NCBI RefSeq assembly: GCF_900101475.1
Contig: NZ_FMZV01000018.1
Span: 914-64,913, forward strand
DNA length: 64,000 nt
Source: Ruegeria marina
Lineage (GTDB): Bacteria > Pseudomonadota > Alphaproteobacteria > Rhodobacterales > Rhodobacteraceae
Reading direction: 5' to 3'
The notes beneath the pieces were generated by a model. The model was not told the DNA's origin, did not search any database, and saw only the letters and a list, made by a program, of their open reading frames with translations. A program made the translations under genes and the position numbers. Below, one piece after another: positions 1 through 64,000 of this stretch. Each line of letters opens with the position of its first letter. Within the stretch, counting starts at the first letter, position 1.

Positions 1-96
1 GGCTCCGGCGGCACCAAAGGCTCCGGCGGCACCAAAGGCTCCGGCAGCACCAAAGGTTCCGGCGGCACCAAGGGCTTCGGCGGCACCAAGGGCTCC
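1..96. repeat. 18-bp tandem repeat encoding GSGGTK
   Basis: About 5.3 tandem copies of an 18-bp unit (consensus ggctccggcggcaccaaa) run from the first base of the window; the true array may begin earlier. Copies 1 and 2 are identical, copy 3 has one change, and copies 4 and 5 have two each. The unit is a multiple of three, so it encodes an in-frame hexapeptide GSGGTK and copy-number changes would keep the frame. Confidence 0.9.
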
Positions 97-324
97 GAAG
101 TCTGCTGGGACTTAGCGCCCGGCGGTATTCTGCCTGCCTTTACAGGTGAACCGTCCGACTGTGGCGAGGCCGGTGAAAAGGTGATCTACGCAAGCGGCGG
201 CACCTCGGGGCAACATCCGACCCTCAACGACATCTTCGGGCTGATGACCCAGCCCATGAACGATGACGAACCACCGCCCGAAGAGATGATGGACGACCCC
301 GAATGGGAGCCCGATGCGGTCTGA
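1..324 (+). CDS. C-terminal part of an unknown protein with GSGGTK repeats (5' end outside window)
   Basis: Frame 1 is open from the first base to a TGA at 322-324 (107 residues visible). It begins with five GSGGTK-like hexapeptides, a flexible Gly/Ser/Thr/Lys linker, followed by about 75 non-repetitive residues with two cysteines (VCWDL, SDCGE) and a very acidic end rich in Asp, Glu, Pro and Met (DDEPPPEEMMDDPEWEPDAV). I do not recognise the family. The repetitive linker and acidic tail would suit a secreted or surface protein, but no signal region is visible because the start lies outside the window. The strand assignment rests on the open frame, the in-frame repeat and the stop just before a terminator-like hairpin. 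Confidence 0.65.
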   Translation, partial: GSGGTKGSGGTKGSGSTKGSGGTKGFGGTKGSEVCWDLAPGGILPAFTGEPSDCGEAGEKVIYASGGTSGQHPTLNDIFGLMTQPMNDDEPPPEEMMDDPEWEPDAV

Positions 325-343
325 TCCGCGCATGAAACCAGAC

Positions 344-366
344 AGGACCGGCCCAGCGCCGGTCCT
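344..366. terminator. Hairpin between two convergent genes
   Basis: A perfect 9-bp inverted repeat (aggaccggc ... gccggtcct) with a 5-base loop lies between the stop of the repeat protein and the end of the thioesterase gene on the other strand. It can fold on both strands and is probably a shared bidirectional terminator. Only a short T-containing tail follows, so efficiency is unclear. Confidence 0.6.
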
Positions 367-388
367 GTTCCGTCGATAGCCTCCCGGA

Positions 389-910
389 TCAGTCGCGTCG
401 GATGCCCAGCCGCGCCCCGATCGCCGGGTCCGCCGGCAATGCCTCATGCGCCGCGGCCATGCGCGCAATCCGCGCCTGTGCCCAATCCGGAAACGGCGCC
501 CCGCGCCCGGTCTCCTGGCTGACATTCATCAAGAGCGCCTCCTGGGTGGCGCAAAGTGCATCGTCCCGCTCCGAGATCATCCGGGCGAAATAGACCATCC
601 GCTTGGCATCATGATCGAGCAGCAGGAACTCTACCCGGAAGCCCTCGCCTTCCAGCAACTCGCGTCGGAACTGGACATGAGACTGAAGGATGTAGGGACC
701 GTATCCGGCGGTCTCGACATAGGTCTTGCCGGTGCCCAGATGCTCTTCCAGCATCACGTCCAGCGCCTGGTCGAAGGCCACCCCGTAATACCCCACGTTC
801 ATGTGACCGTTATAGTCGATCCATTCGGGGCGGACGGCAAAACCCCTGACGTCGACCGGTGCGGGATAGGGGCCATCGTGGCCGCTCTGGGGGGTGGACT
901 GGGATAGCAT
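389..910 (-). CDS. Thioesterase family protein (hotdog fold, 4-hydroxybenzoyl-CoA thioesterase type)
   Basis: A 173-residue protein expected to hydrolyse acyl-CoA thioesters in the cytoplasm. Residues 29-38 read EWIDYNGHMN, the typical hotdog thioesterase motif in which Asp32 would be the catalytic acid before the central helix (...YGVAFDQALDVM). The rest has the alternating pattern of the hotdog sheet (HVQFRRELLEGEGFRVEFLLLD). The length is slightly above the usual 130-150 for YbgC/FadM types because of an N-terminal extension of about 20 residues and a C-terminal Ala-rich tail. It starts 15 bp after the gspF stop on the same strand, so it may be co-transcribed with the secretion genes without being functionally related. 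Substrate is unknown. Confidence 0.85.
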   Translation of the reverse strand: MLSQSTPQSGHDGPYPAPVDVRGFAVRPEWIDYNGHMNVGYYGVAFDQALDVMLEEHLGTGKTYVETAGYGPYILQSHVQFRRELLEGEGFRVEFLLLDHDAKRMVYFARMISERDDALCATQEALLMNVSQETGRGAPFPDWAQARIARMAAAHEALPADPAIGARLGIRRD

Positions 911-925
911 TCGGCCTCGGCACCT

Positions 926-2140
926 CTACTGGGTTACGACATTCTGCAAATCAAAGATCGGCAGCAGCACGGACAGCACGATGACCAGCACGCCCGCGCC
1001 CACCACCATCATCAGGATCGGCTCCAGCAGCGCGGCAATGCGCTTGCGTTCGGTGCGCAATGCATTTTCGGTCAGAACCGCGGCCCGTTCGGTCATTCGT
1101 GCCAGATTGGCCGACTGCTCGCCGACGCTCATCAGTTGCAGCACCACCGGCTGTATGATGGACATGGCGGCCACCGCATCCGAAAGGCGCGCACCCGCGC
1201 GGACCGCCTCGGCCACCTTGTCGGCCTCGTGCCGGAACCGATCCACCGTAAGCACTCCAGCGGCGCTGTCGACGGCGCGAAGCACCGCATGACGGCTGGT
1301 CAGGACCAGAGCCAGCGTGCGCAGATACTGCACCGCGGCTGCCTGTCGTATCAGGCCACCCACCAGGGGCACCCGAAGCAGCACCGCGTCACGCAGCGCG
1401 CGGGCCCGCCGGTTTCTCATCGCTGCCACATAGCCCAGCACAACCGCTGCCCCACCGCCCAGCAGCCAGGGCCAGTTGCCGGTGATCCAGTTGCTCGCCG
1501 CAAGCATCGCCACGGTCAGCGGCGGCATCTCGCGACCCGACCCCTGGAACATCAGCACGATCTCGGGCGCCACCGTGGTCATCAGGATACCGCAGACCAG
1601 CAGGGAAACCGCTGCCACGAACATGGGATAGATCAACGCCGTGGAGATCTGCGCCCGGTCGGCTCCGGCGCTTTCGAGATGTTCTGCCAGTTTCTGGAAG
1701 ACCTCGGCAACGTCGCCCGACGTCTCGCCGGCCCGGATCGAAGCGGTGTAGTAGGGCGGAAACCCCGCGCCGCTGCCCTCGAGCGCATCCGACAGCGATT
1801 GACCATCCAGAAGCGCCGCGCGCGCATGGGCCGCCAGCCCTTCCATGGCAGGGCCAGCACCGCCGGTACGTACCGCTTCGAGCGCGAATTCACTGGTCAG
1901 CCCGGCCGATAGCAGAACCGCCATCTGCCGTGTGAACACCGCCTGCATATCGGAATTGAGCCGGTTTCGCCGAGTCCCGCGACCGGCAGCCGTGCGCAGG
2001 CTGACCCGTCCGCGCAACTCGGCGACAAACAGGCCTTTCTGCTTCAGCATCTGGGTGGCGTGGATCTCGCTTTCGGCGATGACCGTCCCGGACTTGCGCC
2101 GCCCCTCGGCGGTGAAGGCGGTATAGGCAAAGGCCCTCAT
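926..2140 (-). CDS. gspF: Type II secretion system inner membrane platform protein GspF
   Basis: A 404-residue polytopic inner membrane protein that forms the platform of the type II secretion machine and couples the GspE ATPase to pseudopilus assembly. It has the GspF/PilC layout: a cytoplasmic N-terminal domain (FAYTAFTAEGRRKSG opening), a first membrane span around residues 170-192, a second cytoplasmic half with a span near 222-240, and a last span near 374-396. The family signature with GETSGD lies at residues 138-143. The length is normal for the family. Its ATG overlaps the gspE stop as ATGA, so the two are translationally coupled within gspCDEF. Confidence 0.95.
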   Translation of the reverse strand: MRAFAYTAFTAEGRRKSGTVIAESEIHATQMLKQKGLFVAELRGRVSLRTAAGRGTRRNRLNSDMQAVFTRQMAVLLSAGLTSEFALEAVRTGGAGPAMEGLAAHARAALLDGQSLSDALEGSGAGFPPYYTASIRAGETSGDVAEVFQKLAEHLESAGADRAQISTALIYPMFVAAVSLLVCGILMTTVAPEIVLMFQGSGREMPPLTVAMLAASNWITGNWPWLLGGGAAVVLGYVAAMRNRRARALRDAVLLRVPLVGGLIRQAAAVQYLRTLALVLTSRHAVLRAVDSAAGVLTVDRFRHEADKVAEAVRAGARLSDAVAAMSIIQPVVLQLMSVGEQSANLARMTERAAVLTENALRTERKRIAALLEPILMMVVGAGVLVIVLSVLLPIFDLQNVVTQ

Positions 2141-3633
2141 GCGGTGTCACCCACCACACGCAGTGTTTCCGACAGGCTGGTCGTGCCGGCGCGCACCTGC
2201 AACAGGCCCTGGCCGATCAGTGTTTCGCGGGGATCCAGCGCAAGGGTCCGCATTTCCGCCTCCGATGCAGCGCGATCCACGGCATCGCGCAGCGCGGCGT
2301 CAAGCTCGAACATCTCGAAGATCCCGACCCGGCCTGCATATCCGGACCCGTTGCAGCCATCGCATCCACCAGCGGAATAGACCTGTTCCGGCACATCCAC
2401 CCCGTGCCGGACAAAGTGTTCGCGTTCCGCGACCGAAGGGGCATGCGGCCTGCGGCAGGCCGGGCACAGGCGGCGCAGGAGCCGCTGCGCGATGACCGCG
2501 CGCAGGGTCGATGCGATCAGGAAATCGTCGACCCCGAGGTCGCGCAACCGCGTGATCGCCCCGACCGATCCATTGGCATGCAGCGAGGAGAAGACCAGAT
2601 GCCCGGTCAAGGCCGCTTGCGCCGCGACCGATGCCGTTTCGGTGTCGCGGATCTCACCCACCAGGATGACATCGGGATCCTGCCGCAGGGTCGCGCGCAA
2701 CCCGGCGGCAAATGTCATTCCGATGTCGGCGTTGATCTGGGTCTGCGATGTCGACGGAAGGTCGTATTCGATCGGATCCTCTACGGTCACGATGTTGCGT
2801 TCGTGCAGGTTCGACAGCTTCAACAGCGAATAGAGCGTCGTCGTCTTGCCGCTTCCGGTGGGGCCCGTGGCCAGAATGATACCGTTCGGAAGCGCCGACA
2901 GGCGTTCCAGCAGGGCGATCTGGTCGGCCTTCAGGCCAAGCGCGTCAAGCGGCAGAAGCCCTGTCGAACGATCGAGAATCCGAAGAACGATGCGCTCGCC
3001 ATAATTCGACGGCAGAGTGGAAACCCGCGTGTCGATCAGTCGCCCGCCCAGCCGTACCGGGATGCGCCCGTCCTGCGGCAACCGGGTTTCCGCGATGTCC
3101 AGCCCGGCCATCACCTTGAGGCGCGAAACGATTCGTCGCACAGGAACGTCCTTGCGATCCAACAGGGTCTGCAAAAAGCCGTCCTTGCGCATCCGGACGC
3201 GCAGCCCCCCCTCGTGCGGCTCGACATGCAGGTCCGAGGCGCCGGCCTGAACCGCGCGGCGCAGCAACTGGTTTACCATCTCGATCACCGGCGCGTCCTC
3301 GACCTCTTCCAGCAGGTCGCGGTGGCCGGCCACCCGGTCGGTCTCTTCCAGATCGAAGGTCAGTTCGGGTTCGGATGTATCGGCGGCGCCCGCCTGGTAG
3401 ACCCGCGTCAGCGCCAGTTCGAAATTGGCCTGGTCCTCGTTGATCAGCTCCAGTCGTCGGCCTGCGCGGCGGCGCGCCTCGATCAGACCCGGGGCCGTCG
3501 CGTGCGGCCCCGCGATCAGCCGGGCCCCATCCAGCAGAACCTGATGATCGCGCGCAAAGCCGAACGGCAGCCGCACCGCCTCAGAACTGGATTCGGGGCG
3601 GGAGAAGGGGGAAGTTTCTGGATTGCGCGACAT
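2137..3633 (-). CDS. gspE: Type II secretion system ATPase GspE
   Basis: Cytoplasmic AAA-like traffic ATPase that powers pseudopilus assembly. Visible motifs are Walker A GPTGSGKTT (about residue 257), the Asp box VEDPIEY, Walker B with ILVGEIRD, the His box (GHLVFSSLHANG) and a zinc site formed by CPAC and CDGC near residues 390-427. I chose the ATG at 3633; this overlaps the end of gspD by 53 bp. A TTG at 3654 would add 7 residues, while a GTG at 3576, immediately after the gspD stop, would place the conserved LPFGFARDHQVLL segment at the very N-terminus as in most GspE proteins and may be the true start. The short acidic stretch around residues 85-115 is a linker. Confidence 0.94.
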   Translation of the reverse strand: MSRNPETSPFSRPESSSEAVRLPFGFARDHQVLLDGARLIAGPHATAPGLIEARRRAGRRLELINEDQANFELALTRVYQAGAADTSEPELTFDLEETDRVAGHRDLLEEVEDAPVIEMVNQLLRRAVQAGASDLHVEPHEGGLRVRMRKDGFLQTLLDRKDVPVRRIVSRLKVMAGLDIAETRLPQDGRIPVRLGGRLIDTRVSTLPSNYGERIVLRILDRSTGLLPLDALGLKADQIALLERLSALPNGIILATGPTGSGKTTTLYSLLKLSNLHERNIVTVEDPIEYDLPSTSQTQINADIGMTFAAGLRATLRQDPDVILVGEIRDTETASVAAQAALTGHLVFSSLHANGSVGAITRLRDLGVDDFLIASTLRAVIAQRLLRRLCPACRRPHAPSVAEREHFVRHGVDVPEQVYSAGGCDGCNGSGYAGRVGIFEMFELDAALRDAVDRAASEAEMRTLALDPRETLIGQGLLQVRAGTTSLSETLRVVGDTA

Positions 3634-5518
3634 CGTCCACGAAACCTGCGTCAAACGGTTGGTTCAAATCCGAGCCGTCATAAGGGAAAATGCCGCTCGG
3701 GGTCTTGGGTAATTGTTCACCATCCCGCGTGGCCATGGCAAGTGTCGCGCGTCGGGCATCCTTGGCGGCCTTGTCCGCAAGCCGCCGCGCCTCGGCGTCC
3801 GAACTGATCACCCGCGGCCGCAACATGATCAGCAGGATGCGCTGATCCTTGGCCGCGTTCTTGCCGCGAAACAGGGAGCCCAGAACCGGGATTTCCGAAA
3901 TCGTCGGCACCCGTTGCGATTGCGAAGTCGATGCGTCTTCGAGCAGCCCTCCAAGCATCACCACATTGCTGTCGCGCACCAGAACCGTCGTTGTCAAAGA
4001 CCGGTTCGCGGTGATCTCGCCGCCCGATGCGGCCGTCGAATTGGTCAGGCGTGATACTTCCTGCTCGATCACCAGTCGAACGGTGTCCTCGCCATTCACC
4101 TGCGGCGTCACTTTCAGCGTCAGGCCGACATTCTGCCGCTCGATGGTCTGGAACGGGTTCTCGGGGTTGTTGGTCGTGCCGACGGTGGTAAAGCTGCCGG
4201 TGACGAACGGCACGTTTTGCGCCACCACGATCTCGGCTTCCTTGTTGTTCAAAGTCATCACCGAGGGTGTCGCCATCAATCGCGTGGAATTCGTCGTTGC
4301 CACAGCAGAGATGAAGCCGAAGAAGGCGTCGTCATCGGTCTGACGGCCACCGCCGAGAATGCCACCGTTGCCCGGCGAGATCGGGTTGCCGTTGACGGCG
4401 GCTGTGATCAGGCTGGTCAAGGTCGGGCGGTTTTGCAGATCGAACTGCACGCCGCCGACCAAAGCGTCGTTGAGCACTGCGCCGAACTGGACCGAAAGAT
4501 CCGAAAACCCCTCGACCGACATCTCGAAGATGACCGCCTCGACCAGAACCTGTTCGGGCCGCTGATCGAGATAGCGGATCATGGCGATGATGTTCTGTAT
4601 CCGGTCGGCGGGCGCGGTAATCAACAGAGAGTTGGTTGCCAGATCCGGCACGATCGAGATCGCAGCGCTTTCACCCGAAACCTGCTGCTGCCCGGTGAAC
4701 GAACGCAGCACCACATCGGCCAGAGCGGTGGCATCCGCATAGCGCAGCTTCTCAACCGCCGAGGCAATGCCCGCATCCTGCGTGTCCAGGCGGTTTGCCA
4801 GAACCCTGATCTGGTCTGCCAGGCTGATCGGCCCCGCCACGATCAGGGCGTTGGACCGCAGATCGACGGTCACGCTTGCCTCGGGCGGCACGATGTTCAG
4901 GGACTGGACGACCTGCAGCAGATCGCCGGCGTTGGCATTGTGGACCTGCACCAGCGTCACCGGCTGCTGGCGCGGTTCATCCAGCCGCCGGATGAGTTTC
5001 TCGATCTTGGCGAAATTGTCGCCGCGATCCGACAGGATCAGCATTCGCGATCTCGGAACAGCGGTCAGAACAGCCTCGGCCGGCAAAAGCGGGCGAACAA
5101 CCTCGACGACTTCCTGCAAGGGCACATTGACGACCTCGATCACCCGGGTCTCGTACCCGCCGTCCAGTACGACCTCGCTCCCGGTGGAAAGCTCGCGTGC
5201 CGAGGAGATCGGCACGATGCGATCGGCGTCTCTGCCCTCGACAATGGTGAGCCGGTTCAATTCCAGAACATTGAGGAAAACTTCGTATAGTGCATCGGGC
5301 GGCAGTCCGTCGGGCGCCAGCACGGTAACCGTACCACGCACGTTGGGATCCAGGACAAACCCTCGGCCGGTCGCATCCGCGACGATCGAAACGAAGCTGC
5401 GCAAGTCGGCGTCACGCAGGTCGAGATTGACTTGCGCCTGCGCCGACGGGGCGCAACACAGGTTGGCAAACACTAAGGACGCGACCGCAAAGGCGCGCAA
5501 TTTCCCAAAGAATTTCAT
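3581..5518 (-). CDS. gspD: Type II secretion system outer membrane secretin GspD
   Basis: A 645-residue secretin that forms the multimeric outer membrane channel. It starts with a signal peptide (MKFFGKLRAFAVASLVFANLCCAPSAQA shortened: cleavage after residue 28). The N0 domain follows (VNLDLRDADLRSFVSIV), then repeated N1-N3 modules (VIEVVNVPLQEVVEVVRPLL; TLVQVHNANAGDLLQVV; VEKLRYADATALADVV) and the C-terminal secretin domain with the VPFVTGS segment near residue 430 and VGLTLKVTPQV. A roughly 60-residue C-terminal tail after the secretin domain could serve as a pilotin-binding region. It is second in the gspCDEF block, 130 bp downstream of gspC, with no obvious terminator in the gap. Confidence 0.95.
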   Translation of the reverse strand: MKFFGKLRAFAVASLVFANLCCAPSAQAQVNLDLRDADLRSFVSIVADATGRGFVLDPNVRGTVTVLAPDGLPPDALYEVFLNVLELNRLTIVEGRDADRIVPISSARELSTGSEVVLDGGYETRVIEVVNVPLQEVVEVVRPLLPAEAVLTAVPRSRMLILSDRGDNFAKIEKLIRRLDEPRQQPVTLVQVHNANAGDLLQVVQSLNIVPPEASVTVDLRSNALIVAGPISLADQIRVLANRLDTQDAGIASAVEKLRYADATALADVVLRSFTGQQQVSGESAAISIVPDLATNSLLITAPADRIQNIIAMIRYLDQRPEQVLVEAVIFEMSVEGFSDLSVQFGAVLNDALVGGVQFDLQNRPTLTSLITAAVNGNPISPGNGGILGGGRQTDDDAFFGFISAVATTNSTRLMATPSVMTLNNKEAEIVVAQNVPFVTGSFTTVGTTNNPENPFQTIERQNVGLTLKVTPQVNGEDTVRLVIEQEVSRLTNSTAASGGEITANRSLTTTVLVRDSNVVMLGGLLEDASTSQSQRVPTISEIPVLGSLFRGKNAAKDQRILLIMLRPRVISSDAEARRLADKAAKDARRATLAMATRDGEQLPKTPSGIFPYDGSDLNQPFDAGFVDDVAQSRNFPLLPPRIQF

Positions 5519-5648
5519 CGGCTTGGCCTGCCTGACTTGACGTTTTTCTACCCACGTTCCGGGGCATTCTGCTCGTTATTGCGGCGAGTTTAGCGGATTT
5601 GTGGAAAAAAGAACACTGCAATGATGCTCAACGACGGCGGAACTGTTG

Positions 5649-6113
5649 CTATCTGGCGAATTCCAGCACTTCGCGGCCGCGCCCGGTCTCGAGCAACAGG
5701 CCGGTTTCGTCGATCCCTGCGACGGTGACGCCATCGGCAAGGATATCTCCCACCCTCAGGATCCGTTCGCCCGTCGGATGCGAGACAATGGCCCATGTCT
5801 TGCCACTCAGCTCGACAGTGCCTTTCAGAACATACCCCAGGCTCGACACGGGCGGTGACGGCGGTTGCGGAGGTACAGGCGGCGTGGGTGGCTCCGGGGG
5901 GGCAAGCTCGAGCGTTCCGAAAAGCGCCGGCCACTCGGTCTCCCGGCGCTGCGCGGATGCAGGAGGTTGCGGCCGCGGTGCACCGGCCACCGCCGCGGCC
6001 TCCAACGCCTCGGGCGGAGTGCCGCTCAGAACCCGGCGCAGTTCCATCCCCGCCAGGCCGACACCGGCCAGCGCCAGAAACGTGAAGACGGCCGCCAGTA
6101 ACCGAACTGCCAT
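5649..6113 (-). CDS. gspC: Short GspC-like type II secretion protein
   Basis: A 154-residue bitopic inner membrane protein. It has one N-terminal membrane span (residues about 4-23), a Pro-rich linker (PPEPPTPPVPPQPPSPPV) and a C-terminal HR-like domain (GYVLKGTVELSGKTWAIV...RVGDILADGVTVAGI) that in GspC contacts the N0 domain of GspD. Canonical GspC proteins are about 270-300 residues and end in a PDZ or coiled-coil domain; none is present here. I chose the ATG at 6113 because GAAAGGG lies 7 bases upstream; the frame stays open further upstream but that stretch is antisense to the lipoprotein gene. It is first in the gspCDEF block and divergent from the lipoprotein. Confidence 0.85.
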   Translation of the reverse strand: MAVRLLAAVFTFLALAGVGLAGMELRRVLSGTPPEALEAAAVAGAPRPQPPASAQRRETEWPALFGTLELAPPEPPTPPVPPQPPSPPVSSLGYVLKGTVELSGKTWAIVSHPTGERILRVGDILADGVTVAGIDETGLLLETGRGREVLEFAR

Positions 6114-6201
6114 AGTTGCGCCCTTTCCGTCCCGGCCCGATGGACCGGATGACCCGAACTGTATTAAAAGGAAAGAAAATACAAAAGAGCAGGTCACGAA
6201 A

Positions 6202-6693
6202 ATGAACAAGATATGGAAACCGGCGCTGGCCGGCGCTTTGTGGTTGGTCTTGTCCAGTTGCGACGAGGGCGCAGTCGGTCCTGACGGGTTCCAGCGGGAA
6301 TACACCACGTCCCGCAACGCGTTGGAGACCGGCAAATTCGACAAGGCCTCGCGCGGGTATGCGCGGCTTCTGCAGAATTCCGGCAGATACGAGCCCTGGG
6401 TGCGGCTGGAGTATTCCCATGCGCTTTTGCGGGCGAACGAGTTCCAGGCCGCGGCCGAACAGGCGCGGACCCTCGCAGCCTCCCAGACCGGACCTGCGCG
6501 CAGCGCGGCACTTGTCGTGCAGGGCACCGCCGAACACGAGCTCGGCATGACCAAACCGGGAGCCGAAGGCGACGCCTATCTGCGCTCGGCCCGCGCGGCA
6601 TTGACCGAAGCGTTGAACGAGACACCCGAACTCGACCGTTACGGAGCGCTAACGGCGCGCAAGGCACGGCTCGACCAGCAGCTTGGCGGCTGA
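6202..6693 (+). CDS. TPR-like lipoprotein next to the type II secretion genes
   Basis: A 163-residue lipoprotein. The N-terminal segment MNKIWKPALAGALWLVLSSC ends in a lipobox with Cys20. Asp follows at position +2, which in the E. coli Lol rule favours retention in the inner membrane. The mature part is helical and repeat-like (ALETGKFDKASRGYARLL; EFQAAAEQARTLAAS; SARAALTEAL), the pattern of tetratricopeptide repeats. It lies between gspC (divergent, 88 bp away) and gspM (convergent, 6 bp away), enclosed by the secretion locus, so an accessory or assembly role is plausible but not shown. The start was chosen because the signal peptide begins there. Confidence 0.8.
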   Translation: MNKIWKPALAGALWLVLSSCDEGAVGPDGFQREYTTSRNALETGKFDKASRGYARLLQNSGRYEPWVRLEYSHALLRANEFQAAAEQARTLAASQTGPARSAALVVQGTAEHELGMTKPGAEGDAYLRSARAALTEALNETPELDRYGALTARKARLDQQLGG

Positions 6694-6699
6694 CGGGCG

Positions 6700-7191
6700 C
6701 TATCCGCGCGGCACAAGGTTGAAACTGGCTGCGACCACCCCGGGTTCCGCGCCACGCTCGACCCGGAACAGGGAGATGTCGTACCCCCAGCCGAGCGAAA
6801 CGTCGCCAAGCCATTCGCCAAGCGCGACGAACGGGACATCCTCGAACCGCAACTCGATGACATCGCCGCCCCGGCGCGAAAGATCGGTTACATGTTCGCG
6901 CAAACCGGCAGCTATAAGAGTGTTTTCCAGTCCGGCAATGCCGATGGGCCGGGTGTCGACGCCCTGCCCCGCCTGTCGCAGCCGAGCCGCCGTTTCCGCC
7001 CCTTCCAGAACCCACTGACGCAGGACAAGCGCATCGGCCAGTTCGGTCCGGGCAGCATCCCGGCGCTCGATCAGGGGCTGCAGGATTCCGATCCAGACTG
7101 CGACCGGAAAAACCACCAGGGCCAGCGCCGCCAGCAGCAAGCGCTCGCGGCGGGTAAGGCCCAGCAGGAAAAAGATCAGCCTTTCCCCCAT
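6700..7191 (-). CDS. gspM: Type II secretion system protein GspM
   Basis: A 163-residue bitopic protein of the inner membrane platform, with a short basic cytoplasmic N-terminus (LTRRERLL), one membrane span at about residues 18-38, a coiled segment (PLIERRDAARTELADALVLRQWV), and a periplasmic ferredoxin-like domain at the C-terminus (VIELRFEDVPFVALGEWLGDV). This is the usual GspM architecture and length. Its start overlaps the gspL stop as TGATG. It is the last gene of the gspGHIJKLM block and ends 6 bp from the convergent lipoprotein gene. No gspN follows. Confidence 0.85.
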   Translation of the reverse strand: MGERLIFFLLGLTRRERLLLAALALVVFPVAVWIGILQPLIERRDAARTELADALVLRQWVLEGAETAARLRQAGQGVDTRPIGIAGLENTLIAAGLREHVTDLSRRGGDVIELRFEDVPFVALGEWLGDVSLGWGYDISLFRVERGAEPGVVAASFNLVPRG

Positions 7192-8366
7192 CAGCCGCCC
7201 TCCGCACTGGTGACCACCAGTTCGACGCGCACACCACCGCCTGGCTCGTCCAGTCCGCTTTCGGCCACCCGAGCGGCAAGACCAGCCGCTTCCAATCGGC
7301 TGACAAGCCTGTCCTGACTGCCGAAATCGGGCACTGTCAATTGCACCCGGAGACCCGTCGCACCGCCATATTCGATGACATCGGTCATGGCCTCGACATC
7401 CCTCAGCACGACCATCGTCCGCTCGGTCAGTTCCAGCGGCGAGCGCCGGTCGTTTTGTGCCTCGGCACGGGCACGCAAAAGGTCGAGCGCATTTCCGACC
7501 TGAACCCGCAGGTCCAGGACCGGGCCATCAGGAAGGATTTCGGCGCGTGCGAGCGCAACCGCCTCTGCCCGCGTCGCCAGGGCGAGTGCCCTTGCCTGCC
7601 GGGTCTCGACGATCAGAGCGGCGGCCCAAATCGCGGCCGCCAACATCGAAAGCAGCACGGGCCATCGCCACGGCAAAACGGTCCGCGCCATGCGAATACG
7701 ATCCTGCTGCGGGTCCTGGCCGATATCGACGCTTTCCTCACCATGGGCGAATACCATGGGCACCGGCAGATTTCTGTCCGCGGCTTCGGCTGCCGCACCC
7801 AGCACCGCCAGATCATGCGTGTTCCACAGCGCATCGAAGCCCGGCAGCCGGTCGCCCTGCCAAAGAACGGCCTTGGGTTTCCTGTCGATCAGCGCGCGTT
7901 CGAAAATGGTCCGCGCCAGGTCCGGTTCGGCCGTGAAGCCGTCGAAAGGCCCCATCCGCACCGAAATCTGACCGTCCTGATGCGATACGGTCCATATGTC
8001 CGGCGCGGCAGGCAGGGACAGGTAATCGGGCAGAACCGCTCGGCACCCCTCTCCCGCTTCCACCCTCCACGCGGCGACCTGCGCCTTGTCGGCGACCAGC
8101 ATCCGGGTCCAGCCCTGGGGGCGGTCGGGATCGCGCAGCGGCCGCAGTTCCGTCCGCGCCGGGTCAAGCCCCATGAGGTCACGCAACTGGCGTTCCGCGA
8201 TCCGTTCCCGCTGGACTCCGCGCACCCTGTCCGGAAGATCCACCGCAACCAGCGGTGCCTGGGCGCCGGGAACCAGCGCAACCTGCCCCGCCACGGCCTG
8301 CCCGACCGGAGCGAATTCCGGCATCGCGCGTGCACTGCTTCTTCTGTTCCGGCGCGAGGCGCTCAT
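7191..8366 (-). CDS. gspL: Type II secretion system protein GspL
   Basis: A 391-residue platform protein. The cytoplasmic N-terminal part (residues 1 to about 230) should be the actin-like domain that docks GspE, a membrane span is visible around residues 232-250 (PVLLSMLAAAIWAAALIVET), and a periplasmic ferredoxin-like domain that pairs with GspM follows (DVIEYGGATGLRVQLTVPDFG). The first 15 residues are Arg/Ser-rich and look like a poorly conserved extension. The start overlaps the gspK stop as ATGA and the stop overlaps gspM. Assignment rests on architecture and position; sequence conservation in GspL is always low. Confidence 0.85.
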   Translation of the reverse strand: MSASRRNRRSSARAMPEFAPVGQAVAGQVALVPGAQAPLVAVDLPDRVRGVQRERIAERQLRDLMGLDPARTELRPLRDPDRPQGWTRMLVADKAQVAAWRVEAGEGCRAVLPDYLSLPAAPDIWTVSHQDGQISVRMGPFDGFTAEPDLARTIFERALIDRKPKAVLWQGDRLPGFDALWNTHDLAVLGAAAEAADRNLPVPMVFAHGEESVDIGQDPQQDRIRMARTVLPWRWPVLLSMLAAAIWAAALIVETRQARALALATRAEAVALARAEILPDGPVLDLRVQVGNALDLLRARAEAQNDRRSPLELTERTMVVLRDVEAMTDVIEYGGATGLRVQLTVPDFGSQDRLVSRLEAAGLAARVAESGLDEPGGGVRVELVVTSAEGG

Positions 8367-9271
8367 TCCCTACTCCTGATACGGTACTCCACCCGGGCGC
8401 GTCTTTCGGCGCCTGCGCGGCGGATCACCGTGTGCCGAGACAGTATCGTATCTCCCAGCGTCGCCGAAGCTTCCACCATGAACCAGTTGGATTCAACGGA
8501 GAACCTTGTCTCGTCGACCGAATCCGGATCGGCATCGCTGGCCTGCCCGATCGTCAAGAGAAACGCCTCGACCGAAGGATACGGATCCCTTGCCCGGTTG
8601 CTCAGGACTTCGCGTATCGCGGCGGCAGGAACCTGCGGCAGAACCGCCATCAGGACGGCGGCCGGTGCCGTGTTGACATTGATCGCCACGTCCGGCGCCG
8701 CAGCGGCCACTTGCGCCAACCGGGCCAGCGCATCCGGCGTCATTCCCGGAACGGCACGCAGCTGGTCGATCGCAACCAGCGTGCCGCCCCGCGGATGGAT
8801 CGGTATGGGGCGGCCGCCATAGCCCGCAAGCGGAGGTGTGCCATCGGTGCCCAGAAAATCCGCAACCGCCTCGGCCTGGGCCACGCTGAGGCCGACGGCC
8901 TCTGCCAGAGCCAGAAACTCGGCACGCATCTCGCCGGACCCGCTGCCGGTCAACCGGTTCAGACTGTAGCGGCCTTGCAGATCGACGATGCGACCGGCCA
9001 CGCGCCCGCGGTCCAGCTCGACATTCAGCGCGGTCGCGGCCCATTCATCTTCCAGGCTGTCCAATGCAGGGCCGCGCAGATCCCGGTCAAGAACGGTCAG
9101 CGCCAATGCATCAAACCCGTCCAGATACAGATCGGTCTGCATCCATTCCTGCCCCAGCGCCAACCGGGTGCGCCCTGCCTGCGCCCGGCTGAGCAGCACA
9201 AGCGCCACCACTGCAAGGGCTGCTACGATCAGAAGCGCGTTGACCAGAACAAATCCCCTCTGCGCTCTCAT
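8363..9271 (-). CDS. gspK: Minor pseudopilin GspK
   Basis: A 302-residue minor pseudopilin that with GspI and GspJ forms the tip of the pseudopilus. The prepilin cleavage site is RG/FVLVNALLIV at residues 6-7, followed by a hydrophobic helix; position +5 of the mature protein is Asn where other pilins carry Glu, a known peculiarity of GspK. The large alpha domain inserted in GspK proteins accounts for the length and includes helix-hairpin-helix-like stretches (ALVAIDQLRAVPGMTPDALARL). It overlaps gspJ and gspL through ATGA junctions. Confidence 0.92.
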   Translation of the reverse strand: MRAQRGFVLVNALLIVAALAVVALVLLSRAQAGRTRLALGQEWMQTDLYLDGFDALALTVLDRDLRGPALDSLEDEWAATALNVELDRGRVAGRIVDLQGRYSLNRLTGSGSGEMRAEFLALAEAVGLSVAQAEAVADFLGTDGTPPLAGYGGRPIPIHPRGGTLVAIDQLRAVPGMTPDALARLAQVAAAAPDVAINVNTAPAAVLMAVLPQVPAAAIREVLSNRARDPYPSVEAFLLTIGQASDADPDSVDETRFSVESNWFMVEASATLGDTILSRHTVIRRAGAERRARVEYRIRSRE

Positions 9272-9867
9272 CGGTAGACCTCGACCAATGGCACCGGCCC
9301 GTAACCCTCCAGTGTGACCGTGACTTCGACCGCGTCAGGCAAGGCCAGTACGATCTGGTTCTCCGGCAGCTCCGTCCAGTCCAGCCAGCCCTGGCCGTCG
9401 GAGTAGACACGCAGGTGCAGCCGCTCGACCCCGGTCAGCATCGTAGTTTCGGGCGAAACCTGGCCTGGCTGTGCCGGGGTCAGGGTCGGCCAGACCCGGC
9501 GCAGCAACGCCCCGCGGCTGCGGTCGAAACGCCATTCAACCCGGCGCATCCCGTCATCCCCCGGCTCACCCATCGAAGGCTGCCCGGCCAGAGACAGACG
9601 CAGCACCGGCCCGGGATCAATCATCTCGAGCGATGAGAACTCGACACCACCCGGCTGCACGAAAGACGCGGGCACCGCATGTGCCAGATCCCGCCGCAAC
9701 AACGTCAGCGCCAGGCTCGCCTCGGCGGTGCGGGCCTCCACTTCCCGATAGCGGTCCTGCGCCCGCAGCGTCCCGTTCAGCACCGACAGGCTCATCACCG
9801 CCACAAAGGCGAACAGCGCCATCGCAATCACCAGTTCGATCAGGGTCAGACCCGCATCCCGCCGCAT
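9268..9867 (-). CDS. gspJ: Minor pseudopilin GspJ
   Basis: A 199-residue minor pseudopilin. The leader is very short: MRRDAG, then cleavage before LTLIELVIAMALF, with the conserved Glu at mature position 5. The globular part has the GspJ-type strand and tryptophan patterns (VEWRFDRSRGALLRRVWPTL; LHLRVYSDGQGWLDW). I chose the ATG at 9867, one base after the gspI TGA, because the leader then has the normal 6-residue length; an upstream in-frame start at 9909 would add 14 residues and overlap gspI. It is coupled to gspK by ATGA. Confidence 0.9.
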   Translation of the reverse strand: MRRDAGLTLIELVIAMALFAFVAVMSLSVLNGTLRAQDRYREVEARTAEASLALTLLRRDLAHAVPASFVQPGGVEFSSLEMIDPGPVLRLSLAGQPSMGEPGDDGMRRVEWRFDRSRGALLRRVWPTLTPAQPGQVSPETTMLTGVERLHLRVYSDGQGWLDWTELPENQIVLALPDAVEVTVTLEGYGPVPLVEVYR

Positions 9868-9868
9868 C

Positions 9869-10246
9869 TCAACGTCCCGACGCAGGCAGATAGGAAACGA
9901 GATGCGCACCAGGCCCGGAGTCCGCGCGGGCCGTTACGGTCACTTGCAACAGCCCTCCAGCCGTGCGCTCGGTCGTTGTCTCCAGTGCAAAACCGTATGG
10001 TCCGATCTGGGCACGCGGCGCAGGTTCGGGCGCATCGGTCACGATGGCAAGGCGCAAAAGCCTGATCTGATTTGCCGCGACGATCTGCGCCAGCATCCGC
10101 TCGCGCTCCTGGCCGATCTGGTCCCCGGCGTCTCCCATCACGCGATAGGTGCCCAGGGTGGCCACCGACAGGACGAGGATGGCCACGACCAGCTCAAGCA
10201 GGGTCAAGCCCCGCTCCTGTCGCGGCGCGATCAACCTGCGCCGCAT
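9869..10246 (-). CDS. gspI: Minor pseudopilin GspI
   Basis: A 125-residue minor pseudopilin with a basic leader (MRRRLIAPRQERG) cleaved before LTLLELVVAILVLSV; the conserved Glu is at mature position 5, and the first mature residue is Leu where Phe is usual. The helix is followed by the short GspI globular domain (NQIRLLRLAIV...PYGFALETTTERTAGGLLQVTVTA). The start at 10246 is preceded by a run of Gs 6 bases upstream that can act as ribosome binding site; an ATG at 10261 is the alternative. The gene overlaps the end of gspH by 16 bp. Confidence 0.9.
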   Translation of the reverse strand: MRRRLIAPRQERGLTLLELVVAILVLSVATLGTYRVMGDAGDQIGQERERMLAQIVAANQIRLLRLAIVTDAPEPAPRAQIGPYGFALETTTERTAGGLLQVTVTARADSGPGAHLVSYLPASGR

Positions 10247-10704
10247 GAGAGTCCCCCCCATCCGTCGCCCCGACAGCGCAACGCACCGTCGCCGGTGCCA
10301 AAAATTACCTCGAACGCGCTGCTGCGCCCATCCGGAAGAAACCGGATTTCAGGAGCGCGCGCGGCCGGGTCCGAAAGGCGCTCTGCGCGAAAGCGTACCG
10401 GTGCCTGCCAGGCAAGACGCACTCCCTCGCTGCGCCATCCGTCCGGCCCGGCCTCGGCCAGCTGCCAGCCGCGCACGTCCAGATAAAGCCCGTGCGCCCT
10501 TCCCGAATGCACCGCCAGACTGCGCAACCGCTCATGCGCATCGCGAAACACCGCGGCGTCCCCCTGCTCCAGACCGGGACGGCGCGTTATCAGCAGGGCC
10601 GATCCCACCGACAACACCGAAAGGATCGCGATCACCACCAGCAATTCGACCAGGGTGAAACCCGCCTTTGCCCATTGGTCCCCCGGCGTCAGTTGCTCTG
10701 CCAA
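10231..10704 (-). CDS. gspH: Minor pseudopilin GspH
   Basis: A 157-residue pseudopilin. The cleavage site AG/FTLVELLVVIAILSV sits after a 15-residue leader. The body contains the GspH-type beta pattern (HSGRAHGLYLDVRGWQLAEAG; VRFRAERLS; IRFLPDGRSSAFEVIFG). The only in-frame start before the pilin motif is TTG at 10704, inside the last codons of gspG (16-bp overlap), so translation is probably coupled to gspG. It is the second gene of the gspGHIJKLM block. Confidence 0.88.
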   Translation of the reverse strand: MAEQLTPGDQWAKAGFTLVELLVVIAILSVLSVGSALLITRRPGLEQGDAAVFRDAHERLRSLAVHSGRAHGLYLDVRGWQLAEAGPDGWRSEGVRLAWQAPVRFRAERLSDPAARAPEIRFLPDGRSSAFEVIFGTGDGALRCRGDGWGGLSCGAG

Positions 10705-11156
10705 GAGCCGATGTCCGAATTGGCGCCGGTCCCGCCCGGTTGCCCGTCCGCGCCGTGGGAAAAGATGTCGAAGGCCCCGTGCACCCCGGGTTGCAGATAC
10801 AGGTACTCGCGCCCCCAGGGATCCTTGGGCAGGCGGGCGATGTAACCGCCGCTTGCCCAGTTCGGCGCCAGCGGTTCACTGCTTGGAGGCGCAACCAGCG
10901 CCGATAGCCCCTGCGCCGTGGTCGGGTAAACGAAATTGTCGAGCCTGTAGAGCGAAACGGCGCTGGACAGCGCCGCGATGTCCGATTGCGCCCGCGCGGC
11001 GCGCGCCTGGTCGGGACGGTCAATGACCCTTGGCACGATCGCGAGGGCAAGAACCGAAAGGATGACCACGACAACCATCAGTTCCAGCAGGGAAAAGCCC
11101 TCGTCCGCCGGGTTGGCCGCAGCCTTCGTTTGCACCGCAAGCTGTTGCTTTTGCAT
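10689..11156 (-). CDS. gspG: Major pseudopilin GspG
   Basis: A 155-residue major pseudopilin. A 20-residue leader ends in EG, cleaved before FSLLELMVVVVILSV, with Glu at mature position 5. The GspG hallmarks follow: YRLDNFVYPTTAQGLSAL, then GGYIARLPKDPWGREYLY, and the C-terminal calcium-binding loop region (FDIFSHGADGQPGGTGANSDIGSW). The length is normal. It is the first gene of the minus-strand gspGHIJKLM block, divergent from the prepilin peptidase gene, so the block promoter should lie in the short intergenic region at 11157-11291. Confidence 0.95.
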   Translation of the reverse strand: MQKQQLAVQTKAAANPADEGFSLLELMVVVVILSVLALAIVPRVIDRPDQARAARAQSDIAALSSAVSLYRLDNFVYPTTAQGLSALVAPPSSEPLAPNWASGGYIARLPKDPWGREYLYLQPGVHGAFDIFSHGADGQPGGTGANSDIGSWQSN

Positions 11157-11291
11157 CGTGTATCACCCTATCACTGTTGGCATCCTATGCCTCGCGTGCC
11201 TTTGCTGGCAAGTCGCGCGCCCGGGCGCAAGCCCGTTCTTCGCCCGACCCGCAGGCAACAGGGCACTGCCGAACCCGCGAAAGGACCGTTG

Positions 11292-12050
11292 TTGCCTCTG
11301 ACAGACCCCCTTGTCCTGCTGCTTCTGCTCGCCGGACCGGCGGCGGGTTCCTTCGTTGCAGTGTTGGCCGACAGGCTGCCAAGGGGCGAGGATGTTCTGG
11401 CCAGACCCTCGGCCTGCCGGTCTTGCGGCGCCCGCCTTCGCCCGGCCGACATGATTCCGGTACTCTCCTTTGCAGTGGCGCGGGGACGCTGCCGCAAGTG
11501 CGGCGCGGCCATTCCTCCCTGGACGCTTTACTCCGAGCTTGCAGCGGCCGGGCTTGCGGTGCTGGCGGTTCTCGCCGGAGGACCGGCGGCTTGGATCTGG
11601 GCTACCGCACTGATGCTCTGGCTTCTGCTGGCACTGGCGCTGTGCGACCTGATGTGGTTCCGTCTCCCCGATGCGCTGACAGCCGCCCTGCTGGCGGTCG
11701 CCCTTTGGCGCGCCACGATGCCGCCTGGCCCGGGCCTCTGGATGGCGGTCAGCGGTGCCGTCGTGGGTTGCGTCGCGCTCGGGCTGGTCCGCCTGGGCTA
11801 TGCCCGCCTGCGCAAACGGGAGGGCATGGGGCTGGGGGATGTCAAGATGATGGCCGGGCTGGGCGCGTTTGCCGGCCCATGGTTGCTGCCGCATCTGATG
11901 CTGGTCGCAGCCTTGTCCGGCCTGGTGCTGGCCTTTGTCGGACAGCGGTTTACGCGCCGTCCGTTGTCCTCGAAAACGCGCCTGCCGTTCGGCACTGCGC
12001 TTGCCTTTGCCGCCGGAATGGTATGGCTGGCGACCACCCCTGTATTCTGA
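11292..12050 (+). CDS. gspO: Prepilin peptidase / N-methyltransferase GspO
   Basis: Polytopic inner membrane aspartic protease (252 residues) that trims the leaders of the pseudopilins encoded across the divergent promoter. It has the early AAGSFVAVLADRLPRG segment, a zinc-type tetracysteine domain (CRSC and CRKC), and both catalytic aspartates: the CDLMWFRLPD segment and the GLGDVK motif. About seven hydrophobic spans are visible. I chose the TTG at 11292 since AAAGGA lies 6 bases upstream and the first membrane span then begins at residue 5 as is usual. An ATG at 11187 would add 35 Arg-rich residues with no good ribosome binding site. Confidence 0.9.
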   Translation: MPLTDPLVLLLLLAGPAAGSFVAVLADRLPRGEDVLARPSACRSCGARLRPADMIPVLSFAVARGRCRKCGAAIPPWTLYSELAAAGLAVLAVLAGGPAAWIWATALMLWLLLALALCDLMWFRLPDALTAALLAVALWRATMPPGPGLWMAVSGAVVGCVALGLVRLGYARLRKREGMGLGDVKMMAGLGAFAGPWLLPHLMLVAALSGLVLAFVGQRFTRRPLSSKTRLPFGTALAFAAGMVWLATTPVF

Positions 12051-12121
12051 TCTCGCATGCAGCAACGACATGCGCTAGGCTTTCGCCAAACAACTGACAC
12101 TCGAGCACTCCGATTAATCAT

Positions 12122-13687
12122 ATGTTCATTCGTACCGGTCTCATCTGCCTTGCCGCGCTTTTTCTTTTCGCCCAACCTCTGACCGCCCAGACGATCACGG
12201 CAGACAGTGATACGACCGAAACGGAGCCGGGCGCCGAACAGCCCGAGATGGCGGCGCTGGTTCAGGCCTATCGCAACGGAGATTTCGTGACTGCCCGCGC
12301 GGGATTGGCCCAACTGGCCCCGGAAGGTACGCCCAATGCCAAATACCGCTATGGCCGCATACTCTACGAAGGGCTGGGCGGCCCGCAGGATCTTCCCGGC
12401 GCAGTGTTCTGGCTGCAACAGGCGGTCGATGATAACCACGTCGAGGCCGCCACGCTGCTTGCCCAGCTCTATCGTGACGGCAAGGGCGTCGAAGCTGACA
12501 TGTCGAAATATGTCTCGCTGTTACAAAGGGCGGCGACGCGCGGCGACCGGAGCGCCCAGTACCTGCTGGGTATCGCCTATCAGACCGGCGATGGAGTGGC
12601 GCAGGATGACGGCGCCGCGTTCAGCTGGTTTCTTGCCGCGGCCGAACGACAGCACCCCCAGGCCGAATTGGCACTCAGCCGGGCCTATGCCCGAGGACAA
12701 GGCACGGCGCCCGATCCGCAGAAGGCGTTGGACCACATGCAGGCCGCAGCCTCCAATGGCCTGCCCGAGGCGCAGTTCCTTCTGGCACTGAACCTGGACA
12801 GCCAGGGTCCGGCGGCGGCGGATGACGCGCTGATCTGGTTCCGGCGTGCGGCCGAGAACGGCGTACCCGCGGCCCTTCGCATTCTCGGCACCCGTTACCT
12901 CACCGGCAACGGCGTTGACAAGAACATCGATGAAGCCCTGCGACTGCTGACCCGAGCAGCCGATCTGGGGGATGCCGGCGCGATGTCGAACCTGGGCTAT
13001 ATCTTCGCCTCGGGCGATGGGGTGGAGCAGGACGACGCCACCGCGTTCGAATGGTATGCGCGCTCTGCCCGCAGCGGCCTGCCGCGCGGGATGCTGGCGC
13101 TGGCCCTGTTCTACGAGAAGGGGCGCGGCACCGACATCAACATCCAGCTCGCCGAGAAATACTACCGTGCCGCTCTTGCGGGCGGCGTCCCGCAAGCCGC
13201 AGTACAACTGGGCCGGCTGGCGCTTGCCGGCGCACTCGAAGGGCGTATCGACGACCAGGACAGGGCGGCCTGGATCGCGGCAGCCGCAAAGGATGGCGAC
13301 GAAGCCGCCAGGGCATGGCTGGAAGAAAAGTCCGAGGTCGGGATCGGGGCCGCACGGATTGAACTGGCGGGATTGTTGCTCGATGACGAAGCGACCCAGG
13401 CACGGGCCGCCGAATTGCTGTCAAAGGCCGCGGCGAACGGGGACCAGACGGCACAGTTCCGTCTCGCCGAACTCTATGCCGCCGGCACCGGGGTCGCGGT
13501 CGACCCGGTTCTTGCCTATCAATGGTACAACATCGCCGCCGCAACCGGCATGGAGCGCGCCGCCGAGATGCGCGAGGTCATCGCCCAGTTGATGACGCCC
13601 GAGCAGATCGCACAGGCACAATCCCTGTCACGCGCGTTCTTCGACGACGCTGTGGGCGGAACCACGGCGCCAAAGGCCGACGAATGA
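12122..13687 (+). CDS. Exported Sel1-repeat protein (first of a pair)
   Basis: A 521-residue protein with a clear signal peptide (residues 1 to about 23, ending LTAQ) followed by roughly ten Sel1-like repeats of 36 residues. Each has the pattern A..LG..Y..G.GV..D...A..W...AA..G (for example YQTGDGVAQDDGAAFSWF and YLTGNGVDKNIDEALRLL). Sel1 repeats form helical solenoids used for protein-protein contacts, so this is likely a periplasmic scaffold. It follows gspO by 71 bp on the same strand and its stop overlaps the next Sel1 gene as ATGA. The link with the secretion system is by position only. Confidence 0.88.
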   Translation: MFIRTGLICLAALFLFAQPLTAQTITADSDTTETEPGAEQPEMAALVQAYRNGDFVTARAGLAQLAPEGTPNAKYRYGRILYEGLGGPQDLPGAVFWLQQAVDDNHVEAATLLAQLYRDGKGVEADMSKYVSLLQRAATRGDRSAQYLLGIAYQTGDGVAQDDGAAFSWFLAAAERQHPQAELALSRAYARGQGTAPDPQKALDHMQAAASNGLPEAQFLLALNLDSQGPAAADDALIWFRRAAENGVPAALRILGTRYLTGNGVDKNIDEALRLLTRAADLGDAGAMSNLGYIFASGDGVEQDDATAFEWYARSARSGLPRGMLALALFYEKGRGTDINIQLAEKYYRAALAGGVPQAAVQLGRLALAGALEGRIDDQDRAAWIAAAAKDGDEAARAWLEEKSEVGIGAARIELAGLLLDDEATQARAAELLSKAAANGDQTAQFRLAELYAAGTGVAVDPVLAYQWYNIAAATGMERAAEMREVIAQLMTPEQIAQAQSLSRAFFDDAVGGTTAPKADE

Positions 13688-14883
13688 CCAGCTTGCGCGC
13701 CCTGTTTCTGTGCGCGGCCGTGTTGGCCTCGCCGATGGCTGCCCCCGCGATGGCGCAGACCGGCCCGCAAACCGATCTGCTCGAAAGGGCCCGATCCGGC
13801 GATTCAGAAGCCCAGGTCGCCCTTGCCGACCAGTTGCGTACCGGCGACGGGCTTCCTCAGAACTTTGCCGAGTCGGCCAAATGGTACGCCCGGGCGGCTG
13901 AAAGCGGCGACCCGGCCGCCCTGAACCGACTGGGCCAGATGAGGTTTGCGGGCCTGGGAGTGGCGCAGGATCACGCATTGGCGCTGGATCTTCTGAGCCG
14001 GGCTGCCGCTTCGGGCGATGCCCGGATGATCCATGATCTGGCGCAGGCGCTTGACAGCGCTCCGGGCGATCTTGCCGATCATGCGCGCGCGGTTCAACTG
14101 TATCGCCAGGCCGCCGGACTGGGTTTCGAGGAAAGCGCCGTCAGCCTTGCGGCCCTTCTTATCGAGGGGAGAGGAACCGCGGCGGACCCCGATCAGGCAC
14201 GCCGTCTGCTGGAGCCGATCGCGGCGCGGGGGCACCCGAAGGCGGCCAACAATCTGGCTTTGCTTTTCGTCCGTGGCGACGGGGTGGAGCAGGACTACGC
14301 GCGCGCCGCCGAACTGTTCCGTATCGCCGCGGACGCCGGAATGCCCGAAGCGATCCGGAACCTCGGCGTGTTGTACGAGAACGGGTTTGGGGTGCCGCAA
14401 AGCGACGAAGAGGCCGCCAGTTTGTACCGGCTCGCGGCGTCGCTGGTCAGCCCGGAGCCGGCCAAGACACTGCCGCCTCTGTACGATCCTCACCTGATAC
14501 CGTTCACCGGCTCGCAGGATGAACTGGACCACATCATGGCTCGGGCCGAAACCGGCGACCCGGTCGCCATCTCCACGGCCGGCATGGCGATTCTGGCCGT
14601 TCAGAACGATTTTTCCGCTCATGCCGAAGCGGCCCGTTGGTTCCGCCGCGCCGCCGAGGCCGGGCACGGCTATTCCATGGCCAATCTCGGGGTGCTCTAT
14701 TTCCGGGGCAGCGGCGTGCTTCAGGACTACGTTCTGGGTTACATGTGGTTGTCCCTGGCCAAGGCGGCGCAGGTCGAAGAGGCGGCGGCGATGATGGAAA
14801 TCGCCCTGCCCCGAATGACACCGGCACAGGTGGCAGATGCCCAGGCGCGCGCCGCGGCACTCTGGCAGAAGTGGCACCCCTGA
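13684..14883 (+). CDS. Exported Sel1-repeat protein (second of a pair)
   Basis: A 399-residue protein with a signal peptide (ALFLCAAVLASPMAAPAMAQ; cleavage near residue 25) and about eight to nine Sel1 repeats in two blocks (residues about 30-265 and 290-390), separated by a non-repeat stretch around SPEPAKTLPPLYDPHLIPFTG. It starts by ATGA overlap with the preceding Sel1 gene and shares its design, so the two are probably an old duplication that works as a pair. Function is unknown; a periplasmic scaffold role is inferred from the repeat type. Confidence 0.88.
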   Translation: MTSLRALFLCAAVLASPMAAPAMAQTGPQTDLLERARSGDSEAQVALADQLRTGDGLPQNFAESAKWYARAAESGDPAALNRLGQMRFAGLGVAQDHALALDLLSRAAASGDARMIHDLAQALDSAPGDLADHARAVQLYRQAAGLGFEESAVSLAALLIEGRGTAADPDQARRLLEPIAARGHPKAANNLALLFVRGDGVEQDYARAAELFRIAADAGMPEAIRNLGVLYENGFGVPQSDEEAASLYRLAASLVSPEPAKTLPPLYDPHLIPFTGSQDELDHIMARAETGDPVAISTAGMAILAVQNDFSAHAEAARWFRRAAEAGHGYSMANLGVLYFRGSGVLQDYVLGYMWLSLAKAAQVEEAAAMMEIALPRMTPAQVADAQARAAALWQKWHP

Positions 14884-15246
14884 TTCGAATGTCCCCGGCC
14901 AAAGTCCGGGTACGATTTCCATCGGGTCTGACGCCCTCCTGCCGTGGCAGCCAAGTGCTCCGGGTTGCATTCGCCGGCCGGCGGCAGACTGCGGGAAGGG
15001 CCTGTTCGGCGCGATGAGTGCAGCCACCGGGCCAAGTGGGGCACTTTTCAACTGCACCACGATTCCAAACTGGAAACAGTTTTGCTTGCCCGATCGCTCC
15101 GGAAAGAAAACGGAAACTTCCGCCCCCGCTGAAAAACCTTTATTTTTCCTTCTAATTTTTCCAATGGTGGAGTAACCTAGCGTCAGTCGTGAGCAAAAAA
15201 CCGGGGAACGGTGCAGGCGGCAGTTTTTGTTATTGGAGGTCAAGGC
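14884..15246 (+). promoter_or_regulatory. 363-bp intergenic region with dyads and an AT-rich tract, likely promoter of the surface gene island
   Basis: No convincing gene was seen here. The region holds a weak hairpin after the Sel1 stop (cccgg ... ccggg near 14894), two short inverted repeats (TTCCAAACTGGAA at 15063-15075 and GGAAACTTCC at 15112-15121), and an AT-rich tract at about 15128-15165 that stands out from the GC-rich surroundings. A strong GGAGGT ribosome binding site follows at 15235-15240. I infer a promoter with one or two protein-binding dyads; the exact -35/-10 boxes are not clear. Confidence 0.4.
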
Positions 15247-15663
15247 GTGTTGAGACTGGTTCGCTTTTGGGTTGCTACAGGCAGTCTGGCCTTGGCTCAT
15301 TCCGCCATAGCAGCGGAACCCACTGCCCAGCACAACACGAACGCCTTCTGGTTCGAGAACTGGGGCAGCCTGACCAACGCCACCCTGGTGATCGAATCGC
15401 CAAGCGGAAAGATCTATGAAGTCCGCGCCGCTAGCGGCACACCCGTGTTCCAGCTTTCGGGGCAGGAAACGATGGACGGAGTTTACTCCTACGAATTGTC
15501 AGCGGCGACGGACGAGCAGGAAACCATCGCAAATCCGATAGACAACGGCCGTGGCAGCGCGGCCCGTGATACGCGGGCCAAGCCTTACTACCTGACCGGG
15601 GCATTTCATGTCTCGCGGGGCGTCATAATCACGCCCGAAAAAGTTTCTGAAGACGGTGACTAG
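15247..15663 (+). CDS. Small exported protein of unknown function
   Basis: A 138-residue protein. I chose the GTG at 15247 because GGAGGT lies 6 bases upstream and the product then begins with a clean signal peptide (LRLVRFWVATGSLALAHSAIA, cleaved before AEP); an ATG at 15211 lacks these features. The mature part of about 115 residues has a beta-rich pattern (ATLVIESPSGKIYEVRAASG; GVYSYELSAATDEQ) and no cysteine. I do not recognise the family. It sits 33 bp before the tail-fibre-like gene and is probably co-expressed with it, so it may be exported together with it or help its folding. Confidence 0.75.
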   Translation: MLRLVRFWVATGSLALAHSAIAAEPTAQHNTNAFWFENWGSLTNATLVIESPSGKIYEVRAASGTPVFQLSGQETMDGVYSYELSAATDEQETIANPIDNGRGSAARDTRAKPYYLTGAFHVSRGVIITPEKVSEDGD

Positions 15664-15696
15664 TCTTTTTACAGGGAAATGAAAGAGTAGGTAACA

Positions 15697-16839
15697 ATGA
15701 CCAAAGTGAGATTGAGCGCACTGGCGCTGCTTGGCACCACGACCGGCCTCGTCGGATTGCAGACCCAGACGGCGCATGCGGACATCATACATGCTGATGA
15801 CGTGATCATTCAATTCAGCCTCTGCGTGGGCAACGACTGCGTGAATGGTGAAAACTTCGGCTTCGACACGGTGCGGCTGAAAGAGAACAACCTGCGGATC
15901 CATTTCCAGGATACCAGCGGCTCCTCCAGTTTCCCCAGCAATGACTGGCGGATCGTCATCAATGACTCGAGCAACGGCGGCGACAACTATTTCGCGGTCG
16001 AAGACTCCAATACGTCGCGGCAAGTGTTCCGGGTGGATGCCGGCGCCCCGGCCAACTCGCTGCGCGTCGACAGCGCCGGCGACGTCGGTATCGGTGAAAG
16101 CAACCCTATCGTGGAACTGCACATTCAGGACGGCGATTCGCCTACCGTCCGACTGGAACAGGACGGATCGTCGGGCTTCACCCCGCAGACCTTCGACATC
16201 GTTTCGAACGAGGCCAACTTCTTCATCCGTGACGTGACCAACGGCAGCCAGCTGCCGTTCCGGATCAAGCCGGGCGCGGATACGGACGCGCTGTTCATCG
16301 CTGCCGATAACGATATCGGCATAGGTACGGACTCGCCGGCAGCTCCCATGCACATCAGACGCAGTACCGGCGGCTTCCTGTCGATGATCGAACTTGAAAA
16401 CAACGGCCCGGTTGCGCTGATCATGGACAACAACGATGCCTCGACTCCGGTCGAATGGCGGATAGGACAAATTCCGGGAAGCACTGATCTGGTTTTCGTG
16501 ACACCGGACGCAGTGGGCGATGAGTTCAAGCTGAGCACCGGTGGCAATCTTACCATCACCGGCAACTTCATTTCCGGTAGCACGACGCTGAACGTCCCTG
16601 ACTATGTGTTCAGCGAAGATTATGAACTGCGTCCTCTCAACGACGTTCGCGCTTTCATCAAAGCCAACAGTCATCTTCCCGAGGTTCCGTCGGCAAGCCA
16701 GATTGCCGCGGAAGGGCTGGACATGAACAAGATGCAGATGGTTCTTCTGAAAAAGGTGGAGGAACTCACTCTCTACACCCTGGCTCAGGAAGACCGCATC
16801 TTGGCGCTCAGCGAGGAAGTGCAAAGGTTGTCTCGCTGA
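15697..16839 (+). CDS. Exported tail-fibre-like protein with a chaperone-like C-terminal end
   Basis: A 380-residue protein with a signal peptide (residues 1-28, ending AHA). The central part contains fibre-like repeats built on G-I-G...P...LHI (DVGIGESNPIVELHI; DIGIGTDSPAAPMHI), interleaved with strands such as NDWRIVINDSS and PVEWRIGQIPG. The last 81 residues (from about 300) read like the C-terminal trimerisation region of Bacteroidetes tail-fibre/S74-like surface proteins: a VFSEDYELRPL segment, SHLPEVPSASQI, then a helical LLKKVEELTLY coil. I see no evidence of the self-cleaving Ser/Lys pair of true S74 peptidases. It is likely a trimeric surface or extracellular fibre; export may use the neighbouring type II system, but that is inference. 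Confidence 0.75.
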   Translation: MTKVRLSALALLGTTTGLVGLQTQTAHADIIHADDVIIQFSLCVGNDCVNGENFGFDTVRLKENNLRIHFQDTSGSSSFPSNDWRIVINDSSNGGDNYFAVEDSNTSRQVFRVDAGAPANSLRVDSAGDVGIGESNPIVELHIQDGDSPTVRLEQDGSSGFTPQTFDIVSNEANFFIRDVTNGSQLPFRIKPGADTDALFIAADNDIGIGTDSPAAPMHIRRSTGGFLSMIELENNGPVALIMDNNDASTPVEWRIGQIPGSTDLVFVTPDAVGDEFKLSTGGNLTITGNFISGSTTLNVPDYVFSEDYELRPLNDVRAFIKANSHLPEVPSASQIAAEGLDMNKMQMVLLKKVEELTLYTLAQEDRILALSEEVQRLSR

Positions 16840-16861
16840 CTTTCATTTGCTGAACTGATCC

Positions 16862-16898
16862 GGAAAGGCTGTTCACCTCAACCGTGAATGGCCTTTCC
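16862..16898 (+). terminator. Strong hairpin after the fibre-like gene
   Basis: Inverted repeat ggaaaggc ... gcctttcc (8 bp) enclosing an inner ttcac/gtgaa stem and a 7-base loop, 22 bp after the fibre gene stop. The following sequence (catttgagagca) has only a short T run, so it may act as an mRNA 3' end stabiliser or partial terminator. Confidence 0.6.
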
Positions 16899-16954
16899 CA
16901 TTTGAGAGCATTGTGCAATTCCTTTCTCATAACAGACTGCAGGAAAGCGTTTCA

Positions 16955-18022
16955 ATGAAGTCCCGCACTCCGTACTCCGAACTACCCGCGAGACAGTTTT
17001 GGCGCACCGCAGTTGCAGAACCGGGACCATTCGGGCTTCAGGATCTACATCGTCCCAAGTTCCAGATCTCGCCTGATCACAAGATCATCACCGCAGGTTC
17101 GTGTTTTGCTCAAACTCTGAGCCGCGCCCTGAAACAAAGGTCCTACACTTGGCTGGACGCCGAACCGGCACCTCCCATGATGCTTCCGGAAACAGCGCGC
17201 CGGTACAACTATGGAATTTTTTCCACACGAACCGGAAACATCTATACCGTTGCGTTGCTGCGCCAATGGCTGGATTGGGCGTTCGAGCCCGAAACCGCCA
17301 ATCAGGAAACCTGGCTGGGAGAAAACGGTCGGCTATACGACCCTGTTCGCCCGACAGTTGAACCCGAAGGATTTGCGGACGAAACCGCCTTTCTGGCGGC
17401 AAGAGAGCAAACTTTCGCGTCACTGCGGCAAGCCATTCGCACAGCCGATATCTTGCTGTTTACACTCGGGTTGACCGAGGCATGGTTGAACCGTGAAACC
17501 GGTATGATCTATCAGATGTGTCCAGGTACTCAGGGCGGAGAGTTTGATCCTGCCCGGCACGAGTTGGTCAATTACTTTTCCGACGCCATCTTGCGCGATT
17601 TCGAGGCGATCATGCAGCGGCTAAAAGTCGAGAACCCCGATATCAAGGTCATATTGACCGTGTCGCCGGTGTCCCTGACGGCAACGGCAGTACCCGACAG
17701 CCATGCCCTGGTCGCCAACACCTATACGAAATCGACCCTGCGCTCGGTCGCCGGCGAAGCAACGCGCAGGTGGAAGAATGTCGACTACTTTCCCAGCTAC
17801 GAACTGGTCGCGGCACCCGCGATGCGCGGAATGTTCTACAACCCGAACCAAAGAACCATTTCTCCGGCGGGGGTCGATTTCGTAATGCGGCACTTCTTCC
17901 AAAGCTATTCTGGATCATTGACCGCAGTGCCAGGCTTGCAGGCGGCAGGCATGCGGCCTGCATCGCAGGACGATGAACCTGTTTGCAACGAAATGATCCT
18001 GGATTTCTACAATGAGCGCTGA
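16955..18022 (+). CDS. GSCFA-domain protein
   Basis: A 355-residue protein of the GSCFA family, which takes its name from the motif seen here at residues 48-52 (ITAGSCFAQ). Other family marks are FTLGLTEAW, LTVSPVSLTAT and ANTYTKSTLRS. The family is related to SGNH/GDSL esterase-like folds and is often found near surface polysaccharide genes, but its reaction is not established. No signal peptide is visible, so it is likely cytoplasmic. I chose the ATG at 16955 because aggaaagcg lies just upstream; a start at 16913 would add 14 residues. The next gene overlaps its end by 11 bp. The gene is AT-richer than its neighbours (33 of 60 G/C at 17101-17160). Confidence 0.85.
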   Translation: MKSRTPYSELPARQFWRTAVAEPGPFGLQDLHRPKFQISPDHKIITAGSCFAQTLSRALKQRSYTWLDAEPAPPMMLPETARRYNYGIFSTRTGNIYTVALLRQWLDWAFEPETANQETWLGENGRLYDPVRPTVEPEGFADETAFLAAREQTFASLRQAIRTADILLFTLGLTEAWLNRETGMIYQMCPGTQGGEFDPARHELVNYFSDAILRDFEAIMQRLKVENPDIKVILTVSPVSLTATAVPDSHALVANTYTKSTLRSVAGEATRRWKNVDYFPSYELVAAPAMRGMFYNPNQRTISPAGVDFVMRHFFQSYSGSLTAVPGLQAAGMRPASQDDEPVCNEMILDFYNER

Positions 18023-18683
18023 TCTGTTCCTGATCGGAGACTCGCATATCATCGCCTTGTGCGAGGCAGCCGATGCCCGCGGTTGGTCATGGCAAGGCGG
18101 TCCCCTGGGCACGGGGATGCAGTTGGAGCAGTGCTTCTGGCGCCAGCAGGGAACCGAATTTGTTTATACTGGAACGGGCGAGAACCTGATCGGTCACCGT
18201 TTCAAGGATCTGTTGACCTTTGACGGGCCGATCATATCCACACTTGGATTCAACTCACATCGTTTCGCTATCGACTTCGCAAGTTATGCCAAGTCGAGAC
18301 AGTTGGCTCCTTTGCCAAGTGTATTGTCCGACCAGGCTTTTGCCGACACGGTTCGGGACTCCAGACGTAACGCGCTTGCATTCTACCGCCTCCTCTCCGA
18401 CCATTCACGGGAGGTATACTTTACTTGTTCACCTCAGAGAGTGGCAAGTTCCCTGCTGCCGGTGTTACGTGCTTTCGAAGACGTTTTGATTGACGAGGTC
18501 GCCGCGACAGGCGCTCGTTTCATCGATTTCAGGCACCTGGCCCTGGACGACCATGTTCTGCGCCCGGAATTCTGCAATGCAAAGGACCAGATGCATGGCA
18601 ATGCAAAACTGGGGGGCCTGATACTGGACGTGTTTGAAGAAGCCCAATTTTCGATCGCCAAGACGGGAAGCCTGAAAGAATGA
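18012..18683 (+). CDS. SGNH-hydrolase-like protein with GDSH motif
   Basis: A 223-residue protein starting with LFLIGDSHIIAL, whose GDS at residues 9-11 matches block I of the SGNH/GDSL fold, where Ser would be the nucleophile. A late DQMHGNAKLGG segment could supply the catalytic Asp/His block (DxxH). No signal peptide is seen. It overlaps the GSCFA gene by 11 bp and the next gene by 4 bp (ATGA), so three genes are translationally coupled. A role as acyl transferase or esterase acting on a glycan or lipid precursor is plausible, not proven. Composition is notably AT-rich for this genome (28 of 60 G/C at 18241-18300). Confidence 0.7.
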   Translation: MSADLFLIGDSHIIALCEAADARGWSWQGGPLGTGMQLEQCFWRQQGTEFVYTGTGENLIGHRFKDLLTFDGPIISTLGFNSHRFAIDFASYAKSRQLAPLPSVLSDQAFADTVRDSRRNALAFYRLLSDHSREVYFTCSPQRVASSLLPVLRAFEDVLIDEVAATGARFIDFRHLALDDHVLRPEFCNAKDQMHGNAKLGGLILDVFEEAQFSIAKTGSLKE

Positions 18684-21600
18684 ACACCATTTCCCTGCCG
18701 ACAAATTCAAAAAGACTGCTGATTGCGGGCCTGATCCTGTTCACTCTCGCCTATATGTTCTGGACCGGCTCGCGCTATCCTGAACTTGACGAAAAAGCGA
18801 TGATGTCCGGTGCGATCCAGCTTGAGGATCCACTGGGGTTCGAGGCGAAGTACACCCTCAACCCCGATATGGGTGTGATCGAGCGGATTTTCTATTCGAC
18901 GCTGAACTGGATCAATACCAACAAGAAGGGCATGACATTCGGTGTCCTCTTTGCTGCCGCCCTGCTGACCGCGCTGGAGAACATCCGCCGCCGTACCTTT
19001 GGCGGCGGGATGCGCGACTCCTTCATGGGGCTCTTGCTGGGTACGCCGCTTGGCGTCTGCGTGAACTGTGCCGCACCGATCGCGCGCGGCATGTATGCGG
19101 GCGGGCTCAGGGCGGAAACCACGCTCTCGGCTATGATCGCCTCGCCGACGCTGAACGTCGTGGTGCTGACGATGCTGTTCAGCCTTTTGCCGGTCTACAT
19201 GGCCCTGACGAAAATCGCGCTCAGCCTGCTGCTGATCCTTGCGATCGTGCCGCTGATCTGCCGCTGGTTGCCCGCCGAACAACTGGTTGTTGCCCCCTCG
19301 GCTCAGGTGCAGACTCCGTGGAGTGCCGTCGAGACCGGCCTGGACCGGCAGCCCGAAACGCTGGTTGCCGCCATTGGGGCCACGGGCCTGCGCTTTGCAC
19401 ATAACTTGTGGTACATCGTGCGCCTGACCGTACCGCTGATGCTGCTCGCGGGCATTCTTGGGGCGATCGCGGGTACGCTGTTGCCGCTCGACCGGATTTC
19501 CGAACTTCAGTTCGGCCTGATGGCCCTGATCTTTGTCGCCATGGTCGGTGTATTCCTGCCGGTGCCCATGGCCTTTGACGTGGTCGTGACCGGTGCCCTT
19601 GTCGCCGCCGGCCTGGCGCCGGGTTTCGTGATGACATTGCTCTTTACCCTGGGCAGCTTTTCCGTGTTCTCGTTCTTCATCATCGCGCAGGCAATCTCGT
19701 TTCGGGCCGCCTGGATGCTGACCCTTGCGGTGGTCATCCTTGGCATCGCGGGCGGGATCGGCGCACAACGCTATCACCAATGGCAAAGCGACCGCGCGCT
19801 CGAACTGCTGCTGGGGGCGGAACGGTTCCTGTTCTCTCCGGCGCATGCATCCGAGGCGATGCCGCGCGTATCCAGCCCCGACGCGTCACGGATCACGCTG
19901 GCCACCGTGCCCTTTGCCCCGCGTTCAGCCGCCTCGGACCTGCCCTTCGAACGCCTTGAGGCGCGTGAGATCGGCATCTCGAAACCGCTGGAGTTCTCCA
20001 TGCGCGACATGTGGCCCCCCTTCTGGGAAGGCCGCTCGGTGAGCTCGGGCGACATCGACCGCGACGGCGATCTGGATGTCGTGATCGCCTCGACCGAGAA
20101 GGGGGTTTATGTTTTCGAAAACGACGGCACGGGACGGTTCACTGCACGCCCGACCCCGCCGGCCCCTCTGGGCGGCATGCCGGTCTTCAACGCCGCGTTG
20201 AACGATCTGAACCGTGACGGCTGGCCCGACCTGTTCCTGACGACCTACCTTCAGGGCAACTTCATTCTGTGGAACCGGGACGGCCAGTTTGACTGGGCCG
20301 ACGCGGTGCCGGTTCCCAATCGCGACGACGCCATCCTGACGCTATCCCTGGCTTTCGACGATCTGGACGCCGACGGATATCTCGACGTGGCCCTCGGCAA
20401 CTGGGCCGCCGGCTGGTACAGGCGCGTGCCGGGCGAGGAGGCCCGCAACCGAGTGCTTCTGTCCGCCGGCAAGGTGATGGATGGGCAGGCCTTTGTCGAT
20501 TTGCCGGGCATCCCCGGCGAGACCCTTTCGATCCTCTTTTCCGACGTGAATGCCGATGGTCGCGCGGATCTGCTGGTCGGCAATGATTTCGAAGTTCCCG
20601 ACTACTTCTACCTCAGCTCACCCGAGGGCGGCCTGCGCGCCGTTACCCATGACGACGGGCTGATCCCACATACGACAACGACGACAATGGCCATAAAGAC
20701 CGGCGATCTGTTCAATGACGGCAGCCCCGAAATCTATCTCGCCCAGATCGCCGGCCGATCCTCTGGTGTTTCGGCAACACTCAAGATGCAGCCGCTTGGA
20801 CAATATTGCGACAAGATCAGCGATCCCGATGACCGCGCCACCTGCATGCGGAACATGGAGATCAAGACCTGGTACAAGTCCGGCAACAATTTCGACCCGA
20901 CCTATGCCGGACGCTGCGAACAACTCGAAGGCCGTTACAAGGACGAATGCAAGGCCATGCTGATCAAGGATCTGGCGATTCAGCGGCGTGACTCCTCGCT
21001 GTGCCGGCTGATCCCGGAAACCCAGCCGATCCCGGCAGCCTACTGCCGTATTCACTTCGCCCCCTCCCGGGCCCCAACCGCCGAAGAAAGCCAGTCTGCC
21101 ATCGCACAGATCCTGCGCTCGAATGTTCTTCTGGAAAAGGATGGGGCGGCCTTTGACGATACGGCAAAGACCCGTGGACTGGAAATCGGAGGCTGGAGCT
21201 GGGACACCAAGATCGGCGACTTCGACAACGACGGCCATCTCGATGTGTATGTGGTGAACGGAACCTGGGTCCCGAACGAGGTCAGCCCGTCGAACCTGTT
21301 CTTTCATAACGATGGGCATGGCAAGTTCGTCGAAGCCTCCGGTCCTTTCGGCCTTGAAGACTATCTGATGACCGCCTCTGCCACCCTGTTCGATCTCGAC
21401 AATGACGGTGACCTCGACCTGCTGACACATACGGTGAACGGTCCGCTGGCGGTCTTCAGGAATGGCGGTCAGTCAGGAAACGCGCTGACGCTCGAACTCG
21501 ATGACGGCTCAGGCAACCGGCAGGGCATAGGCGCCCTTGTCCGGCTGACCTTCGACGGAGGCAGGACCTTGACCCGCGAGATCCAGAGCGGCGGCGGTTT

Positions 21601-21754
21601 CATGTCGTTCGACGCCCCGCGCGTGCATTTCGGTCTGGGCACGGCAACCGGCGCCGACAGGCTGGAAATTCACTGGCGGACGGGCGATCCCACCGTGATC
21701 GAAGGCCCGATCGATGCGGGCCAGCTGCTACGAATCAGCCGCGCCCCGGAATGA
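18680..21754 (+). CDS. Permease fused to an FG-GAP/VCBS beta-propeller with UnbV (ASPIC) C-terminal domain
   Basis: A 1024-residue fusion. Residues 1 to about 365 form a membrane permease with 8 or so hydrophobic spans. The segment GVCVNCAAPIA (125-135) followed by ASPTLNVVVL (154-163) resembles the CSCG..P and S.P..N motifs of the ArsP/YraQ (DUF318) permease family, with a C-x2-C pair at Cys127/Cys130. Residues about 440-930 carry FG-GAP repeats with calcium-binding D.D.DG.LD loops (DIDRDGDLD at 458, DLNRDGWPD at 509, DLDADGYLD at 561, DVNADGRAD at 622, DFDNDGHLD at 847, DLDNDGDLD at 905, plus a DLFNDGSPE variant at 676), enough for a seven-bladed propeller. A six-cysteine insert lies at about 710-789. 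The end (930-1024) resembles the UnbV/ASPIC domain. Cys pairs and Ca sites imply the propeller is periplasmic. Coupled by ATGA to the SGNH gene. Confidence 0.85.
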   Translation: MNTISLPTNSKRLLIAGLILFTLAYMFWTGSRYPELDEKAMMSGAIQLEDPLGFEAKYTLNPDMGVIERIFYSTLNWINTNKKGMTFGVLFAAALLTALENIRRRTFGGGMRDSFMGLLLGTPLGVCVNCAAPIARGMYAGGLRAETTLSAMIASPTLNVVVLTMLFSLLPVYMALTKIALSLLLILAIVPLICRWLPAEQLVVAPSAQVQTPWSAVETGLDRQPETLVAAIGATGLRFAHNLWYIVRLTVPLMLLAGILGAIAGTLLPLDRISELQFGLMALIFVAMVGVFLPVPMAFDVVVTGALVAAGLAPGFVMTLLFTLGSFSVFSFFIIAQAISFRAAWMLTLAVVILGIAGGIGAQRYHQWQSDRALELLLGAERFLFSPAHASEAMPRVSSPDASRITLATVPFAPRSAASDLPFERLEAREIGISKPLEFSMRDMWPPFWEGRSVSSGDIDRDGDLDVVIASTEKGVYVFENDGTGRFTARPTPPAPLGGMPVFNAALNDLNRDGWPDLFLTTYLQGNFILWNRDGQFDWADAVPVPNRDDAILTLSLAFDDLDADGYLDVALGNWAAGWYRRVPGEEARNRVLLSAGKVMDGQAFVDLPGIPGETLSILFSDVNADGRADLLVGNDFEVPDYFYLSSPEGGLRAVTHDDGLIPHTTTTTMAIKTGDLFNDGSPEIYLAQIAGRSSGVSATLKMQPLGQYCDKISDPDDRATCMRNMEIKTWYKSGNNFDPTYAGRCEQLEGRYKDECKAMLIKDLAIQRRDSSLCRLIPETQPIPAAYCRIHFAPSRAPTAEESQSAIAQILRSNVLLEKDGAAFDDTAKTRGLEIGGWSWDTKIGDFDNDGHLDVYVVNGTWVPNEVSPSNLFFHNDGHGKFVEASGPFGLEDYLMTASATLFDLDNDGDLDLLTHTVNGPLAVFRNGGQSGNALTLELDDGSGNRQGIGALVRLTFDGGRTLTREIQSGGGFMSFDAPRVHFGLGTATGADRLEIHWRTGDPTVIEGPIDAGQLLRISRAPE

Positions 21755-22107
21755 CCGCTGGTCTCGGTCCTGGAGAACCGTACCCGCGCGCGTCATCTTG
21801 AAGGGAAAGCAGGTCAAACGCCGTTCTCCGCACAGGCGCGCGGTCGGCGGAAAGGGCGCATCCGGATGGGTGCCGTTATTGGGGCGAAACGTGAAACCTT
21901 TCGACCGCCAGCCCTACTCGATCTCGGCAGCATGATCGGCGGGTCCGAGACGTTGCCGGCATCCAGTGGCAAGGACAGGCTGACGAAACGGCGGCACATG
22001 ACAGTCCTCTGCGCGGTTCCGGCACAGACCAGGACTTTCCGCCAAAACCGGCCAATCGCAGAGGGGGGCGCTGCCCCCCTCGTCCCGTGCGAAGCCTCGC
22101 AAACGCT
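21755..22107. other. 353-bp gap between convergent genes, with one GC-rich hairpin
   Basis: No convincing gene is visible between the end of the permease fusion and the end of fdsA. At 22061-22081 there is a perfect 9-bp inverted repeat (gaggggggc, gct loop, gccccccctc-type arm) that can serve as a transcription end structure for either strand, although no T run follows. Short open frames here have no ribosome binding site or protein-like composition. Confidence 0.5.
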
Positions 22108-24885
22108 CTACTCTGCGGCCAGCGCCCCGGATTTTTCGACGCGTACCGCCGAATATTTGAACTCGGGGATCTTGCCGAAGGGATCAAGCGCCGCGTTGGT
22201 CAGGATATTGGCCGCCGCCTCGACATAGGCGAAGGGCAGGAACACGTTGTCCTCGGCCACCGCCCGGTCGGCACGGACCATCACCTGCACCGATCCGCGC
22301 CGCGTGGTCAGCCGGATCATGTCGCCCGGCTCGATCCCCATGGCGCGCAGGGTGCGCGGGTGCATCGAGCAGTTGGCCTCGGGCTCGACCGCGTCGAGCA
22401 CGCTGGCGCGCCGCGTCATCGACCCGGTATGCCAGTGTTCCAACTGACGCCCGGTGATCAGCACGAAGGGATAGTCCGCATCGGGCCGCTCGTCGGGCGC
22501 GACGATCTTTGCCGGGGTGAAGCGGGCCCGCTTGTTCGCACGCGGGAAGCCGTCACCGAAGACGATGGCCTGGCCCGGATCCTCAGGGCTGAGCGAGGGA
22601 TAGGTGACCGCCTCGCCCTCGAGCCGCGCCCAGGTGATGTTGTCGAGCGACTTCATGTTGCGCTTCATTTCGGCGAAGATCTCGCTGGGATGGCTGTAAT
22701 TCCAGTCGAGGCCCAGGCGTTTCGCCAGTTCCACCTCGATCCACCAGTCCTCGCGCGCCTCGCCCGGCGGCGGCACGGCGGGCCGGCCCATCTGCACCTG
22801 CCGGTTGGTATTAGTCACGGTGCCGGTCTTTTCCGCCCAGGCGCTGGCGGGCAGGATCACGTCGGCATAGTTCGCCGTCTCGGTCAGGAAGATATCCTGC
22901 ACCACCAGGTGATCGAGCATCGCGAGCGCCGCGCGGGCGTGGTCCACATCCGGGTCCGACATCGCCGGGTTCTCGCCCAGGATATACATGCCCTTGATGT
23001 CGCCGTCATGGATCGCATGCATGATCTCGACCACGGTCAGGCCCTTCTGGTTCGAGAAGTCTCCGGAGTTCCAGACGCTGGTAAAGGCCGAGCGCACGCC
23101 GTCATCGGTCACCGACTGGTAATCGGGCAGGAACATCGGAATGAGACCCGCGTCGGACGCGCCCTGCACGTTGTTCTGCCCCCGCAAGGGGTGCAGCCCG
23201 GCGCCGGGCTTGCCCACATTGCCGGTCATCAGCGCCAGAGAGATCAGGCAGCGCGAGTTGTCGGTGCCGTGGATATGCTGGCTGACGCCCATGCCCCAGA
23301 AGATCATCCCCGCCTTGCCCGTGGCAAAGGTGCGGGCGGCGGCGCGCAGCTCCTCTGCCGGGATGCCGCAGACGGCTTCCATCTTCTCCGGCGTATAGTC
23401 GGCCAGATGCGCCTTCATCTCCTCCCAGTTCTCGGTGAACTGGTCGATATAGGCTTGGTCATACAGCCCTTCCTCGACGATGACGCTCATCATCGCGTTC
23501 AGCATCGACACATCCGCGCCGGGCTTGAACTGCAGCCGGTGGGCGGCGAACTTGCCCATGCCCACGCCGCGCGGATCGCAGACGATCAGCTTGCCGCCGC
23601 GCTTGGCGAACTGCTTGAAATAGGTGGCGGCGACGGGGTGGTTCTCGATCGGGTTGCAGCCGATCACCAGCGCCACGTCGGCATTCTCGATCTCGTTGAA
23701 GGTCGCGGTCACCGCGCCCGAGCCCACATTCTCCAGCAGTGCCGAGACCGAGGAGGCATGGCAAAGCCGGGTGCAATGGTCGACGTTGTTGTGACCGAAC
23801 CCCTGGCGGATCAGCTTCTGGAACAGATAGGCCTCTTCGTTCGAGCATTTGGCGCTGCCGAAACCCGCCACATAGGTGCCCTTCCGGGCGCGCAGGTCGG
23901 CCAGCCCCTTGGCGGCGGCATCCAGCGCCTCGTCCCAGCTGGCCTCGCGGAAATGCGTGAGCGGGTTGGCCGGATCGACGTTCAGCCCCTTGGGCGCGCC
24001 CTCCAGCCGGATCAGCGGTTTGGTCAGCCGGTGCGGATGCTCGACATAGTCGAAGCCGAACCGCCCCTTGACGCACAGCCGGTTCTCGTTGGCCGGGCCG
24101 TCAACGCCGGTCACATACTTGATCTTGTTGTCCTTGATCTTGAAGCTCAGCTGGCAGCCCACGCCACAGAACGGGCAGACGGATTCGACTTCGCGGTCGT
24201 AATCCTTGCTGTCGCCATGCTGGTAGCTGTCGAGTACCGTGGCCGGCATCAGCGCGCCGGTGGGGCAGGCCTGCACGCATTCGCCGCAGGCCACGCAGGT
24301 CGAGGCACCCATCGGGTCGTCCTGGTCGAAGGACACCTTGGCCAGATGACCGCGATAGGCCATGCCGATCACGTCGTTGACCTGTACCTCGCGGCAGGCG
24401 CGGACGCAGAGATTGCAGTTGATGCAGGCATCAAGGTTGACGCGCATCGCCACATGGCTGTCATCCAACAGCGGCACATGCGCCGCGTCGCGCGCCGGGA
24501 ACCGGCTTTCGCTGACGCCATTGGCCGCCGCCATGTCCCAGAAATGGCTGGACACGTCATGAGCCACCTCGGGCTGGTCGGCGACCAGCAGCTCGACCAC
24601 CATCTTGCGCGCCTTCTCGGCGCGGGCGCTGTCGGTTTTCACCACCATGCCCTCGGCCACCGGCCGGATGCACGAAGCGACAAGCGTACGCTCGCCCTCG
24701 ACCTCGACCATGCAGGCCCGGCAATTTCCGTCCGGGCGGTATCCGGGGCTGGGTTTATGGCACAGATGCGGAATGACCAGTCCCCGGCCATGCGCGGCCT
24801 CCCAGATGGTCAGACCCTCGGGGACGGTCACGTCCTTGCCGTTCAGATTGAATGTCACCTGCTGGATTGCGTTGCCGTCGGGCAT
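22108..24885 (-). CDS. fdsA: NAD-dependent formate dehydrogenase alpha (catalytic) subunit
   Basis: A 925-residue cytoplasmic Mo/W-bis-MGD subunit that oxidises formate to CO2 and passes electrons to the FMN/FeS subunit. Cluster ligands are visible in order: [2Fe-2S] Cys42, 55, 58, 72; ferredoxin-type [4Fe-4S] Cys154, 157, 160, 164 and Cys197, 200, 203, 207; [4Fe-4S] Cys237, 240, 244, 271; and the active-site segment CTRLCHAS with the metal ligand Cys375 followed by His376. It is a Cys enzyme, not a selenoprotein. I chose the ATG at 24885 because AGGAG lies 8 bases upstream. The gene is last in an operon with the Spy-like gene and the fused FdsGB gene. No fdsC, fdsD or fdhD is in the window. 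Confidence 0.95.
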   Translation of the reverse strand: MPDGNAIQQVTFNLNGKDVTVPEGLTIWEAAHGRGLVIPHLCHKPSPGYRPDGNCRACMVEVEGERTLVASCIRPVAEGMVVKTDSARAEKARKMVVELLVADQPEVAHDVSSHFWDMAAANGVSESRFPARDAAHVPLLDDSHVAMRVNLDACINCNLCVRACREVQVNDVIGMAYRGHLAKVSFDQDDPMGASTCVACGECVQACPTGALMPATVLDSYQHGDSKDYDREVESVCPFCGVGCQLSFKIKDNKIKYVTGVDGPANENRLCVKGRFGFDYVEHPHRLTKPLIRLEGAPKGLNVDPANPLTHFREASWDEALDAAAKGLADLRARKGTYVAGFGSAKCSNEEAYLFQKLIRQGFGHNNVDHCTRLCHASSVSALLENVGSGAVTATFNEIENADVALVIGCNPIENHPVAATYFKQFAKRGGKLIVCDPRGVGMGKFAAHRLQFKPGADVSMLNAMMSVIVEEGLYDQAYIDQFTENWEEMKAHLADYTPEKMEAVCGIPAEELRAAARTFATGKAGMIFWGMGVSQHIHGTDNSRCLISLALMTGNVGKPGAGLHPLRGQNNVQGASDAGLIPMFLPDYQSVTDDGVRSAFTSVWNSGDFSNQKGLTVVEIMHAIHDGDIKGMYILGENPAMSDPDVDHARAALAMLDHLVVQDIFLTETANYADVILPASAWAEKTGTVTNTNRQVQMGRPAVPPPGEAREDWWIEVELAKRLGLDWNYSHPSEIFAEMKRNMKSLDNITWARLEGEAVTYPSLSPEDPGQAIVFGDGFPRANKRARFTPAKIVAPDERPDADYPFVLITGRQLEHWHTGSMTRRASVLDAVEPEANCSMHPRTLRAMGIEPGDMIRLTTRRGSVQVMVRADRAVAEDNVFLPFAYVEAAANILTNAALDPFGKIPEFKYSAVRVEKSGALAAE

Positions 24886-24898
24886 GGGTGAACTCCTG

Positions 24899-25429
24899 TC
24901 AATGGCCGCTATGACCTGCATGGCCGTGGCTTTCACCATACCCCCGCAGGCTGTTGTACGTCATCACCTGGTGCCGGGTCAGAACCGGCCCCAGAGCAAG
25001 ATGGGCGGAAAGATGCGTGTGCCGCAGTTCGGCACGGGCCCGTTCGGCTGCGCCCAGCAGCTCGACAAGCCTGTCTTCGTCGATCTTGCCGCTGGCAAAA
25101 CTCGTGTCCAGAGCGGTCTCGGCCGCGATCAGGGCCTGACCCTGTTCGACCGCCTGCGCGCGCATGGCGTCATAGATCGCCTGCACCTCTTCCAACTGTT
25201 CGTCGCTCAGATTCAACTCGTCGGCCAGGTCCAGCACATGTCGCGGGCCGGGCCAGCCATTCAGCTCGGCCGGCTTTGCCAAGCCCCAGCCGGCGCCTGC
25301 GCGCAGCTGAGTGAGATCCTCGGCGGAAAAGGACGTCACTTCCCGCTCCTGCTGACCGGCATAGGGCACGGTCTGCGCCGACACGGGGCCGGCGGCCAGA
25401 ACCAGGAACAGAAGAACGCCCGCCCGCAT
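24899..25429 (-). CDS. Periplasmic Spy/CpxP-like protein inside the formate dehydrogenase operon
   Basis: A 176-residue protein with a signal peptide (MRAGVLLFLVLAAGPVSAQ). The mature part is helical with an LTXXQ-like segment (LNLSDEQLEEVQAIYDAMRAQAV) typical of the Spy/CpxP/heavy-metal-resistance family of periplasmic chaperones or metal sensors. It ends in a His-rich tail (GESHGHAGHSGH) suited to metal binding. Its ATG overlaps the fdsGB stop as TGATG and it ends 13 bp before the fdsA start, so it is an integral part of this operon. Its presence among genes for a cytoplasmic enzyme is odd; a link through metal supply is only a guess. Confidence 0.75.
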   Translation of the reverse strand: MRAGVLLFLVLAAGPVSAQTVPYAGQQEREVTSFSAEDLTQLRAGAGWGLAKPAELNGWPGPRHVLDLADELNLSDEQLEEVQAIYDAMRAQAVEQGQALIAAETALDTSFASGKIDEDRLVELLGAAERARAELRHTHLSAHLALGPVLTRHQVMTYNSLRGYGESHGHAGHSGH

Positions 25430-27132
25430 CAGATCTCGTCCGCAAAATGTTTCATCACCAGCCGGATCGGGTTCGGTGCCGCCTGCCCCAGCCCGCAGAT
25501 CGAGGCATCGACCATCACCTGGCACAGATCCTCGAGCAGGTCGGTATCCCAGCGCTCGGCCTGCATCAGCTGCACCGCCTTCTCACAGCCCGCCCGGCAG
25601 GGCGTACACTGGCCGCAACTCTCGTCCTCGAAGAACCGCAGCATGTTCAGCGCCGCGTCGCGCGCGGTGTCCTTGTCCGACAGGACCACCACGGCCGCCG
25701 AGCCGATGAAACTGCCCAGCGGTTGCAGCGTGTCGAAATCGAGCGGGACGTCGTCGATATGGGAGGGGAGAAGACCCGACGACGGCCCGCCCGGCTGATA
25801 CGCCTTGAAGCTGTGACCCTCGGCCATGCCCCCCGCCGCATCAATAACGTCCAGAATGGTCGATCCCGCCGGCAGCAGATAGACGCCGGGCTTCGCCACG
25901 CGCCCCGACACCGAATAGCTGCGCAGCCCCTTGCGACCGTTCTTTTCAACCGAGTTCAGGATCTGCGGCCCCTCGCGACAGATCCGCGCGACCCAGTAGA
26001 GCGTCTCGACATTGTGCACCAGCGTCGGCCGGTCAAAGATACCCACCTGCGCCACGAAGGGCGGCCGGTGGCGCGGCAGGCCGCGCTTGCCCTCGATTGA
26101 CTCGATCATAGCACTTTCTTCGCCGCAGATATAGGCGCCCGCGCCCCGGCGCAGGTCGATATACCCCGGCGCCACCAGCCCCGCGCCCTCCAGCGCCACA
26201 ATCTCGCGCCGCAGGATCTCCAGCACCGCCGGATATTCGTCGCGCATGTAGATGAAACAGGTCTCGGCCTCGACCGCCCAAGCGGCGATCAGCATGCCTT
26301 CGAGGAAGAGATGCGGCGTGCGCTCCAGATAGTACCGGTCCTTGAAGGTGCCGGGTTCGCCCTCGTCGCCGTTCACCGCCAGGTAACGCGGCCCCGCATT
26401 GGCCCGCACGAACCCCCATTTGCGGCCCGAAGGGAAGCCCGCGCCGCCCAGGCCGCGCAGCCCCGCGGACAGCACGTTTTCCTGCACCGCCTGCCAGTCG
26501 CCATTGTCGCGCATCGCCTTCAGGCTCTCGTACCCGCCCTCGGCCACATAGGCATCGAACGCCTGATAGTCGGGCAGATGCGCATGGGTGTCGCCCGCCG
26601 CAATCGCCGCCTGCACCTTTTCCGGCGTGGCCTGGTCGATATGGTTATGGCCGATCTCCAGCACCGGCGCGGTATCGCAACGGCCCATGCAGGGCGCCCG
26701 CAGCACCCGCACCTGCGCCGGGTCCAACCCATCCTCCAGCGCCTTTTGCAACTGCGCGGCACCCGCCATTTCGCAGCTGAGCGAATCGCAGACCCGGATG
26801 GTCAGCGCGGGCGGCGGTGTCTGGCCTTCCTTCACCACGTCGAAATGCGCGTAGAAGGTCGCGGTCTCGTAGACCTCGGCCTGACCCACCTTCATCTCCC
26901 AGGCCAGCGCCGCCAGATGGTCGGCGGACAGGTGGCCATGGGCATCCTGGATCAGATGCAGAAACTCGATCAGCAGGTCGCGCCGACGCGGCCGGTCGCC
27001 CAGCAGGCGCTGCACGTCTGCCAGCGCCTCGTCCGAATAGATGCGGCCCTTGGGCGTACGCCGCCCCTTGCCCTTGCCTGATTTCCAGACGCCCCGTTCG
27101 TCGCCCGACGGCTTGCTGTCCAATGGTGCCAT
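25429..27132 (-). CDS. fdsB: Fused FdsG-FdsB subunit of formate dehydrogenase (NuoE-like plus NuoF-like)
   Basis: A 567-residue protein that joins two subunits usually separate in FdsGBA enzymes. Residues about 30-185 are NuoE/FdsG-like with [2Fe-2S] ligands Cys115, 120, 148 and 152. Residues about 200-567 are NuoF/FdsB-like with the glycine-rich FMN site GLRGLGGAGFPSG (225-236), the NADH region GAGAYICGEES (330-340) and [4Fe-4S] ligands Cys506, 509, 512 and 546. It takes electrons from FdsA and reduces NAD+. A basic N-terminal extension of about 30 residues precedes the NuoE part. It is first of the three-gene minus-strand operon, 84 bp downstream of the LysR gene. Confidence 0.93.
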   Translation of the reverse strand: MAPLDSKPSGDERGVWKSGKGKGRRTPKGRIYSDEALADVQRLLGDRPRRRDLLIEFLHLIQDAHGHLSADHLAALAWEMKVGQAEVYETATFYAHFDVVKEGQTPPPALTIRVCDSLSCEMAGAAQLQKALEDGLDPAQVRVLRAPCMGRCDTAPVLEIGHNHIDQATPEKVQAAIAAGDTHAHLPDYQAFDAYVAEGGYESLKAMRDNGDWQAVQENVLSAGLRGLGGAGFPSGRKWGFVRANAGPRYLAVNGDEGEPGTFKDRYYLERTPHLFLEGMLIAAWAVEAETCFIYMRDEYPAVLEILRREIVALEGAGLVAPGYIDLRRGAGAYICGEESAMIESIEGKRGLPRHRPPFVAQVGIFDRPTLVHNVETLYWVARICREGPQILNSVEKNGRKGLRSYSVSGRVAKPGVYLLPAGSTILDVIDAAGGMAEGHSFKAYQPGGPSSGLLPSHIDDVPLDFDTLQPLGSFIGSAAVVVLSDKDTARDAALNMLRFFEDESCGQCTPCRAGCEKAVQLMQAERWDTDLLEDLCQVMVDASICGLGQAAPNPIRLVMKHFADEI

Positions 27133-27216
27133 GATGCCCTCCGATCAGAGCCCGTGTGTCATCAGCCCGACATATCGTCAAATCGTCATTCTGAATTGCA
27201 CGATAACGACACCTTA

Positions 27217-28098
27217 TCATCTCAAAGAGGTCACCACAGCCCTCAGCGCCGCCACCGTCGGCAATTCCGGATCGCGCTGCAAGGTCGCCATGCAGATCGG
27301 TTTCGACACCACCGGCTCGACCAGCGGCAGCACCCGGCAGCCATCGAGATCGCCCAGCGCCCGCATCAGAACGCGCGGCACCACCGCCGCCGCCAGCCCC
27401 TCGCGCGCCATCACCATCGCGGCGGTGAACCCGCTGGTTTCGGCCACGATGCGCGGATGCAAGCCCTGTTCGGAAAATATCCGATCCAGGATGCGCCGGT
27501 TCTGCATCTGCGGCTCCAGCAGGCACAGCGGAAATTCGGCCACCCGCGCCCAGGGAATCGGCCCGGTCGCATCGGTCATGTGCCCGGGCACCAGCAGCAC
27601 ATATGTCTCCTCGTACAGCGGCTGCACATGCCGCAGATCGGTGCCGATACTGTCGCCATAGGTGATGCCCGCGTCGATGGTGCCGTCGTCCAACCCCTGC
27701 TGAATCGCGGTCGAGGACATCGAATCGATCCGCGTGACGATGCGCGGATGCGCCTGGTGCAGCCTCCGCACCAGCCGTCCGGTAAAGGCCAGCGCAGTCG
27801 GAATCACCCCCAGAACCAGCGCACCCGAGATCTCGCCCCGGATCGCCGCCACCTCCTGTTCCAGCGCCCGCGCATCGCCCAGGATACGGCGGGCGCGGCG
27901 CACGATCATCTCGCCCTCCTCCGTCAGACCCTGAAACCGGTTGGCGCGGCGCACGATGGTCACGCCCAACCGATCCTCCAGGTTGCGGATGCGCATGGAA
28001 AAGGCCGGTTGCGAGATGCCGCAATCCTCGGCCGCCTTGGCAAAGTGGCGATGCCGCGCCAGGGCGCTGAGCAGTTGCAGGTCGCGCAGTTCGATCAA
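27217..28098 (-). CDS. LysR-family regulator, probably of the formate dehydrogenase operon
   Basis: A 293-residue LysR regulator with an N-terminal winged helix (LRDLQLLSALARHRHFAKAAEDCGISQPAFSMRIRNLE split across residues 4-40) and a C-terminal periplasmic-binding-fold effector domain. I chose a TTG at 28098: GGAG is 8 bases upstream and the product then begins like other LysR proteins and has normal length. The open frame extends further upstream but that part is not protein-like and crosses the promoter region of the divergent operon. It precedes fdsGB on the same strand, the usual place of FdsR-like regulators. It might instead act on the divergent hydroxylase operon. Confidence 0.88.
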   Translation of the reverse strand: MIELRDLQLLSALARHRHFAKAAEDCGISQPAFSMRIRNLEDRLGVTIVRRANRFQGLTEEGEMIVRRARRILGDARALEQEVAAIRGEISGALVLGVIPTALAFTGRLVRRLHQAHPRIVTRIDSMSSTAIQQGLDDGTIDAGITYGDSIGTDLRHVQPLYEETYVLLVPGHMTDATGPIPWARVAEFPLCLLEPQMQNRRILDRIFSEQGLHPRIVAETSGFTAAMVMAREGLAAAVVPRVLMRALGDLDGCRVLPLVEPVVSKPICMATLQRDPELPTVAALRAVVTSLR

Positions 28099-28213
28099 AT
28101 GCTCTGCTCCGGTTACATGTTTGCCCGACAATAGCGCAGGCGCGCGCGGACGGAACCCTCCTTCCGCACAGGCCGCCGCGAGGGATTGACACGAATCGAA
28201 GCTCGGACCTATC

Positions 28214-28227
28214 GTTAGCACACTAAC
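28214..28227. promoter_or_regulatory. Palindromic operator GTTAGCACACTAAC upstream of the hydroxylase operon
   Basis: Near-perfect inverted repeat GTTAG...CTAAC, 36 bp before the start of the FAD subunit gene. The 17-bp context TCGTTAGCACRCTAACA recurs upstream of the enamidase gene at about 42999-43015. Two copies in front of the two facing operons suggest one common regulator, most likely the MarR protein encoded at 40220. The pairing is inference. Confidence 0.7.
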
Positions 28228-28262
28228 AAGTATAGCAACGCACGTACGGGACCGATCCAAGG

Positions 28263-29090
28263 ATGCATTATCACGCGCCCGAGACACTGGATGATGCCCT
28301 TGGCCATCTGACGGCCGGCAATGTGACCATCGTGGCGGGGGGCACCGATGTCTATCCCGCGCGCGGGGCCGCGCCGCTGAAACGCGACCTGCTCGACATC
28401 ACCCGCATCGGCGCCCTGCATGGCATCACCCGCGGACCCGGCGGCTGGCGCATCGGCGCCGCCACCACCTGGACCCGGATCGCCCGCGCCGACCTGCCAG
28501 CCGCCTTTGCCGGGCTGCAAGCCGCCGCGCGCGAGGTGGGCAGCATCCAGATCCAGAACGCGGGCACCATCGCGGGCAACCTCTGCAATGCCTCACCCGC
28601 TGCCGATGGCGTGCCGCCGCTGCTGACACTCGATGCGCAGGTGGAACTGGCCTCGATCAAGGGCCGGCGGACCCTGCCACTATCCGAATTCCTGACCGGC
28701 GTCCGCCGCACCGCGCTGCAACCGGCCGAGATGGTCACCGCCATCCTGCTGCCCGATCCCCCTGCCCATGCAACCGGTGCCTTCGACAAGCTCGGATCGC
28801 GCCGCTACCTGGTGATCTCCATCGCCATGGTCGCGGTCGTCATCGGGCGCGACGCCAGCGGCCATATCGACCATGCGCGCGTCGCGGTCGGCTCCTGCTC
28901 GCCGGTGGCGCAACGGCTGACCGGGCTGGAAAATGACTTGATCGGCCAGCGGCCCGGGGATATTCGCGTCACCCCCGCGCATCTCACCCCGCTTTCGCCC
29001 ATCGACGACGTGCGCGGCAGCGCCGGATACCGGCTGGATGCGGTGGCCGAACAGATCGCCCGCGCCATCCGCGCCGCAGGAGGACATTGA
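28263..29090 (+). CDS. FAD-binding subunit of a xanthine dehydrogenase-family hydroxylase
   Basis: A 275-residue medium subunit of a molybdenum hydroxylase. It has the FAD-binding features of the CoxM/CutM/XdhB family: the VAGGTDVYP motif near residue 25 and the IQNAGTIAGNLCNASPAADGVPPLL segment (about 97-121). It accepts electrons from the FeS clusters of the partner subunit and passes them on. The stop overlaps the next gene as TGATG with GGAGG just upstream, so the two are coupled. In this cluster the enzyme is best explained as a hydroxylase of an N-heteroaromatic acid such as nicotinate; xanthine is less likely given the neighbours. Confidence 0.9.
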   Translation: MHYHAPETLDDALGHLTAGNVTIVAGGTDVYPARGAAPLKRDLLDITRIGALHGITRGPGGWRIGAATTWTRIARADLPAAFAGLQAAAREVGSIQIQNAGTIAGNLCNASPAADGVPPLLTLDAQVELASIKGRRTLPLSEFLTGVRRTALQPAEMVTAILLPDPPAHATGAFDKLGSRRYLVISIAMVAVVIGRDASGHIDHARVAVGSCSPVAQRLTGLENDLIGQRPGDIRVTPAHLTPLSPIDDVRGSAGYRLDAVAEQIARAIRAAGGH

Positions 29091-31834
29091 TGGACCGGCC
29101 CTTGTCCACAACAACAGATTTCACCCTGAACGGCGCGCCCGCCCACGCCACTCCGCAACCCGGCGAGCGCCTGTCGCGGATGCTGCGCGAGCGCTGCGGC
29201 GCGCGTGAGGTCAAGGTGGGCTGCGACGCGGGCGATTGCGGCGCCTGCATCGTTCTGGTCGACGGCGCACCGGTCTGCGCCTGCCTGACGCCCGCGCATC
29301 AGGTGGCGGGCCGCCGGGTGGACACGCTCAAGGGGCTCGCCTCCGATCCGGTGGCAGAGCGCCTTGGCGGCAGTTTCCTCGCCCATGGCGCGGCGCAATG
29401 CGGCATCTGCACGCCCGGCATGATGGTCGCCGCCACCGCGCTATTGCGCGAAACCCCGGCGCCGACCGAGGCGCAGGTGCTGGATGCGCTTGGCGGCGTG
29501 CTCTGCCGCTGCACCGGCTATCGCAAGATCATCGAGGCGGTGATGCAGGCAGGCGCACCTCTGCCCGCCCCCGTTCAGGGTGACGGCCATTCCGGCGCTG
29601 CCATTCCCCGGCTCGACGGCGCGGGCAAGGTGGCGGGAACCGAGGCTTATGGCGACGATGTTGCCCCCATGGGCACGCTGGAAATCATGCTGGTCGGCGC
29701 GCCGTACCCCCGCGCGGCCGTCACGCTGGGCGATATCGACAGCTGGCACCGCGCCAACCCCGGCGTGGTGGCGGTGCTGACCGCCGCCGACGTGCCGGGC
29801 CGCAACCGATTCGGCGTGATGCCGGGGTTCGAGGATCAGCCCGTGTTTGCCGAGGCCGAAACCCGGTTTCGCGGCGAGCCCGTCGCCGCCATCGTCGCCC
29901 CGCCCGATCTGGCCGCAACGCTCGACCTCACCCTCTTCCCGGTCACCTGGACCCAGCTTGACGCGGTGGAAAACGTCACCGAGGCCACCGCCCCCGGCGC
30001 GCCCCTGTTGCACCCGGACCGGGCGGGCAATGTCATGGTCACCGGTTTTGTCGCCTGTGGCGATGCCGAGACGGCGCTCTCTGCCTCCGACGTGGTGGTC
30101 GAAGGGCGCTATGCCACCCCCTTTGTCGAACATGCCTATATCGAGCCCGAGGCCGGCTATGCCTATCCCGACGGCGACAAGGTCGTGGTACACGCCTGCA
30201 CCCAGGCCCCGGTGCTGGATCGGGACGGGTTACAGATGGTGCTGGGCCTCGGCCCTGATCGCATCCGCATCATCCCCACCGGCGTCGGCGGCGGTTTCGG
30301 CTCGAAGCTCGACATGTCGGTGCAGCCCTATCTGGCGATAGCCGCGCTGAAGACGGGTCAGCCGGTGCGGCTGGCCTATAGCCGCGTGCAGTCGATGCAG
30401 ATGAGCACCAAGCGCCACCCCTCGGAACTGCATCTGCGCATCGGCGCCACGTCCGACGGGCGACTCAAGGGGTTCAGCCTTCAAGGCCGGTTCAACACCG
30501 GCGCCTATGCCAGCTGGGGCCCGACCGTGGCCAACCGGGTGCCGGTGCATGGCTCCGGCCCCTATTTCATCCGCGATTACCGGGCCGAGGCGCAGGGCAT
30601 CCACACCCATTGCCCGCCGTCCGGCGCGTTTCGTGGCTTTGGCGTGCCGCAGGCCGCCATCGCGCAGGAAACGCTGTTCGACGAGTTGGCCGAGAAACTG
30701 GGTATCGACCCGCTGGAGTTCCGCCTGATCAACGCGCTGAATACCGGCCAGCCCACCGTCTGCGGTCAGGTCTTTACCCAGGGCGTCGGCATCCGCGCCT
30801 GTCTTGAGGCGCTGAAACCCGACTGGACCCGCGAGCGCGCGGCGGCCGAGGCGTTCAATGCCGAGAACAAGACCCTGAAACGCGGCGTCGGCATTGCGGC
30901 GGGCTGGTATGGCTGCGGCAATACCTCGCTGCCCAACCCTTCGACCATCAAATGCGGCATCCGCGCGGATGGCACGGTCGTGCTGCACCAAGGCGCCATG
31001 GACATCGGTCAGGGCGCCAATACCGTCATCACCCAGCTCTTCGCCACCGCCCTTGGCATTCCCACCCGCCGGATCGAGCTGATCGGCCCCGATACCGACC
31101 TGACCCCCGACGCGGGCAAGACCTCGGCCTCGCGCCAGACCTTTGTCACCGGCAATGCCGCAAGGCTGGCGGGGGCGGCGCTGCGCACCGCGATCCTGAC
31201 CCGCGTCAATGCCGGGCCCGAGGCCACATTGACGCTCGACCAGGGCCGGATCCACGTCAGCGACAATGGCCGTGACCACGTGATCGACCTCACCGAACTT
31301 CCCCCAGACAGCGACGGCTATGTCCTTGGCGCCTCCGAGACCTATGACCCGCCCACCAAGCCGCTCGACAAGAACGGCCAGGGCGTGCCTTACGCCCAGT
31401 TCGGCTATGCCGCCCATCTGGCGGTGGTCGAGATCGACACACGGCTGGGCACCCTCCGCCCGCTCCGCTTCACCGCGGCCCATGACGTGGGCCACGCGGT
31501 CAATCCCGCCCTGGTCGAAGGCCAGGTCGAGGGCGGCATTGCCCAGGGTCTCGGCATGGCGCTGATGGAGGAATACATCCCCGGCCGCACAGACAACCTG
31601 CACGACTATCTGATCCCCACCATAGGCGACATCCCCCCGATCCAGACCCTGATCATCGAGGACGCCGACGAACACGGACCCTTTGGCGCCAAGGGGCTGG
31701 GCGAACACGCCCTCATCCCCACCGCCCCCGCGCTGCTGAACGCGATCCGCCACGCCACCGGCGTTGCCATCCGCCAGACCCCCGTCACCCCCGCCCGCCT
31801 GCGCGCCGCGCTGAAGGAAGCCGGACATGACTGA
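29090..31834 (+). CDS. Fused FeS-molybdopterin subunit of a nicotinate dehydrogenase-like hydroxylase
   Basis: A 914-residue fusion of the small and large subunits of a xanthine dehydrogenase-family enzyme. Residues 1-150 hold two [2Fe-2S] clusters: Cys45, 50, 53 with Cys63 or 65, and Cys104, 107, 139, 141 (CGIC, CRC). Residues from about 165 hold the molybdopterin domains, with GVGGGFGSK, PPSGAFRGFG and the late GAKGLGEHALIPTAPALL motif whose Glu should be the catalytic base. Hydroxylation with water at a ring carbon is the family reaction. The adjacent 6-hydroxynicotinate reductase gene, 8 bp overlapped, points to a substrate such as nicotinate. The fusion is less common than separate subunits. 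ATG 29090 chosen because GGAGG lies 6 bases upstream. Confidence 0.9.
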   Translation: MDRPLSTTTDFTLNGAPAHATPQPGERLSRMLRERCGAREVKVGCDAGDCGACIVLVDGAPVCACLTPAHQVAGRRVDTLKGLASDPVAERLGGSFLAHGAAQCGICTPGMMVAATALLRETPAPTEAQVLDALGGVLCRCTGYRKIIEAVMQAGAPLPAPVQGDGHSGAAIPRLDGAGKVAGTEAYGDDVAPMGTLEIMLVGAPYPRAAVTLGDIDSWHRANPGVVAVLTAADVPGRNRFGVMPGFEDQPVFAEAETRFRGEPVAAIVAPPDLAATLDLTLFPVTWTQLDAVENVTEATAPGAPLLHPDRAGNVMVTGFVACGDAETALSASDVVVEGRYATPFVEHAYIEPEAGYAYPDGDKVVVHACTQAPVLDRDGLQMVLGLGPDRIRIIPTGVGGGFGSKLDMSVQPYLAIAALKTGQPVRLAYSRVQSMQMSTKRHPSELHLRIGATSDGRLKGFSLQGRFNTGAYASWGPTVANRVPVHGSGPYFIRDYRAEAQGIHTHCPPSGAFRGFGVPQAAIAQETLFDELAEKLGIDPLEFRLINALNTGQPTVCGQVFTQGVGIRACLEALKPDWTRERAAAEAFNAENKTLKRGVGIAAGWYGCGNTSLPNPSTIKCGIRADGTVVLHQGAMDIGQGANTVITQLFATALGIPTRRIELIGPDTDLTPDAGKTSASRQTFVTGNAARLAGAALRTAILTRVNAGPEATLTLDQGRIHVSDNGRDHVIDLTELPPDSDGYVLGASETYDPPTKPLDKNGQGVPYAQFGYAAHLAVVEIDTRLGTLRPLRFTAAHDVGHAVNPALVEGQVEGGIAQGLGMALMEEYIPGRTDNLHDYLIPTIGDIPPIQTLIIEDADEHGPFGAKGLGEHALIPTAPALLNAIRHATGVAIRQTPVTPARLRAALKEAGHD

Positions 31835-33320
31835 CCGTATCCGCCCCGAAAAGATCCGCTGCGACGCCTGCCCGGTGCTCTGCTACATCGCCGACGGCAA
31901 ATCCGGCGCCTGCGACCGCTATGCCAACCACGGCGGCGACCTGGTCCGCCTCGACGCGCTCACCGTGATCGAAAGCGGCAGCACCCGCGTCGTGCCTTTC
32001 CTCAAGGACGCGCAGACAGGCGATGACTGGGATGGCAACATCGTCCAGCAGAACCGCGCCTTTGTCACTGCCGTGGGCGCCGGCACCACCTATCCCGACT
32101 ACAAGCCCGCCCCCTTCATCGTCAGCCAGGAGGTCGAAGGCGTCGACATGGTCACTGTCGTGACCGAGGGCATCTTCTCTTACTGCGGCGTCAAGGTGAA
32201 GATCGACACCGACCGCCATATCGGCCACGAACGCGACGTGGTGCGGGTCGATGGCGAACCCATCGGCCATGTGATGACCAGCGAATACGGCTCCAAGATG
32301 CTGTCGCTGGGCGGCGTCGAACATCTCACCGGCGGGTCCAAGAAAGAGGGCCGCGTCACCTGTGACGCGCTCCTGCGCCTGTGCAATTGCGAGCCGGTCG
32401 AGATGGTGATCGGCGAGCCGGGCCATGAAACCACGCTGATCGTGCAGGCGGGCCGCGCCCCCATCATCAACGGGGTCGAGGAAAAGCTGATGCGCGTCGG
32501 CTGCGGTTCTGCCGCCATCGGCATGTTCGCCAAGCAATGGCTCGGCCATGCCGATGACGTGGTGGTGGTCGACGACCACATCACCGGCGTGCTCAGCGAG
32601 CATCAGGCGGGCAAGATGCTCGACGTGCCGCCCACCGGCATCCGCATCAAGGGCCGCCGCTCGACCCCCGGGCGCTATTTCCAGGTGGCCGATCCCGGCA
32701 CCGGCTGGGGTGGCACGAATGTCGAGGATCCGCTGATCATTCTTGACAGGTTCAAGCCCGATGTGGCCTGGCCCGGCCTGCGGCTGATGATGGTCTCCAC
32801 CACCGGTGAGCAATTCGCCTATTACGAGCTGGACGCCGATCTGGTGCCGCAGCCGGTGCCGATTCCCGAGAAACTGCGCGCCTCGGCGGAACTCATCGCG
32901 GAAAACTGCGAACCCTCGGTCTGTTCGGTCCTGTTCATGGGCGGCGCGGGCGGCTCCTTGCGCGCGGGCGTGACAGAGAACCCGGTGCGGCTGACCAAAT
33001 CGGTGAAATCCTCGCTCACCCACGTCTCCTGCGGCGGGGCGGCGGCCTATGTCTGGCCCGGCGGCGGCATCACCGTGATGGTGGACGTGACCGAGATGCC
33101 CTCGAACTCCTTCGGCTATGTGCCCACGCCCGCGCTGGTCGCGCCGATCGAATTCACCATGCGGGTCAGCGACTACGGCACGCTCGGCGGCCATGTCAGC
33201 GAAATCAAACCGGTGGCGCAGGTGGTCTCGGAACGCGACCGCAAGCTGGCCAAGCGCGAGAAACAGCCCGACCCCAACGCACGCGAGAACTATCGCTGGT
33301 CGCGGGGGGATGCCGGATGA
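31827..33320 (+). CDS. hnr: 6-hydroxynicotinate reductase-like iron-sulfur protein
   Basis: A 497-residue protein resembling 6-hydroxynicotinate reductase of the Eubacterium barkeri nicotinate pathway, which reduces 6-hydroxynicotinate to 1,4,5,6-tetrahydro-6-oxonicotinate with low-potential electrons. The N-terminus has Cys12, 15, 19 and 29 (C-x2-C-x3-C-x9-C), suited to an iron-sulfur cluster. Further conserved-looking stretches are TVVTEGIFSYCGVKVKIDTD (120s-140s), CDALLRLCNC and HVSCGGAAAYVWPGGG. It overlaps the hydroxylase gene by 8 bp. The stop overlaps an ATG as ATGA; that junction has been duplicated (see repeat at 33282). Family recognition is from memory and context; the true substrate may be a related heteroaromatic acid. 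Confidence 0.8.
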   Translation: MTDRIRPEKIRCDACPVLCYIADGKSGACDRYANHGGDLVRLDALTVIESGSTRVVPFLKDAQTGDDWDGNIVQQNRAFVTAVGAGTTYPDYKPAPFIVSQEVEGVDMVTVVTEGIFSYCGVKVKIDTDRHIGHERDVVRVDGEPIGHVMTSEYGSKMLSLGGVEHLTGGSKKEGRVTCDALLRLCNCEPVEMVIGEPGHETTLIVQAGRAPIINGVEEKLMRVGCGSAAIGMFAKQWLGHADDVVVVDDHITGVLSEHQAGKMLDVPPTGIRIKGRRSTPGRYFQVADPGTGWGGTNVEDPLIILDRFKPDVAWPGLRLMMVSTTGEQFAYYELDADLVPQPVPIPEKLRASAELIAENCEPSVCSVLFMGGAGGSLRAGVTENPVRLTKSVKSSLTHVSCGGAAAYVWPGGGITVMVDVTEMPSNSFGYVPTPALVAPIEFTMRVSDYGTLGGHVSEIKPVAQVVSERDRKLAKREKQPDPNARENYRWSRGDAG

Positions 33321-33561
33321 CCACAGCCGTCGCCGCCCTTCTGCCCGATGGCAAACGGCTGCATTTGCAGCACGGGCCTATCGACCTGATCATCGGGGCC
33401 GAGGGCGGACCGGGCGCGCGCGAGAACTATCGCTGGTCGCGGGGGGATGCCGGATGACCACAGCCGTCGCCGCCCTTCTGCCCGATGGCAAACGGCTGCA
33501 TTTGCAGCACGGGCCTATCGACCTGATCATCGGGGCCGAGGGCGGACCGGGCGCGCGCGAG
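33282..33561 (+). repeat. Perfect 137-bp tandem duplication across a gene junction
   Basis: Bases 33282-33424 are identical to 33419-33561, an offset of 137 bp. The unit contains the last 12 codons of the reductase gene, its ATGA junction, and the first 35 or so codons of the UPF0280 gene. The ends share the hexamer CGCGAG (33282, 33419 and 33556), so replication slippage between short homologies explains it. Absence of any mismatch means it is recent, or an assembly artefact. Confidence 0.95.
33317..33457 (+). pseudogene. Truncated duplicate start of the UPF0280 gene (46 codons)
   Basis: The first copy of the duplication keeps the ATG that overlaps the reductase stop. Because the 137-bp unit is not a multiple of three, this frame runs out of UPF0280 sequence and reads into the copied reductase tail, ending ENYRWSRGDAG at a TGA. 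That TGA again overlaps the ATG of the intact gene (33454) as ATGA. The peptide is therefore a chimera of the UPF0280 N-terminus and the reductase C-terminus; whether it is stable is unknown. Translation coupling may pass through it to the intact gene. Confidence 0.8.
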
Positions 33562-34329
33562 GCGGCATTCTCCGCCGCGACCGCGCGGTTCCAGACGGTG
33601 CTCGGCGAACTGGTCGATGAACTGCCGCTCCTGAAAACGGAACTTGCGCCCGACGAACCCCTGCCCCTCGGCCCGGTGGCCCGGCGCATGGATGCCGCCT
33701 GCCGCCCATTTACGGCCCTGCGGCTCACCCGCATGGCCGCCGTCGCAGGCGCCGTGGCCGACGAGGTGCTGGCCGCGATGCTTCTCGCCACACCGCTCGA
33801 CCGCGCCTATGTGAACAACGGCGGCGACATCGCCCTGCACCTGACAGGTGACGCCTGCTTCACCCTCGCCATGGCCACGCCCGACGGGCGCGACCTGGGC
33901 CGGATCTCGGTCGGCGCAGGCGACGGGATCGGCGGCATCGCCACCTCGGGCCTCGGCGGGCGCAGCCAAAGCCTCGGCATCGCCGAGAGCGTCACGGTGC
34001 TGGCGCGCAGCGGCGCCGTCGCTGATGCGGCGGCCACGCTCATCGCCAACGCGACCGACCTGCCCGACCACCCCGCGATCCGCCGCGCCCCCGCCCACAC
34101 GGTGAAGGACGACAGCGATCTGGGCGACAGGCTGGTGGTCACGCATTGCGGCCCGCTCACCGGAATAGAGGCCGAAACCGCCGTACAAAACGGTCAATCG
34201 CTGGCTGAAACCCTGTACAAAACGGACAGACTCCGTGCCGCCCACTTGTACTTGCGCGGTCACGCCGCCACCGTGGGCGCGTATCAGACGATAACCCCGA
34301 CCCGCTGGGAGACCCTTGAACATGCCTGA
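33454..34329 (+). CDS. UPF0280 family protein (ApbE-related)
   Basis: A 291-residue protein of the UPF0280 family, a group with an ApbE-like fold and no firmly assigned function. Features include DLIIGAEGGPGAREAA near the start, VNNGGDIALHL around residue 115 and ISVGAGDGIGGIATSGLGGRSQSLGIAESVTVLA split across 150-185, positions comparable to the flavin/metal region of ApbE proteins. ApbE enzymes attach FMN covalently to target proteins, so this protein could modify a flavoprotein of the pathway, for example the adjacent reductase. That is inference. The start at 33454 is the second-copy ATG, the only one in frame with the full domain. Confidence 0.8.
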   Translation: MTTAVAALLPDGKRLHLQHGPIDLIIGAEGGPGAREAAFSAATARFQTVLGELVDELPLLKTELAPDEPLPLGPVARRMDAACRPFTALRLTRMAAVAGAVADEVLAAMLLATPLDRAYVNNGGDIALHLTGDACFTLAMATPDGRDLGRISVGAGDGIGGIATSGLGGRSQSLGIAESVTVLARSGAVADAAATLIANATDLPDHPAIRRAPAHTVKDDSDLGDRLVVTHCGPLTGIEAETAVQNGQSLAETLYKTDRLRAAHLYLRGHAATVGAYQTITPTRWETLEHA

Positions 34330-34903
34330 CGTCATCGTGCGCAAGACCGTGTCTGCGCTGGAGGAAATCTATCACGAAGGCGGGCCGGTGGCCGAGACAC
34401 CGCTGCGCCGGGCCTCGGTCATGACGATCATAAAGAACCCGTTTGCCGGGCGCTATGTCGTTGATATTCAACCCTTCATGGAAGACCTCAAGCCACTGGG
34501 CCTGAGCATGGCGCAACAGCTTCTGGATATGCTGGGCGGCCCCGACAACATCCAGGGCTACGGCAAGGGCGCGCTGATCGGCGAGGCGGGCGAGCTGGAA
34601 CACGGCGCGCTCTGGCACGCGCCGGGCGGCTACGCCATGCGGCAACTGCTGGGCAAGGCCAACGCCATCGTCCCTTCCGCCAAGAAAGTCAGTGGCTTAG
34701 GCTCACGGCTCGACGTGCCGATCACCCATATCAACGCGGCGTACGTGCGCAGTCATTTCGACAGTATGGAGGTCGGCTGCAACGACGCGCCCCGCGCCGA
34801 CGAGATGGCACTGATGCTGGTCATGACCACCGGCCCGCGCGTACATTCCCGCTCGGGCGGGCTGGAGGCCTGGCAGATCAAGGGAGAGGACGGACTGAGA
34901 TGA
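34322..34903 (+). CDS. AA_synth (DUF1185) family protein, first paralogue
   Basis: A 193-residue protein of the family called amino acid synthesis (PF06684, formerly DUF1185), whose biochemical function is unknown; solved members are oligomeric. Conserved blocks are IIKNPFAGRYVVDI, YGKGALIGEAGELEHGALWH, VPITHINAAYVRSHFD and NDAPRADEMALM. It overlaps the UPF0280 stop by 8 bp. A TTG six bases upstream (34316) is an alternative start. It is followed at a 4-bp overlap by a paralogue, so the pair probably forms a heteromer. Presence inside this catabolic cluster suggests action on a ring-derived intermediate. Confidence 0.8.
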   Translation: MPDVIVRKTVSALEEIYHEGGPVAETPLRRASVMTIIKNPFAGRYVVDIQPFMEDLKPLGLSMAQQLLDMLGGPDNIQGYGKGALIGEAGELEHGALWHAPGGYAMRQLLGKANAIVPSAKKVSGLGSRLDVPITHINAAYVRSHFDSMEVGCNDAPRADEMALMLVMTTGPRVHSRSGGLEAWQIKGEDGLR

Positions 34904-35481
34904 CCAAGATCCGCAAGATCGCTGTAATCATTGAAGAAACCCGAATCGAAGCGGGTCGCGAGATCGACCCGCCCACCCGCAAGGCGGTGGCCGTGGCGGT
35001 GATCGAGAACCCGTTTGCCGGGCGTTATGTCGATGACCTGACCCCGCTGATGGACACCGGCGCCGAACTGGGCGCGCTTTTGGGCGAGCGCTGCGTGCAG
35101 GCGCTGGGCATCCGCCCGGAACAGGCTGAAAGCTATGGTAAATCCGCAATGGTGGGCGAGAACGGAGAGCTGGAACACGCCGCCGCCATCCTGCATCCCA
35201 AGCTGGGCGCCCCCCTGCGCAAGGCGGTGGAAAAAGGCGCGGCGCTGGTGCCCTCGTCCAAGAAGATGGGCAGCCCCGGACAGGTGCTCGACGTGCCGCT
35301 GGGCCACAAGGACGCGGCCTATGTCCGCAGCCATTTCGACGGGATCGAGGTGCGGCTGAACGATGCGCCGCGCGCCAATGAAATCATGGTCGCGGTGGCC
35401 GTCACCGACAGCGGCCGCCCCCTGCCGCGCGTCGGCGGGCTGACCCATGCCGAGGCAGAAGGCAAGGACGGATTGCGCTAA
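34900..35481 (+). CDS. AA_synth (DUF1185) family protein, second paralogue
   Basis: A 193-residue paralogue of the preceding gene with the same blocks in the same order (VIENPFAGRYVDDL, YGKSAMVGENGELEHAAAI, VPLGHKDAAYVRSHFDGIEV, NDAPRANEIMVA). It starts by ATGA overlap with the first paralogue. Equal length and tight coupling imply a joint complex. Function is unknown. Its stop codon lies in a GCTAACATACT sequence that resembles half of the operator found at 43001; I regard that as chance. An 86-bp gap leads to the ABC transporter genes. Confidence 0.8.
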   Translation: MTKIRKIAVIIEETRIEAGREIDPPTRKAVAVAVIENPFAGRYVDDLTPLMDTGAELGALLGERCVQALGIRPEQAESYGKSAMVGENGELEHAAAILHPKLGAPLRKAVEKGAALVPSSKKMGSPGQVLDVPLGHKDAAYVRSHFDGIEVRLNDAPRANEIMVAVAVTDSGRPLPRVGGLTHAEAEGKDGLR

Positions 35482-35567
35482 CATACTGACACCAATTTAC
35501 TTTCCCGATCAAACCTGCAGAAGTCGGAGCAACCGGCCGCATCTATCGGATCAACAGGAGGACTGAA

Positions 35568-36782
35568 ATGACACTGATCAGACGTACCGTTCTGGGCGCT
35601 CTGGCCGCATTGCCGCTGGCGGCACTGTCGCCGCAACTGGCCCGCGCCGCAGACACAATCGTGCTGGGCGAGGTGAACAGCTATACCCGCCTGCCCGCCT
35701 TTACCGAGCCCTATCGCAAGGGTTGGGAACTGGCCGTGGAGCAGATCAACGCCAACGGTGGCGTGCTGGGCAAACAACTGGAGGTTATCGCGCGCGACGA
35801 CACAGGCGACCCGGCCACCGCCATCCGCATCGCCGAGGAACTGATCGCCAAGGAAGGCGCGGTCATGATCTTCGGCACCTTCCTGTCCAACATCGGCCTT
35901 GCCGTCGCGGATTTCGCCAACCAGAAACAGGTGTTTTTCCTGGCCTCGGAACCGCTGTCGGATGCGCTGGTCTGGTCCAAGGGCAACAGGTACACCTACC
36001 GCCTGCGCCCCTCGACCCATATGCAGGCCGCCATGCTGGCCGAACAGGCGGCCAAGCTCGACGCGGTGAAATGGGCCACGGTCGCGCCCAACTATGCCTA
36101 TGGGCAGGACGCGGTAAAGGCGTTCAAGGAGGAGCTATCGCGCCTGCGCCCCGACGTGGAGTTCGTCGAGGAGCAGTGGCCGCCGGTGTTCAAGATCGAC
36201 GCCGGCCCCACCGTGCGCGCGCTCGAAGCCGCCAAGCCAGACGCGATCTACAATGTGACTTTCGGCGGCGACCTGGCCAAGTTCGTGCGCGAAGGCTCGT
36301 TGCGCTATCTCTTCGACGACCGCCCGGTCGTGTCGCTGCTGACCGGCGAGCCGGAATATCTGGAGCCGCTTCAGGGCGAAACCCCGAATGGCTGGATCGT
36401 GACCGGCTATCCGTCGACCGACATCGACACGCCCGAACACAAGGCATTCGCCGAGGCGTATATCGCCAAGTTCGGCGAGGCGCCCAAGACCGGCTCGATC
36501 GTGGGCTACAACTCGGTCCTGTCGATCGCGGCAGCCATCACCAAGGCTGGATCGACCGAGACCGAGGCCATGCTGGCCGCGATGGAAGGGCTTGAAGTGA
36601 CCTCCAGCCCGACCGGTCCGTTCATGTTCCGCGCCGCCGACCACCAGTCGACCATGGGTGCCTATGTGGGCAAGACAGCTCTGGTCGATGGCCAGCCCAA
36701 GATGGTGGACTGGTTCTATGCCGACGGCGCGGCCTACCTGCCGTCCGAAGAAGAGGCCGCCAAGCTGCGCCCGGCCGAGTAA
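35568..36782 (+). CDS. Periplasmic substrate-binding protein of a Liv-type ABC transporter
   Basis: A 404-residue type I periplasmic binding protein (branched-chain amino acid/amide family). It has a twin-Arg-containing but Sec-like signal peptide (LIRRTVLGALAALPLAAL..., cleavage near residue 28), then the family opening IVLGEVNSYTRLPAFTEPYRKGWELAV and GGVLGKQLEVIARDDTGDPATAI. It should bind the substrate of the pathway and deliver it to the permease encoded next. Ligand cannot be read from the sequence, but the context suggests an aromatic or heterocyclic carboxylate. AGGAGG-like sequence precedes the start (acaggaggactgaaATG). Confidence 0.9.
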   Translation: MTLIRRTVLGALAALPLAALSPQLARAADTIVLGEVNSYTRLPAFTEPYRKGWELAVEQINANGGVLGKQLEVIARDDTGDPATAIRIAEELIAKEGAVMIFGTFLSNIGLAVADFANQKQVFFLASEPLSDALVWSKGNRYTYRLRPSTHMQAAMLAEQAAKLDAVKWATVAPNYAYGQDAVKAFKEELSRLRPDVEFVEEQWPPVFKIDAGPTVRALEAAKPDAIYNVTFGGDLAKFVREGSLRYLFDDRPVVSLLTGEPEYLEPLQGETPNGWIVTGYPSTDIDTPEHKAFAEAYIAKFGEAPKTGSIVGYNSVLSIAAAITKAGSTETEAMLAAMEGLEVTSSPTGPFMFRAADHQSTMGAYVGKTALVDGQPKMVDWFYADGAAYLPSEEEAAKLRPAE

Positions 36783-36793
36783 GCCAAGACTGC

Positions 36794-36818
36794 CCGAGGG
36801 GCCACGTGCTCCTCGGGA
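36794..36818 (+). terminator. Intra-operon stem-loop after the binding protein gene
   Basis: Inverted repeat cccgagg ... cctcggg (7 bp, 11-base loop) between the binding protein gene and the permease gene. Such structures commonly protect the abundant binding-protein mRNA or attenuate transcription into the permease genes. Confidence 0.55.
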
Positions 36819-36848
36819 ACCCGACCAGACCAAGGAAAGACCGGCCGA

Positions 36849-38693
36849 ATGGGCTTTTATCTCGCACAATTGCTGACGGGACTGGCAAACGCGTCCTCGC
36901 TGTTTCTGATCGCCTCGGGGCTGTCGATCATCTTCGGGGTGACCCGGATCGTGAACTTCGCTCATGGTTCGTTCTACATGCTGGGGGCCTATCTGGCCTA
37001 TACGCTGGTCACCACATTGAACGGCGGCATCCTGGGCTACTGGTTCAGCGTGCTGGTCGCTGCCTTGATCGTCGGCGGCATCGGCCTGCTGGTCGAACTG
37101 ACGATCCTGCGCCGCATCTACCGGGCGCCGGAACTGTTCCAGCTGGTCGCCACATTCGGCGTAGTGCTGATTGTACAAGACGCAACGCTGGCGATCTGGG
37201 GTGCCGAGGATCTGCTGGGCCCGCGCGCGCCCGGCCTCGACCGCGCCGTGCGCCTGATGGGCGAGCCGATCCCGGAATACGATCTTGCGCTGATCGCCAT
37301 CGGCCCCGCCGTGCTGGCCGCGATCTGGTTGCTGTTCCACCGCACCCGCTGGGGAATTCTGGTGCGTGCTGCCACCCAGGACCGCGAGATGGTGGGCGCC
37401 CTGGGCGTCAACCAGGCCTGGCTGTTTTCGGCCGCCTTCGTGCTGGGCTCGGCCCTGGCCGGGCTGGGCGGCGCGCTGCAAATCCCGCGCGAAGCAGTGT
37501 CGCTGCAGATGGATCTGTCCATCATCGGTGAAGCCTTTGTGGTGGTGGTGATCGGCGGCATGGGCAGCGTGACGGGGGCCTTTGTCGCCGCAGTTCTGAT
37601 TTCGGTCCTGAATGCCTTTGCCATCCTGATCTTTCCGCAGATCTCGATCGTGTTGCCCTTTGTCGTCATGGCGGTGGTGTTGATCGTGCGCCCCTATGGC
37701 CTGTTCGGCCGGCCCGGCAGCGAACATGGCGGCGCGGAAGAGCCGGAACAGCCGCTGCGGCTGCTGGACCAGAAATCGACCATGGTGCTGCTGGCGCTGG
37801 TGGCGGTGCTTGGCTTCAGCCCGGCAGTGGTTTCGGACTTCACCACAATCCTGCTGGTCGATGTGATGGTCGCCACGCTTTTTGCGGTGTCGCTGCATTT
37901 CATGATGGGGATCGGTGGCATGGTCAGCTTCGGCCACGCGGCCTATTTCGGGGTCGGTGCCTATGCGGCGGCGATGGCGGTCAAGCTGCTGGGCTGGGGC
38001 ATGCTGCCTGCCATGGCGCTGGGTCCGATCGCGGCAGCGCTGGCGGCGATTTTCTTCGGCTGGTTCTGCGTGCGCCTGTCGGGCGTCTACCTGGCGATGC
38101 TTACCATGGCGGCGGCGCAGATCCTGTGGGGTGTCACCTTCCAGTGGCAGGATGTCACCGGCGGCGATGACGGGATTCTGGGCGTCTGGCCAGCGAAATG
38201 GGCGGCGTCCGACCGGGTCTTCTTCTACGTTGCGTTCATCCTTTGCCTGGGCGGTATCTGGGTACTGAGGCGGGTTGCGCATTCGCCCTTCGGCTACACG
38301 CTGCGCGGCATCCGCGACAGCCGCATCCGGGCCGAGGCGATCGGGGTGGACACGCGGTTTCACCAATGGATGGGCTTCACGCTGGCTGGCACGCTGGCGG
38401 GCATGGCAGGTGCGGTATTCGTGTTCTCCAAAGGCTCCGTCTTTCCCGACGCGCTCAGTATCGGGCACAGTATCGACGGGTTGATCATGGTTCTGCTCGG
38501 CGGCATCCACGCGCTGGGTGGTCCGGTCTATGGCGCCATGGCGATGGTGCTGATCGAGGATTGGGTCAGCCGTCTTGATTACTGGCGCTTCATCTTCGGC
38601 GGCATCATCCTGACCGTGGTGCTGCTGGCCCCGGACGGAATCGCGGGCGGCGTGCGGCGACTGGGGCAACTGGTGCGGAGGGATGCGGCATGA
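36849..38693 (+). CDS. Fused LivH-LivM-type ABC transporter permease
   Basis: A 614-residue inner membrane protein joining the two permeases of a Liv-type transporter. The N-half (to about 295) is LivH-like with GLSIIFGVTRIVNFAHGSFYMLG; the C-half is LivM-like with GGMVSFGHAAYFGVGAYAAA and the EAA-type loop GIRDSRIRAEAIGVD. A charged linker (SEHGGAEEPEQPLRLLDQKS) separates them. A single gene in place of two is a known variant. It overlaps the first ATPase gene by 4 bp (ATGA). Confidence 0.92.
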   Translation: MGFYLAQLLTGLANASSLFLIASGLSIIFGVTRIVNFAHGSFYMLGAYLAYTLVTTLNGGILGYWFSVLVAALIVGGIGLLVELTILRRIYRAPELFQLVATFGVVLIVQDATLAIWGAEDLLGPRAPGLDRAVRLMGEPIPEYDLALIAIGPAVLAAIWLLFHRTRWGILVRAATQDREMVGALGVNQAWLFSAAFVLGSALAGLGGALQIPREAVSLQMDLSIIGEAFVVVVIGGMGSVTGAFVAAVLISVLNAFAILIFPQISIVLPFVVMAVVLIVRPYGLFGRPGSEHGGAEEPEQPLRLLDQKSTMVLLALVAVLGFSPAVVSDFTTILLVDVMVATLFAVSLHFMMGIGGMVSFGHAAYFGVGAYAAAMAVKLLGWGMLPAMALGPIAAALAAIFFGWFCVRLSGVYLAMLTMAAAQILWGVTFQWQDVTGGDDGILGVWPAKWAASDRVFFYVAFILCLGGIWVLRRVAHSPFGYTLRGIRDSRIRAEAIGVDTRFHQWMGFTLAGTLAGMAGAVFVFSKGSVFPDALSIGHSIDGLIMVLLGGIHALGGPVYGAMAMVLIEDWVSRLDYWRFIFGGIILTVVLLAPDGIAGGVRRLGQLVRRDAA

Positions 38694-39463
38694 CCCCGGT
38701 CCTGCAAGTACGCGGCCTGAGCAAGAGCTTTGGCGGCATCAAGGCGGTACAGGACGTGAGCTTCGACCTGCACGCCGGCGAATTCCTGGCCCTGATCGGC
38801 CCCAACGGCGCCGGCAAGACCACCTGTTTCAACATGCTGAACGGGTATCTCGCGCCCAACGCGGGCTCGGTCAAGCTGAACGGGCGCGAGTTGATAGGCA
38901 CGCCTCCACGCCGCATCTGGCGGCTGGGGGTCGGTCGGACGTTCCAGATCACCGCGACATTCCTGTCGATGACGGTGCTGGAAAACGTGCAGATGGCGCT
39001 GATCTCGCATCACCGCCGCATCTACGACCTGTTTTCGCGCGCGACGCGGATGTACCTGGACGAGGCGATGGCACTGCTCGACCTGGTGTCGATGCGCGAA
39101 CAGGCAGGCCGGCCCTGTTCGGAACTGGCCTATGGCGATCTGAAGCGGCTGGAACTGGCGATTGCACTGGCCCATGACCCGGCCCTCCTGCTGATGGACG
39201 AACCCACTGCCGGCATGGCCCCGTCCGAGCGCGTGGCCCTGATGGCGCTGACGGCCGATATCGTGGCGCGCGGGCATGTCTCGGTCGTGTTCACAGAACA
39301 TGACATGGACGTGGTATTCGCCCACGCGCACCGGATTCTTGTGCTCAACCGTGGCCAATTGATCGCCGAAGGCAGCGGCAGCGAGATCCGCGCCAACCCG
39401 CTGGTGCAAGAGGTCTACCTGGGCGGCGGCCGTCTATTCGAGAAGGAGGGCCAGCATGCTTGA
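38690..39463 (+). CDS. Liv-type ABC transporter ATP-binding protein (LivG-like)
   Basis: A 257-residue ATPase. Walker A is GPNGAGKTT (about residue 38), Walker B is LLLMDEPTAGM, and the switch histidine lies in VVFTEHDMD. The signature loop reads LAYGDLKRLELA, close to the LivG form LSYGxQRRLE. The long loop after Walker A typical of LivG is present. It drives uptake through the fused permease together with the next ATPase, whose start it overlaps by 8 bp. Confidence 0.92.
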   Translation: MTPVLQVRGLSKSFGGIKAVQDVSFDLHAGEFLALIGPNGAGKTTCFNMLNGYLAPNAGSVKLNGRELIGTPPRRIWRLGVGRTFQITATFLSMTVLENVQMALISHHRRIYDLFSRATRMYLDEAMALLDLVSMREQAGRPCSELAYGDLKRLELAIALAHDPALLLMDEPTAGMAPSERVALMALTADIVARGHVSVVFTEHDMDVVFAHAHRILVLNRGQLIAEGSGSEIRANPLVQEVYLGGGRLFEKEGQHA

Positions 39464-40157
39464 GATCGACGGGCTGACCGCCCGCTACGGGCGGGCGCAG
39501 ATCCTGAATGGTGTGTCGCTGACGCTGGGCCGCAACGAGGTGGTGGCGCTTCTGGGCCGTAACGGTGCGGGCAAATCAACAACGATGAAATCGGTGATGG
39601 GGCTGGTGCGCCAGACCGGCGGCAGCATCCGGCATGACGGGTGGGAAATCCGGGGACGGGCGTCGCATGTCATCTGCCGCGCGGGCATCGGTTATGTGCC
39701 GGAAGACCGGCGCATCTTTGGGGAACTGACGGTGGACGAAAACCTCGAAGTTGGCCGCCGCCCGGCCCGCGAGGGCGCGCCGCACTGGAAGACAGATCAC
39801 CTGTTCCAGCTGTTCCCGAACCTCGCCGAACGGCGGCGCAACCTAGGTAAGCAATTGTCGGGCGGGGAGCAGCAGATGCTGACCATCGCACGGACGCTGA
39901 TGGGCAATCCATCGCTGGTGCTTCTCGATGAACCCAGCGAAGGGATCGCGCCGGTGATCGTGGAGCAGATGGCCAATGTGATCTCGGAACTGAAACGCGA
40001 GGGCCTGTCCGTGCTGATCTCGGAGCAGAACCTGCACTTCGCGCGCGAGGTCTCGGACCGCGCCTATATCATCGAAAAGGGAACGATGCGCTACGAAGGG
40101 GGTTTTGCCGAACTTGACGCGAACCCCGACATTTCGACCAAGTATCTCGCGGTCTGA
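39456..40157 (+). CDS. Liv-type ABC transporter ATP-binding protein (LivF-like)
   Basis: A 233-residue ATPase of LivF type. Walker A GRNGAGKSTT, signature LSGGEQQMLTIARTL, Walker B LVLLDEPSEGI and the switch region SEQN are all present. The APVIVEQM segment after Walker B is typical of LivF. It is last of the four transporter genes, followed by a hairpin and the MarR gene. Confidence 0.92.
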   Translation: MLEIDGLTARYGRAQILNGVSLTLGRNEVVALLGRNGAGKSTTMKSVMGLVRQTGGSIRHDGWEIRGRASHVICRAGIGYVPEDRRIFGELTVDENLEVGRRPAREGAPHWKTDHLFQLFPNLAERRRNLGKQLSGGEQQMLTIARTLMGNPSLVLLDEPSEGIAPVIVEQMANVISELKREGLSVLISEQNLHFAREVSDRAYIIEKGTMRYEGGFAELDANPDISTKYLAV

Positions 40158-40162
40158 ACGGT

Positions 40163-40180
40163 GGTGCCCCAGAAGGCACC
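40163..40180 (+). terminator. Small hairpin between livF-like and marR genes
   Basis: Inverted repeat ggtgcc ... ggcacc with a 6-base loop, 5 bp after the ATPase stop. No T run follows, so it is more likely a partial terminator or mRNA-stability element within the operon. Confidence 0.4.
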
Positions 40181-40219
40181 TGGGAACCGGACACGATCCT
40201 GATCCGGGGAGAAGGACAG

Positions 40220-40657
40220 ATGGACGAAACGGCAGACGACAGAACGGATCCCTACCGGCTCGACAATCAGGTGGGTTACATCCTGCGTCTGGCCAGCCAG
40301 CGTCACGCGGCCATTTTCCAGACCCACACGATGGAAGGGCTGACAGCCACCCAATTCGCCGCAATGATACGCCTGTCTGAACACGGGAAATGTTCGCAGA
40401 ACCGGCTGGGACGGCTGGCGGCGATGGATGTCGCCACCATCAAGGGTGTGGTGGACCGGCTGCGGCAAAAGGGGCTGACTCTGACCGAGCCCGACCCCGA
40501 CGACAAGCGGCGGACGCTGATTTCCCTGTCGCCCGAGGGCGAAGCGCTGGTCGCGCGCATGAAGGAGGCTGGCGCCCGGATCACCGAGGAGACGCTGGCC
40601 CCGCTCAGCCCGGCTGAACAGCGCAGCCTGATCCGTTTACTGCAAAAGATCTCATGA
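40220..40657 (+). CDS. MarR-family regulator, probable repressor of the cluster
   Basis: A 145-residue MarR protein with the winged helix-turn-helix at about residues 40-95 (LTATQFAAMIRLSE; QNRLGRLAAMDVATIKGVVDRL; wing DKRRTLISLS). MarR proteins bind short palindromes as dimers and release them on binding an aromatic ligand, which fits a heteroaromatic catabolic cluster. AAGGA lies 5 bases before the ATG. It ends 6 bp inside the convergent CoA transferase gene. I infer that it binds the GTTAGCACRCTAAC palindromes upstream of both operons. Confidence 0.9.
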   Translation: MDETADDRTDPYRLDNQVGYILRLASQRHAAIFQTHTMEGLTATQFAAMIRLSEHGKCSQNRLGRLAAMDVATIKGVVDRLRQKGLTLTEPDPDDKRRTLISLSPEGEALVARMKEAGARITEETLAPLSPAEQRSLIRLLQKIS

Positions 40658-41764
40658 CCTGGCGGGCTTTTTCGGCGAAGCCTTGTCGAGCACCAGTTCC
40701 GAACGGGAGAACCGGATCGGCGTGCGCAGGCCCGGAACGCCTTCGGGCGCGATCTGCATGCCGCGATGGGCGATCTGCGGGTCGGCCAGCGCCTCGGCCA
40801 CCGAATTGATCGGCCCCCCCGGCACGCCGCCCCGTTCCAGAGCGGCCAGCAGATCGGCCTTGGTCCATTTCAGACAGGCGGCGGTCAGCAGGTCGGTCAT
40901 CTCGGCGCGATTGGCGACCCGGTCGGGATTGGTGACGAACCGCGGGTCGGCAATCAACTCGGGCAGCCCGAGTATGGTACACAGCGTGGCATATTGCCGG
41001 TCATTGCCGCAGGCGATGATGATATGGCCATCGGCCACCGGGAACACCTGGTAGGGGACGATATTGGGGTGCGCATTGCCCAGCCGGGTCGGACATTTTC
41101 CCGAGGCGAGATAATTCATCGCCTGGTTGGCCAGAACCCCGGTCATGCAGTCGAGCAGGCTGAGGTCCACATGCTGGCCCATCCCCGAACGCTGCCGTTC
41201 CGCCAGCGCCGCCTGGATACCGATGACGCCATAAAGCCCGGTGAAGATATCGGCAAAAGCGACGCCGATCTTCTGCGGCTCACCCGCCGGATCGCCGGTC
41301 AGGTCCATGATGCCGCTCATGCCCTGGATCAGGAAGTCGTAGCCTGCGCGGTGGGCATAGGGACCATCCTGGCCGAACCCGGTGACCGAACAGTAGACAA
41401 GGCGCGGGTTGACCTCTTTCACGCTGTCATAGTCGAGGCCGAATTTCTTCAGCCCGCCGACCTTGAAATTCTCGATCAGCACATCCGCCTCGCGGATCAG
41501 GTCGAGCAGCCTGGCGCGGTCGTCCGCATCGCCGAAATCCAGCGCGATCGAGGTCTTGCCCCGGTTCGCACCGTGGAAATAGGCGGCCGACCGGTCGCCC
41601 TCGCGCTCGATGAAGGGCGGGCCCCACTTGCGGGTGTCGTCGCCCTCGGGGCTTTCGATCTTGAGCACCTCGGCGCCAAGATCGGCCAGGGTCTGGCCGA
41701 TCCACGGCCCCGCCAGAATGCGGGCCAGTTCGACCACTTTCAGCCCTTGCAACGGTGCACTCAT
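40652..41764 (-). CDS. Class III CoA transferase (CaiB/formyl-CoA transferase family)
   Basis: A 370-residue member of the family III CoA transferases. It has the N-terminal GLKVVELARILAGPWIGQTLADLGAEVLKIE opening in short blocks, NRGKTSIALD, and DLTGDPAGEPQKIGV with the putative catalytic Asp. These enzymes move CoA between carboxylic acids. Downstream of the enamidase gene on the same strand (43-bp gap), it may activate a dicarboxylate product such as 2-formylglutarate or glutarate for further oxidation. The acceptor is inferred from context only. Confidence 0.88.
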   Translation of the reverse strand: MSAPLQGLKVVELARILAGPWIGQTLADLGAEVLKIESPEGDDTRKWGPPFIEREGDRSAAYFHGANRGKTSIALDFGDADDRARLLDLIREADVLIENFKVGGLKKFGLDYDSVKEVNPRLVYCSVTGFGQDGPYAHRAGYDFLIQGMSGIMDLTGDPAGEPQKIGVAFADIFTGLYGVIGIQAALAERQRSGMGQHVDLSLLDCMTGVLANQAMNYLASGKCPTRLGNAHPNIVPYQVFPVADGHIIIACGNDRQYATLCTILGLPELIADPRFVTNPDRVANRAEMTDLLTAACLKWTKADLLAALERGGVPGGPINSVAEALADPQIAHRGMQIAPEGVPGLRTPIRFSRSELVLDKASPKKPARS

Positions 41765-41807
41765 CTGCCTGCCCTTCCTGCCCTGTTACCTTGGGGCAGG
41801 TTCTGCC

Positions 41808-42974
41808 CTAGCTGACGATCCGGGGCAAGCGGGTTGCGGGCGGGGTGTTGCGGCTGCGTTCGCTGCGCACGACACCGTCGATGATGGTCATGCCGACGCC
41901 GGGCAGGTTGCCCAGCTGCACGGATTCCAGGATGGTCTTGCCCGGCGCGTGCTGCGCCTGGTCCATAAGGACGAAATCGGCGGCATAGCCCCGTTCCAGC
42001 AGGCCGGCGTCCAGTTCGCGCTGCCGCGCCGTGTTGCCATTGGCAAAGCAGAAGGCGATCTCGGCCGGAACATTGCCCAGCGCCGAGAGCATCGCCACCA
42101 TCCGCAGGATGCCCAGCGGCTGCACACCGGACCCCGCAGGCCCGTCGGTGCCGAGGATGATCCTGTCCATCTGCTTCAACTCGCGCGCAGTGTTCAGCGT
42201 CAAGAGCGCCGCGCGCTCGTTGCCGTTATGCACGATCTCGAGCCCCGCGGTGCAGCTTTCGCACAGGCACATGATCTGGTCGTCCGGCAACGCCGAATGG
42301 CCGCCATTGATATGGCCGATCACGTCTGTGCCGGTTTCCAGCACCATGTCGGCATCAATGAGGCCCGACCCGGGGATTGAGGGACCGCCGGTATGAATGG
42401 TGGACTGGATACCGTATTTGCGCGCCCAATCGACCATCTGCTTTGCCGTCTTTCCGTCCTTGACGGTGCCCAGACCAACCTCGCCCAGCAGTTTCACCCC
42501 GGCATCGGCCAGTTCCTTGAAATCCTGCTCGACCATGCCGTGCTCGATCACCGGCGCGCCGGCCATAACCTTGACGCCGGAAGGGCGGAAATTCTCGTAC
42601 CAGCGCTGCGATGCGATCGCCATCGCCTTGAGGCCGACGATATCCTTGGGACGGCCCGGCATATGCACCTCGCCCGCTGAAATCAGCGTGGTCACGCCGC
42701 CATGCAGGGTGCTGTCGATCCAGTGAAGCTGTTGCTGGCGCGGAGTATAGTCGCCCACGACCGGGTGCACATGGCTGTCGATCAGGCCAGGCGCCAGGGT
42801 CACACCATTGGCGTCAATCAGCGTGTCGGCATCTTCGGTATCAAGATCACCCTCGTACCCCCAGTCGGAAATCCGCCCGTCAATGGCGACGACGCAGTCG
42901 CCGTCATAGATCGGCTCTTCCATCTTGCCCGACAGCAACAGGCCGATGTTCCGGATAACAAGCTTGCCCGACAT
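41808..42974 (-). CDS. ena: Enamidase-like amidohydrolase (6-oxo-tetrahydronicotinate ring opening)
   Basis: A 388-residue amidohydrolase closely resembling enamidase of Eubacterium barkeri, which hydrolyses 1,4,5,6-tetrahydro-6-oxonicotinate to 2-formylglutarate and ammonia. Shared features I recall are the LIDSHVHPVVGDYTPRQ region with metal ligands His68 and His70, LHGGVTTLISAGE, GRPKD, GEVGLGTVKDG, IHTGGPSIPGSG, GHINGGHSAL, LGTDGPAGSG and the end SRNTPPATR. Length matches. It is first of a two-gene minus-strand operon with the CoA transferase and is preceded by the palindromic operator at 43001. The match to both reductase and enamidase strongly supports a nicotinate-like reductive route. 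Confidence 0.87.
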   Translation of the reverse strand: MSGKLVIRNIGLLLSGKMEEPIYDGDCVVAIDGRISDWGYEGDLDTEDADTLIDANGVTLAPGLIDSHVHPVVGDYTPRQQQLHWIDSTLHGGVTTLISAGEVHMPGRPKDIVGLKAMAIASQRWYENFRPSGVKVMAGAPVIEHGMVEQDFKELADAGVKLLGEVGLGTVKDGKTAKQMVDWARKYGIQSTIHTGGPSIPGSGLIDADMVLETGTDVIGHINGGHSALPDDQIMCLCESCTAGLEIVHNGNERAALLTLNTARELKQMDRIILGTDGPAGSGVQPLGILRMVAMLSALGNVPAEIAFCFANGNTARQRELDAGLLERGYAADFVLMDQAQHAPGKTILESVQLGNLPGVGMTIIDGVVRSERSRNTPPATRLPRIVS

Positions 42975-43000
42975 GACGCCCTCCGCGAAACGAGAAACTC

Positions 43001-43014
43001 GTTAGCACGCTAAC
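43001..43014. promoter_or_regulatory. Perfect palindromic operator GTTAGCACGCTAAC upstream of the enamidase gene
   Basis: Perfect inverted repeat GTTAGC-AC-GCTAAC, 26 bp before the enamidase start on the minus strand. It matches the element at 28214-28227 in 13 of 14 positions, with matching flanks. Likely operator of the cluster-encoded MarR protein. Confidence 0.72.
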
Positions 43015-43057
43015 ATACTCGCGGATTCGGTCAAGCGCCGGGTGGCAGGTTCGCGGA

Positions 43058-44155
43058 TCAGGTGTTGAACAGGAAATGCATCACATCGCCATCCTTGACG
43101 ATGTAGCTCTTGCCTTCGGAGCGCATCTTGCCCGCTTCCTTGGCGCCTTGCTCGCCGTTGCAGGCGATGTAGTCGTCATAGGCGATGGTCTCGGCGCGGA
43201 TGAACCCCTTTTCAAAGTCCCCGTGGATGACCCCGGCCGCCTGCGGCGCGGCGGTGCCCCGGCGGATGGTCCAGGCGCGCGCCTCTTTCGGGCCAACGGT
43301 GAAATAGGTCTCCAGCTTCAGGAGTTGATAGCCTGCGCGGATCAACCGGTCGAGCCCGGCCTCCTCCAGCCCCATTTCCGACAGGAACATCTCTGCTTCC
43401 TCGGCTTCCAGCTGGCTGATCTCTTCCTCGATCCGGGCCGAGATGATGACATGGGCATTGCCCTGCGCCGCAGCCATTTCCGCCACCCGGTCGGAATGTT
43501 CATTGCCCTCGGCCGCGTCCTCTTCGGCCACGTTGCACACATAGAGCACCGGCTTGGTGGTCAGCAGTTGCAGCATCTTCCACGCCTTGGCGTCTTCCTC
43601 CGTCACCTCGACCACGCGAGCGGGCTTGCCGTCCTCCAGCACCGCCTGCGCGATGGCCAGCAGACGGTCCTGCTGCTGGGCCTCCTTGTCGTTGCCCTTC
43701 AGCTTGCGCACCAGGTTCGCACGGCGTTTCTCGATGCTTTCGAGATCGGCCAGCATCAGCTCGGTCTCGATGGTCTCGGCATCGGCCACCGGATCGACAC
43801 GGCCATCGACATGGGTCACGTCGCCGTCCTCGAAACAACGCAGCACATGGGCGATGGCGTCGACCTCGCGGATATTGGCCAGGAACTGGTTGCCCAGCCC
43901 TTCGCCCTTGGAGGCGCCCTTGACCAGACCTGCGATGTCGACAAAAGTCATGCGGGTCGGTATAATCTGTTTGGATTTGGCAATTGCGGCCAGCTTGTCC
44001 AGCCGGGCATCTGGCACACCCACCTCACCCACGTTGGGTTCGATGGTACAGAAGGGAAAGTTGGCCGCCTGCGCCGCCGCGGTGCGGGTCAACGCGTTGA
44101 AAAGGGTCGATTTGCCCACATTCGGCAGACCCACGATACCCATTTTGAAACCCAT
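43058..44155 (-). CDS. ychF: Ribosome-binding ATPase YchF (Obg-like)
   Basis: A 365-residue P-loop protein of the Obg superfamily that binds the ribosome and hydrolyses ATP. G1 is [11 protein letters not shown] (residues 8-18), with FCTIEPNVG and [10 protein letters not shown] following; the NKxD motif is replaced as usual in YchF, and the C-terminal TGS-like domain holds the [18 protein letters not shown] segment. I chose the ATG at 44155 (AGGAGA just upstream) because the family begins [10 protein letters not shown]; the open frame continues further upstream without support. Ends with MHFLFN, the conserved C-terminus. Confidence 0.97.
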
Positions 44156-44218
44156 GACCGTCTCCTGATGCCATCCGACGGGGCCTTCTAGGCGGGAGCA
44201 GCCGAATACGCAAGCCAT

Positions 44219-44240
44219 GCGTCGGGATGCGATCCGACGC
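44219..44240. other. Bulged inverted repeat in the ychF-PagL-like intergenic region
   Basis: Sequence gcgtcgggatgcgatccgacgc can fold as a stem with one bulged G and a GCG loop. It lies in the 186-bp divergent region between ychF and the PagL-like gene and could be a regulator site or part of a leader. No clear -10/-35 pair was identified. Confidence 0.35.
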
Positions 44241-44341
44241 GGTCACGCAATGGCGAGGGAAAGTGAAATACTCCTCTCCTGGAGGGTTACCGAGCTGTAC
44301 ACCTTCTGAGTTCAGAAACGCACACCCGACGGAGGGCTGTC

Positions 44342-44830
44342 ATGACACGTCTCATCCATGTAGCCGCGCTAACAATATGTTGTGCTGCCCCGCTCCACGC
44401 GCAGTCGCTGATCCTGGGCGCAGGCTATGCCGATTTCCAATACGAACGCTCCGAGGATCAGACTGTCCTGTTCCTGGAATACCAGCACAGGCCGTTATGG
44501 GAGCGGGGCCGCTTCAGCGCGCGACTTGCCGGCGCGGTCACGCTGCACGGCAATGGCGATTTCCACCTGGGCGCCGGTGTTGCCGCCGAATATGCCTTTG
44601 ACCGCAACTGGTTCATAGAGGCCAGCGTTCTGCCCGGTTTCTACTTCGAAGGCGAGGACGGCAACACGCTGGGCAGTCATTTCGAGGTGCGCAGCCTGCT
44701 CGGTGTCGGCTACCGGTTCATGAACGGCAATGCTCTGTCGCTGGCCGCCACGCACAAGTCGAACGCTTCGGTGTCCGAGTTCAACCCGGGGGTCAACTCG
44801 GTCCTGCTGCGGTTTCACCGATCTTTCTGA
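44342..44830 (+). CDS. PagL-like outer membrane acyloxyacyl hydrolase family protein
   Basis: A 162-residue outer membrane barrel-type protein with a signal peptide (to residue 20, LHAQ). The C-terminal region contains HKSNASVSEFNPG, matching the HxSN motif of PagL lipid A 3-O-deacylases, with His138 and Ser140 as the would-be catalytic pair; the C-terminal Phe is typical of outer membrane proteins. By eye alignment the third PagL residue (Glu) corresponds to Asn152 here, so activity is not certain. It would act on lipid A in the outer leaflet. GGAGG precedes the start. It lies alone between ychF and trpA. Confidence 0.7.
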   Translation: MTRLIHVAALTICCAAPLHAQSLILGAGYADFQYERSEDQTVLFLEYQHRPLWERGRFSARLAGAVTLHGNGDFHLGAGVAAEYAFDRNWFIEASVLPGFYFEGEDGNTLGSHFEVRSLLGVGYRFMNGNALSLAATHKSNASVSEFNPGVNSVLLRFHRSF

Positions 44831-44908
44831 TCCATCCGGCGGGTGTGGGATTGATTTTCCGCCGAACATTCTGCACATCGGGCGGACAGCAGACAGCAAG
44901 GACGCCCG

Positions 44909-45700
44909 ATGACCCGTATCGACGCAAAATTCGCCGAGTTGAAAGCCCAGGGCAAGAAAGCCTTTGTCGCTTATGTGATGGCGGGCGATCCCGACTATGA
45001 AACCTCGTTGGAGGTGGTCAAGGGACTGCCCGGCGCAGGCGTGGATATCATCGAGCTCGGCCTGCCCTTTACCGATCCGATGGCGGACGGACCGACGATC
45101 CAGCTGGCAGGCCAGCGCGCGCTGGATGGCGGCATGACCCTCCAGCGGACGCTGGACCTGGCGACCGAGTTCCGCAAGACCGACGACACCACCCCGATCG
45201 TGCTGATGGGCTATTACAACCCGATCTACAACCGGGGCGTGGATCGTTTCCTGGCCGATGCCAAGGCCGCCGGCATAGACGGGCTTATCGTGGTGGACCT
45301 GCCGCCCGAGGAAGATGCCGAACTGTGCCTGCCCGCGCAGGCCGCAGGGCTGAACTTCATCCGTTTGGCCACCCCCACCACCGACGACAAGCGGTTGCCG
45401 CGCGTTCTCCAGAACACCTCGGGCTTTGTCTATTACGTCTCGATCACCGGGATCACCGGTGCGGCCGAGGCGCAGGCGACCGATGTCGGGCCGGAAGTGG
45501 CCCGGATCAAGGCGGCGACCGATCTGCCGGTCATCGTGGGCTTCGGCATCAACTCGCCCGAGAAGTCGCGCGCCATCGCCAGTGTCGCCGATGGCGCGGT
45601 GGTCGGATCGGCCATCGTCAGCCAAATCGGCGCGGGCAAGCCGCCGGCCGAGGTTCTGGCCTTTGTCAAATCGCTGGCAGACGGCGCGCACAGCGCCTGA
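44909..45700 (+). CDS. trpA: Tryptophan synthase alpha chain
   Basis: A 263-residue TIM-barrel subunit that cleaves indole-3-glycerol phosphate to indole and glyceraldehyde 3-phosphate and channels indole to TrpB. The catalytic Glu49 and Asp60 are in place ([16 protein letters not shown]), as are the phosphate-binding GFGINSPEK and GSAIVSQIG regions. Length is normal. It is not next to trpB, which lies 5 kb away on the other strand. It ends 3 bp from the convergent MaoC gene. Confidence 0.97.
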
Positions 45701-45703
45701 CCG

Positions 45704-46147
45704 TCAGGGCCGGCGTCTGAGAATGTTGATGCCCGCGTATTCGGCCACTTTCTGGTCATCCTGATTGTAGATCTCGCTCAGCACCGTGATCCGGCCCCTG
45801 TCAGGTCGCGACCGGGACGCGGTGCTGTCGATGACGGTTGCCACCACCCGCAGGCGGTCTCCGGGGCGCACCGGCACCAGCCATTTCACATCGGTCATGC
45901 CCGGAGAGCCCATGGACGCCTCGGCCCAGAGGCCGGACGCATACCAGCGCTCGAACGCTGTGATGAGCGTATGCCAGCCGCTGGCAATGATTCCACCGAA
46001 CGGGCCATCCTTGGCGGCTTCGGGATCAATATGGAACGGCTGCGGGTCCCACTTGCGCGCGAAATCCATGATATCTTCGCCGGTCATCTCCCAAGCTTCG
46101 GATTCATATCGGAAACCGACGGGAAAATCCTCCCAATACTTCGTCAT
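45704..46147 (-). CDS. MaoC family dehydratase
   Basis: A 147-residue hotdog protein of the MaoC/R-hydratase type, expected to add water to or remove it from acyl-CoA double bonds. The hydratase motif is present as DPQPFHID followed by FGGIIASGWHT, with Asp and His as catalytic residues. Substrate is unknown; the neighbours (trpA, an L-lactate dehydrogenase-like gene) do not help. It has its own promoter region of about 108 bp shared divergently with the downstream plus-strand gene. Confidence 0.88.
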   Translation of the reverse strand: MTKYWEDFPVGFRYESEAWEMTGEDIMDFARKWDPQPFHIDPEAAKDGPFGGIIASGWHTLITAFERWYASGLWAEASMGSPGMTDVKWLVPVRPGDRLRVVATVIDSTASRSRPDRGRITVLSEIYNQDDQKVAEYAGINILRRRP

Positions 46148-46255
46148 GCCACTTGCCCAATCTTTGCACTCGGGGGCACAGTGTCGCGGTCAGAGCGGAT
46201 TGCCAAGCTCTGAAATGATTGGTAAGAAAAATTAACCAATTTCGAGGGACTGGAC

Positions 46256-47419
46256 ATGGCCGTCATCACCAATATCGAAGACCTGAAGCGGATCTATGAG
46301 CGCCGCGTGCCGCGCATGTTCTACGATTATGCCGAAAGCGGCAGCTGGACCGAGCAGACCTTTCGCGACAACAGTTCCGATTTCGACCTGGTCCGCCTGC
46401 GCCAGCGGGTCGCGGTGGACATGTCGGGCCGGTCGACGGCAAGCCAGATGATCGGACAGGATGTGGCGATGCCGGTTGCGCTGGCACCTGTGGGGCTGAC
46501 CGGCATGCAGCATGCCGATGGCGAGATCAAGGCAGCCCAGGCAGCCAACGATTTCGGCGTGCCCTTCACGCTCTCGACCATGTCGATCAACTCGATCGAG
46601 GACGTGGCCGAGGCGACGGGCCGGCCGTTCTGGTTCCAGCTCTACACGATGAAGGACACCGACTACATCAGCCGCCTGATCGAACGGGCCAAGGCGGCGA
46701 AATGCTCGGCGCTGGTGATCACGCTCGACCTGCAAATTCTGGGCCAACGGCACAAGGACCTCAAGAACGGCCTCTCGGCCCCGCCGAAACTGACCCCCAG
46801 AACCATTGCGAACCTGATGACGAAATGGGCCTGGGGGATCGAGATGCTGGGCGCCAAGCGCCGCCATTTCGGAAATATCGTGGGCCATGTACATGGGATT
46901 TCCGACACCTCCAGCCTGGGCGCCTGGACGGCGGAGCAGTTCGACCCGTCGCTCGACTGGGGCAAGGTCGAAAAACTGATGGAGCAATGGGGCGGCAAGG
47001 TGATCCTGAAAGGCATCCTTGATGCCGAGGACGCGAAGATGGCCGCCAAGCTGGGCGCCGATGCCATCGTGGTGTCGAACCACGGCGGACGGCAGCTTGA
47101 CGGTGCGCTCAGTTCCATCCGCGTCCTGCCCGAGATCATGGATGCCGTCGGCAGCGATATCGAGGTACACCTGGACAGCGGCATCCGCTCGGGCCAGGAC
47201 GTGCTCAAGGCGCTGGCGCTGGGCGCCAAGGGCACGATGATCGGCCGCGCCTTTGTCTATGGCCTGGGGGCCATGGGACAGGCCGGGGTGACCAAGGCGC
47301 TGGAGGTGATCCACCGCGAACTGGACATCACCATGGCGTTGTGCGGGGAAAAGAATGTGGCCAACCTCGGCCGCCACAACCTGCTGGTACCCGAAGATTT
47401 CGGCGGACGCTGGGCCTGA
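46256..47419 (+). CDS. lldD: FMN-dependent alpha-hydroxy acid dehydrogenase (L-lactate dehydrogenase type)
   Basis: A 387-residue TIM-barrel flavoprotein oxidising L-lactate or a related 2-hydroxy acid, probably with electron transfer to quinone. The FMN and active-site regions are typical: [11 protein letters not shown] near the start, [12 protein letters not shown], the [11 protein letters not shown] motif with the catalytic His and substrate-binding Arg, and [24 protein letters not shown]. Length is close to E. coli LldD (396). It stands alone, followed by a hairpin. Substrate preference (lactate versus mandelate or glycolate) cannot be told. Confidence 0.9.
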
Positions 47420-47451
47420 TCGCAGATCAAGCCGGTATATATTCGCGAAGC

Positions 47452-47479
47452 GGGCCGCAATCCGGATGCGTTGCGGCCC
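47452..47479 (+). terminator. Hairpin between the lactate dehydrogenase-type gene and rplY
   Basis: Inverted repeat gggccgcaa ... ttgcggccc (9 bp, 10-base loop), 33 bp after the lldD stop, followed by atttgatgg. It separates lldD from the rplY-pth unit. Confidence 0.6.
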
Positions 47480-47588
47480 ATTTGATGGTCGAATCCCCTT
47501 TCCTTTCCACGGGATCCGCTGTAAGAGCGCGGCTTCATGCGGGGCTACAGCCTTGGAGGAGCCCCGCCCTAACTTTGGAGATACTATC

Positions 47589-48209
47589 ATGGCTGGTGAG
47601 ATTCCTGATCTCGTAGCTCTGGAACGGACGGGGACGGGCAAGGGCGCCGCCCGTCAGGCACGCCGCGACGGCATGGTTCCGGGCATTGTTTACGGTGGCG
47701 ACAAAGAGCCGCTTCCGATCAACATTCAGTTCAACAAGCTGCTGAAGATGCTCAAGGCGGGCCGCTTCAAGTCGACGCTCTTCAACCTCAAGGTCGACGG
47801 CCACGAAGACGTGCGCGTGATCTGCCGCAACGTCCAGCGCGATGTGGTCAAGGACCTGCCGACGCACCTGGACCTGATGCGCCTGCGCCGCACCACCCGC
47901 ATCAACCTGTTCATCCACGTCGACTTCATCAACCACGGCGCCGCCCCCGGCATCAAGAAGGGCGGCGTGCTGACGGTGGTTCGCCCCGAAGTCGAACTGG
48001 AAGTCACCGCCGGTGATATTCCGGAAAAGATCACCGTGGACCTGACCGGCCTGAACATCGGCGACATCGTTCACATCCAGGATGTCGTGCTGCCCGAGGG
48101 CGTAAAGCCGACCATCGACCGCAACTTCGTGATCGCGAACATCTCGGCCCCGTCGGGTCTGGCTGCTTCGGCGGATGAAGAAGACGAAGAAGGCAACGGC
48201 GAAGAGTAA
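47589..48209 (+). CDS. rplY: 50S ribosomal protein L25/general stress protein Ctc
   Basis: A 206-residue long-form L25 (Ctc type) that binds 5S rRNA. The N-terminal L25 domain ([30 protein letters not shown] in overlapping blocks) is followed by the C-terminal TL5-like beta domain ([37 protein letters not shown]) and an acidic tail ([11 protein letters not shown]). I chose the ATG at 47589, where ggagat precedes and the family sequence starts. Upstream of pth, the widespread rplY-pth arrangement. Confidence 0.96.
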
Positions 48210-48232
48210 TCTTCAGCCAGGCACTCTACACC

Positions 48233-48258
48233 AAACGGGGCCCCACGGGCCCCGTTTT
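48233..48258 (+). terminator. Rho-independent terminator after rplY
   Basis: Perfect 11-bp stem aaacggggccc / gggccccgttt with a CAC loop, ending in TTTTCGTTTC. A strong intrinsic terminator 23 bp after the rplY stop; pth 88 bp further on would need read-through or its own promoter. Confidence 0.88.
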
Positions 48259-48345
48259 CGTTTCGTCCGCCTGAAACGAGCCGGAAATGGACTTTGTCTG
48301 CAAATCGGGCCATACGGGCGCAAACCGCCAGCAACGGGGCACAGA

Positions 48346-49038
48346 ATGAAACTCTTTGTCGGATTGGGCAATCCGGGCGCGAAATACGCCCGCAACCGGC
48401 ACAACATCGGCTTCATGGCCGCCGACAGGATCGCCGAGGACCATGGCTTCGGTCCCTGGAAAGCCCGGTTTCAGGGGCAGATGTCCGAAGGGCGTCTGGG
48501 TTCTGAAAAAGTACTTCTCCTGAAGCCCGAAACCTTCATGAACCGTTCGGGCCAGTCGGTTGGCGAGGCGATGCGGTTCTACAAGCTCGAAAGCACCGAC
48601 GTTACCGTTCTGCATGACGAACTGGATCTTGCGCCGGGCAAGGTGCGGGTCAAGGCCGGCGGGGGTCACGCCGGGCACAATGGGCTGCGTTCCATCCACG
48701 AACATATCGGCGCAGCCTATGACCGGGTCCGGCTGGGCATCGGCCACCCGGGGCGGAAAGAAGCCGTCGCCGGATACGTGCTGCACGATTTTGCCAAGGC
48801 CGATGAGGAATGGCTCGAAAACGTGTTGCGCGGAGTTTCGGACGGAGCCGCGGCCCTGGCCGCCGGAGACGGTGCGAGATTCATGAATGCCGTTGCCCTG
48901 CGCACCGCGCCTCCCAGATCGTCGAACCGCCCTGAAAAGTCGGCCCCCAACGATCCGGCCACGAAAACACCCGCCGATCCGGCACCGGCGCCCGACAACC
49001 GTAGCCCGTTGCAGAAACTGGTCGACCGGTTCAAGTGA
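48346..49038 (+). CDS. pth: Peptidyl-tRNA hydrolase
   Basis: A 230-residue enzyme that recycles peptidyl-tRNA by hydrolysing the ester bond. Family marks: [23 protein letters not shown] with the catalytic His20, [29 protein letters not shown] and [12 protein letters not shown]. The catalytic domain ends near residue 188; a 40-residue Pro/Ala-rich tail follows that many alphaproteobacterial Pth proteins carry. I chose the ATG at 48346 from the family N-terminus; the ribosome binding site is weak (aacgggg). Confidence 0.97.
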
Positions 49039-49115
49039 CGGCTGCCGTCACGTAGCAGTTGCCGTATTGCTGCACTGTTGCCACTCTGGCCTTCAGAGCG
49101 CGCGGGAGGACCTAC

Positions 49116-50279
49116 ATGAGATCGATCGGAAAATGGCTTGGGCGCATCCTGTTGGCGATGGTGCTGGCCGCTGCGGTCGTCGGCTTCTGGAAACGGGAAG
49201 AAATCACCCGGCTTCTGGCCGTAAACTCCCTCTTTTCGGCAGAGAAGATCGTTTTCAACTTCTCGAATATGGATACGGCTTTTCTGACCGCACCGCTGCC
49301 GCGCGGCACATTGCCGACGTCCGAACTTGCACATGGCCCTGCATTCGACCTGCCGCAAGGCGGCACCGAATGGATCGAGGACAGGGCGCTGACCTCGCTG
49401 CTGATCCTCAAGGATGGGCAGATCCGCTACGAGGAGTACTTTCTGGGAACCGGTCCGGACGACCGCCGCATATCATGGTCGATCGCCAAGAGCTATCTCT
49501 CCGCGCTGTTCGGCGTCCTGCTCGACGAAGGCGCGATCGCCTCGATCGACGATCCGGTTGTCAAGTATGCACCTCAGCTCAAGGGCAGCGCCTACGAGCC
49601 CGCAACGATCCGCAACGTGCTGAACATGGCGAGCGGCATCACCTTTGACGAGGATTACTTCGACAAGAACTCGGACATCAACCGGATGGGGCGTGTCATC
49701 GCACTGGGCGGGACGCTGGACGATTTTTCCGCCAGTTTTACCGCGCGTTTCGCCGAACCCGGCCAAACCTGGAAATACGTCTCCATCGACACCCATGTGA
49801 TCGGCATGATCGTTCGCGGGGCCACCGGGCGCAGCGTTACCGAGTTGATGGCGGAAAAGATCATCGCGCCGCTGGGACTTGAACGCGGCGGGTATTACAT
49901 CACCGATGGCGCAGGCGTTGCCTTTGTACTCGGTGGTCTGAATTTCACCACCCGCGACTATGCCCGTTTCGGTCAGATGATCGTGCAGAACGGCGCATAT
50001 GGCGGCAGGCAGGTGGTTCCCGCCGAGTGGATCGCGGCCTCGACCGCTCCAAGCGCGCCGACCGAGCCGGGCAAGACCGGCTACGGTTATCAGTGGTGGA
50101 TCCCCGTCGGTGCGCATCCGGGCGAGTTTCTGGCCCGCGGCGTCTATGGCCAGTTCATCTATTTCGACCAGCCCCGCGGCGTGGTGATCGTGACCACGGC
50201 CGCCGATCGCGGTTTCCGCGATCCGGGCGCCTATGACTCGAATATCGAAATGTTCCGCAAGATCGTGAAAAACCTGTAA
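49116..50279 (+). CDS. Serine hydrolase of the class C beta-lactamase/esterase family
   Basis: A 387-residue protein with an N-terminal membrane anchor (GRILLAMVLAAAVVGFW, residues 9-25) and a beta-lactamase-like domain in the periplasm. The S-x-x-K motif is SIAK at Ser122-Lys125; the second motif looks like YVS in WKYVSIDTHVIG near residue 231. Such proteins act as esterases, peptidases or 6-aminohexanoate dimer hydrolases; this one resembles the last group in layout, but the substrate is unknown. GGGAGGA lies 5 bases upstream of the ATG. The DUF2237 gene follows after 9 bp. Confidence 0.85.
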   Translation: MRSIGKWLGRILLAMVLAAAVVGFWKREEITRLLAVNSLFSAEKIVFNFSNMDTAFLTAPLPRGTLPTSELAHGPAFDLPQGGTEWIEDRALTSLLILKDGQIRYEEYFLGTGPDDRRISWSIAKSYLSALFGVLLDEGAIASIDDPVVKYAPQLKGSAYEPATIRNVLNMASGITFDEDYFDKNSDINRMGRVIALGGTLDDFSASFTARFAEPGQTWKYVSIDTHVIGMIVRGATGRSVTELMAEKIIAPLGLERGGYYITDGAGVAFVLGGLNFTTRDYARFGQMIVQNGAYGGRQVVPAEWIAASTAPSAPTEPGKTGYGYQWWIPVGAHPGEFLARGVYGQFIYFDQPRGVVIVTTAADRGFRDPGAYDSNIEMFRKIVKNL

Positions 50280-50288
50280 ACTGGCGAC

Positions 50289-50666
50289 ATGAAACCCGAC
50301 CCAAGTATCAATGTGCTGGGCGGGGCGCTGGAGCCCTGCTCAACCGAACCCCTGACCGGTTTCTTCCGGGACGGGCACTGCAATACCTGCGCTCAGGACC
50401 AGGGCAGCCACACGGTCTGCGCTGTGATGACAGCCGAATTTCTCGCCTATTCGAAATATGTGGGCAATGATCTGAGTACACCGCGCCCGGAATTCCGCTT
50501 TTCCGGGTTGAAACCAGGCGACCGCTGGTGCCTGTGCGCGGCACGGTTCTTGCAGGCTGCCGACGAAGGCTGCGCCCCGCTTGTACACCTGAACGCGACA
50601 CATTTGCGTGCGCTCGAGGTGGTGCCTCTGGATGTATTGCAAAATCACGCGACGGCGCGGGATTGA
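50289..50666 (+). CDS. DUF2237 family protein
   Basis: A 125-residue cytoplasmic protein matching the DUF2237 pattern: VLGGALEPCSTEPLTGFFRDGHCNTC in blocks, GSHTVCAVMT, FLAYSKYVGNDLSTPRPEFRFSGLKPGDRWCLCAARFLQA in blocks, and TH(E/L)RALEVVPLDVL at the end. The several conserved cysteines (CNTCAQD; WCLC) suggest metal or redox chemistry, but no function is known. It lies 9 bp after the serine hydrolase gene on the same strand and is convergent with trpB. Confidence 0.88.
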   Translation: MKPDPSINVLGGALEPCSTEPLTGFFRDGHCNTCAQDQGSHTVCAVMTAEFLAYSKYVGNDLSTPRPEFRFSGLKPGDRWCLCAARFLQAADEGCAPLVHLNATHLRALEVVPLDVLQNHATARD

Positions 50667-50726
50667 CGGCATAGCGGGTTGCGGGACCGGCAGGCGCAAA
50701 TGCATGCCGGCCCAGGTCAGACTGGG

Positions 50727-51977
50727 TCAGTCCTCGGCGTCACGCCCTTCGGTGTCGGACATGTCGAAGCCGAGGAACTTGGCCACGGTAAAGATGTCCT
50801 TGTCGCCGCGCCCGCACATGTTCATGCAGATGATGTGATCCTTGGGCAGCGTCGGCGCGATCTTCATCACATGGGCCAGCGCATGGCTTGGTTCGAGCGC
50901 CGGGATGATTCCCTCGGTCGAACAGCACAGCTTGAACGCCTCCAGCGCCTCCTTGTCGGTGATGGACACGTATTTTGCCCGCCCGACCTCGTGCAGCCAG
51001 GAATGCTCGGGCCCGATGCCGGGGTAGTCGAGACCTGCCGAGATCGAATATCCTTCGAGGATCTGGCCGTCTTCATCCTGAAGCAGATAGGTGCGGTTGC
51101 CGTGCAGCACGCCCGGCCGGCCACCGGTCAGCGATGCGCAATGCTCCATCTTCTCGTTGACGCCCTTGCCACCGGCCTCGACGCCGATGATGTTGACGCT
51201 CTTGTCGTCGAGAAACGGGAAGAACAGGCCCATCGCATTCGATCCGCCGCCGATGGCCGCGATGATCGTGTCGGGCAGGCGGCCTTCGGCCTTCAGCATC
51301 TGCTCCTTGGCTTCCTTGCCGATGATCGACTGGAAATCGCGCACCATGGCCGGATAGGGGTGGGGACCGGCAACCGTACCGATGCAGTAGAACGTGTCGC
51401 GGACATTGGTCACCCAGTCGCGCAGCGCATCGTTCATCGCGTCCTTGAGTGTGCCCCGGCCCGAAGTGACCGGGATCACTTCGGCGCCCAGAAGGCGCAT
51501 GCGGAACACGTTCGGCGCCTGGCGGCGCACGTCATGGGCCCCCATGTAGACCACGCATTTCAGGCCGAACTTGGCGCAGACCGTTGCGGTCGCAACCCCG
51601 TGCTGACCTGCGCCGGTCTCGGCGATGATCCGGGTCTTGCCCATGCGGCGGGCCAGAATGATCTGGCCCAGCACGTTGTTGATCTTGTGCGCGCCGGTGT
51701 GGTTCAACTCGTCGCGCTTCATGTATACCTTGGCGCCCCCGAGATGCTCGGTCAGCCGTTCCGCGAAATAGAGTGGCGAGGGACGCCCGACATAGTTCGC
51801 CCAGAGATCGTCCATTTCCGCCCAGAAGCTCGGGTCGGTCTTGGCCTTTTCATACTCCTCCTCCAGCGACAGGATCAGCGGCATCAGCGTTTCGCTGACA
51901 AAGCGTCCACCGAAGATACCAAAACGGCCCTGCTCGTCAGGACCGGACATAAAGGAATTGAAAAGGTCGTTGGGCAT
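50727..51977 (-). CDS. trpB: Tryptophan synthase beta chain
   Basis: A 416-residue PLP enzyme that condenses indole and serine to tryptophan. The PLP lysine is Lys98 in HTGAHKINN, Glu of GAGQHG follows, and the phosphate loop is GGGSNAMG. Length is normal for TrpB1. It lies downstream of trpF on the same strand, with the fasciclin gene and its terminator in between, so it probably has its own promoter in 51978-52035. Confidence 0.97.
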
Positions 51978-52034
51978 TTCACTCTCCGTCCACGTGCTGT
52001 TCGTACATATTGGGCGGCGGCGGGATTTGCCATG

Positions 52035-52063
52035 AAAAAACGCTCGGGCTACCGAGCGTTTCT
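52035..52063 (-). terminator. Rho-independent terminator of the fasciclin gene
   Basis: Stem aaacgctcgg / ccgagcgttt (10 bp) with a 4-base loop, 22 bp after the fasciclin stop. On the minus strand it ends in a run of six Ts, a typical intrinsic terminator. It isolates the fasciclin gene from trpB. Confidence 0.85.
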
Positions 52064-52085
52064 TTCGGTTGACGAAGCCGATGCA

Positions 52086-52577
52086 TTATCCCTGAGGCAA
52101 CAGCACCTTGTCGATCACGTGGATCACGCCGTTCGATGCTTCGACGTCGGCAGAAACCACCATTGCGTCGTTGACCCGGACCCCGTTGCGCGCATTCACT
52201 TGCAGCCGGTCGCCTTGAAGCGTCAGAACCCTGGCCTTCTTGCCGGCAATGTCAGCAGACATGACCTTGGCCGGAACGACGTGGTATTTCAGGACGGCTG
52301 CCAGCTGGTCCTTGTTTTCAGGCTTGAGCAGTGACTCGACGGTGCCTTCGGGAAGGGCTGCGAAAGCTTCGTCGGTCGGTGCGAAAACAGTGAATGGGCC
52401 ATCTCCCTTCAGAGCGCCGACCAATCCGGCGGCCTGTGCGGCAGCGATGAGAGTGTTGAACGACCCGGCGCCGACGGCTGTGTCGACGATATCCTTGCCC
52501 CCGGCAAATGCTGGAGTGAAAGCCGAACCCGCAAGCATCATGCCGCCAACAGCGCTCAGAAACATACGACGAAACAT
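52086..52577 (-). CDS. Exported fasciclin-domain protein
   Basis: A 163-residue protein with a signal peptide ([20 protein letters not shown], cleavage after AFA near residue 25) and a single FAS1 domain. The domain shows the H1 and H2 boxes: [19 protein letters not shown] and a late [16 protein letters not shown]1 proteins mediate adhesion or act as periplasmic/extracellular anchors. AGGAGG lies 8 bases before the ATG. With a terminator behind and a 106-bp gap in front, it forms its own unit inside the trpF-trpB region. Confidence 0.93.
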
Positions 52578-52683
52578 TCCATGACCTCCTGTGTTTGGAA
52601 TGTTTCGGTTACGGCTCGATCTCCGGTGCGGACCAAAGAAACCCCAAACATTGCAGGTATTGCACGAAGTCGTGAGCAGGACC

Positions 52684-53331
52684 CTAGCCCTTGGTCGCCT
52701 TCAGAAAAGCACGGATCAACGCGGCATCCTTTTGTCCCGGCGCCGTCTCGACACCGGAAGAGACATCGACCTGCCGCGCCCCGGTCAAGCGGATCGCTTC
52801 GGCCACATTCTCCTTCGTCAATCCGCCCGCCAGCATCCACGGCTTGCGCCAATACTTCCGCCCTGCCAGCAACCGCCAGTCGAAGGCCAGCCCGTTACCC
52901 CCGGGCAACTCCGCCCCTCGCGGCGGCTTGGCATCGATGAGCAACTGGTCTGCTGCATCGGAATAGAGGTCGATCTGGGTCAGATCAGACGCCTCGGCCA
53001 CGCCGATGGCCTTCATCACCGGCAAGCCGAAACGCGCCTTGACTTCGGCCACACGTTCAGGGGTTTCCTTGCCATGCAGTTGCAGCATGTCCAGCGGCAC
53101 CGCGCCGACGATAGCGTCCAGTTCCGCGTCCGTGGCGTTCACCGTCAAGGCCACCTTGGCGATGCCGTCCGGAACATCACCGGCAAGCTCGGCCGCGCGA
53201 TCCAGCCCCAGATGCCGCGGTGATTTCGGGAAGAACACGAAGCCCACATAGCGCGCGCCCGCCTCTGCGGCCACGCGCACATGATCGGAGTCGGACAACC
53301 CACAGATCTTGACGGCAACGTGCGACGGCAT
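52684..53331 (-). CDS. trpF: Phosphoribosylanthranilate isomerase
   Basis: A 215-residue TIM-barrel enzyme of tryptophan synthesis. VKICGL near the start carries the catalytic Cys, [28 protein letters not shown] and LLIDAKPP (with the catalytic Asp) follow, then [10 protein letters not shown] and VDVSSGVE. Length is normal. It begins 6 bp after the lapA-like stop, in the ihfB-lapA-trpF gene order common in Rhodobacterales. Confidence 0.96.
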
Positions 53332-53337
53332 CCCGGT

Positions 53338-53691
53338 TCAGGCTACATCATCGAGAAGGGCCAGAACGTCGTCCTTGCCATCGTTCTGCTTTTGCTTGAG
53401 CGATTTCACCTCACGCTCCAGCTTGCGCACCTCTCGGCGCTTCACATCCGCGGTACGGCGGTGTTTGTGCTCGCGCAGCCATTCCCATACGAAGCCGATC
53501 ACTACGCCGGCCGCGATCCCGCCCAGTACCACCAGGAACAGGGGCATCGTCAGCGAGAAGTTGAACCCCAGAAGATGGGCCAAGTCATCTGGCAGCATTT
53601 TCAACGTCACCAACTGGCGATTTGCCAGCGAAACCGACACCAGGACGATTCCGAGCGATCCGAGAAAGGCGTAGCGAATATAGCGCGTCAT
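53338..53691 (-). CDS. LapA-domain membrane protein (DUF1049)
   Basis: A 117-residue inner membrane protein with two spans (about residues 5-24 and 45-66; PLFLVVLGGIAAGVVIGFVWEW) and a charged C-terminal coiled coil (KRREVRKLEREVKSLKQKQND). This is the LapA/YciS layout; E. coli LapA works with LapB in control of lipopolysaccharide synthesis, though no lapB is nearby here. It lies between ihfB and trpF with gaps of 4 and 6 bp, so it is co-transcribed with them. Confidence 0.88.
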   Translation of the reverse strand: MTRYIRYAFLGSLGIVLVSVSLANRQLVTLKMLPDDLAHLLGFNFSLTMPLFLVVLGGIAAGVVIGFVWEWLREHKHRRTADVKRREVRKLEREVKSLKQKQNDGKDDVLALLDDVA

Positions 53692-53695
53692 GAGT

Positions 53696-53980
53696 TCAGG
53701 CTTTTCCGTTCAGACGATCCCTGAGCAGCTTACCGGTCTTGAAGAAGGGTACATGCTTTTCCTCTACATGGACCGTATCGCCGGTTCTGGGATTGCGACC
53801 AATGCGCGCGTCGCGCTTCTTCACCGAAAAGGCGCCGAAGCCGCGCAGTTCGACCCGGTCGCCCCGTGCCATGGCATCGGTCACTTCTTCGAACACCGTA
53901 TTCACGATCCGCTCGACATCACGCTGGTAGAGGTGAGGGTTCTCGTCGGCAATCTTCTGGATCAGTTCCGAGCGGATCAT
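53696..53980 (-). CDS. ihfB: Integration host factor beta subunit
   Basis: A 94-residue DNA-bending protein of the HU/IHF family. It begins [17 protein letters not shown] and contains the [14 protein letters not shown] core and the arm [24 protein letters not shown] in blocks, with Pro of the NPRTG tip for DNA intercalation. I chose the ATG at 53980 from the family N-terminus; an upstream start at 54013 would add 11 residues. The 220-bp region up to the rpsA terminator holds its promoter but no other gene that I can see. Confidence 0.96.
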
Positions 53981-54202
53981 TGCGGCTTTCCTCCCAAGGC
54001 AGCTTTCGCGCACGTGTTATCTTTTTGGGAGTATAGGGAAAATTACCCGACTGGGAAACGTCAAGTCAGGTTGTGCCGCATGAAAATTTCGTGGTTCGCC
54101 CCCGCATTTGACGGCTTGCTCGATTCAACGTCGAAAAACCCTATCCGCTTTTCCGCTTTTCGCCGTTTTTGTCCGAGAAGGACATTACGTTGATTCGGGT
54201 CT

Positions 54203-54240
54203 CAAACAAAAAAGCCCCGCAGCGGCGCTGCGGGGCTTTC
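54203..54240 (-). terminator. Rho-independent terminator of rpsA
   Basis: Perfect 13-bp stem aaagccccgcagc / gctgcggggcttt with a 3-base loop; on the minus strand it continues into TTTTTTGTTTG. It lies 22 bp after the rpsA stop and is a strong intrinsic terminator. Confidence 0.92.
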
Positions 54241-54260
54241 AATGGTCATTCGACCGGCAC

Positions 54261-55937
54261 TTACTTGTCGCCCTTCAGCGCCGCGCCGAGAATATCGCCC
54301 AGCGATGCACCCGAGTCGGACGAGCCGTACTGTTCCACGGCTTCCTTCTCTTCGGCGATCTCGCGGGCCTTGATCGACAGGCCCAGACGGCGGGTCTTGC
54401 TGTCCACGTTGGTCACGCGCACATCGACCTTATCACCGACCGAGAAACGCTCGGGGCGCTGATCGGCACGGTCGCGCGACAGGTCCGAACGGCGGATGAA
54501 GGACTTCATACCTTCGTATTCCACCTCGATGCCGCCATCTTCGATCGCGGTCACGTTCACGGTGATGACCGAGCCGCGCTTCACGCCGCCAACAGCCTCG
54601 GCGAACTTGTCGCCGCCCAGCGCCTTGATCGAGAGCGAGATACGCTCCTTGTCGATGTCGACTTCGGAGACCACGGCCTTGACCACGTCGCCCTTGCGAT
54701 AGTTCTGGATCGCGTCCTCGCCCCGCTCGTCCCAGCTGAGATCCGAGAGGTGAACCATGCCGTCGATGTCGCCGGGCAGGCCGATGAACAGACCGAATTC
54801 GGTGATGTTCTTGACTTCGCCCTCGACCTCGGTGCCCTCGGGATGGGTCTCGGCAAAGACTTCCCACGGGTTGCGCATGGTCTGCTTGAGGCCCAGCGAA
54901 ACGCGGCGCTTGGCGCCGTCGATTTCCAGAACCATGACTTCGACTTCCTGGCTGGTCGAAACGATCTTGCCGGGATGCACGTTCTTCTTGGTCCAGGACA
55001 TTTCCGAGACGTGAACCAGACCCTCGACACCCGGCTCCAGTTCGACGAACGCGCCGTAGTCGGTGATGTTGGTCACGCGGCCGGTGTGCACCGATTCCAG
55101 CGGGTACTTGGCGGCCACCAGATCCCACGGATCTTCCTGCAGCTGCTTCATGCCCAGGCTGATGCGGTGGGTGTCCTTGTTGATCTTGATCACCTGGACC
55201 TTGACGGTCTCGCCGATGTTCAGGATCTCGTTGGGGTGGTTCACCCGGCGCCATGCCATGTCGGTGACGTGCAGCAGGCCGTCCACACCGCCCAGGTCAA
55301 CGAACGCACCGTATTCGGTGATGTTCTTGACCACGCCGTCGACGGTCTGACCTTCGGTCAGGTTGCCGATGACTTCGGCGCGCTGTTCGGCGCGGCTCTC
55401 TTCCAGGATGGCGCGGCGCGACACGACGATGTTGCCACGGCGACGGTCCATCTTCAGGATCTGGAAGGGCTGCTTGAGACCCATCAGCGGGCCGGCGTCG
55501 CGCACGGGGCGCACATCGACCTGCGAACCGGGAAGGAAGGCCACGGCACCGCCCAGATCGACGGTGAAACCGCCCTTGACGCGGCCAAAGATCGCGCCTT
55601 CGACACGGGCGTCGTCTGCGTATGCTTTTTCCAGACGGTCCCATGCCTCTTCGCGGCGCGCCATCTCACGGCTGATGACAGCTTCGCCACGGGCGTTTTC
55701 AGCGGCGCGAAGGTAGACTTCGACTTCGTCGCCAACCGCGATTTCGGGAGCTTCGCCAGGGTTTGCGAATTCTTTCAGATCGACGCGGCCTTCCATCTTG
55801 TAGCCTACGTCGATGATGGCCTGACCCGCTTCGATCGCGATGATCTTGCCTTTGACAACCGAACCCTCTTCGGGGGTGTCCATTTCGAAGCTTTCGTTCA
55901 GGAGGGCTTCGAATTCCTCCATGGATGCGTTAGCCAT
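54261..55937 (-). CDS. rpsA: 30S ribosomal protein S1
   Basis: A 558-residue protein with six S1 RNA-binding repeats; clear instances are VVKGKIIAIEAGQAIIDVGYK, VDGVVKNITEYGAFVDLGGVDGL, HTGRVTNITDYGAFVELEPGV and VEGEVKNITEFGLFIGLPGDI (each given in part). S1 brings mRNA to the ribosome. Length matches alphaproteobacterial S1. The usual upstream neighbour cmk is absent; a terminator at 56055-56085 and an aldo-keto reductase lie upstream instead. The leader of over 100 bp (55938-56054) may hold the S1 autoregulatory site, but no structure is obvious. Confidence 0.97.
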   Translation of the reverse strand: MANASMEEFEALLNESFEMDTPEEGSVVKGKIIAIEAGQAIIDVGYKMEGRVDLKEFANPGEAPEIAVGDEVEVYLRAAENARGEAVISREMARREEAWDRLEKAYADDARVEGAIFGRVKGGFTVDLGGAVAFLPGSQVDVRPVRDAGPLMGLKQPFQILKMDRRRGNIVVSRRAILEESRAEQRAEVIGNLTEGQTVDGVVKNITEYGAFVDLGGVDGLLHVTDMAWRRVNHPNEILNIGETVKVQVIKINKDTHRISLGMKQLQEDPWDLVAAKYPLESVHTGRVTNITDYGAFVELEPGVEGLVHVSEMSWTKKNVHPGKIVSTSQEVEVMVLEIDGAKRRVSLGLKQTMRNPWEVFAETHPEGTEVEGEVKNITEFGLFIGLPGDIDGMVHLSDLSWDERGEDAIQNYRKGDVVKAVVSEVDIDKERISLSIKALGGDKFAEAVGGVKRGSVITVNVTAIEDGGIEVEYEGMKSFIRRSDLSRDRADQRPERFSVGDKVDVRVTNVDSKTRRLGLSIKAREIAEEKEAVEQYGSSDSGASLGDILGAALKGDK

Positions 55938-56054
55938 GCGGCGTTTTTTTCCTTTTCAAATCGGTTTTTCTGGCCGAGCGGTTGTCTCCGCCGGTCTTGA
56001 TTCATGCCCGCCTTGGGCGGAGCGGATTGGTCAGGCGCGGTGATTTTCTTGCCA

Positions 56055-56085
56055 TAAAACAAAGAGGGCCGGTGTTCCCGACCCT
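56055..56085 (-). terminator. Probable terminator of the aldo-keto reductase gene
   Basis: On the minus strand agggtcgg / ccggccct forms an 8-bp stem with one G-U pair and a 5-base loop, followed by CTTTGTTTTAT. It lies about 90 bp after the reductase stop and would separate it from rpsA. Confidence 0.65.
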
Positions 56086-56177
56086 GCTCGTCTCTTTTTT
56101 CTATGGCTCACTTCGCCTTGTCGACGTCGCGCGGTATATGCCGATATGCCCCGAAAGGCAAGACTCACTTGGCCTGC

Positions 56178-57176
56178 TCAGCAATATCGTTCCGGTCCGA
56201 CCCATTGCGCATCGCTGTAGCGGTCGCCATGGGCCCAGCCAACCGGCAGGACAGCTTCGATGCGGGCCATGTCTTCGTCGGTCAGTAGCGTTTTGGCTCC
56301 GGCAAGGAGTTCCCTGAAATGATCGACCGAGCGGGTGCCCGGGATCGGGATGACGTGATCGCCCCGGCGCAGCAGCCAGGCGATGGCAAGCCCTGCCGCC
56401 GGCACGCCCATCTCGGCGGCCAGTGCCCTGAACTTGTCGGTCTGGGCAATATTGGCCGAGTAATTAGGTTCCATGAACCGGGGGTTCAGGCGCAGGAAAT
56501 CCAGTGCCTTTACGGCGTCCAGAGACAACGGCCTATCGGTAAGGAACGACCGCCCGACCGGCGAGAAGGCAACCATCGCCACCCCCAGTTCGGCGGTCGC
56601 CTGCACCAGGCCAAGATCGGGAAATCGGGTTGAAAGCGAGTATTCCGACTGCACCGCCGCGACAGGATGCACGGCGACCGCCCGGCGCAGCGACGACGGC
56701 GCGATCTCGGAAAACCCGATGGCGCGGGTCTTGCCCGACTCGACCAGCCGCGCAAGGTTCCCGGTCGCCTCCTCGATGCTCATCGAAGGGTCGCGGCGGT
56801 GCGCGTAGAACAGATCGACACAGTCCAGTCCGAGACGCTTCAGCGACTTGTCCAGTTCGGCTTCGAGATGCGCGTGCGAATTGTCGTACCTGCGGTTTCC
56901 GTCCGCATCCCGCGTGATCGTCGCCTTCGTGGCAATCACGAAATGTTCGCGGGCGCCGGGGTTTTTCCTCAGGTAATTGCCGATCACCTGCTCCGACCGG
57001 CCCATTCCATATATGTTCGCCGTATCCAGATGGGTGACACCCGCCTCAAGGGCCAGATCGAGAATGGCATGGCTCTGCTCTTCGTCCGTCGGTCCGTAGA
57101 AATCGGTGAAGGACATCGCCCCGAACCCGAGCGCCGAGATCTCGGGCCCGTTCCGCCCCAATCGCCGTTTCTGCAT
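56178..57176 (-). CDS. Aldo/keto reductase
   Basis: A 332-residue NADPH-dependent oxidoreductase of the AKR superfamily (YakC/AKR13-like). Catalytic residues lie in the expected blocks: THLDTANIYGMGRSEQ (Asp and Tyr), FVIATKATI (Lys) and LFYAHRRDP (His). The C-terminal NADPH region includes PIPGTRSVDHFREL. Substrate is unknown. It is divergent from the sulfatase gene with 149 bp between them, where no clear operator was seen. Confidence 0.92.
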   Translation of the reverse strand: MQKRRLGRNGPEISALGFGAMSFTDFYGPTDEEQSHAILDLALEAGVTHLDTANIYGMGRSEQVIGNYLRKNPGAREHFVIATKATITRDADGNRRYDNSHAHLEAELDKSLKRLGLDCVDLFYAHRRDPSMSIEEATGNLARLVESGKTRAIGFSEIAPSSLRRAVAVHPVAAVQSEYSLSTRFPDLGLVQATAELGVAMVAFSPVGRSFLTDRPLSLDAVKALDFLRLNPRFMEPNYSANIAQTDKFRALAAEMGVPAAGLAIAWLLRRGDHVIPIPGTRSVDHFRELLAGAKTLLTDEDMARIEAVLPVGWAHGDRYSDAQWVGPERYC

Positions 57177-57325
57177 CTGGCTTGCCCCCTCAAGTCCCTC
57201 TCCGTCAGTTTATGCCGGGTTTTGAATGGGACAACAACCGTCGCGACCCACAGACAAGTCGCAAACGGGCCAGCAGGGATCGTGCGGCGCGGTCACAGTT
57301 GAAACGAAGCCGACGGAGTATCCAC

Positions 57326-58801
57326 ATGTTTCCTGCCCAGAATTTCCTGATCCTGATATCCGACGAGCATCGCAAGGATGCGATGGGCTGCGCCGGGCAC
57401 CCGATCGTCAAGACACCGAACCTCGATGCCCTGGCCGCACGCGGCACGATGTTCACCGCCGCCTACACGCCCTCGCCCATGTGCGTGCCGACCCGCGCCG
57501 CGCTAGCGACCGGCGATTGGGTACACAAGACCGGCCATTGGGACAGCGCCACCCCCTATGCAGGTCGCCCGCGCAGCTGGATGCGGCAGCTACGCGATGC
57601 CGGTCGCGAAGTCGTCTCCATTGGCAAACTGCATTTCCGCTCTGCCGAAGACGACAACGGGTTTTCCGAGGAAATCCTGCCGATGCATGTGGTGGGCGGT
57701 GTGGGCTGGGCCGTCGGCCTGCTGCGGGAAAATCCGCCGCCCTATGACTCGGCCGCCGAACTGGCCGCTGACGTGGGCGTTGGGACAAGCACATACACCG
57801 ATTACGACCGGGACATAACCGCAGCGACTGAGGCCTGGCTTTCCGATCCGGCCCGCCGGGAAACGCCCTGGGCGGCCTTCGTATCGCTGGTCAGCCCGCA
57901 CTATCCGCTGACCTGTCCGGAAGAGTGGTACAATCTCTATGATCCTGCCGACATGGACCTTCCGGTGGGATATGGTCAGGGCCTGCCCGATCATGCCGAA
58001 CTGCACAACATCGGCACCTTCTACAATTACGATGACTATTTCGACGAACGGAAGATGCGCGAGGCCAAGGCCGCCTATTACGGCCTGACCTCCTTCATGG
58101 ACGATTGCGTGGGCCGGGTGATCGCCGCGCTCGATGCCAGCGGACAGTTGGACAACACCGTCATCCTCTATGTTTCCGACCATGGCGACATGATGGGGGA
58201 CCAGGGCTTCTGGACCAAGCAGGTGATGTACGAGGCCAGCGCCGGCGTGCCGATGATCGTCGCAGGTCCGGGCATCCCGGCAGGGCGACAGGTGGCGACC
58301 TGCGCCAACCTGACGGATATTGCCGCAACCGCCCGCGATGTCTGCGCCGTGGCGGATGATGCGGGCAACGCGGGCCAGCCCGGCGTTTCGCTGCGCAAGC
58401 TGGCCAATATGCCCCATGATCCCGATCGGACCGGGTTCAGCGAATACCACGATGGGGGATCAAAGACCGGCTCGTTCATGGTGCGCTGGGGCGACTGGAA
58501 ATATGTGTACTACGTGGGTCATGCGCCGCAGCTTTTCGATCTGGCCACCGATCCCCATGAACAGGTGAACCGCGCGGTGGACGGCGTGAACGACCCCGCC
58601 ATTGCCGCCGCGCTGGCCGAGGGCGAACGGCGGTTGCGCGCGATCTGCGATCCCGAAGAGGTCAACGCACGCGCCTTCGCCGACCAGCGCCGCAGGATCG
58701 AGGAACTGGGCGGCGAGGACGCCTGCCGCTCTGCCTTTGTCTTCAATCACACCCCGACGCCTTCGGAGCAGGCGAGGATGCGCGAAGGCAGCCCTCTCTG
58801 A
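57326..58801 (+). CDS. Sulfatase (type I, formylglycine-dependent)
   Basis: A 491-residue sulfatase. The formylglycine motif C-x-P-x-R is CVPTR at Cys53, followed by AALATG. Metal ligands appear in LILISDEHR near the N-terminus and VSDHGDMMGD in the middle. No signal peptide is seen, so the enzyme is probably cytoplasmic and acts on a small imported sulfate ester. The C-terminal end differs from choline sulfatase BetC. I chose the ATG at 57326 because cggag lies upstream and the family N-terminus follows; the open frame extends 5' without support. A TetR gene converges 10 bp downstream. Confidence 0.88.
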   Translation: MFPAQNFLILISDEHRKDAMGCAGHPIVKTPNLDALAARGTMFTAAYTPSPMCVPTRAALATGDWVHKTGHWDSATPYAGRPRSWMRQLRDAGREVVSIGKLHFRSAEDDNGFSEEILPMHVVGGVGWAVGLLRENPPPYDSAAELAADVGVGTSTYTDYDRDITAATEAWLSDPARRETPWAAFVSLVSPHYPLTCPEEWYNLYDPADMDLPVGYGQGLPDHAELHNIGTFYNYDDYFDERKMREAKAAYYGLTSFMDDCVGRVIAALDASGQLDNTVILYVSDHGDMMGDQGFWTKQVMYEASAGVPMIVAGPGIPAGRQVATCANLTDIAATARDVCAVADDAGNAGQPGVSLRKLANMPHDPDRTGFSEYHDGGSKTGSFMVRWGDWKYVYYVGHAPQLFDLATDPHEQVNRAVDGVNDPAIAAALAEGERRLRAICDPEEVNARAFADQRRRIEELGGEDACRSAFVFNHTPTPSEQARMREGSPL

Positions 58802-58811
58802 TCCGGCAGGT

Positions 58812-59465
58812 TTACCTGTCGGACGTCAGGATCGCGGAAACACCGGCCGTGCAGAATGTGACCAGACGGTCCAGGCCCATGGCGTCGCTGCCGGGGCTGA
58901 GTGCCCCGATCCGCCAGGCAGAATGCACATGCGCCAGCATGGCCGAAACCGCGTAGACCTGGCCCGCGGCGACCGCGCCCGGCGTGGCATCAGAGAACAG
59001 AGTTGAAATCTCTGCGATGAACAGCTGTGCGGTTGGATCGAAACATTCCGCTGCCAGATCCCGCCACCGCGGATCGGCCGATACATGCGCCACCAGCCGG
59101 CCGTAGGCGACCCAATGCGGGTCGCCCCCCTGCGCCAATTCCACATAGGGCCGGATGAAACAATCGAGAATCGTCGCCAGATCGAGCGGCGCGCGGGCCC
59201 GCGCGGCCTCCAGCGCGTCGATGCGGAGGCGCGACAACTCCCCTGCCCGGCGCGCGACGATCAGGTGAAACAGGTCTTCCTTGCTGCCGCCGTGATGGGC
59301 CACCAGCCCCACCTGCACGCCGGCCAGATGGGCGATATCGCGAATCGAGGCCCCTTCGAATCCGCGCGCAGCGAACACTTGTTCCGCAGCGTCAAGTATA
59401 CGCGCCCTTGTCTGCAAGGACCGGGCCGATGGAGCTCTTTGCCGTTGTTTTTCCAAAACAAACAT
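58812..59465 (-). CDS. TetR-family regulator of the divergent flavin monooxygenase operon
   Basis: A 217-residue TetR protein. The helix-turn-helix is at about residues 20-65 (RILDAAEQVFAARGFEGASIRDIAHLAGVQVGLV in blocks), and the C-terminal ligand domain is alpha-helical. It is divergent from the flavin monooxygenase gene with 66 bp between them, where a perfect palindrome lies at 59493-59508; it probably represses both genes and responds to the operon substrate. The ATG at 59465 directly abuts the AGAAGGG sequence, so a TTG at 59456 may be the functional start. Confidence 0.9.
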   Translation of the reverse strand: MFVLEKQRQRAPSARSLQTRARILDAAEQVFAARGFEGASIRDIAHLAGVQVGLVAHHGGSKEDLFHLIVARRAGELSRLRIDALEAARARAPLDLATILDCFIRPYVELAQGGDPHWVAYGRLVAHVSADPRWRDLAAECFDPTAQLFIAEISTLFSDATPGAVAAGQVYAVSAMLAHVHSAWRIGALSPGSDAMGLDRLVTFCTAGVSAILTSDR

Positions 59466-59492
59466 CCCTTCTGCAAATTATCTTGCCTTATT

Positions 59493-59508
59493 TTGAACAC
59501 TCGTTCAA
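59493..59508. promoter_or_regulatory. TetR-type operator TTGAACACTCGTTCAA
   Basis: Perfect inverted repeat TTGAAC-ACTC-GTTCAA, 24 bp before the flavin monooxygenase start and 28 bp before the TetR start. The size and central position fit a dimeric TetR operator that controls both divergent genes. Confidence 0.75.
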
Positions 59509-59531
59509 CTTAATACCAACGGAGGACGCAG

Positions 59532-60848
59532 ATGACGGAAACGCGCGAAAGATTTGCCCTGATCGGGGCAGGTCCGATGGGGCTGGCCATGGCCAAGGTG
59601 ATGCTGGAACAGGACATCGCCTTTGACGGGTTCGAGTTGCATTCGGATGTGGGTGGGCTGTGGGATATCGACGGTCCGCGCTCGACCATGTACGAAAGCG
59701 CGCATCTGATCTCGTCCAAGCGGATGACCGAGTTCACCGATTTCCCGATGGAGGACACGGTCGCCGAATACCCCTCGCACCGGGAGCTGAAACGGTACTT
59801 CAACGCCTTCGCCGACCACTTCGGGCTGCGCGACCATTACCGGTTCGACGCCGAGGTGCTGCGCTGTGAGCCACTGGGCGGGCCGGGCGACGGATGGCGT
59901 GTCACATGGCGCGACGCAGAGGGGGAGCACGCGAAAACCTATGCCGGGGTGATGATCGCAAATGGCACGCTGTCAGAACCCAACATGCCGGAATTCAAGG
60001 GAGATTTCGACGGAGAACTGATCCATTCCTCGGCCTACCGTCACCCCTCGCAATTCGATGGCAAGCGGGTGCTGATCGTGGGAGCGGGCAATTCCGGCTG
60101 CGATATCGCGGTGGATGCGATCCACCATGGGGTGCTGTGCGACCTGTCGATGCGGCGCGGATATTATTTTGTACCAAAATATGTCTTTGGCAAACCGGCG
60201 GACACGCTGGGCGGCATGATCAGGCTGCCGAGGTGGCTTAAACGGCGGGTCGACGGGATGATCCTGAAATGGTTCGTGGGCGACCCGCAGAAATACGGAT
60301 TTCCCAAGCCCGACTACCAGCTTTACGAAAGCCACCCGGTCGTCAACTCGCTGGTCTTGTACCACGCCGGACACGGAGATTTGCGGATTCGTACCGACAT
60401 CGAGCGGCTGAATGGCCGTTTGGTACAGTTCACCGATGGCAGCCGCGAGGAGTACGACATGATCCTCGCCGCCACCGGTTACAAGCTGCATTACCCGTTC
60501 ATCGACCGCAACCTGCTGAACTGGCAGGGCGACGCGCCGCATCTCTATCTCAACGCGATGCATCCCGAACGCGACGACCTTTTCGTGCTGGGCATGGTCG
60601 AGGCCAGCGGGCTGGGCTGGCAGGGCCGGCATGAACAGGCCGAGATGGTGGCGCGCTATATCATCGGGCTGCGCGCGGGCAGCAAGGCGGCGGCGGAGCT
60701 GAAGGCCACGAAATCGGCTGGGTTCGAGCGGGCGACCGGCGGTATGAAGTACCTCAAGCTGGCGCGGATGGCCTATTACGTGGACAAGGCCACCTATCGC
60801 GGCGCGGTCACCGGCTGGATCAAACGGCTGAAGGGGGCGCGGGCATGA
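59532..60848 (+). CDS. Flavin-containing monooxygenase (class B)
   Basis: A 438-residue FAD- and NADPH-dependent monooxygenase. The first Rossmann motif is GAGPMG (12-17), the FMO identifying motif FxGxxxHxxxY is FDGELIHSSAY (159-169), and the second Rossmann motif is GAGNSG (184-189). Tyr at the end of the identifying motif points to N- or S-oxidising FMO rather than a Baeyer-Villiger enzyme, where Trp is usual. The substrate is not known. GGAGGA precedes the ATG. It is the first of four genes each overlapping the next by 4 bp. Confidence 0.9.
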   Translation: MTETRERFALIGAGPMGLAMAKVMLEQDIAFDGFELHSDVGGLWDIDGPRSTMYESAHLISSKRMTEFTDFPMEDTVAEYPSHRELKRYFNAFADHFGLRDHYRFDAEVLRCEPLGGPGDGWRVTWRDAEGEHAKTYAGVMIANGTLSEPNMPEFKGDFDGELIHSSAYRHPSQFDGKRVLIVGAGNSGCDIAVDAIHHGVLCDLSMRRGYYFVPKYVFGKPADTLGGMIRLPRWLKRRVDGMILKWFVGDPQKYGFPKPDYQLYESHPVVNSLVLYHAGHGDLRIRTDIERLNGRLVQFTDGSREEYDMILAATGYKLHYPFIDRNLLNWQGDAPHLYLNAMHPERDDLFVLGMVEASGLGWQGRHEQAEMVARYIIGLRAGSKAAAELKATKSAGFERATGGMKYLKLARMAYYVDKATYRGAVTGWIKRLKGARA

Positions 60849-61747
60849 CCGGAATCGACGATATCCTGCTGAATTTTTCTCCCGCCTCGCTGATGCTGCT
60901 GAATGCGATCCTGGCGGTGGTGATGTTTTCGATCGCCATCGACCTGACGGTCGAGGATTTCCGTCGCCTGTCGCGCGGGCCAAAACCGGTGCTGGTCGGG
61001 CTTTGCTCGCAATTCGTGGTGCTGCCGATACTGACCTTCGCGCTGGTCTGGGTGATGGCGCCGCAACCGTCGATTGCCTTGGGGCTGATCCTGGTGGCCG
61101 CCTGCCCGGGCGGCAATATCTCGAACTTCATCACCCATCAGGCGGGCGGGAATGCGGCGCTGTCGGTGTCGATGACCGCCTTTGCGACCGTGGGCGCCAT
61201 CGTGTTGACACCCGCCAATATCGCGCTGTGGGGGAGCCTTTATCCCCCTACCCGCGCTCTCCTGCAAGAGACGCATATCGACCCGGTGCAGATCGCCATC
61301 ACGGTCGGGCTGATGCTGATTCTGCCGCTGATCCTTGGGATGACGCTGAACATGCGCCGCCCCTCGGTGACACGGTGGCTGCGCCGGCCGATGCAACTGG
61401 TGTCGATGGGTATCTTCATCGCGTTCATCGTGCTCGCTCTGGCTGCAAACTGGTCGTATTTCCTGAGTTTCGCCGGAGCCGTCGCCGGGCTTGTGATCCT
61501 TCACAATAGCCTGGCACTGGGGGGCGGCTGGGTTGTGGCCACTCTGACCCGGCTGTCCCCTTATGACCGGCGCGCGGTGACCATCGAGACGGGAATCCAG
61601 AATTCGGGTCTGGGGCTGGTACTGATCTTTGCCTTTTTCAATGGGCTGGGCGGGATGGCTGTTGCCGCTGCGTTCTGGGGGATCTGGCACGCAATCTCGG
61701 GCCTCGGGCTGGCGAGGCTGATGGCGCGGACCGAGGCGGCGCGATGA
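60845..61747 (+). CDS. Bile acid:sodium symporter family (BASS) transporter
   Basis: A 300-residue inner membrane transporter with about nine to ten spans. The motif region LVAACPGGNISNFITHQAGGNAALSVSMTAF (in blocks) and the late TIETGIQNSGLGLVLIFAFF match the crossover helices of the BASS fold, which binds sodium and an organic anion. It probably imports a carboxylate that the co-encoded monooxygenase and dehydrogenases act on. Overlaps both neighbours as ATGA. Confidence 0.9.
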   Translation: MTGIDDILLNFSPASLMLLNAILAVVMFSIAIDLTVEDFRRLSRGPKPVLVGLCSQFVVLPILTFALVWVMAPQPSIALGLILVAACPGGNISNFITHQAGGNAALSVSMTAFATVGAIVLTPANIALWGSLYPPTRALLQETHIDPVQIAITVGLMLILPLILGMTLNMRRPSVTRWLRRPMQLVSMGIFIAFIVLALAANWSYFLSFAGAVAGLVILHNSLALGGGWVVATLTRLSPYDRRAVTIETGIQNSGLGLVLIFAFFNGLGGMAVAAAFWGIWHAISGLGLARLMARTEAAR

Positions 61748-62670
61748 GCCGCATCCTGATCACCGGCGCGGCGGGCATGGTGGGACAGGCGCTGTTGCAG
61801 GAGCTGGCGGGACACGAGGTATTCGCAACCGATCTTGCCATGCCTGCCCCGTTGCCACAGGGCATGACGTTCCTGAAGATGGACGTAACCGGCGACGATC
61901 CCGACCGCGTGATCGGACAGCTCCGGCCAGAGGTGGTGATCCATCTCGCCTCGATCGTGACCCCCGGCGTCGCGCGCGAGACCGCCTATCGGGTCGATGT
62001 GGGCGGCACGCGGGCGGTGCTGGACGCCTGCCTTGCGCATGGGGTGCGACGGCTGGTGGTCACCTCCTCGGGCGCGGCCTATGGATATCACGCCGACAAC
62101 CCGGTGCCACTGCGGGAAACCGACCCGCTGCGCGGCAATCCCGAGTTTGCCTATGCCGATCACAAGCGGCAGGTCGAGGAGATGCTGGCCGAGGCGCGCC
62201 TGACTGCGCCGGGGCTGGAACAAGTGGTACTCAGGGTGGGGACGGTTCTCGGCGAAGGGACCGAAAACCAGATCACCGCGCTGTTCCACAAACCCCGCCT
62301 GCTGGCGGTGCAAGGCTCGGAAAGCCCGTTCGTCTTTATCTGGACCCGCGATCTGGCGCGCATCCTGGCACGGGCGGCGGGGGACGGGCCGCCGGGTATC
62401 TATAACGTGGCGGGGGACGGGGCGATGGGGGTCTCGGACCTGGCCCGCGTGTTGGGAAAGCCGGTGTTGCGCCTGCCTGCCTGGGGGCTGAAGGCGGTGC
62501 TGGCGGTGGCGCGTCCGCTGGGGCTGTCGCGCTATGGGCCGGAACAGGTGCGGTTCCTGCAATACCGCCCGGTGCTGGCCAATGACGCGCTGAAAGAGGT
62601 GTTCGGCTATACGCCCGAGCTGACCAGCGCGCAGGTGTTCGACCTGTGGAAACGGGGGGCAGGGCTGTGA
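61744..62670 (+). CDS. NAD-dependent epimerase/dehydratase family protein (extended SDR)
   Basis: A 308-residue extended short-chain dehydrogenase. The nucleotide motif is GAAGMVGQ (8-15), VIHLASIV follows, the Ser region is VTSSGAAYGY and the Tyr-x3-Lys pair lies in FAYADHKRQVE. The C-terminal half carries the substrate. It resembles UDP-sugar or 3-beta-hydroxysteroid dehydrogenase types in layout; the true substrate is not evident. It overlaps its neighbours by 4 bp on each side. Confidence 0.88.
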   Translation: MSRILITGAAGMVGQALLQELAGHEVFATDLAMPAPLPQGMTFLKMDVTGDDPDRVIGQLRPEVVIHLASIVTPGVARETAYRVDVGGTRAVLDACLAHGVRRLVVTSSGAAYGYHADNPVPLRETDPLRGNPEFAYADHKRQVEEMLAEARLTAPGLEQVVLRVGTVLGEGTENQITALFHKPRLLAVQGSESPFVFIWTRDLARILARAAGDGPPGIYNVAGDGAMGVSDLARVLGKPVLRLPAWGLKAVLAVARPLGLSRYGPEQVRFLQYRPVLANDALKEVFGYTPELTSAQVFDLWKRGAGL

Positions 62671-63422
62671 AGCGGGCGGTAATCTCGGGTGGGGCTGGCG
62701 GGCTGGGCCGCGCGTTGTCCGGCGCCTTGCAGGCGCGCGGCTGGCATGTGGTGCTGCTGGACCGTGATATCTCGGGCGTTGAGACAAGCGAGACGCAACA
62801 GGCGATCCGGTGCGATCTGACCGATCCGGAGCAGTTGGCGGCAGCCTGTGCGGCGGCGGTTGGTCCGAATGGCGTGGACCTTGCCATCTATAATGCAGGG
62901 ATCACCCAGATCGGGCTTTTTGCCGACAGCGACGAGGCCGGCCACCGCCGGGTTTTCGAGATCAACTATTTCGCCGCCGTGAACATGGCGCGCGCAATGC
63001 TCTGTCCCGTCCGGCAGACGCGCGGCACCCATCTGGCGATCTCGTCGGTGGCAGGGTTTGCGCCACTTTACAGCCGAACGTCTTATGCCGCGTCGAAACA
63101 CGCGCTGGAGGGGTTTTTCAAGTCGTTGCGGTCCGAGGAGCGCGCGCATGGGGTGCGGGTGCAGATCGCGGCGCCCTCGTTTGTGGCAACCAATCTGGGC
63201 AATGCGCAGGCGCAGCCCGACGGGATCGCCCGGCCCGGATCGGCCACCGACGGGATGGATTACATGACGCCCGAGGCGGCGGCCGCCGAGATTCTGCGCG
63301 GTCTCGACCGGGGGCGCGACATGATCCCGGTGGGCCGGGTGGCGCGGCTGGCCTGGCGGATCAACCGGCTGTCGCCGGGCCTTTACCAGCGACTGATGGA
63401 GCGCAATATCGGGCGCGGGTGA
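62667..63422 (+). CDS. Short-chain dehydrogenase/reductase (classical SDR)
   Basis: A 251-residue classical SDR. Cofactor motif GGAGGLGRAL near residue 10, NAGI around 80, and the active-site Tyr-x3-Lys in SRTSYAASKHALEGF with the preceding SSVAGF Ser. I chose the GTG at 62667, which overlaps the previous stop as GTGA like the other junctions of this operon; an upstream ATG at 62646 lacks such spacing. Last gene of the four-gene operon; no clear terminator follows before the copper promoter. Confidence 0.9.
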   Translation: MKRAVISGGAGGLGRALSGALQARGWHVVLLDRDISGVETSETQQAIRCDLTDPEQLAAACAAAVGPNGVDLAIYNAGITQIGLFADSDEAGHRRVFEINYFAAVNMARAMLCPVRQTRGTHLAISSVAGFAPLYSRTSYAASKHALEGFFKSLRSEERAHGVRVQIAAPSFVATNLGNAQAQPDGIARPGSATDGMDYMTPEAAAAEILRGLDRGRDMIPVGRVARLAWRINRLSPGLYQRLMERNIGRG

Positions 63423-63441
63423 GTTTTTTCCGGCGGCCCCC

Positions 63442-63472
63442 TTGACCTTCCCGTGACTGGAAGCCCCATCTG
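63442..63472 (+). promoter_or_regulatory. CueR-type promoter of the copper ATPase gene
   Basis: TTGACC (-35 like) merges with the dyad CCTTCC-n7-GGAAG, very close to the MerR-family CueR site of E. coli copA (CCTTCC...GGAAGG). A 19-bp spacer would put the -10 region at about 63467-63472. Start codon follows 31 bp later. No cueR gene is in the window. Confidence 0.75.
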
Positions 63473-63502
63473 GAGGGTGACCAGAAGACAAGGACGAGTC
63501 GC

Positions 63503-64000
63503 ATGACAGCACAAACCACATCGCTGAAGATCACGGGCATGAGCTGTGCCGGCTGCGTGGGCCGTGTCGAACGCGCCTTGCAGGCGGTTCCGGGCGTGGC
63601 CGAAGCCAGTGTCAATTTCGCCAACAGGACAGCGCAGGTCACCCATGAGGGACCGGTGGCCGATCTGACCGAGGCCACGGCCAAGGCGGGCTATCCGGCG
63701 GAACTGACCGAGGCGGTCCTGGACGTCGAGGGGCTGAACTGCGCCTCATGCGTGGGGCGGGTCGAGCGGGCGCTGAACGCGGCCCCCGGCGTGGTCGAGG
63801 CGCAGGTGAACCTGGCCAATCGCAGCGCGAGGGTGACCTATGCCGTGGGCGCGACCGATCCGGTCGCGCTGGCCGCAGTATCGACGGCGGCCGGATATGC
63901 CGCGCGTCCGCATGCCGAGGCCGGGGATGATGCGCCGGCACATGATCACGCGCAGGCGGAAATCGCCGAGTTGCAGCGCATGACGCTGTTTGCCGCCGCG
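63503..64000 (+). CDS. copA: Copper-translocating P-type ATPase, N-terminal part (3' end outside window)
   Basis: The first 166 codons of a heavy-metal P1B ATPase, cut by the window end. Two heavy-metal-associated domains are visible: ITGMSCAGC with Cys15/Cys18 and VEGLNCASC with Cys80/Cys83. A His-containing linker (DDAPAHDHAQAE) leads to the region before the first membrane span (LQRMTLFAA). With the CueR-type promoter in front, copper export is the likely role. Confidence 0.92.
   Translation, partial: MTAQTTSLKITGMSCAGCVGRVERALQAVPGVAEASVNFANRTAQVTHEGPVADLTEATAKAGYPAELTEAVLDVEGLNCASCVGRVERALNAAPGVVEAQVNLANRSARVTYAVGATDPVALAAVSTAAGYAARPHAEAGDDAPAHDHAQAEIAELQRMTLFAAA

Follow-up and report, generated by a model that had tools for sequence, protein, structure and literature searches.

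A run of five genes on one strand of Ruegeria marina DNA, at positions 15247-21754 of the 64,000-nucleotide stretch analyzed here (the window), raises the question of whether these genes form a unit and what such a unit might do next to a type II secretion system (T2SS). The initial annotation described an island composed of a small exported protein (g1), a fibre protein (g2), a GSCFA protein (g3), an SGNH-like protein (g4) and a permease-propeller fusion (g5). The five reading frames on the + strand and the overlaps of 11 bp between g3 and g4 and 4 bp between g4 and g5 are all present as described; frame starts were taken as the first possible start codons, so that gaps and overlaps are approximate.

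Gene content of the window

A T2SS, for which we considered a secretin with an N0 domain, GspE, GspF, pseudopilins G-K, GspL, GspM, GspC and a prepilin peptidase, was found at 0.9-12.1 kb of the window, with the Pfam matches of F, E, D, M, K, J and G above the cut-offs and C, H, I and L recognized only under them. The secretion locus assumed in the initial annotation is therefore real. It encodes on the - strand gspF (926-2140; T2SSF, E 4.4e-46), gspE (2137-3654; T2SSE, E 1.8e-127), the gspD secretin (3581-5518; Secretin, E 5e-41), a gspC-like gene (5649-6113; T2SSC, E 2.7e-5, 24.5 bits, below the cut-off of 27) and, at 6700-11156, the Pfam-assigned gspM, gspL, gspK, gspJ, gspI, gspH and gspG, among which gspM (2.2e-20), gspK (4e-11), gspJ (1.8e-17) and gspG (8.1e-40) score above the cut-off, and gspL (9.2e-4), gspI (3.9e-5) and gspH (6e-4) below it. 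The + strand carries the A24 prepilin peptidase (10986-12050; A24_N_bact 2.5e-22, Peptidase_A24 6e-15), whose start is probably later than 10986 because the A24 match begins at residue 116, and two genes for Sel1-repeat proteins, Sel1a (12122-13687; PF08238, 1.7e-56), which has a Sec-like N-terminus by eye, and Sel1b (13684-14883; PF08238, 1e-43), which overlaps Sel1a by 4 bp if it begins at the ATG at 13684.

The G+C content drops from about 63-67% on both sides to 54-56% over 15-19 kb. Counts of promoter-like sites (5 vs 2.4 in shuffled sequences) and terminator-like sites (9 vs 11) were uninformative, and the spacers at 14880-15260, 16800-16960 and 21740-22120 contain no repeats of at least 12 bases. 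Because a codon-based gene caller missed g3 and g4, gene families were built from all open frames by homology; in this clustering, the A24 gene of the window was masked by an antisense frame, and it was identified separately by Pfam.

A conserved block with an exchangeable slot

Comparison with 80 related loci revealed the conserved order Sel1a, Sel1b, g1, fibre (g2), a slot of varying content and g5, in a block that usually adjoins a T2SS or shares the genome with one. This block starts further upstream than the boundary drawn in the initial annotation, which left out the two Sel1-repeat genes at 12122-14883. Over 81 loci, cluster membership was recorded for Sel1a in 62/81, Sel1b in 66/81 and g1 in 67/81. 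The pair of g3 and g4 occupies the slot in 3 of the 50 comparable loci; the slot elsewhere contains sulfotransferase, methyltransferase or glycosyltransferase genes, with sulfotransferase-type genes in 22/50 loci, and in 16/50 the interval from the fibre gene to g5 is shorter than 600 bp. Thus, g3 and g4 are slot occupants rather than conserved members, and the unit of five genes was rejected on the strength of this neighborhood comparison and of a genome-wide control for GSCFA.

In 7 loci of Maricaulales, a gspK-like gene is directly followed by g5, with a median overlap of 4 bp, and over 11 loci g5 lies upstream of Sel1a with a median gap of 3 bp. The plasmid pDOK1-4-5 of Tateyamaria omphalii DOK1-4 encodes, in one row, the T2SS, an A24 peptidase, repeat proteins at the two Sel1 positions, a small protein at the g1 position, a fibre and g5.

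Co-occurrence with type II secretion

Among 296 genomes of the family, sampled at nearly one per genus, full-length g5 was detected in 17, and g1 in exactly these same 17 (Fisher p for co-occurrence with g5, 5.5e-28). Strong g2 matches are present in 16 of the 17 (p 1.5e-25), and gspG in 17/17 compared with 21/279 other genomes (p 1.6e-17). GSCFA, in contrast, is found in 126/296 genomes, namely 11/17 with g5 and 115/279 without it (p 0.05). The count of 17 leaves out G271, whose g5 is partial, and G322, which has two diverged copies, both of which genomes lack gspG, g1 and g2, and the count of 16 leaves out G157, G243 and G300, where the g2 match is weak; when G271 and G322 are included, gspG and g1 are each present in 17/19. 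Since g1, g2 and g5 co-occur strongly and GSCFA does not, the five-gene island becomes a conserved core with an exchangeable slot. Of the original interpretation, the link to type II secretion and the fibre reading of g2 survive, whereas the expected co-occurrence, strong for g1, g2 and g5, fails for GSCFA, and GSCFA and SGNH lose their place as fixed members of the unit. As originally suggested, the propeller may act as a periplasmic scaffold and the permease may carry a small solute.

The link to the T2SS does not always take the form of adjacency: a T2SS gene or the peptidase lies near the module in 42 of the 61 loci whose flanks each reach 9 kb or more. Among 34 g5 genomes that have no gspG in the fetched flank, 30 carry gspG elsewhere, and 4 carry none (L030, L060, L073 and L098, three of them MAGs that may be incomplete). 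Three of five T2SS loci from g5 genomes have no part of the module alongside, and no match to Sel1a, Sel1b, g1 or g2 was found at 13 T2SS loci from genomes lacking g5 (0/13). Five of the 16 g5 genomes without an adjacent g2 have no g2 anywhere, so that g2 is either not the sole cargo or not essential. A further 149 genomes with a match to g5 have shorter or weaker matches, and nearly all of the matches listed fall within the UnbV part at the C-terminus.

The core proteins g1 and g5

The core gene g1 (15247-15663, +) encodes a small exported protein with a predicted Ig/FN3-like beta-sandwich (model pLDDT 88); its frame is open from the GTG at 15211, and the GTG start at 15247 gives a plausible Sec signal. 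The fold matches are common Ig-like sandwiches only, for example 3d33_B (Z 8.5, rmsd 2.2, 75 aligned), with 3sd2 as the best structural match (Z 8.8, rmsd 6.6, 82 aligned), and include DUF3244 proteins, the type 9 secretion complex chains 8gl8_D (Z 7.9, rmsd 2.5, 74 aligned) and 8glk_D (Z 7.6, rmsd 2.2, 72 aligned), PorZ (Z 7.2) and the C-terminal domain of mirolase (Z 7.0). We do not read these matches as kinship. The g1 model had no Foldseek match in the PDB at E <=0.001, the g1 profile matched no PDB sequence, and neither g1 nor g2 has a Pfam match in the window.

Another core gene, g5 (18680-21754, +), encodes a permease (about residues 1-364) fused to an FG-GAP/UnbV propeller; the hydrophobic segments stop near residue 364 and are followed by about 660 non-hydrophobic residues. 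Pfam recognizes ArsP_1 (PF03773; E 2.3e-10, 40.6 bits vs a cut-off of 32.3), FG-GAP_3 (E 5.7e-36, 123.4 vs 26.9 bits) and UnbV_ASPIC (E 1e-16, 61 vs 23.4 bits), and a profile match to CRTAC1 was obtained at E 2.6e-19. Thus, g5 shares one domain with the ArsP_1 permeases SaoE and SO_0444 and one with CRTAC1/UnbV_ASPIC proteins, and differs from all of them in the fusion itself, in an insert with six cysteines and in the tie to a T2SS. The residues C127, N129 and C130 of a C-x-N-C motif and the insert cysteines C710, C722, C746, C757, C775 and C789 are invariant in 30/30 aligned sequences. In public records, g5 already appears as an 'FG-GAP-like repeat-containing protein'; it reaches no NCBIfam model at its cut-off.

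These features would suit a protein that mainly exports a metal, a metalloid or a thiol, has a periplasmic sensor that binds calcium and serves T2SS substrates chemically, through metal loading or redox, and not as an adaptor: the permease core exceeds the ArsP_1 cut-off, a weak resemblance to the exporters SaoE and SO_0444 is detectable, and invariant cysteines are found in both the membrane part and the insert. We consider this explanation unlikely, given that g5 scores far under the cut-offs of the SaoE and SO_0444 equivalogs (43.2 vs 325 and 39.9 vs 300 bits), has no metal-resistance gene among its annotated neighbor families (which take in a minority of the small clusters) and is strictly paired with g1 and gspG, which would not be predicted for a general exporter.

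Core divergence and variation of the fibre and the slot

In the window, the slot holds g3 (16913-18022, +; start uncertain), a GSCFA protein (PF08885, E 1.6e-49, 169.3 bits vs a cut-off of 25) whose residues G-S-C-F-A are invariant in 4/4 sequences, and g4 (18012-18683, +), an SGNH-like protein paired with it. SGNH hydrolases are characterized by blocks I (GDS), III (N) and V (DxxH). The GDS, GFN and DxxH residues of g4 are invariant in 3/3 homologues, and the protein has no Pfam match and no significant PDB match. In the locus search, the SGNH protein was present in 3/81 loci, and g4 adjoins GSCFA in 3/3.

The core proteins diverge in parallel. Pairwise distances of g1, Sel1b, Sel1a and GspG correlate with those of g5 (0.80, 0.80, 0.74 and 0.57, respectively; 0/200 permutations for each), which in part mirrors species phylogeny, whereas the fibre distances do not follow g5 (-0.06, 161/200 permutations). 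The slot, too, varies independently of the core, its content differing between loci with 98% identical g5. In one pair of loci, L047 and L086, the sequences are 95.1% identical up to about codon 247 of the fibre gene, differ from there to the start of g5, and are 97.3% identical from that start on, which suggests that the distal fibre and the slot were replaced together; mis-assembly is an unlikely cause of this difference. Because fibre and slot types do not co-vary (30 loci), the joint replacement is drawn from this one pair of MAG contigs. Strict pairing of fibre and slot is not supported: loci sharing a slot family are no closer in fibre residues 30-225 (difference 0.008, 606/2000 permutations), and the stretch 226-290 (54/2000 permutations) is not counted because nine regions or proteins were tested in all. 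A slot family is shared with the closest fibre partner in 3/30 loci and with the closest g5 partner in 9/29. The distance and pairing tests omit short frames as well as L059, which shares a contig with L058, and the pairing test covers the 30 loci with a filled slot.

The abundance of sulfotransferase, methyltransferase and glycosyltransferase genes in the slot, together with the position of g5 amid polysaccharide genes on some plasmids, could also mean that a surface glycan is the target of modification by GSCFA, SGNH and the permease-propeller, with the fibre and the T2SS as bystanders. This seems quite improbable, as the 16/50 loci with less than 600 bp between fibre and g5 still retain g1, the fibre and g5, slot content changes where g5 is nearly identical, and the association of GSCFA with g5 is marginal compared with those of g1, g2 and gspG.

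The fibre protein

The fibre gene g2 (15697-16839, +) encodes an exported protein with a Sec-like N-terminus by eye. Judged by conservation per bin, it consists of the signal, a conserved part (about 41-220), a hypervariable part (about 221-280) and a C-terminal part resembling a chaperone or coiled coil (about 281-380). The fibre reading is borne out by relatedness to solved regions of the Bdellovibrio MAT fibres Bd2133, Bd1334 and Bd3182, with profile matches to 8ond (the solved distal region of Bd2133; E 1.9e-14), 8ojn (2.1e-5) and 8oml (2.8e-5), and by a PHROG tail fibre match (E 3.1e-9), one PHROG tail-fibre family being common to 47/62 homologues. BFVD tail fibres match from E 2.1e-9 with low TM-scores, and the monomer model weakly resembles T4 gp34 and fibres of Bdellovibrio (E 0.003 and above). 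Peptidase_S74 has no match in the g2 of the window at E 0.01; 10/62 homologues do match, so that the g2 family, like the MAT fibres, includes members with and members without an S74 C-terminal part. Both also combine a proximal region that is conserved with a distal one that varies, as described for MATs in PMC10769870, in which the MATs named are longer (about 630-1,150 residues vs about 380) and their common N-terminal domain is said to have no solved structure. The main text of PMC10769870 does not contain the word 'secretion'; g2 differs from MAT fibres in belonging to other, alphaproteobacterial lineages and in being tied to a T2SS module.

That g2 was captured from a phage as a tail fibre and lies in a prophage or tailocin remnant with an otherwise chance neighborhood, as its resemblance to such fibres and the nearby tail-collar and DUF2793 proteins (in the annotated part of the neighbor clusters) might suggest, is very improbable in view of its strict co-occurrence with g1, g5 and gspG, its Sec-like N-terminus and a pattern search of a viral contig collection, in which 0/71 (g2) and 0/21 (g5) matches encode a relative.

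A probable T2SS-coupled display system

We therefore favor, as the probable explanation, a T2SS-coupled system of marine alphaproteobacteria for the display of a surface fibre, with a fixed core made up of the T2SS, the prepilin peptidase, Sel1a, Sel1b, g1 and g5, and an exchangeable part made up of the fibre g2 and the slot of glycan-tailoring genes (GSCFA and SGNH here). In such a system, g2 would enter the periplasm through Sec, trimerize with the aid of its own C-terminal part and exit through the GspD secretin. The predicted inner-membrane protein g5 would serve as an accessory adaptor, its propeller keeping g1 or the fibre close to the T2SS and its C-x-N-C permease passing a small thiol-reactive solute or ion. 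Handling or anchoring may fall to Sel1a, Sel1b and g1 as periplasmic or exported factors, and the slot enzymes may act on the fibre or on a glycan of the surface. Other proteins may be substrates of this T2SS.

To our knowledge, other T2SSs have nothing equivalent to the accessory proteins Sel1a, Sel1b, g1 and g5, and a literature search, limited to open-licence papers, where absence is weak evidence, found no account of such a system. T2SS-dependent surface adhesins are known, and the surface substrates of the type of InvL (Acinetobacter) and PulA (Klebsiella) are lipoproteins that depend on GspN, as described in PMC12802150. The T2SS considered here resembles those of InvL and PulA in having the usual components and lies beside a candidate surface protein, but this candidate substrate is a fibre protein in which no lipobox was seen. 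Tentatively, the system may represent a T2SS subtype of its own, in which the permease-propeller is a new inner-membrane component that strictly accompanies the T2SS; it would be dedicated to phage-like fibre display and exchange the distal fibre and glycan-tailoring genes at a fixed site, which would re-specify recognition.

The choice and handling of T2SS substrates are poorly understood, and, as the core diverges in parallel and the cargo does not, candidate accessory proteins (g5, g1, Sel1a and Sel1b) can be separated here from candidate substrates. This provides testable roles for g1 and g2, proteins without a Pfam match in the window, and may account for the whole T2SS sets on some roseobacter plasmids. 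The locus is a bacterial, non-phage setting for tail-fibre-like variation next to glycan-tailoring genes; if the proposed explanation is true, strains would re-specify their recognition of hosts, surfaces or predators, much as phages swap their tail-fibre tips.

Gene content of the locus and its relatives

The initial annotation described a five-gene surface island beside a type II secretion system (T2SS), and the reading frames bear out all five genes: g1, encoding a small exported protein (frame open from 15211, with GTG 15247 as a plausible start); g2, encoding a fibre-like protein (15697-16839); g3, a GSCFA protein by Pfam (16913-18022); g4, SGNH-like (18012-18683); and g5, a permease-propeller fusion comprising ArsP_1, FG-GAP and UnbV_ASPIC by Pfam (18680-21754). 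In the Pfam search, g1, g2 and g4 had no match above the cut-off. The T2SS lies at 0.9-11.2 kb on the strand opposite to g1-g5, separated from g1 by an A24 prepilin peptidase gene (PilD) and then two Sel1-repeat genes, Sel1a and Sel1b. At the window edge, an 18-bp unit is repeated 5.4 times (positions 1-97), giving Gly-Ser-Gly-Gly-Thr-Lys repeats when translated. After g5, on the opposite strand, lies a gene resembling formate dehydrogenase by appearance only (22108-24939), with no match among 80 related loci.

Species genomes were scanned with g5, yielding 105 relatives, the best 80 of which were kept; their titles mostly denote roseobacter-type genera, along with Maricaulis-type genera, Breoghania and others, and two are labelled Nitrosomonas and Granulosicoccaceae. 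Homology clusters built from the 80 retained loci plus the window only partly uphold the proposed co-occurrence of the five genes, which extends to g5 (81/81), g1 (67/81) and g2 (64/81) and not to GSCFA (6/81) or the SGNH protein (3/81); Sel1b and Sel1a are present in 66 and 62 of the 81 loci. In the 61 loci whose flanks extend at least 9 kb in each direction, g1 and Sel1b each occur in 54, g2 and Sel1a each in 50, and all four together in 40. A T2SS gene is found in 37 of these 61, and a T2SS gene or the peptidase in 42, the T2SS clusters being named by Pfam matches of representatives and, for seven small ones, by position.

Both outlying relatives are metagenome-assembled genomes (MAGs): L082, labelled Nitrosomonas, has g2 adjoining g5 and gspG in the genome, and L085, labelled Granulosicoccaceae, has g2 and gspG elsewhere in the genome. 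They reflect either spread beyond alphaproteobacteria or binning error. Loci L058 and L059 come from a single Roseobacter MAG contig that apparently carries the same 23-kb stretch twice, ~95 kb apart, by recent duplication or an assembly artefact.

Co-occurrence across whole genomes

The control set was drawn from the family to which the window belongs: 296 genomes with a completeness of at least 90%, nearly one per genus, a design that lessens the effect of shared ancestry without removing it. Full-length g5 (E 0) was found in 17 of them, and g1 in the same 17; strong g2 matches (E <1e-100) occurred in 16 genomes, all within the 17, and gspG (TIGR01710) in 38, including all 17 (Fisher p 5.5e-28 for g5-g1, 1.5e-25 for g5-g2 and 1.6e-17 for g5-gspG). 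The GSCFA control was present in 11/17 genomes with g5 versus 115/279 without (Fisher p 0.05). When g5 genomes lacking gspG in the flank were searched whole (35 loci entered, L038 left out), gspG was found in 30/34; g2 was found elsewhere in 11/16 g5 genomes without a nearby copy, G352 giving partial matches only. Thirteen T2SS loci (17-20 kb), from 13 of the 21 g5-lacking genomes that have gspG, contained no match to Sel1a, Sel1b, g1 or g2. Among five T2SS loci from g5 genomes, the whole block adjoins two and is absent beside three. The fusion is present in 3/5 genomes of the window's genus and is therefore accessory; the closest g5-bearing relatives of the window genome are G009, G002 and G001.

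Conserved layout and exchangeable parts

Most Rhodobacterales loci follow the order peptidase-Sel1a-Sel1b-g1-g2-slot-g5, with the T2SS divergent, where the slot is the stretch between g2 and g5. Seven Maricaulales loci have a different T2SS order (E, F, a gspG-family gene, several Pfam-unnamed genes, D, K), which leads into g5 with a median overlap with the gspK-like gene of 4 bp (range -94 to 71), and 3' of g5 come Sel1a and Sel1b, joined in most of these loci by g1 and g2. Loci of the Robiginitomaculum and Hellea types have the Sel1 genes as well as g1 and g2 flanking g5 on the opposite strand. That the genes stay associated in all three arrangements speaks for a functional link.

When loci are compared in pairs, distances in g5 rise with those in g1 (rho 0.80, 63 loci), Sel1b (0.80, 62) and Sel1a (0.74, 53), and also with those in GspG (0.57, 42), PilD (0.45, 29), GspK (0.43, 19) and GspJ (0.32, 30), each value being reached in 0/200 permutations. 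No such correlation was seen for g2 (rho -0.06, 59 loci, reached in 161/200 permutations), nor for g2 taken part by part (-0.06 to 0.17, 43 loci, values without permutations). Two MAG contigs, L047 and L086, share 95.1% identity across the 6.9 kb that ends at about codon 247 of g2, and 97.3% across 5.3 kb beginning two bases before g5; the distal g2 and slot between them have no DNA match save 191 bp at 71% near the g2 end. Since fibre type and slot type showed no co-variation across loci, joint replacement of fibre and slot rests on this one pair.

In 50 loci g5 is preceded, on its own strand, by a fibre gene (counted by hand from locus rows; L058 and L059 share one contig), with less than 600 bp between the two in 16. 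Genes from clusters 18, 22, 37 or 88 (representatives of which match sulfotransferase models in Pfam) occupy 22 of the 50 slots, and other slots contain genes for methyltransferases or glycosyltransferases (families 2, 25, group 1) or unmatched genes. GSCFA and SGNH genes share the slot in just three of the 50 loci, the window included, which makes the g3-g4 pair one of several contents of a variable slot. The L046 slot has an intact sulfotransferase frame, to only ~150 bp of which its relative L055 aligns.

Eight plasmid records, each at least 80% covered, carry g5. On pDOK1-4-5 are found T2SS genes, an A24 peptidase, TPR- and SEL1-annotated proteins at the Sel1 places, a small protein at the g1 place, a tail-fibre-domain protein and g5, which is followed by three tail-fibre-annotated proteins (L128:23239-25185) and then a sulfotransferase; of these three, the two tested match a phage tail collar domain. 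Seven loci have a gene of cluster 25, the tested member of which is DUF2793. On the Parasedimentitalea plasmid pW43A (L131:20010-23143), g5 is annotated in pieces as permease, hypothetical and CRTAC1, and its neighbours include GSCFA, sulfotransferase and T2SS genes. Giant proteins are encoded directly 3' of g5 at L059:13287-19967 (2,226 residues), L130:23584-31518 (2,644) and L150:15269-23755 (~2,830, then T2SS genes); the first two, which were tested, have DUF7933, Ig-like and Calx-beta domains. Such proteins are possible alternative T2SS cargo.

Properties of the encoded proteins

Conservation of g2 is 0.57-0.80 over residues 41-220, 0.27-0.40 over 221-280 and ~0.45-0.56 beyond, and graph clustering of the last 90 residues (n=70) gave three groups (48/11/11) joined in one component. 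The profile matches solved Bdellovibrio fibres and PHROG tail-fibre models, as well as viral predicted fibres at low TM-scores; no relative of g2 or g5 was found in the viral contig collection. The Roseovarius MAG G363, source of L045, has 22 g2 matches, 13 of them in a head-to-tail array of ~15 kb (C16:156084-171313) that is a fibre repertoire; L064 and L092 also carry several g2 copies. The g1 product is predicted to adopt an Ig/FN3-like sandwich (pLDDT 88).

In 29 aligned homologues, g5 is 50-71% identical to the window copy, and two features are invariant: C-x-N-C within the membrane part, and a set of six cysteines in the propeller insert. The last hydrophobic segment is near residue 364, and the cysteines suggest that the protein beyond ~364 is periplasmic. 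Its permease part scores above the ArsP_1 cut-off and does not come near the SaoE and SO_0444 thresholds, and its profile matches CRTAC1. As a working guess, held tentatively, we regard g5 as a T2SS accessory adaptor, the main rival being that it is a metal or redox transporter.

Implications

Surface adhesins dependent on T2SS are already known (PMC12802150). Bdellovibrio has fibres whose tips are swapped, and what their N-terminal domain binds at the surface is said to be a matter for future study (PMC10769870). No description of the present combination and accessory set was found in the open-licence PMC literature searched, and it is these that look new. The g2 fibre is likely a T2SS substrate, and the locus fits a T2SS-coupled fibre-display system in which the core (T2SS, prepilin peptidase, Sel1a, Sel1b, g1 and g5) is fixed and the outer parts are exchangeable.
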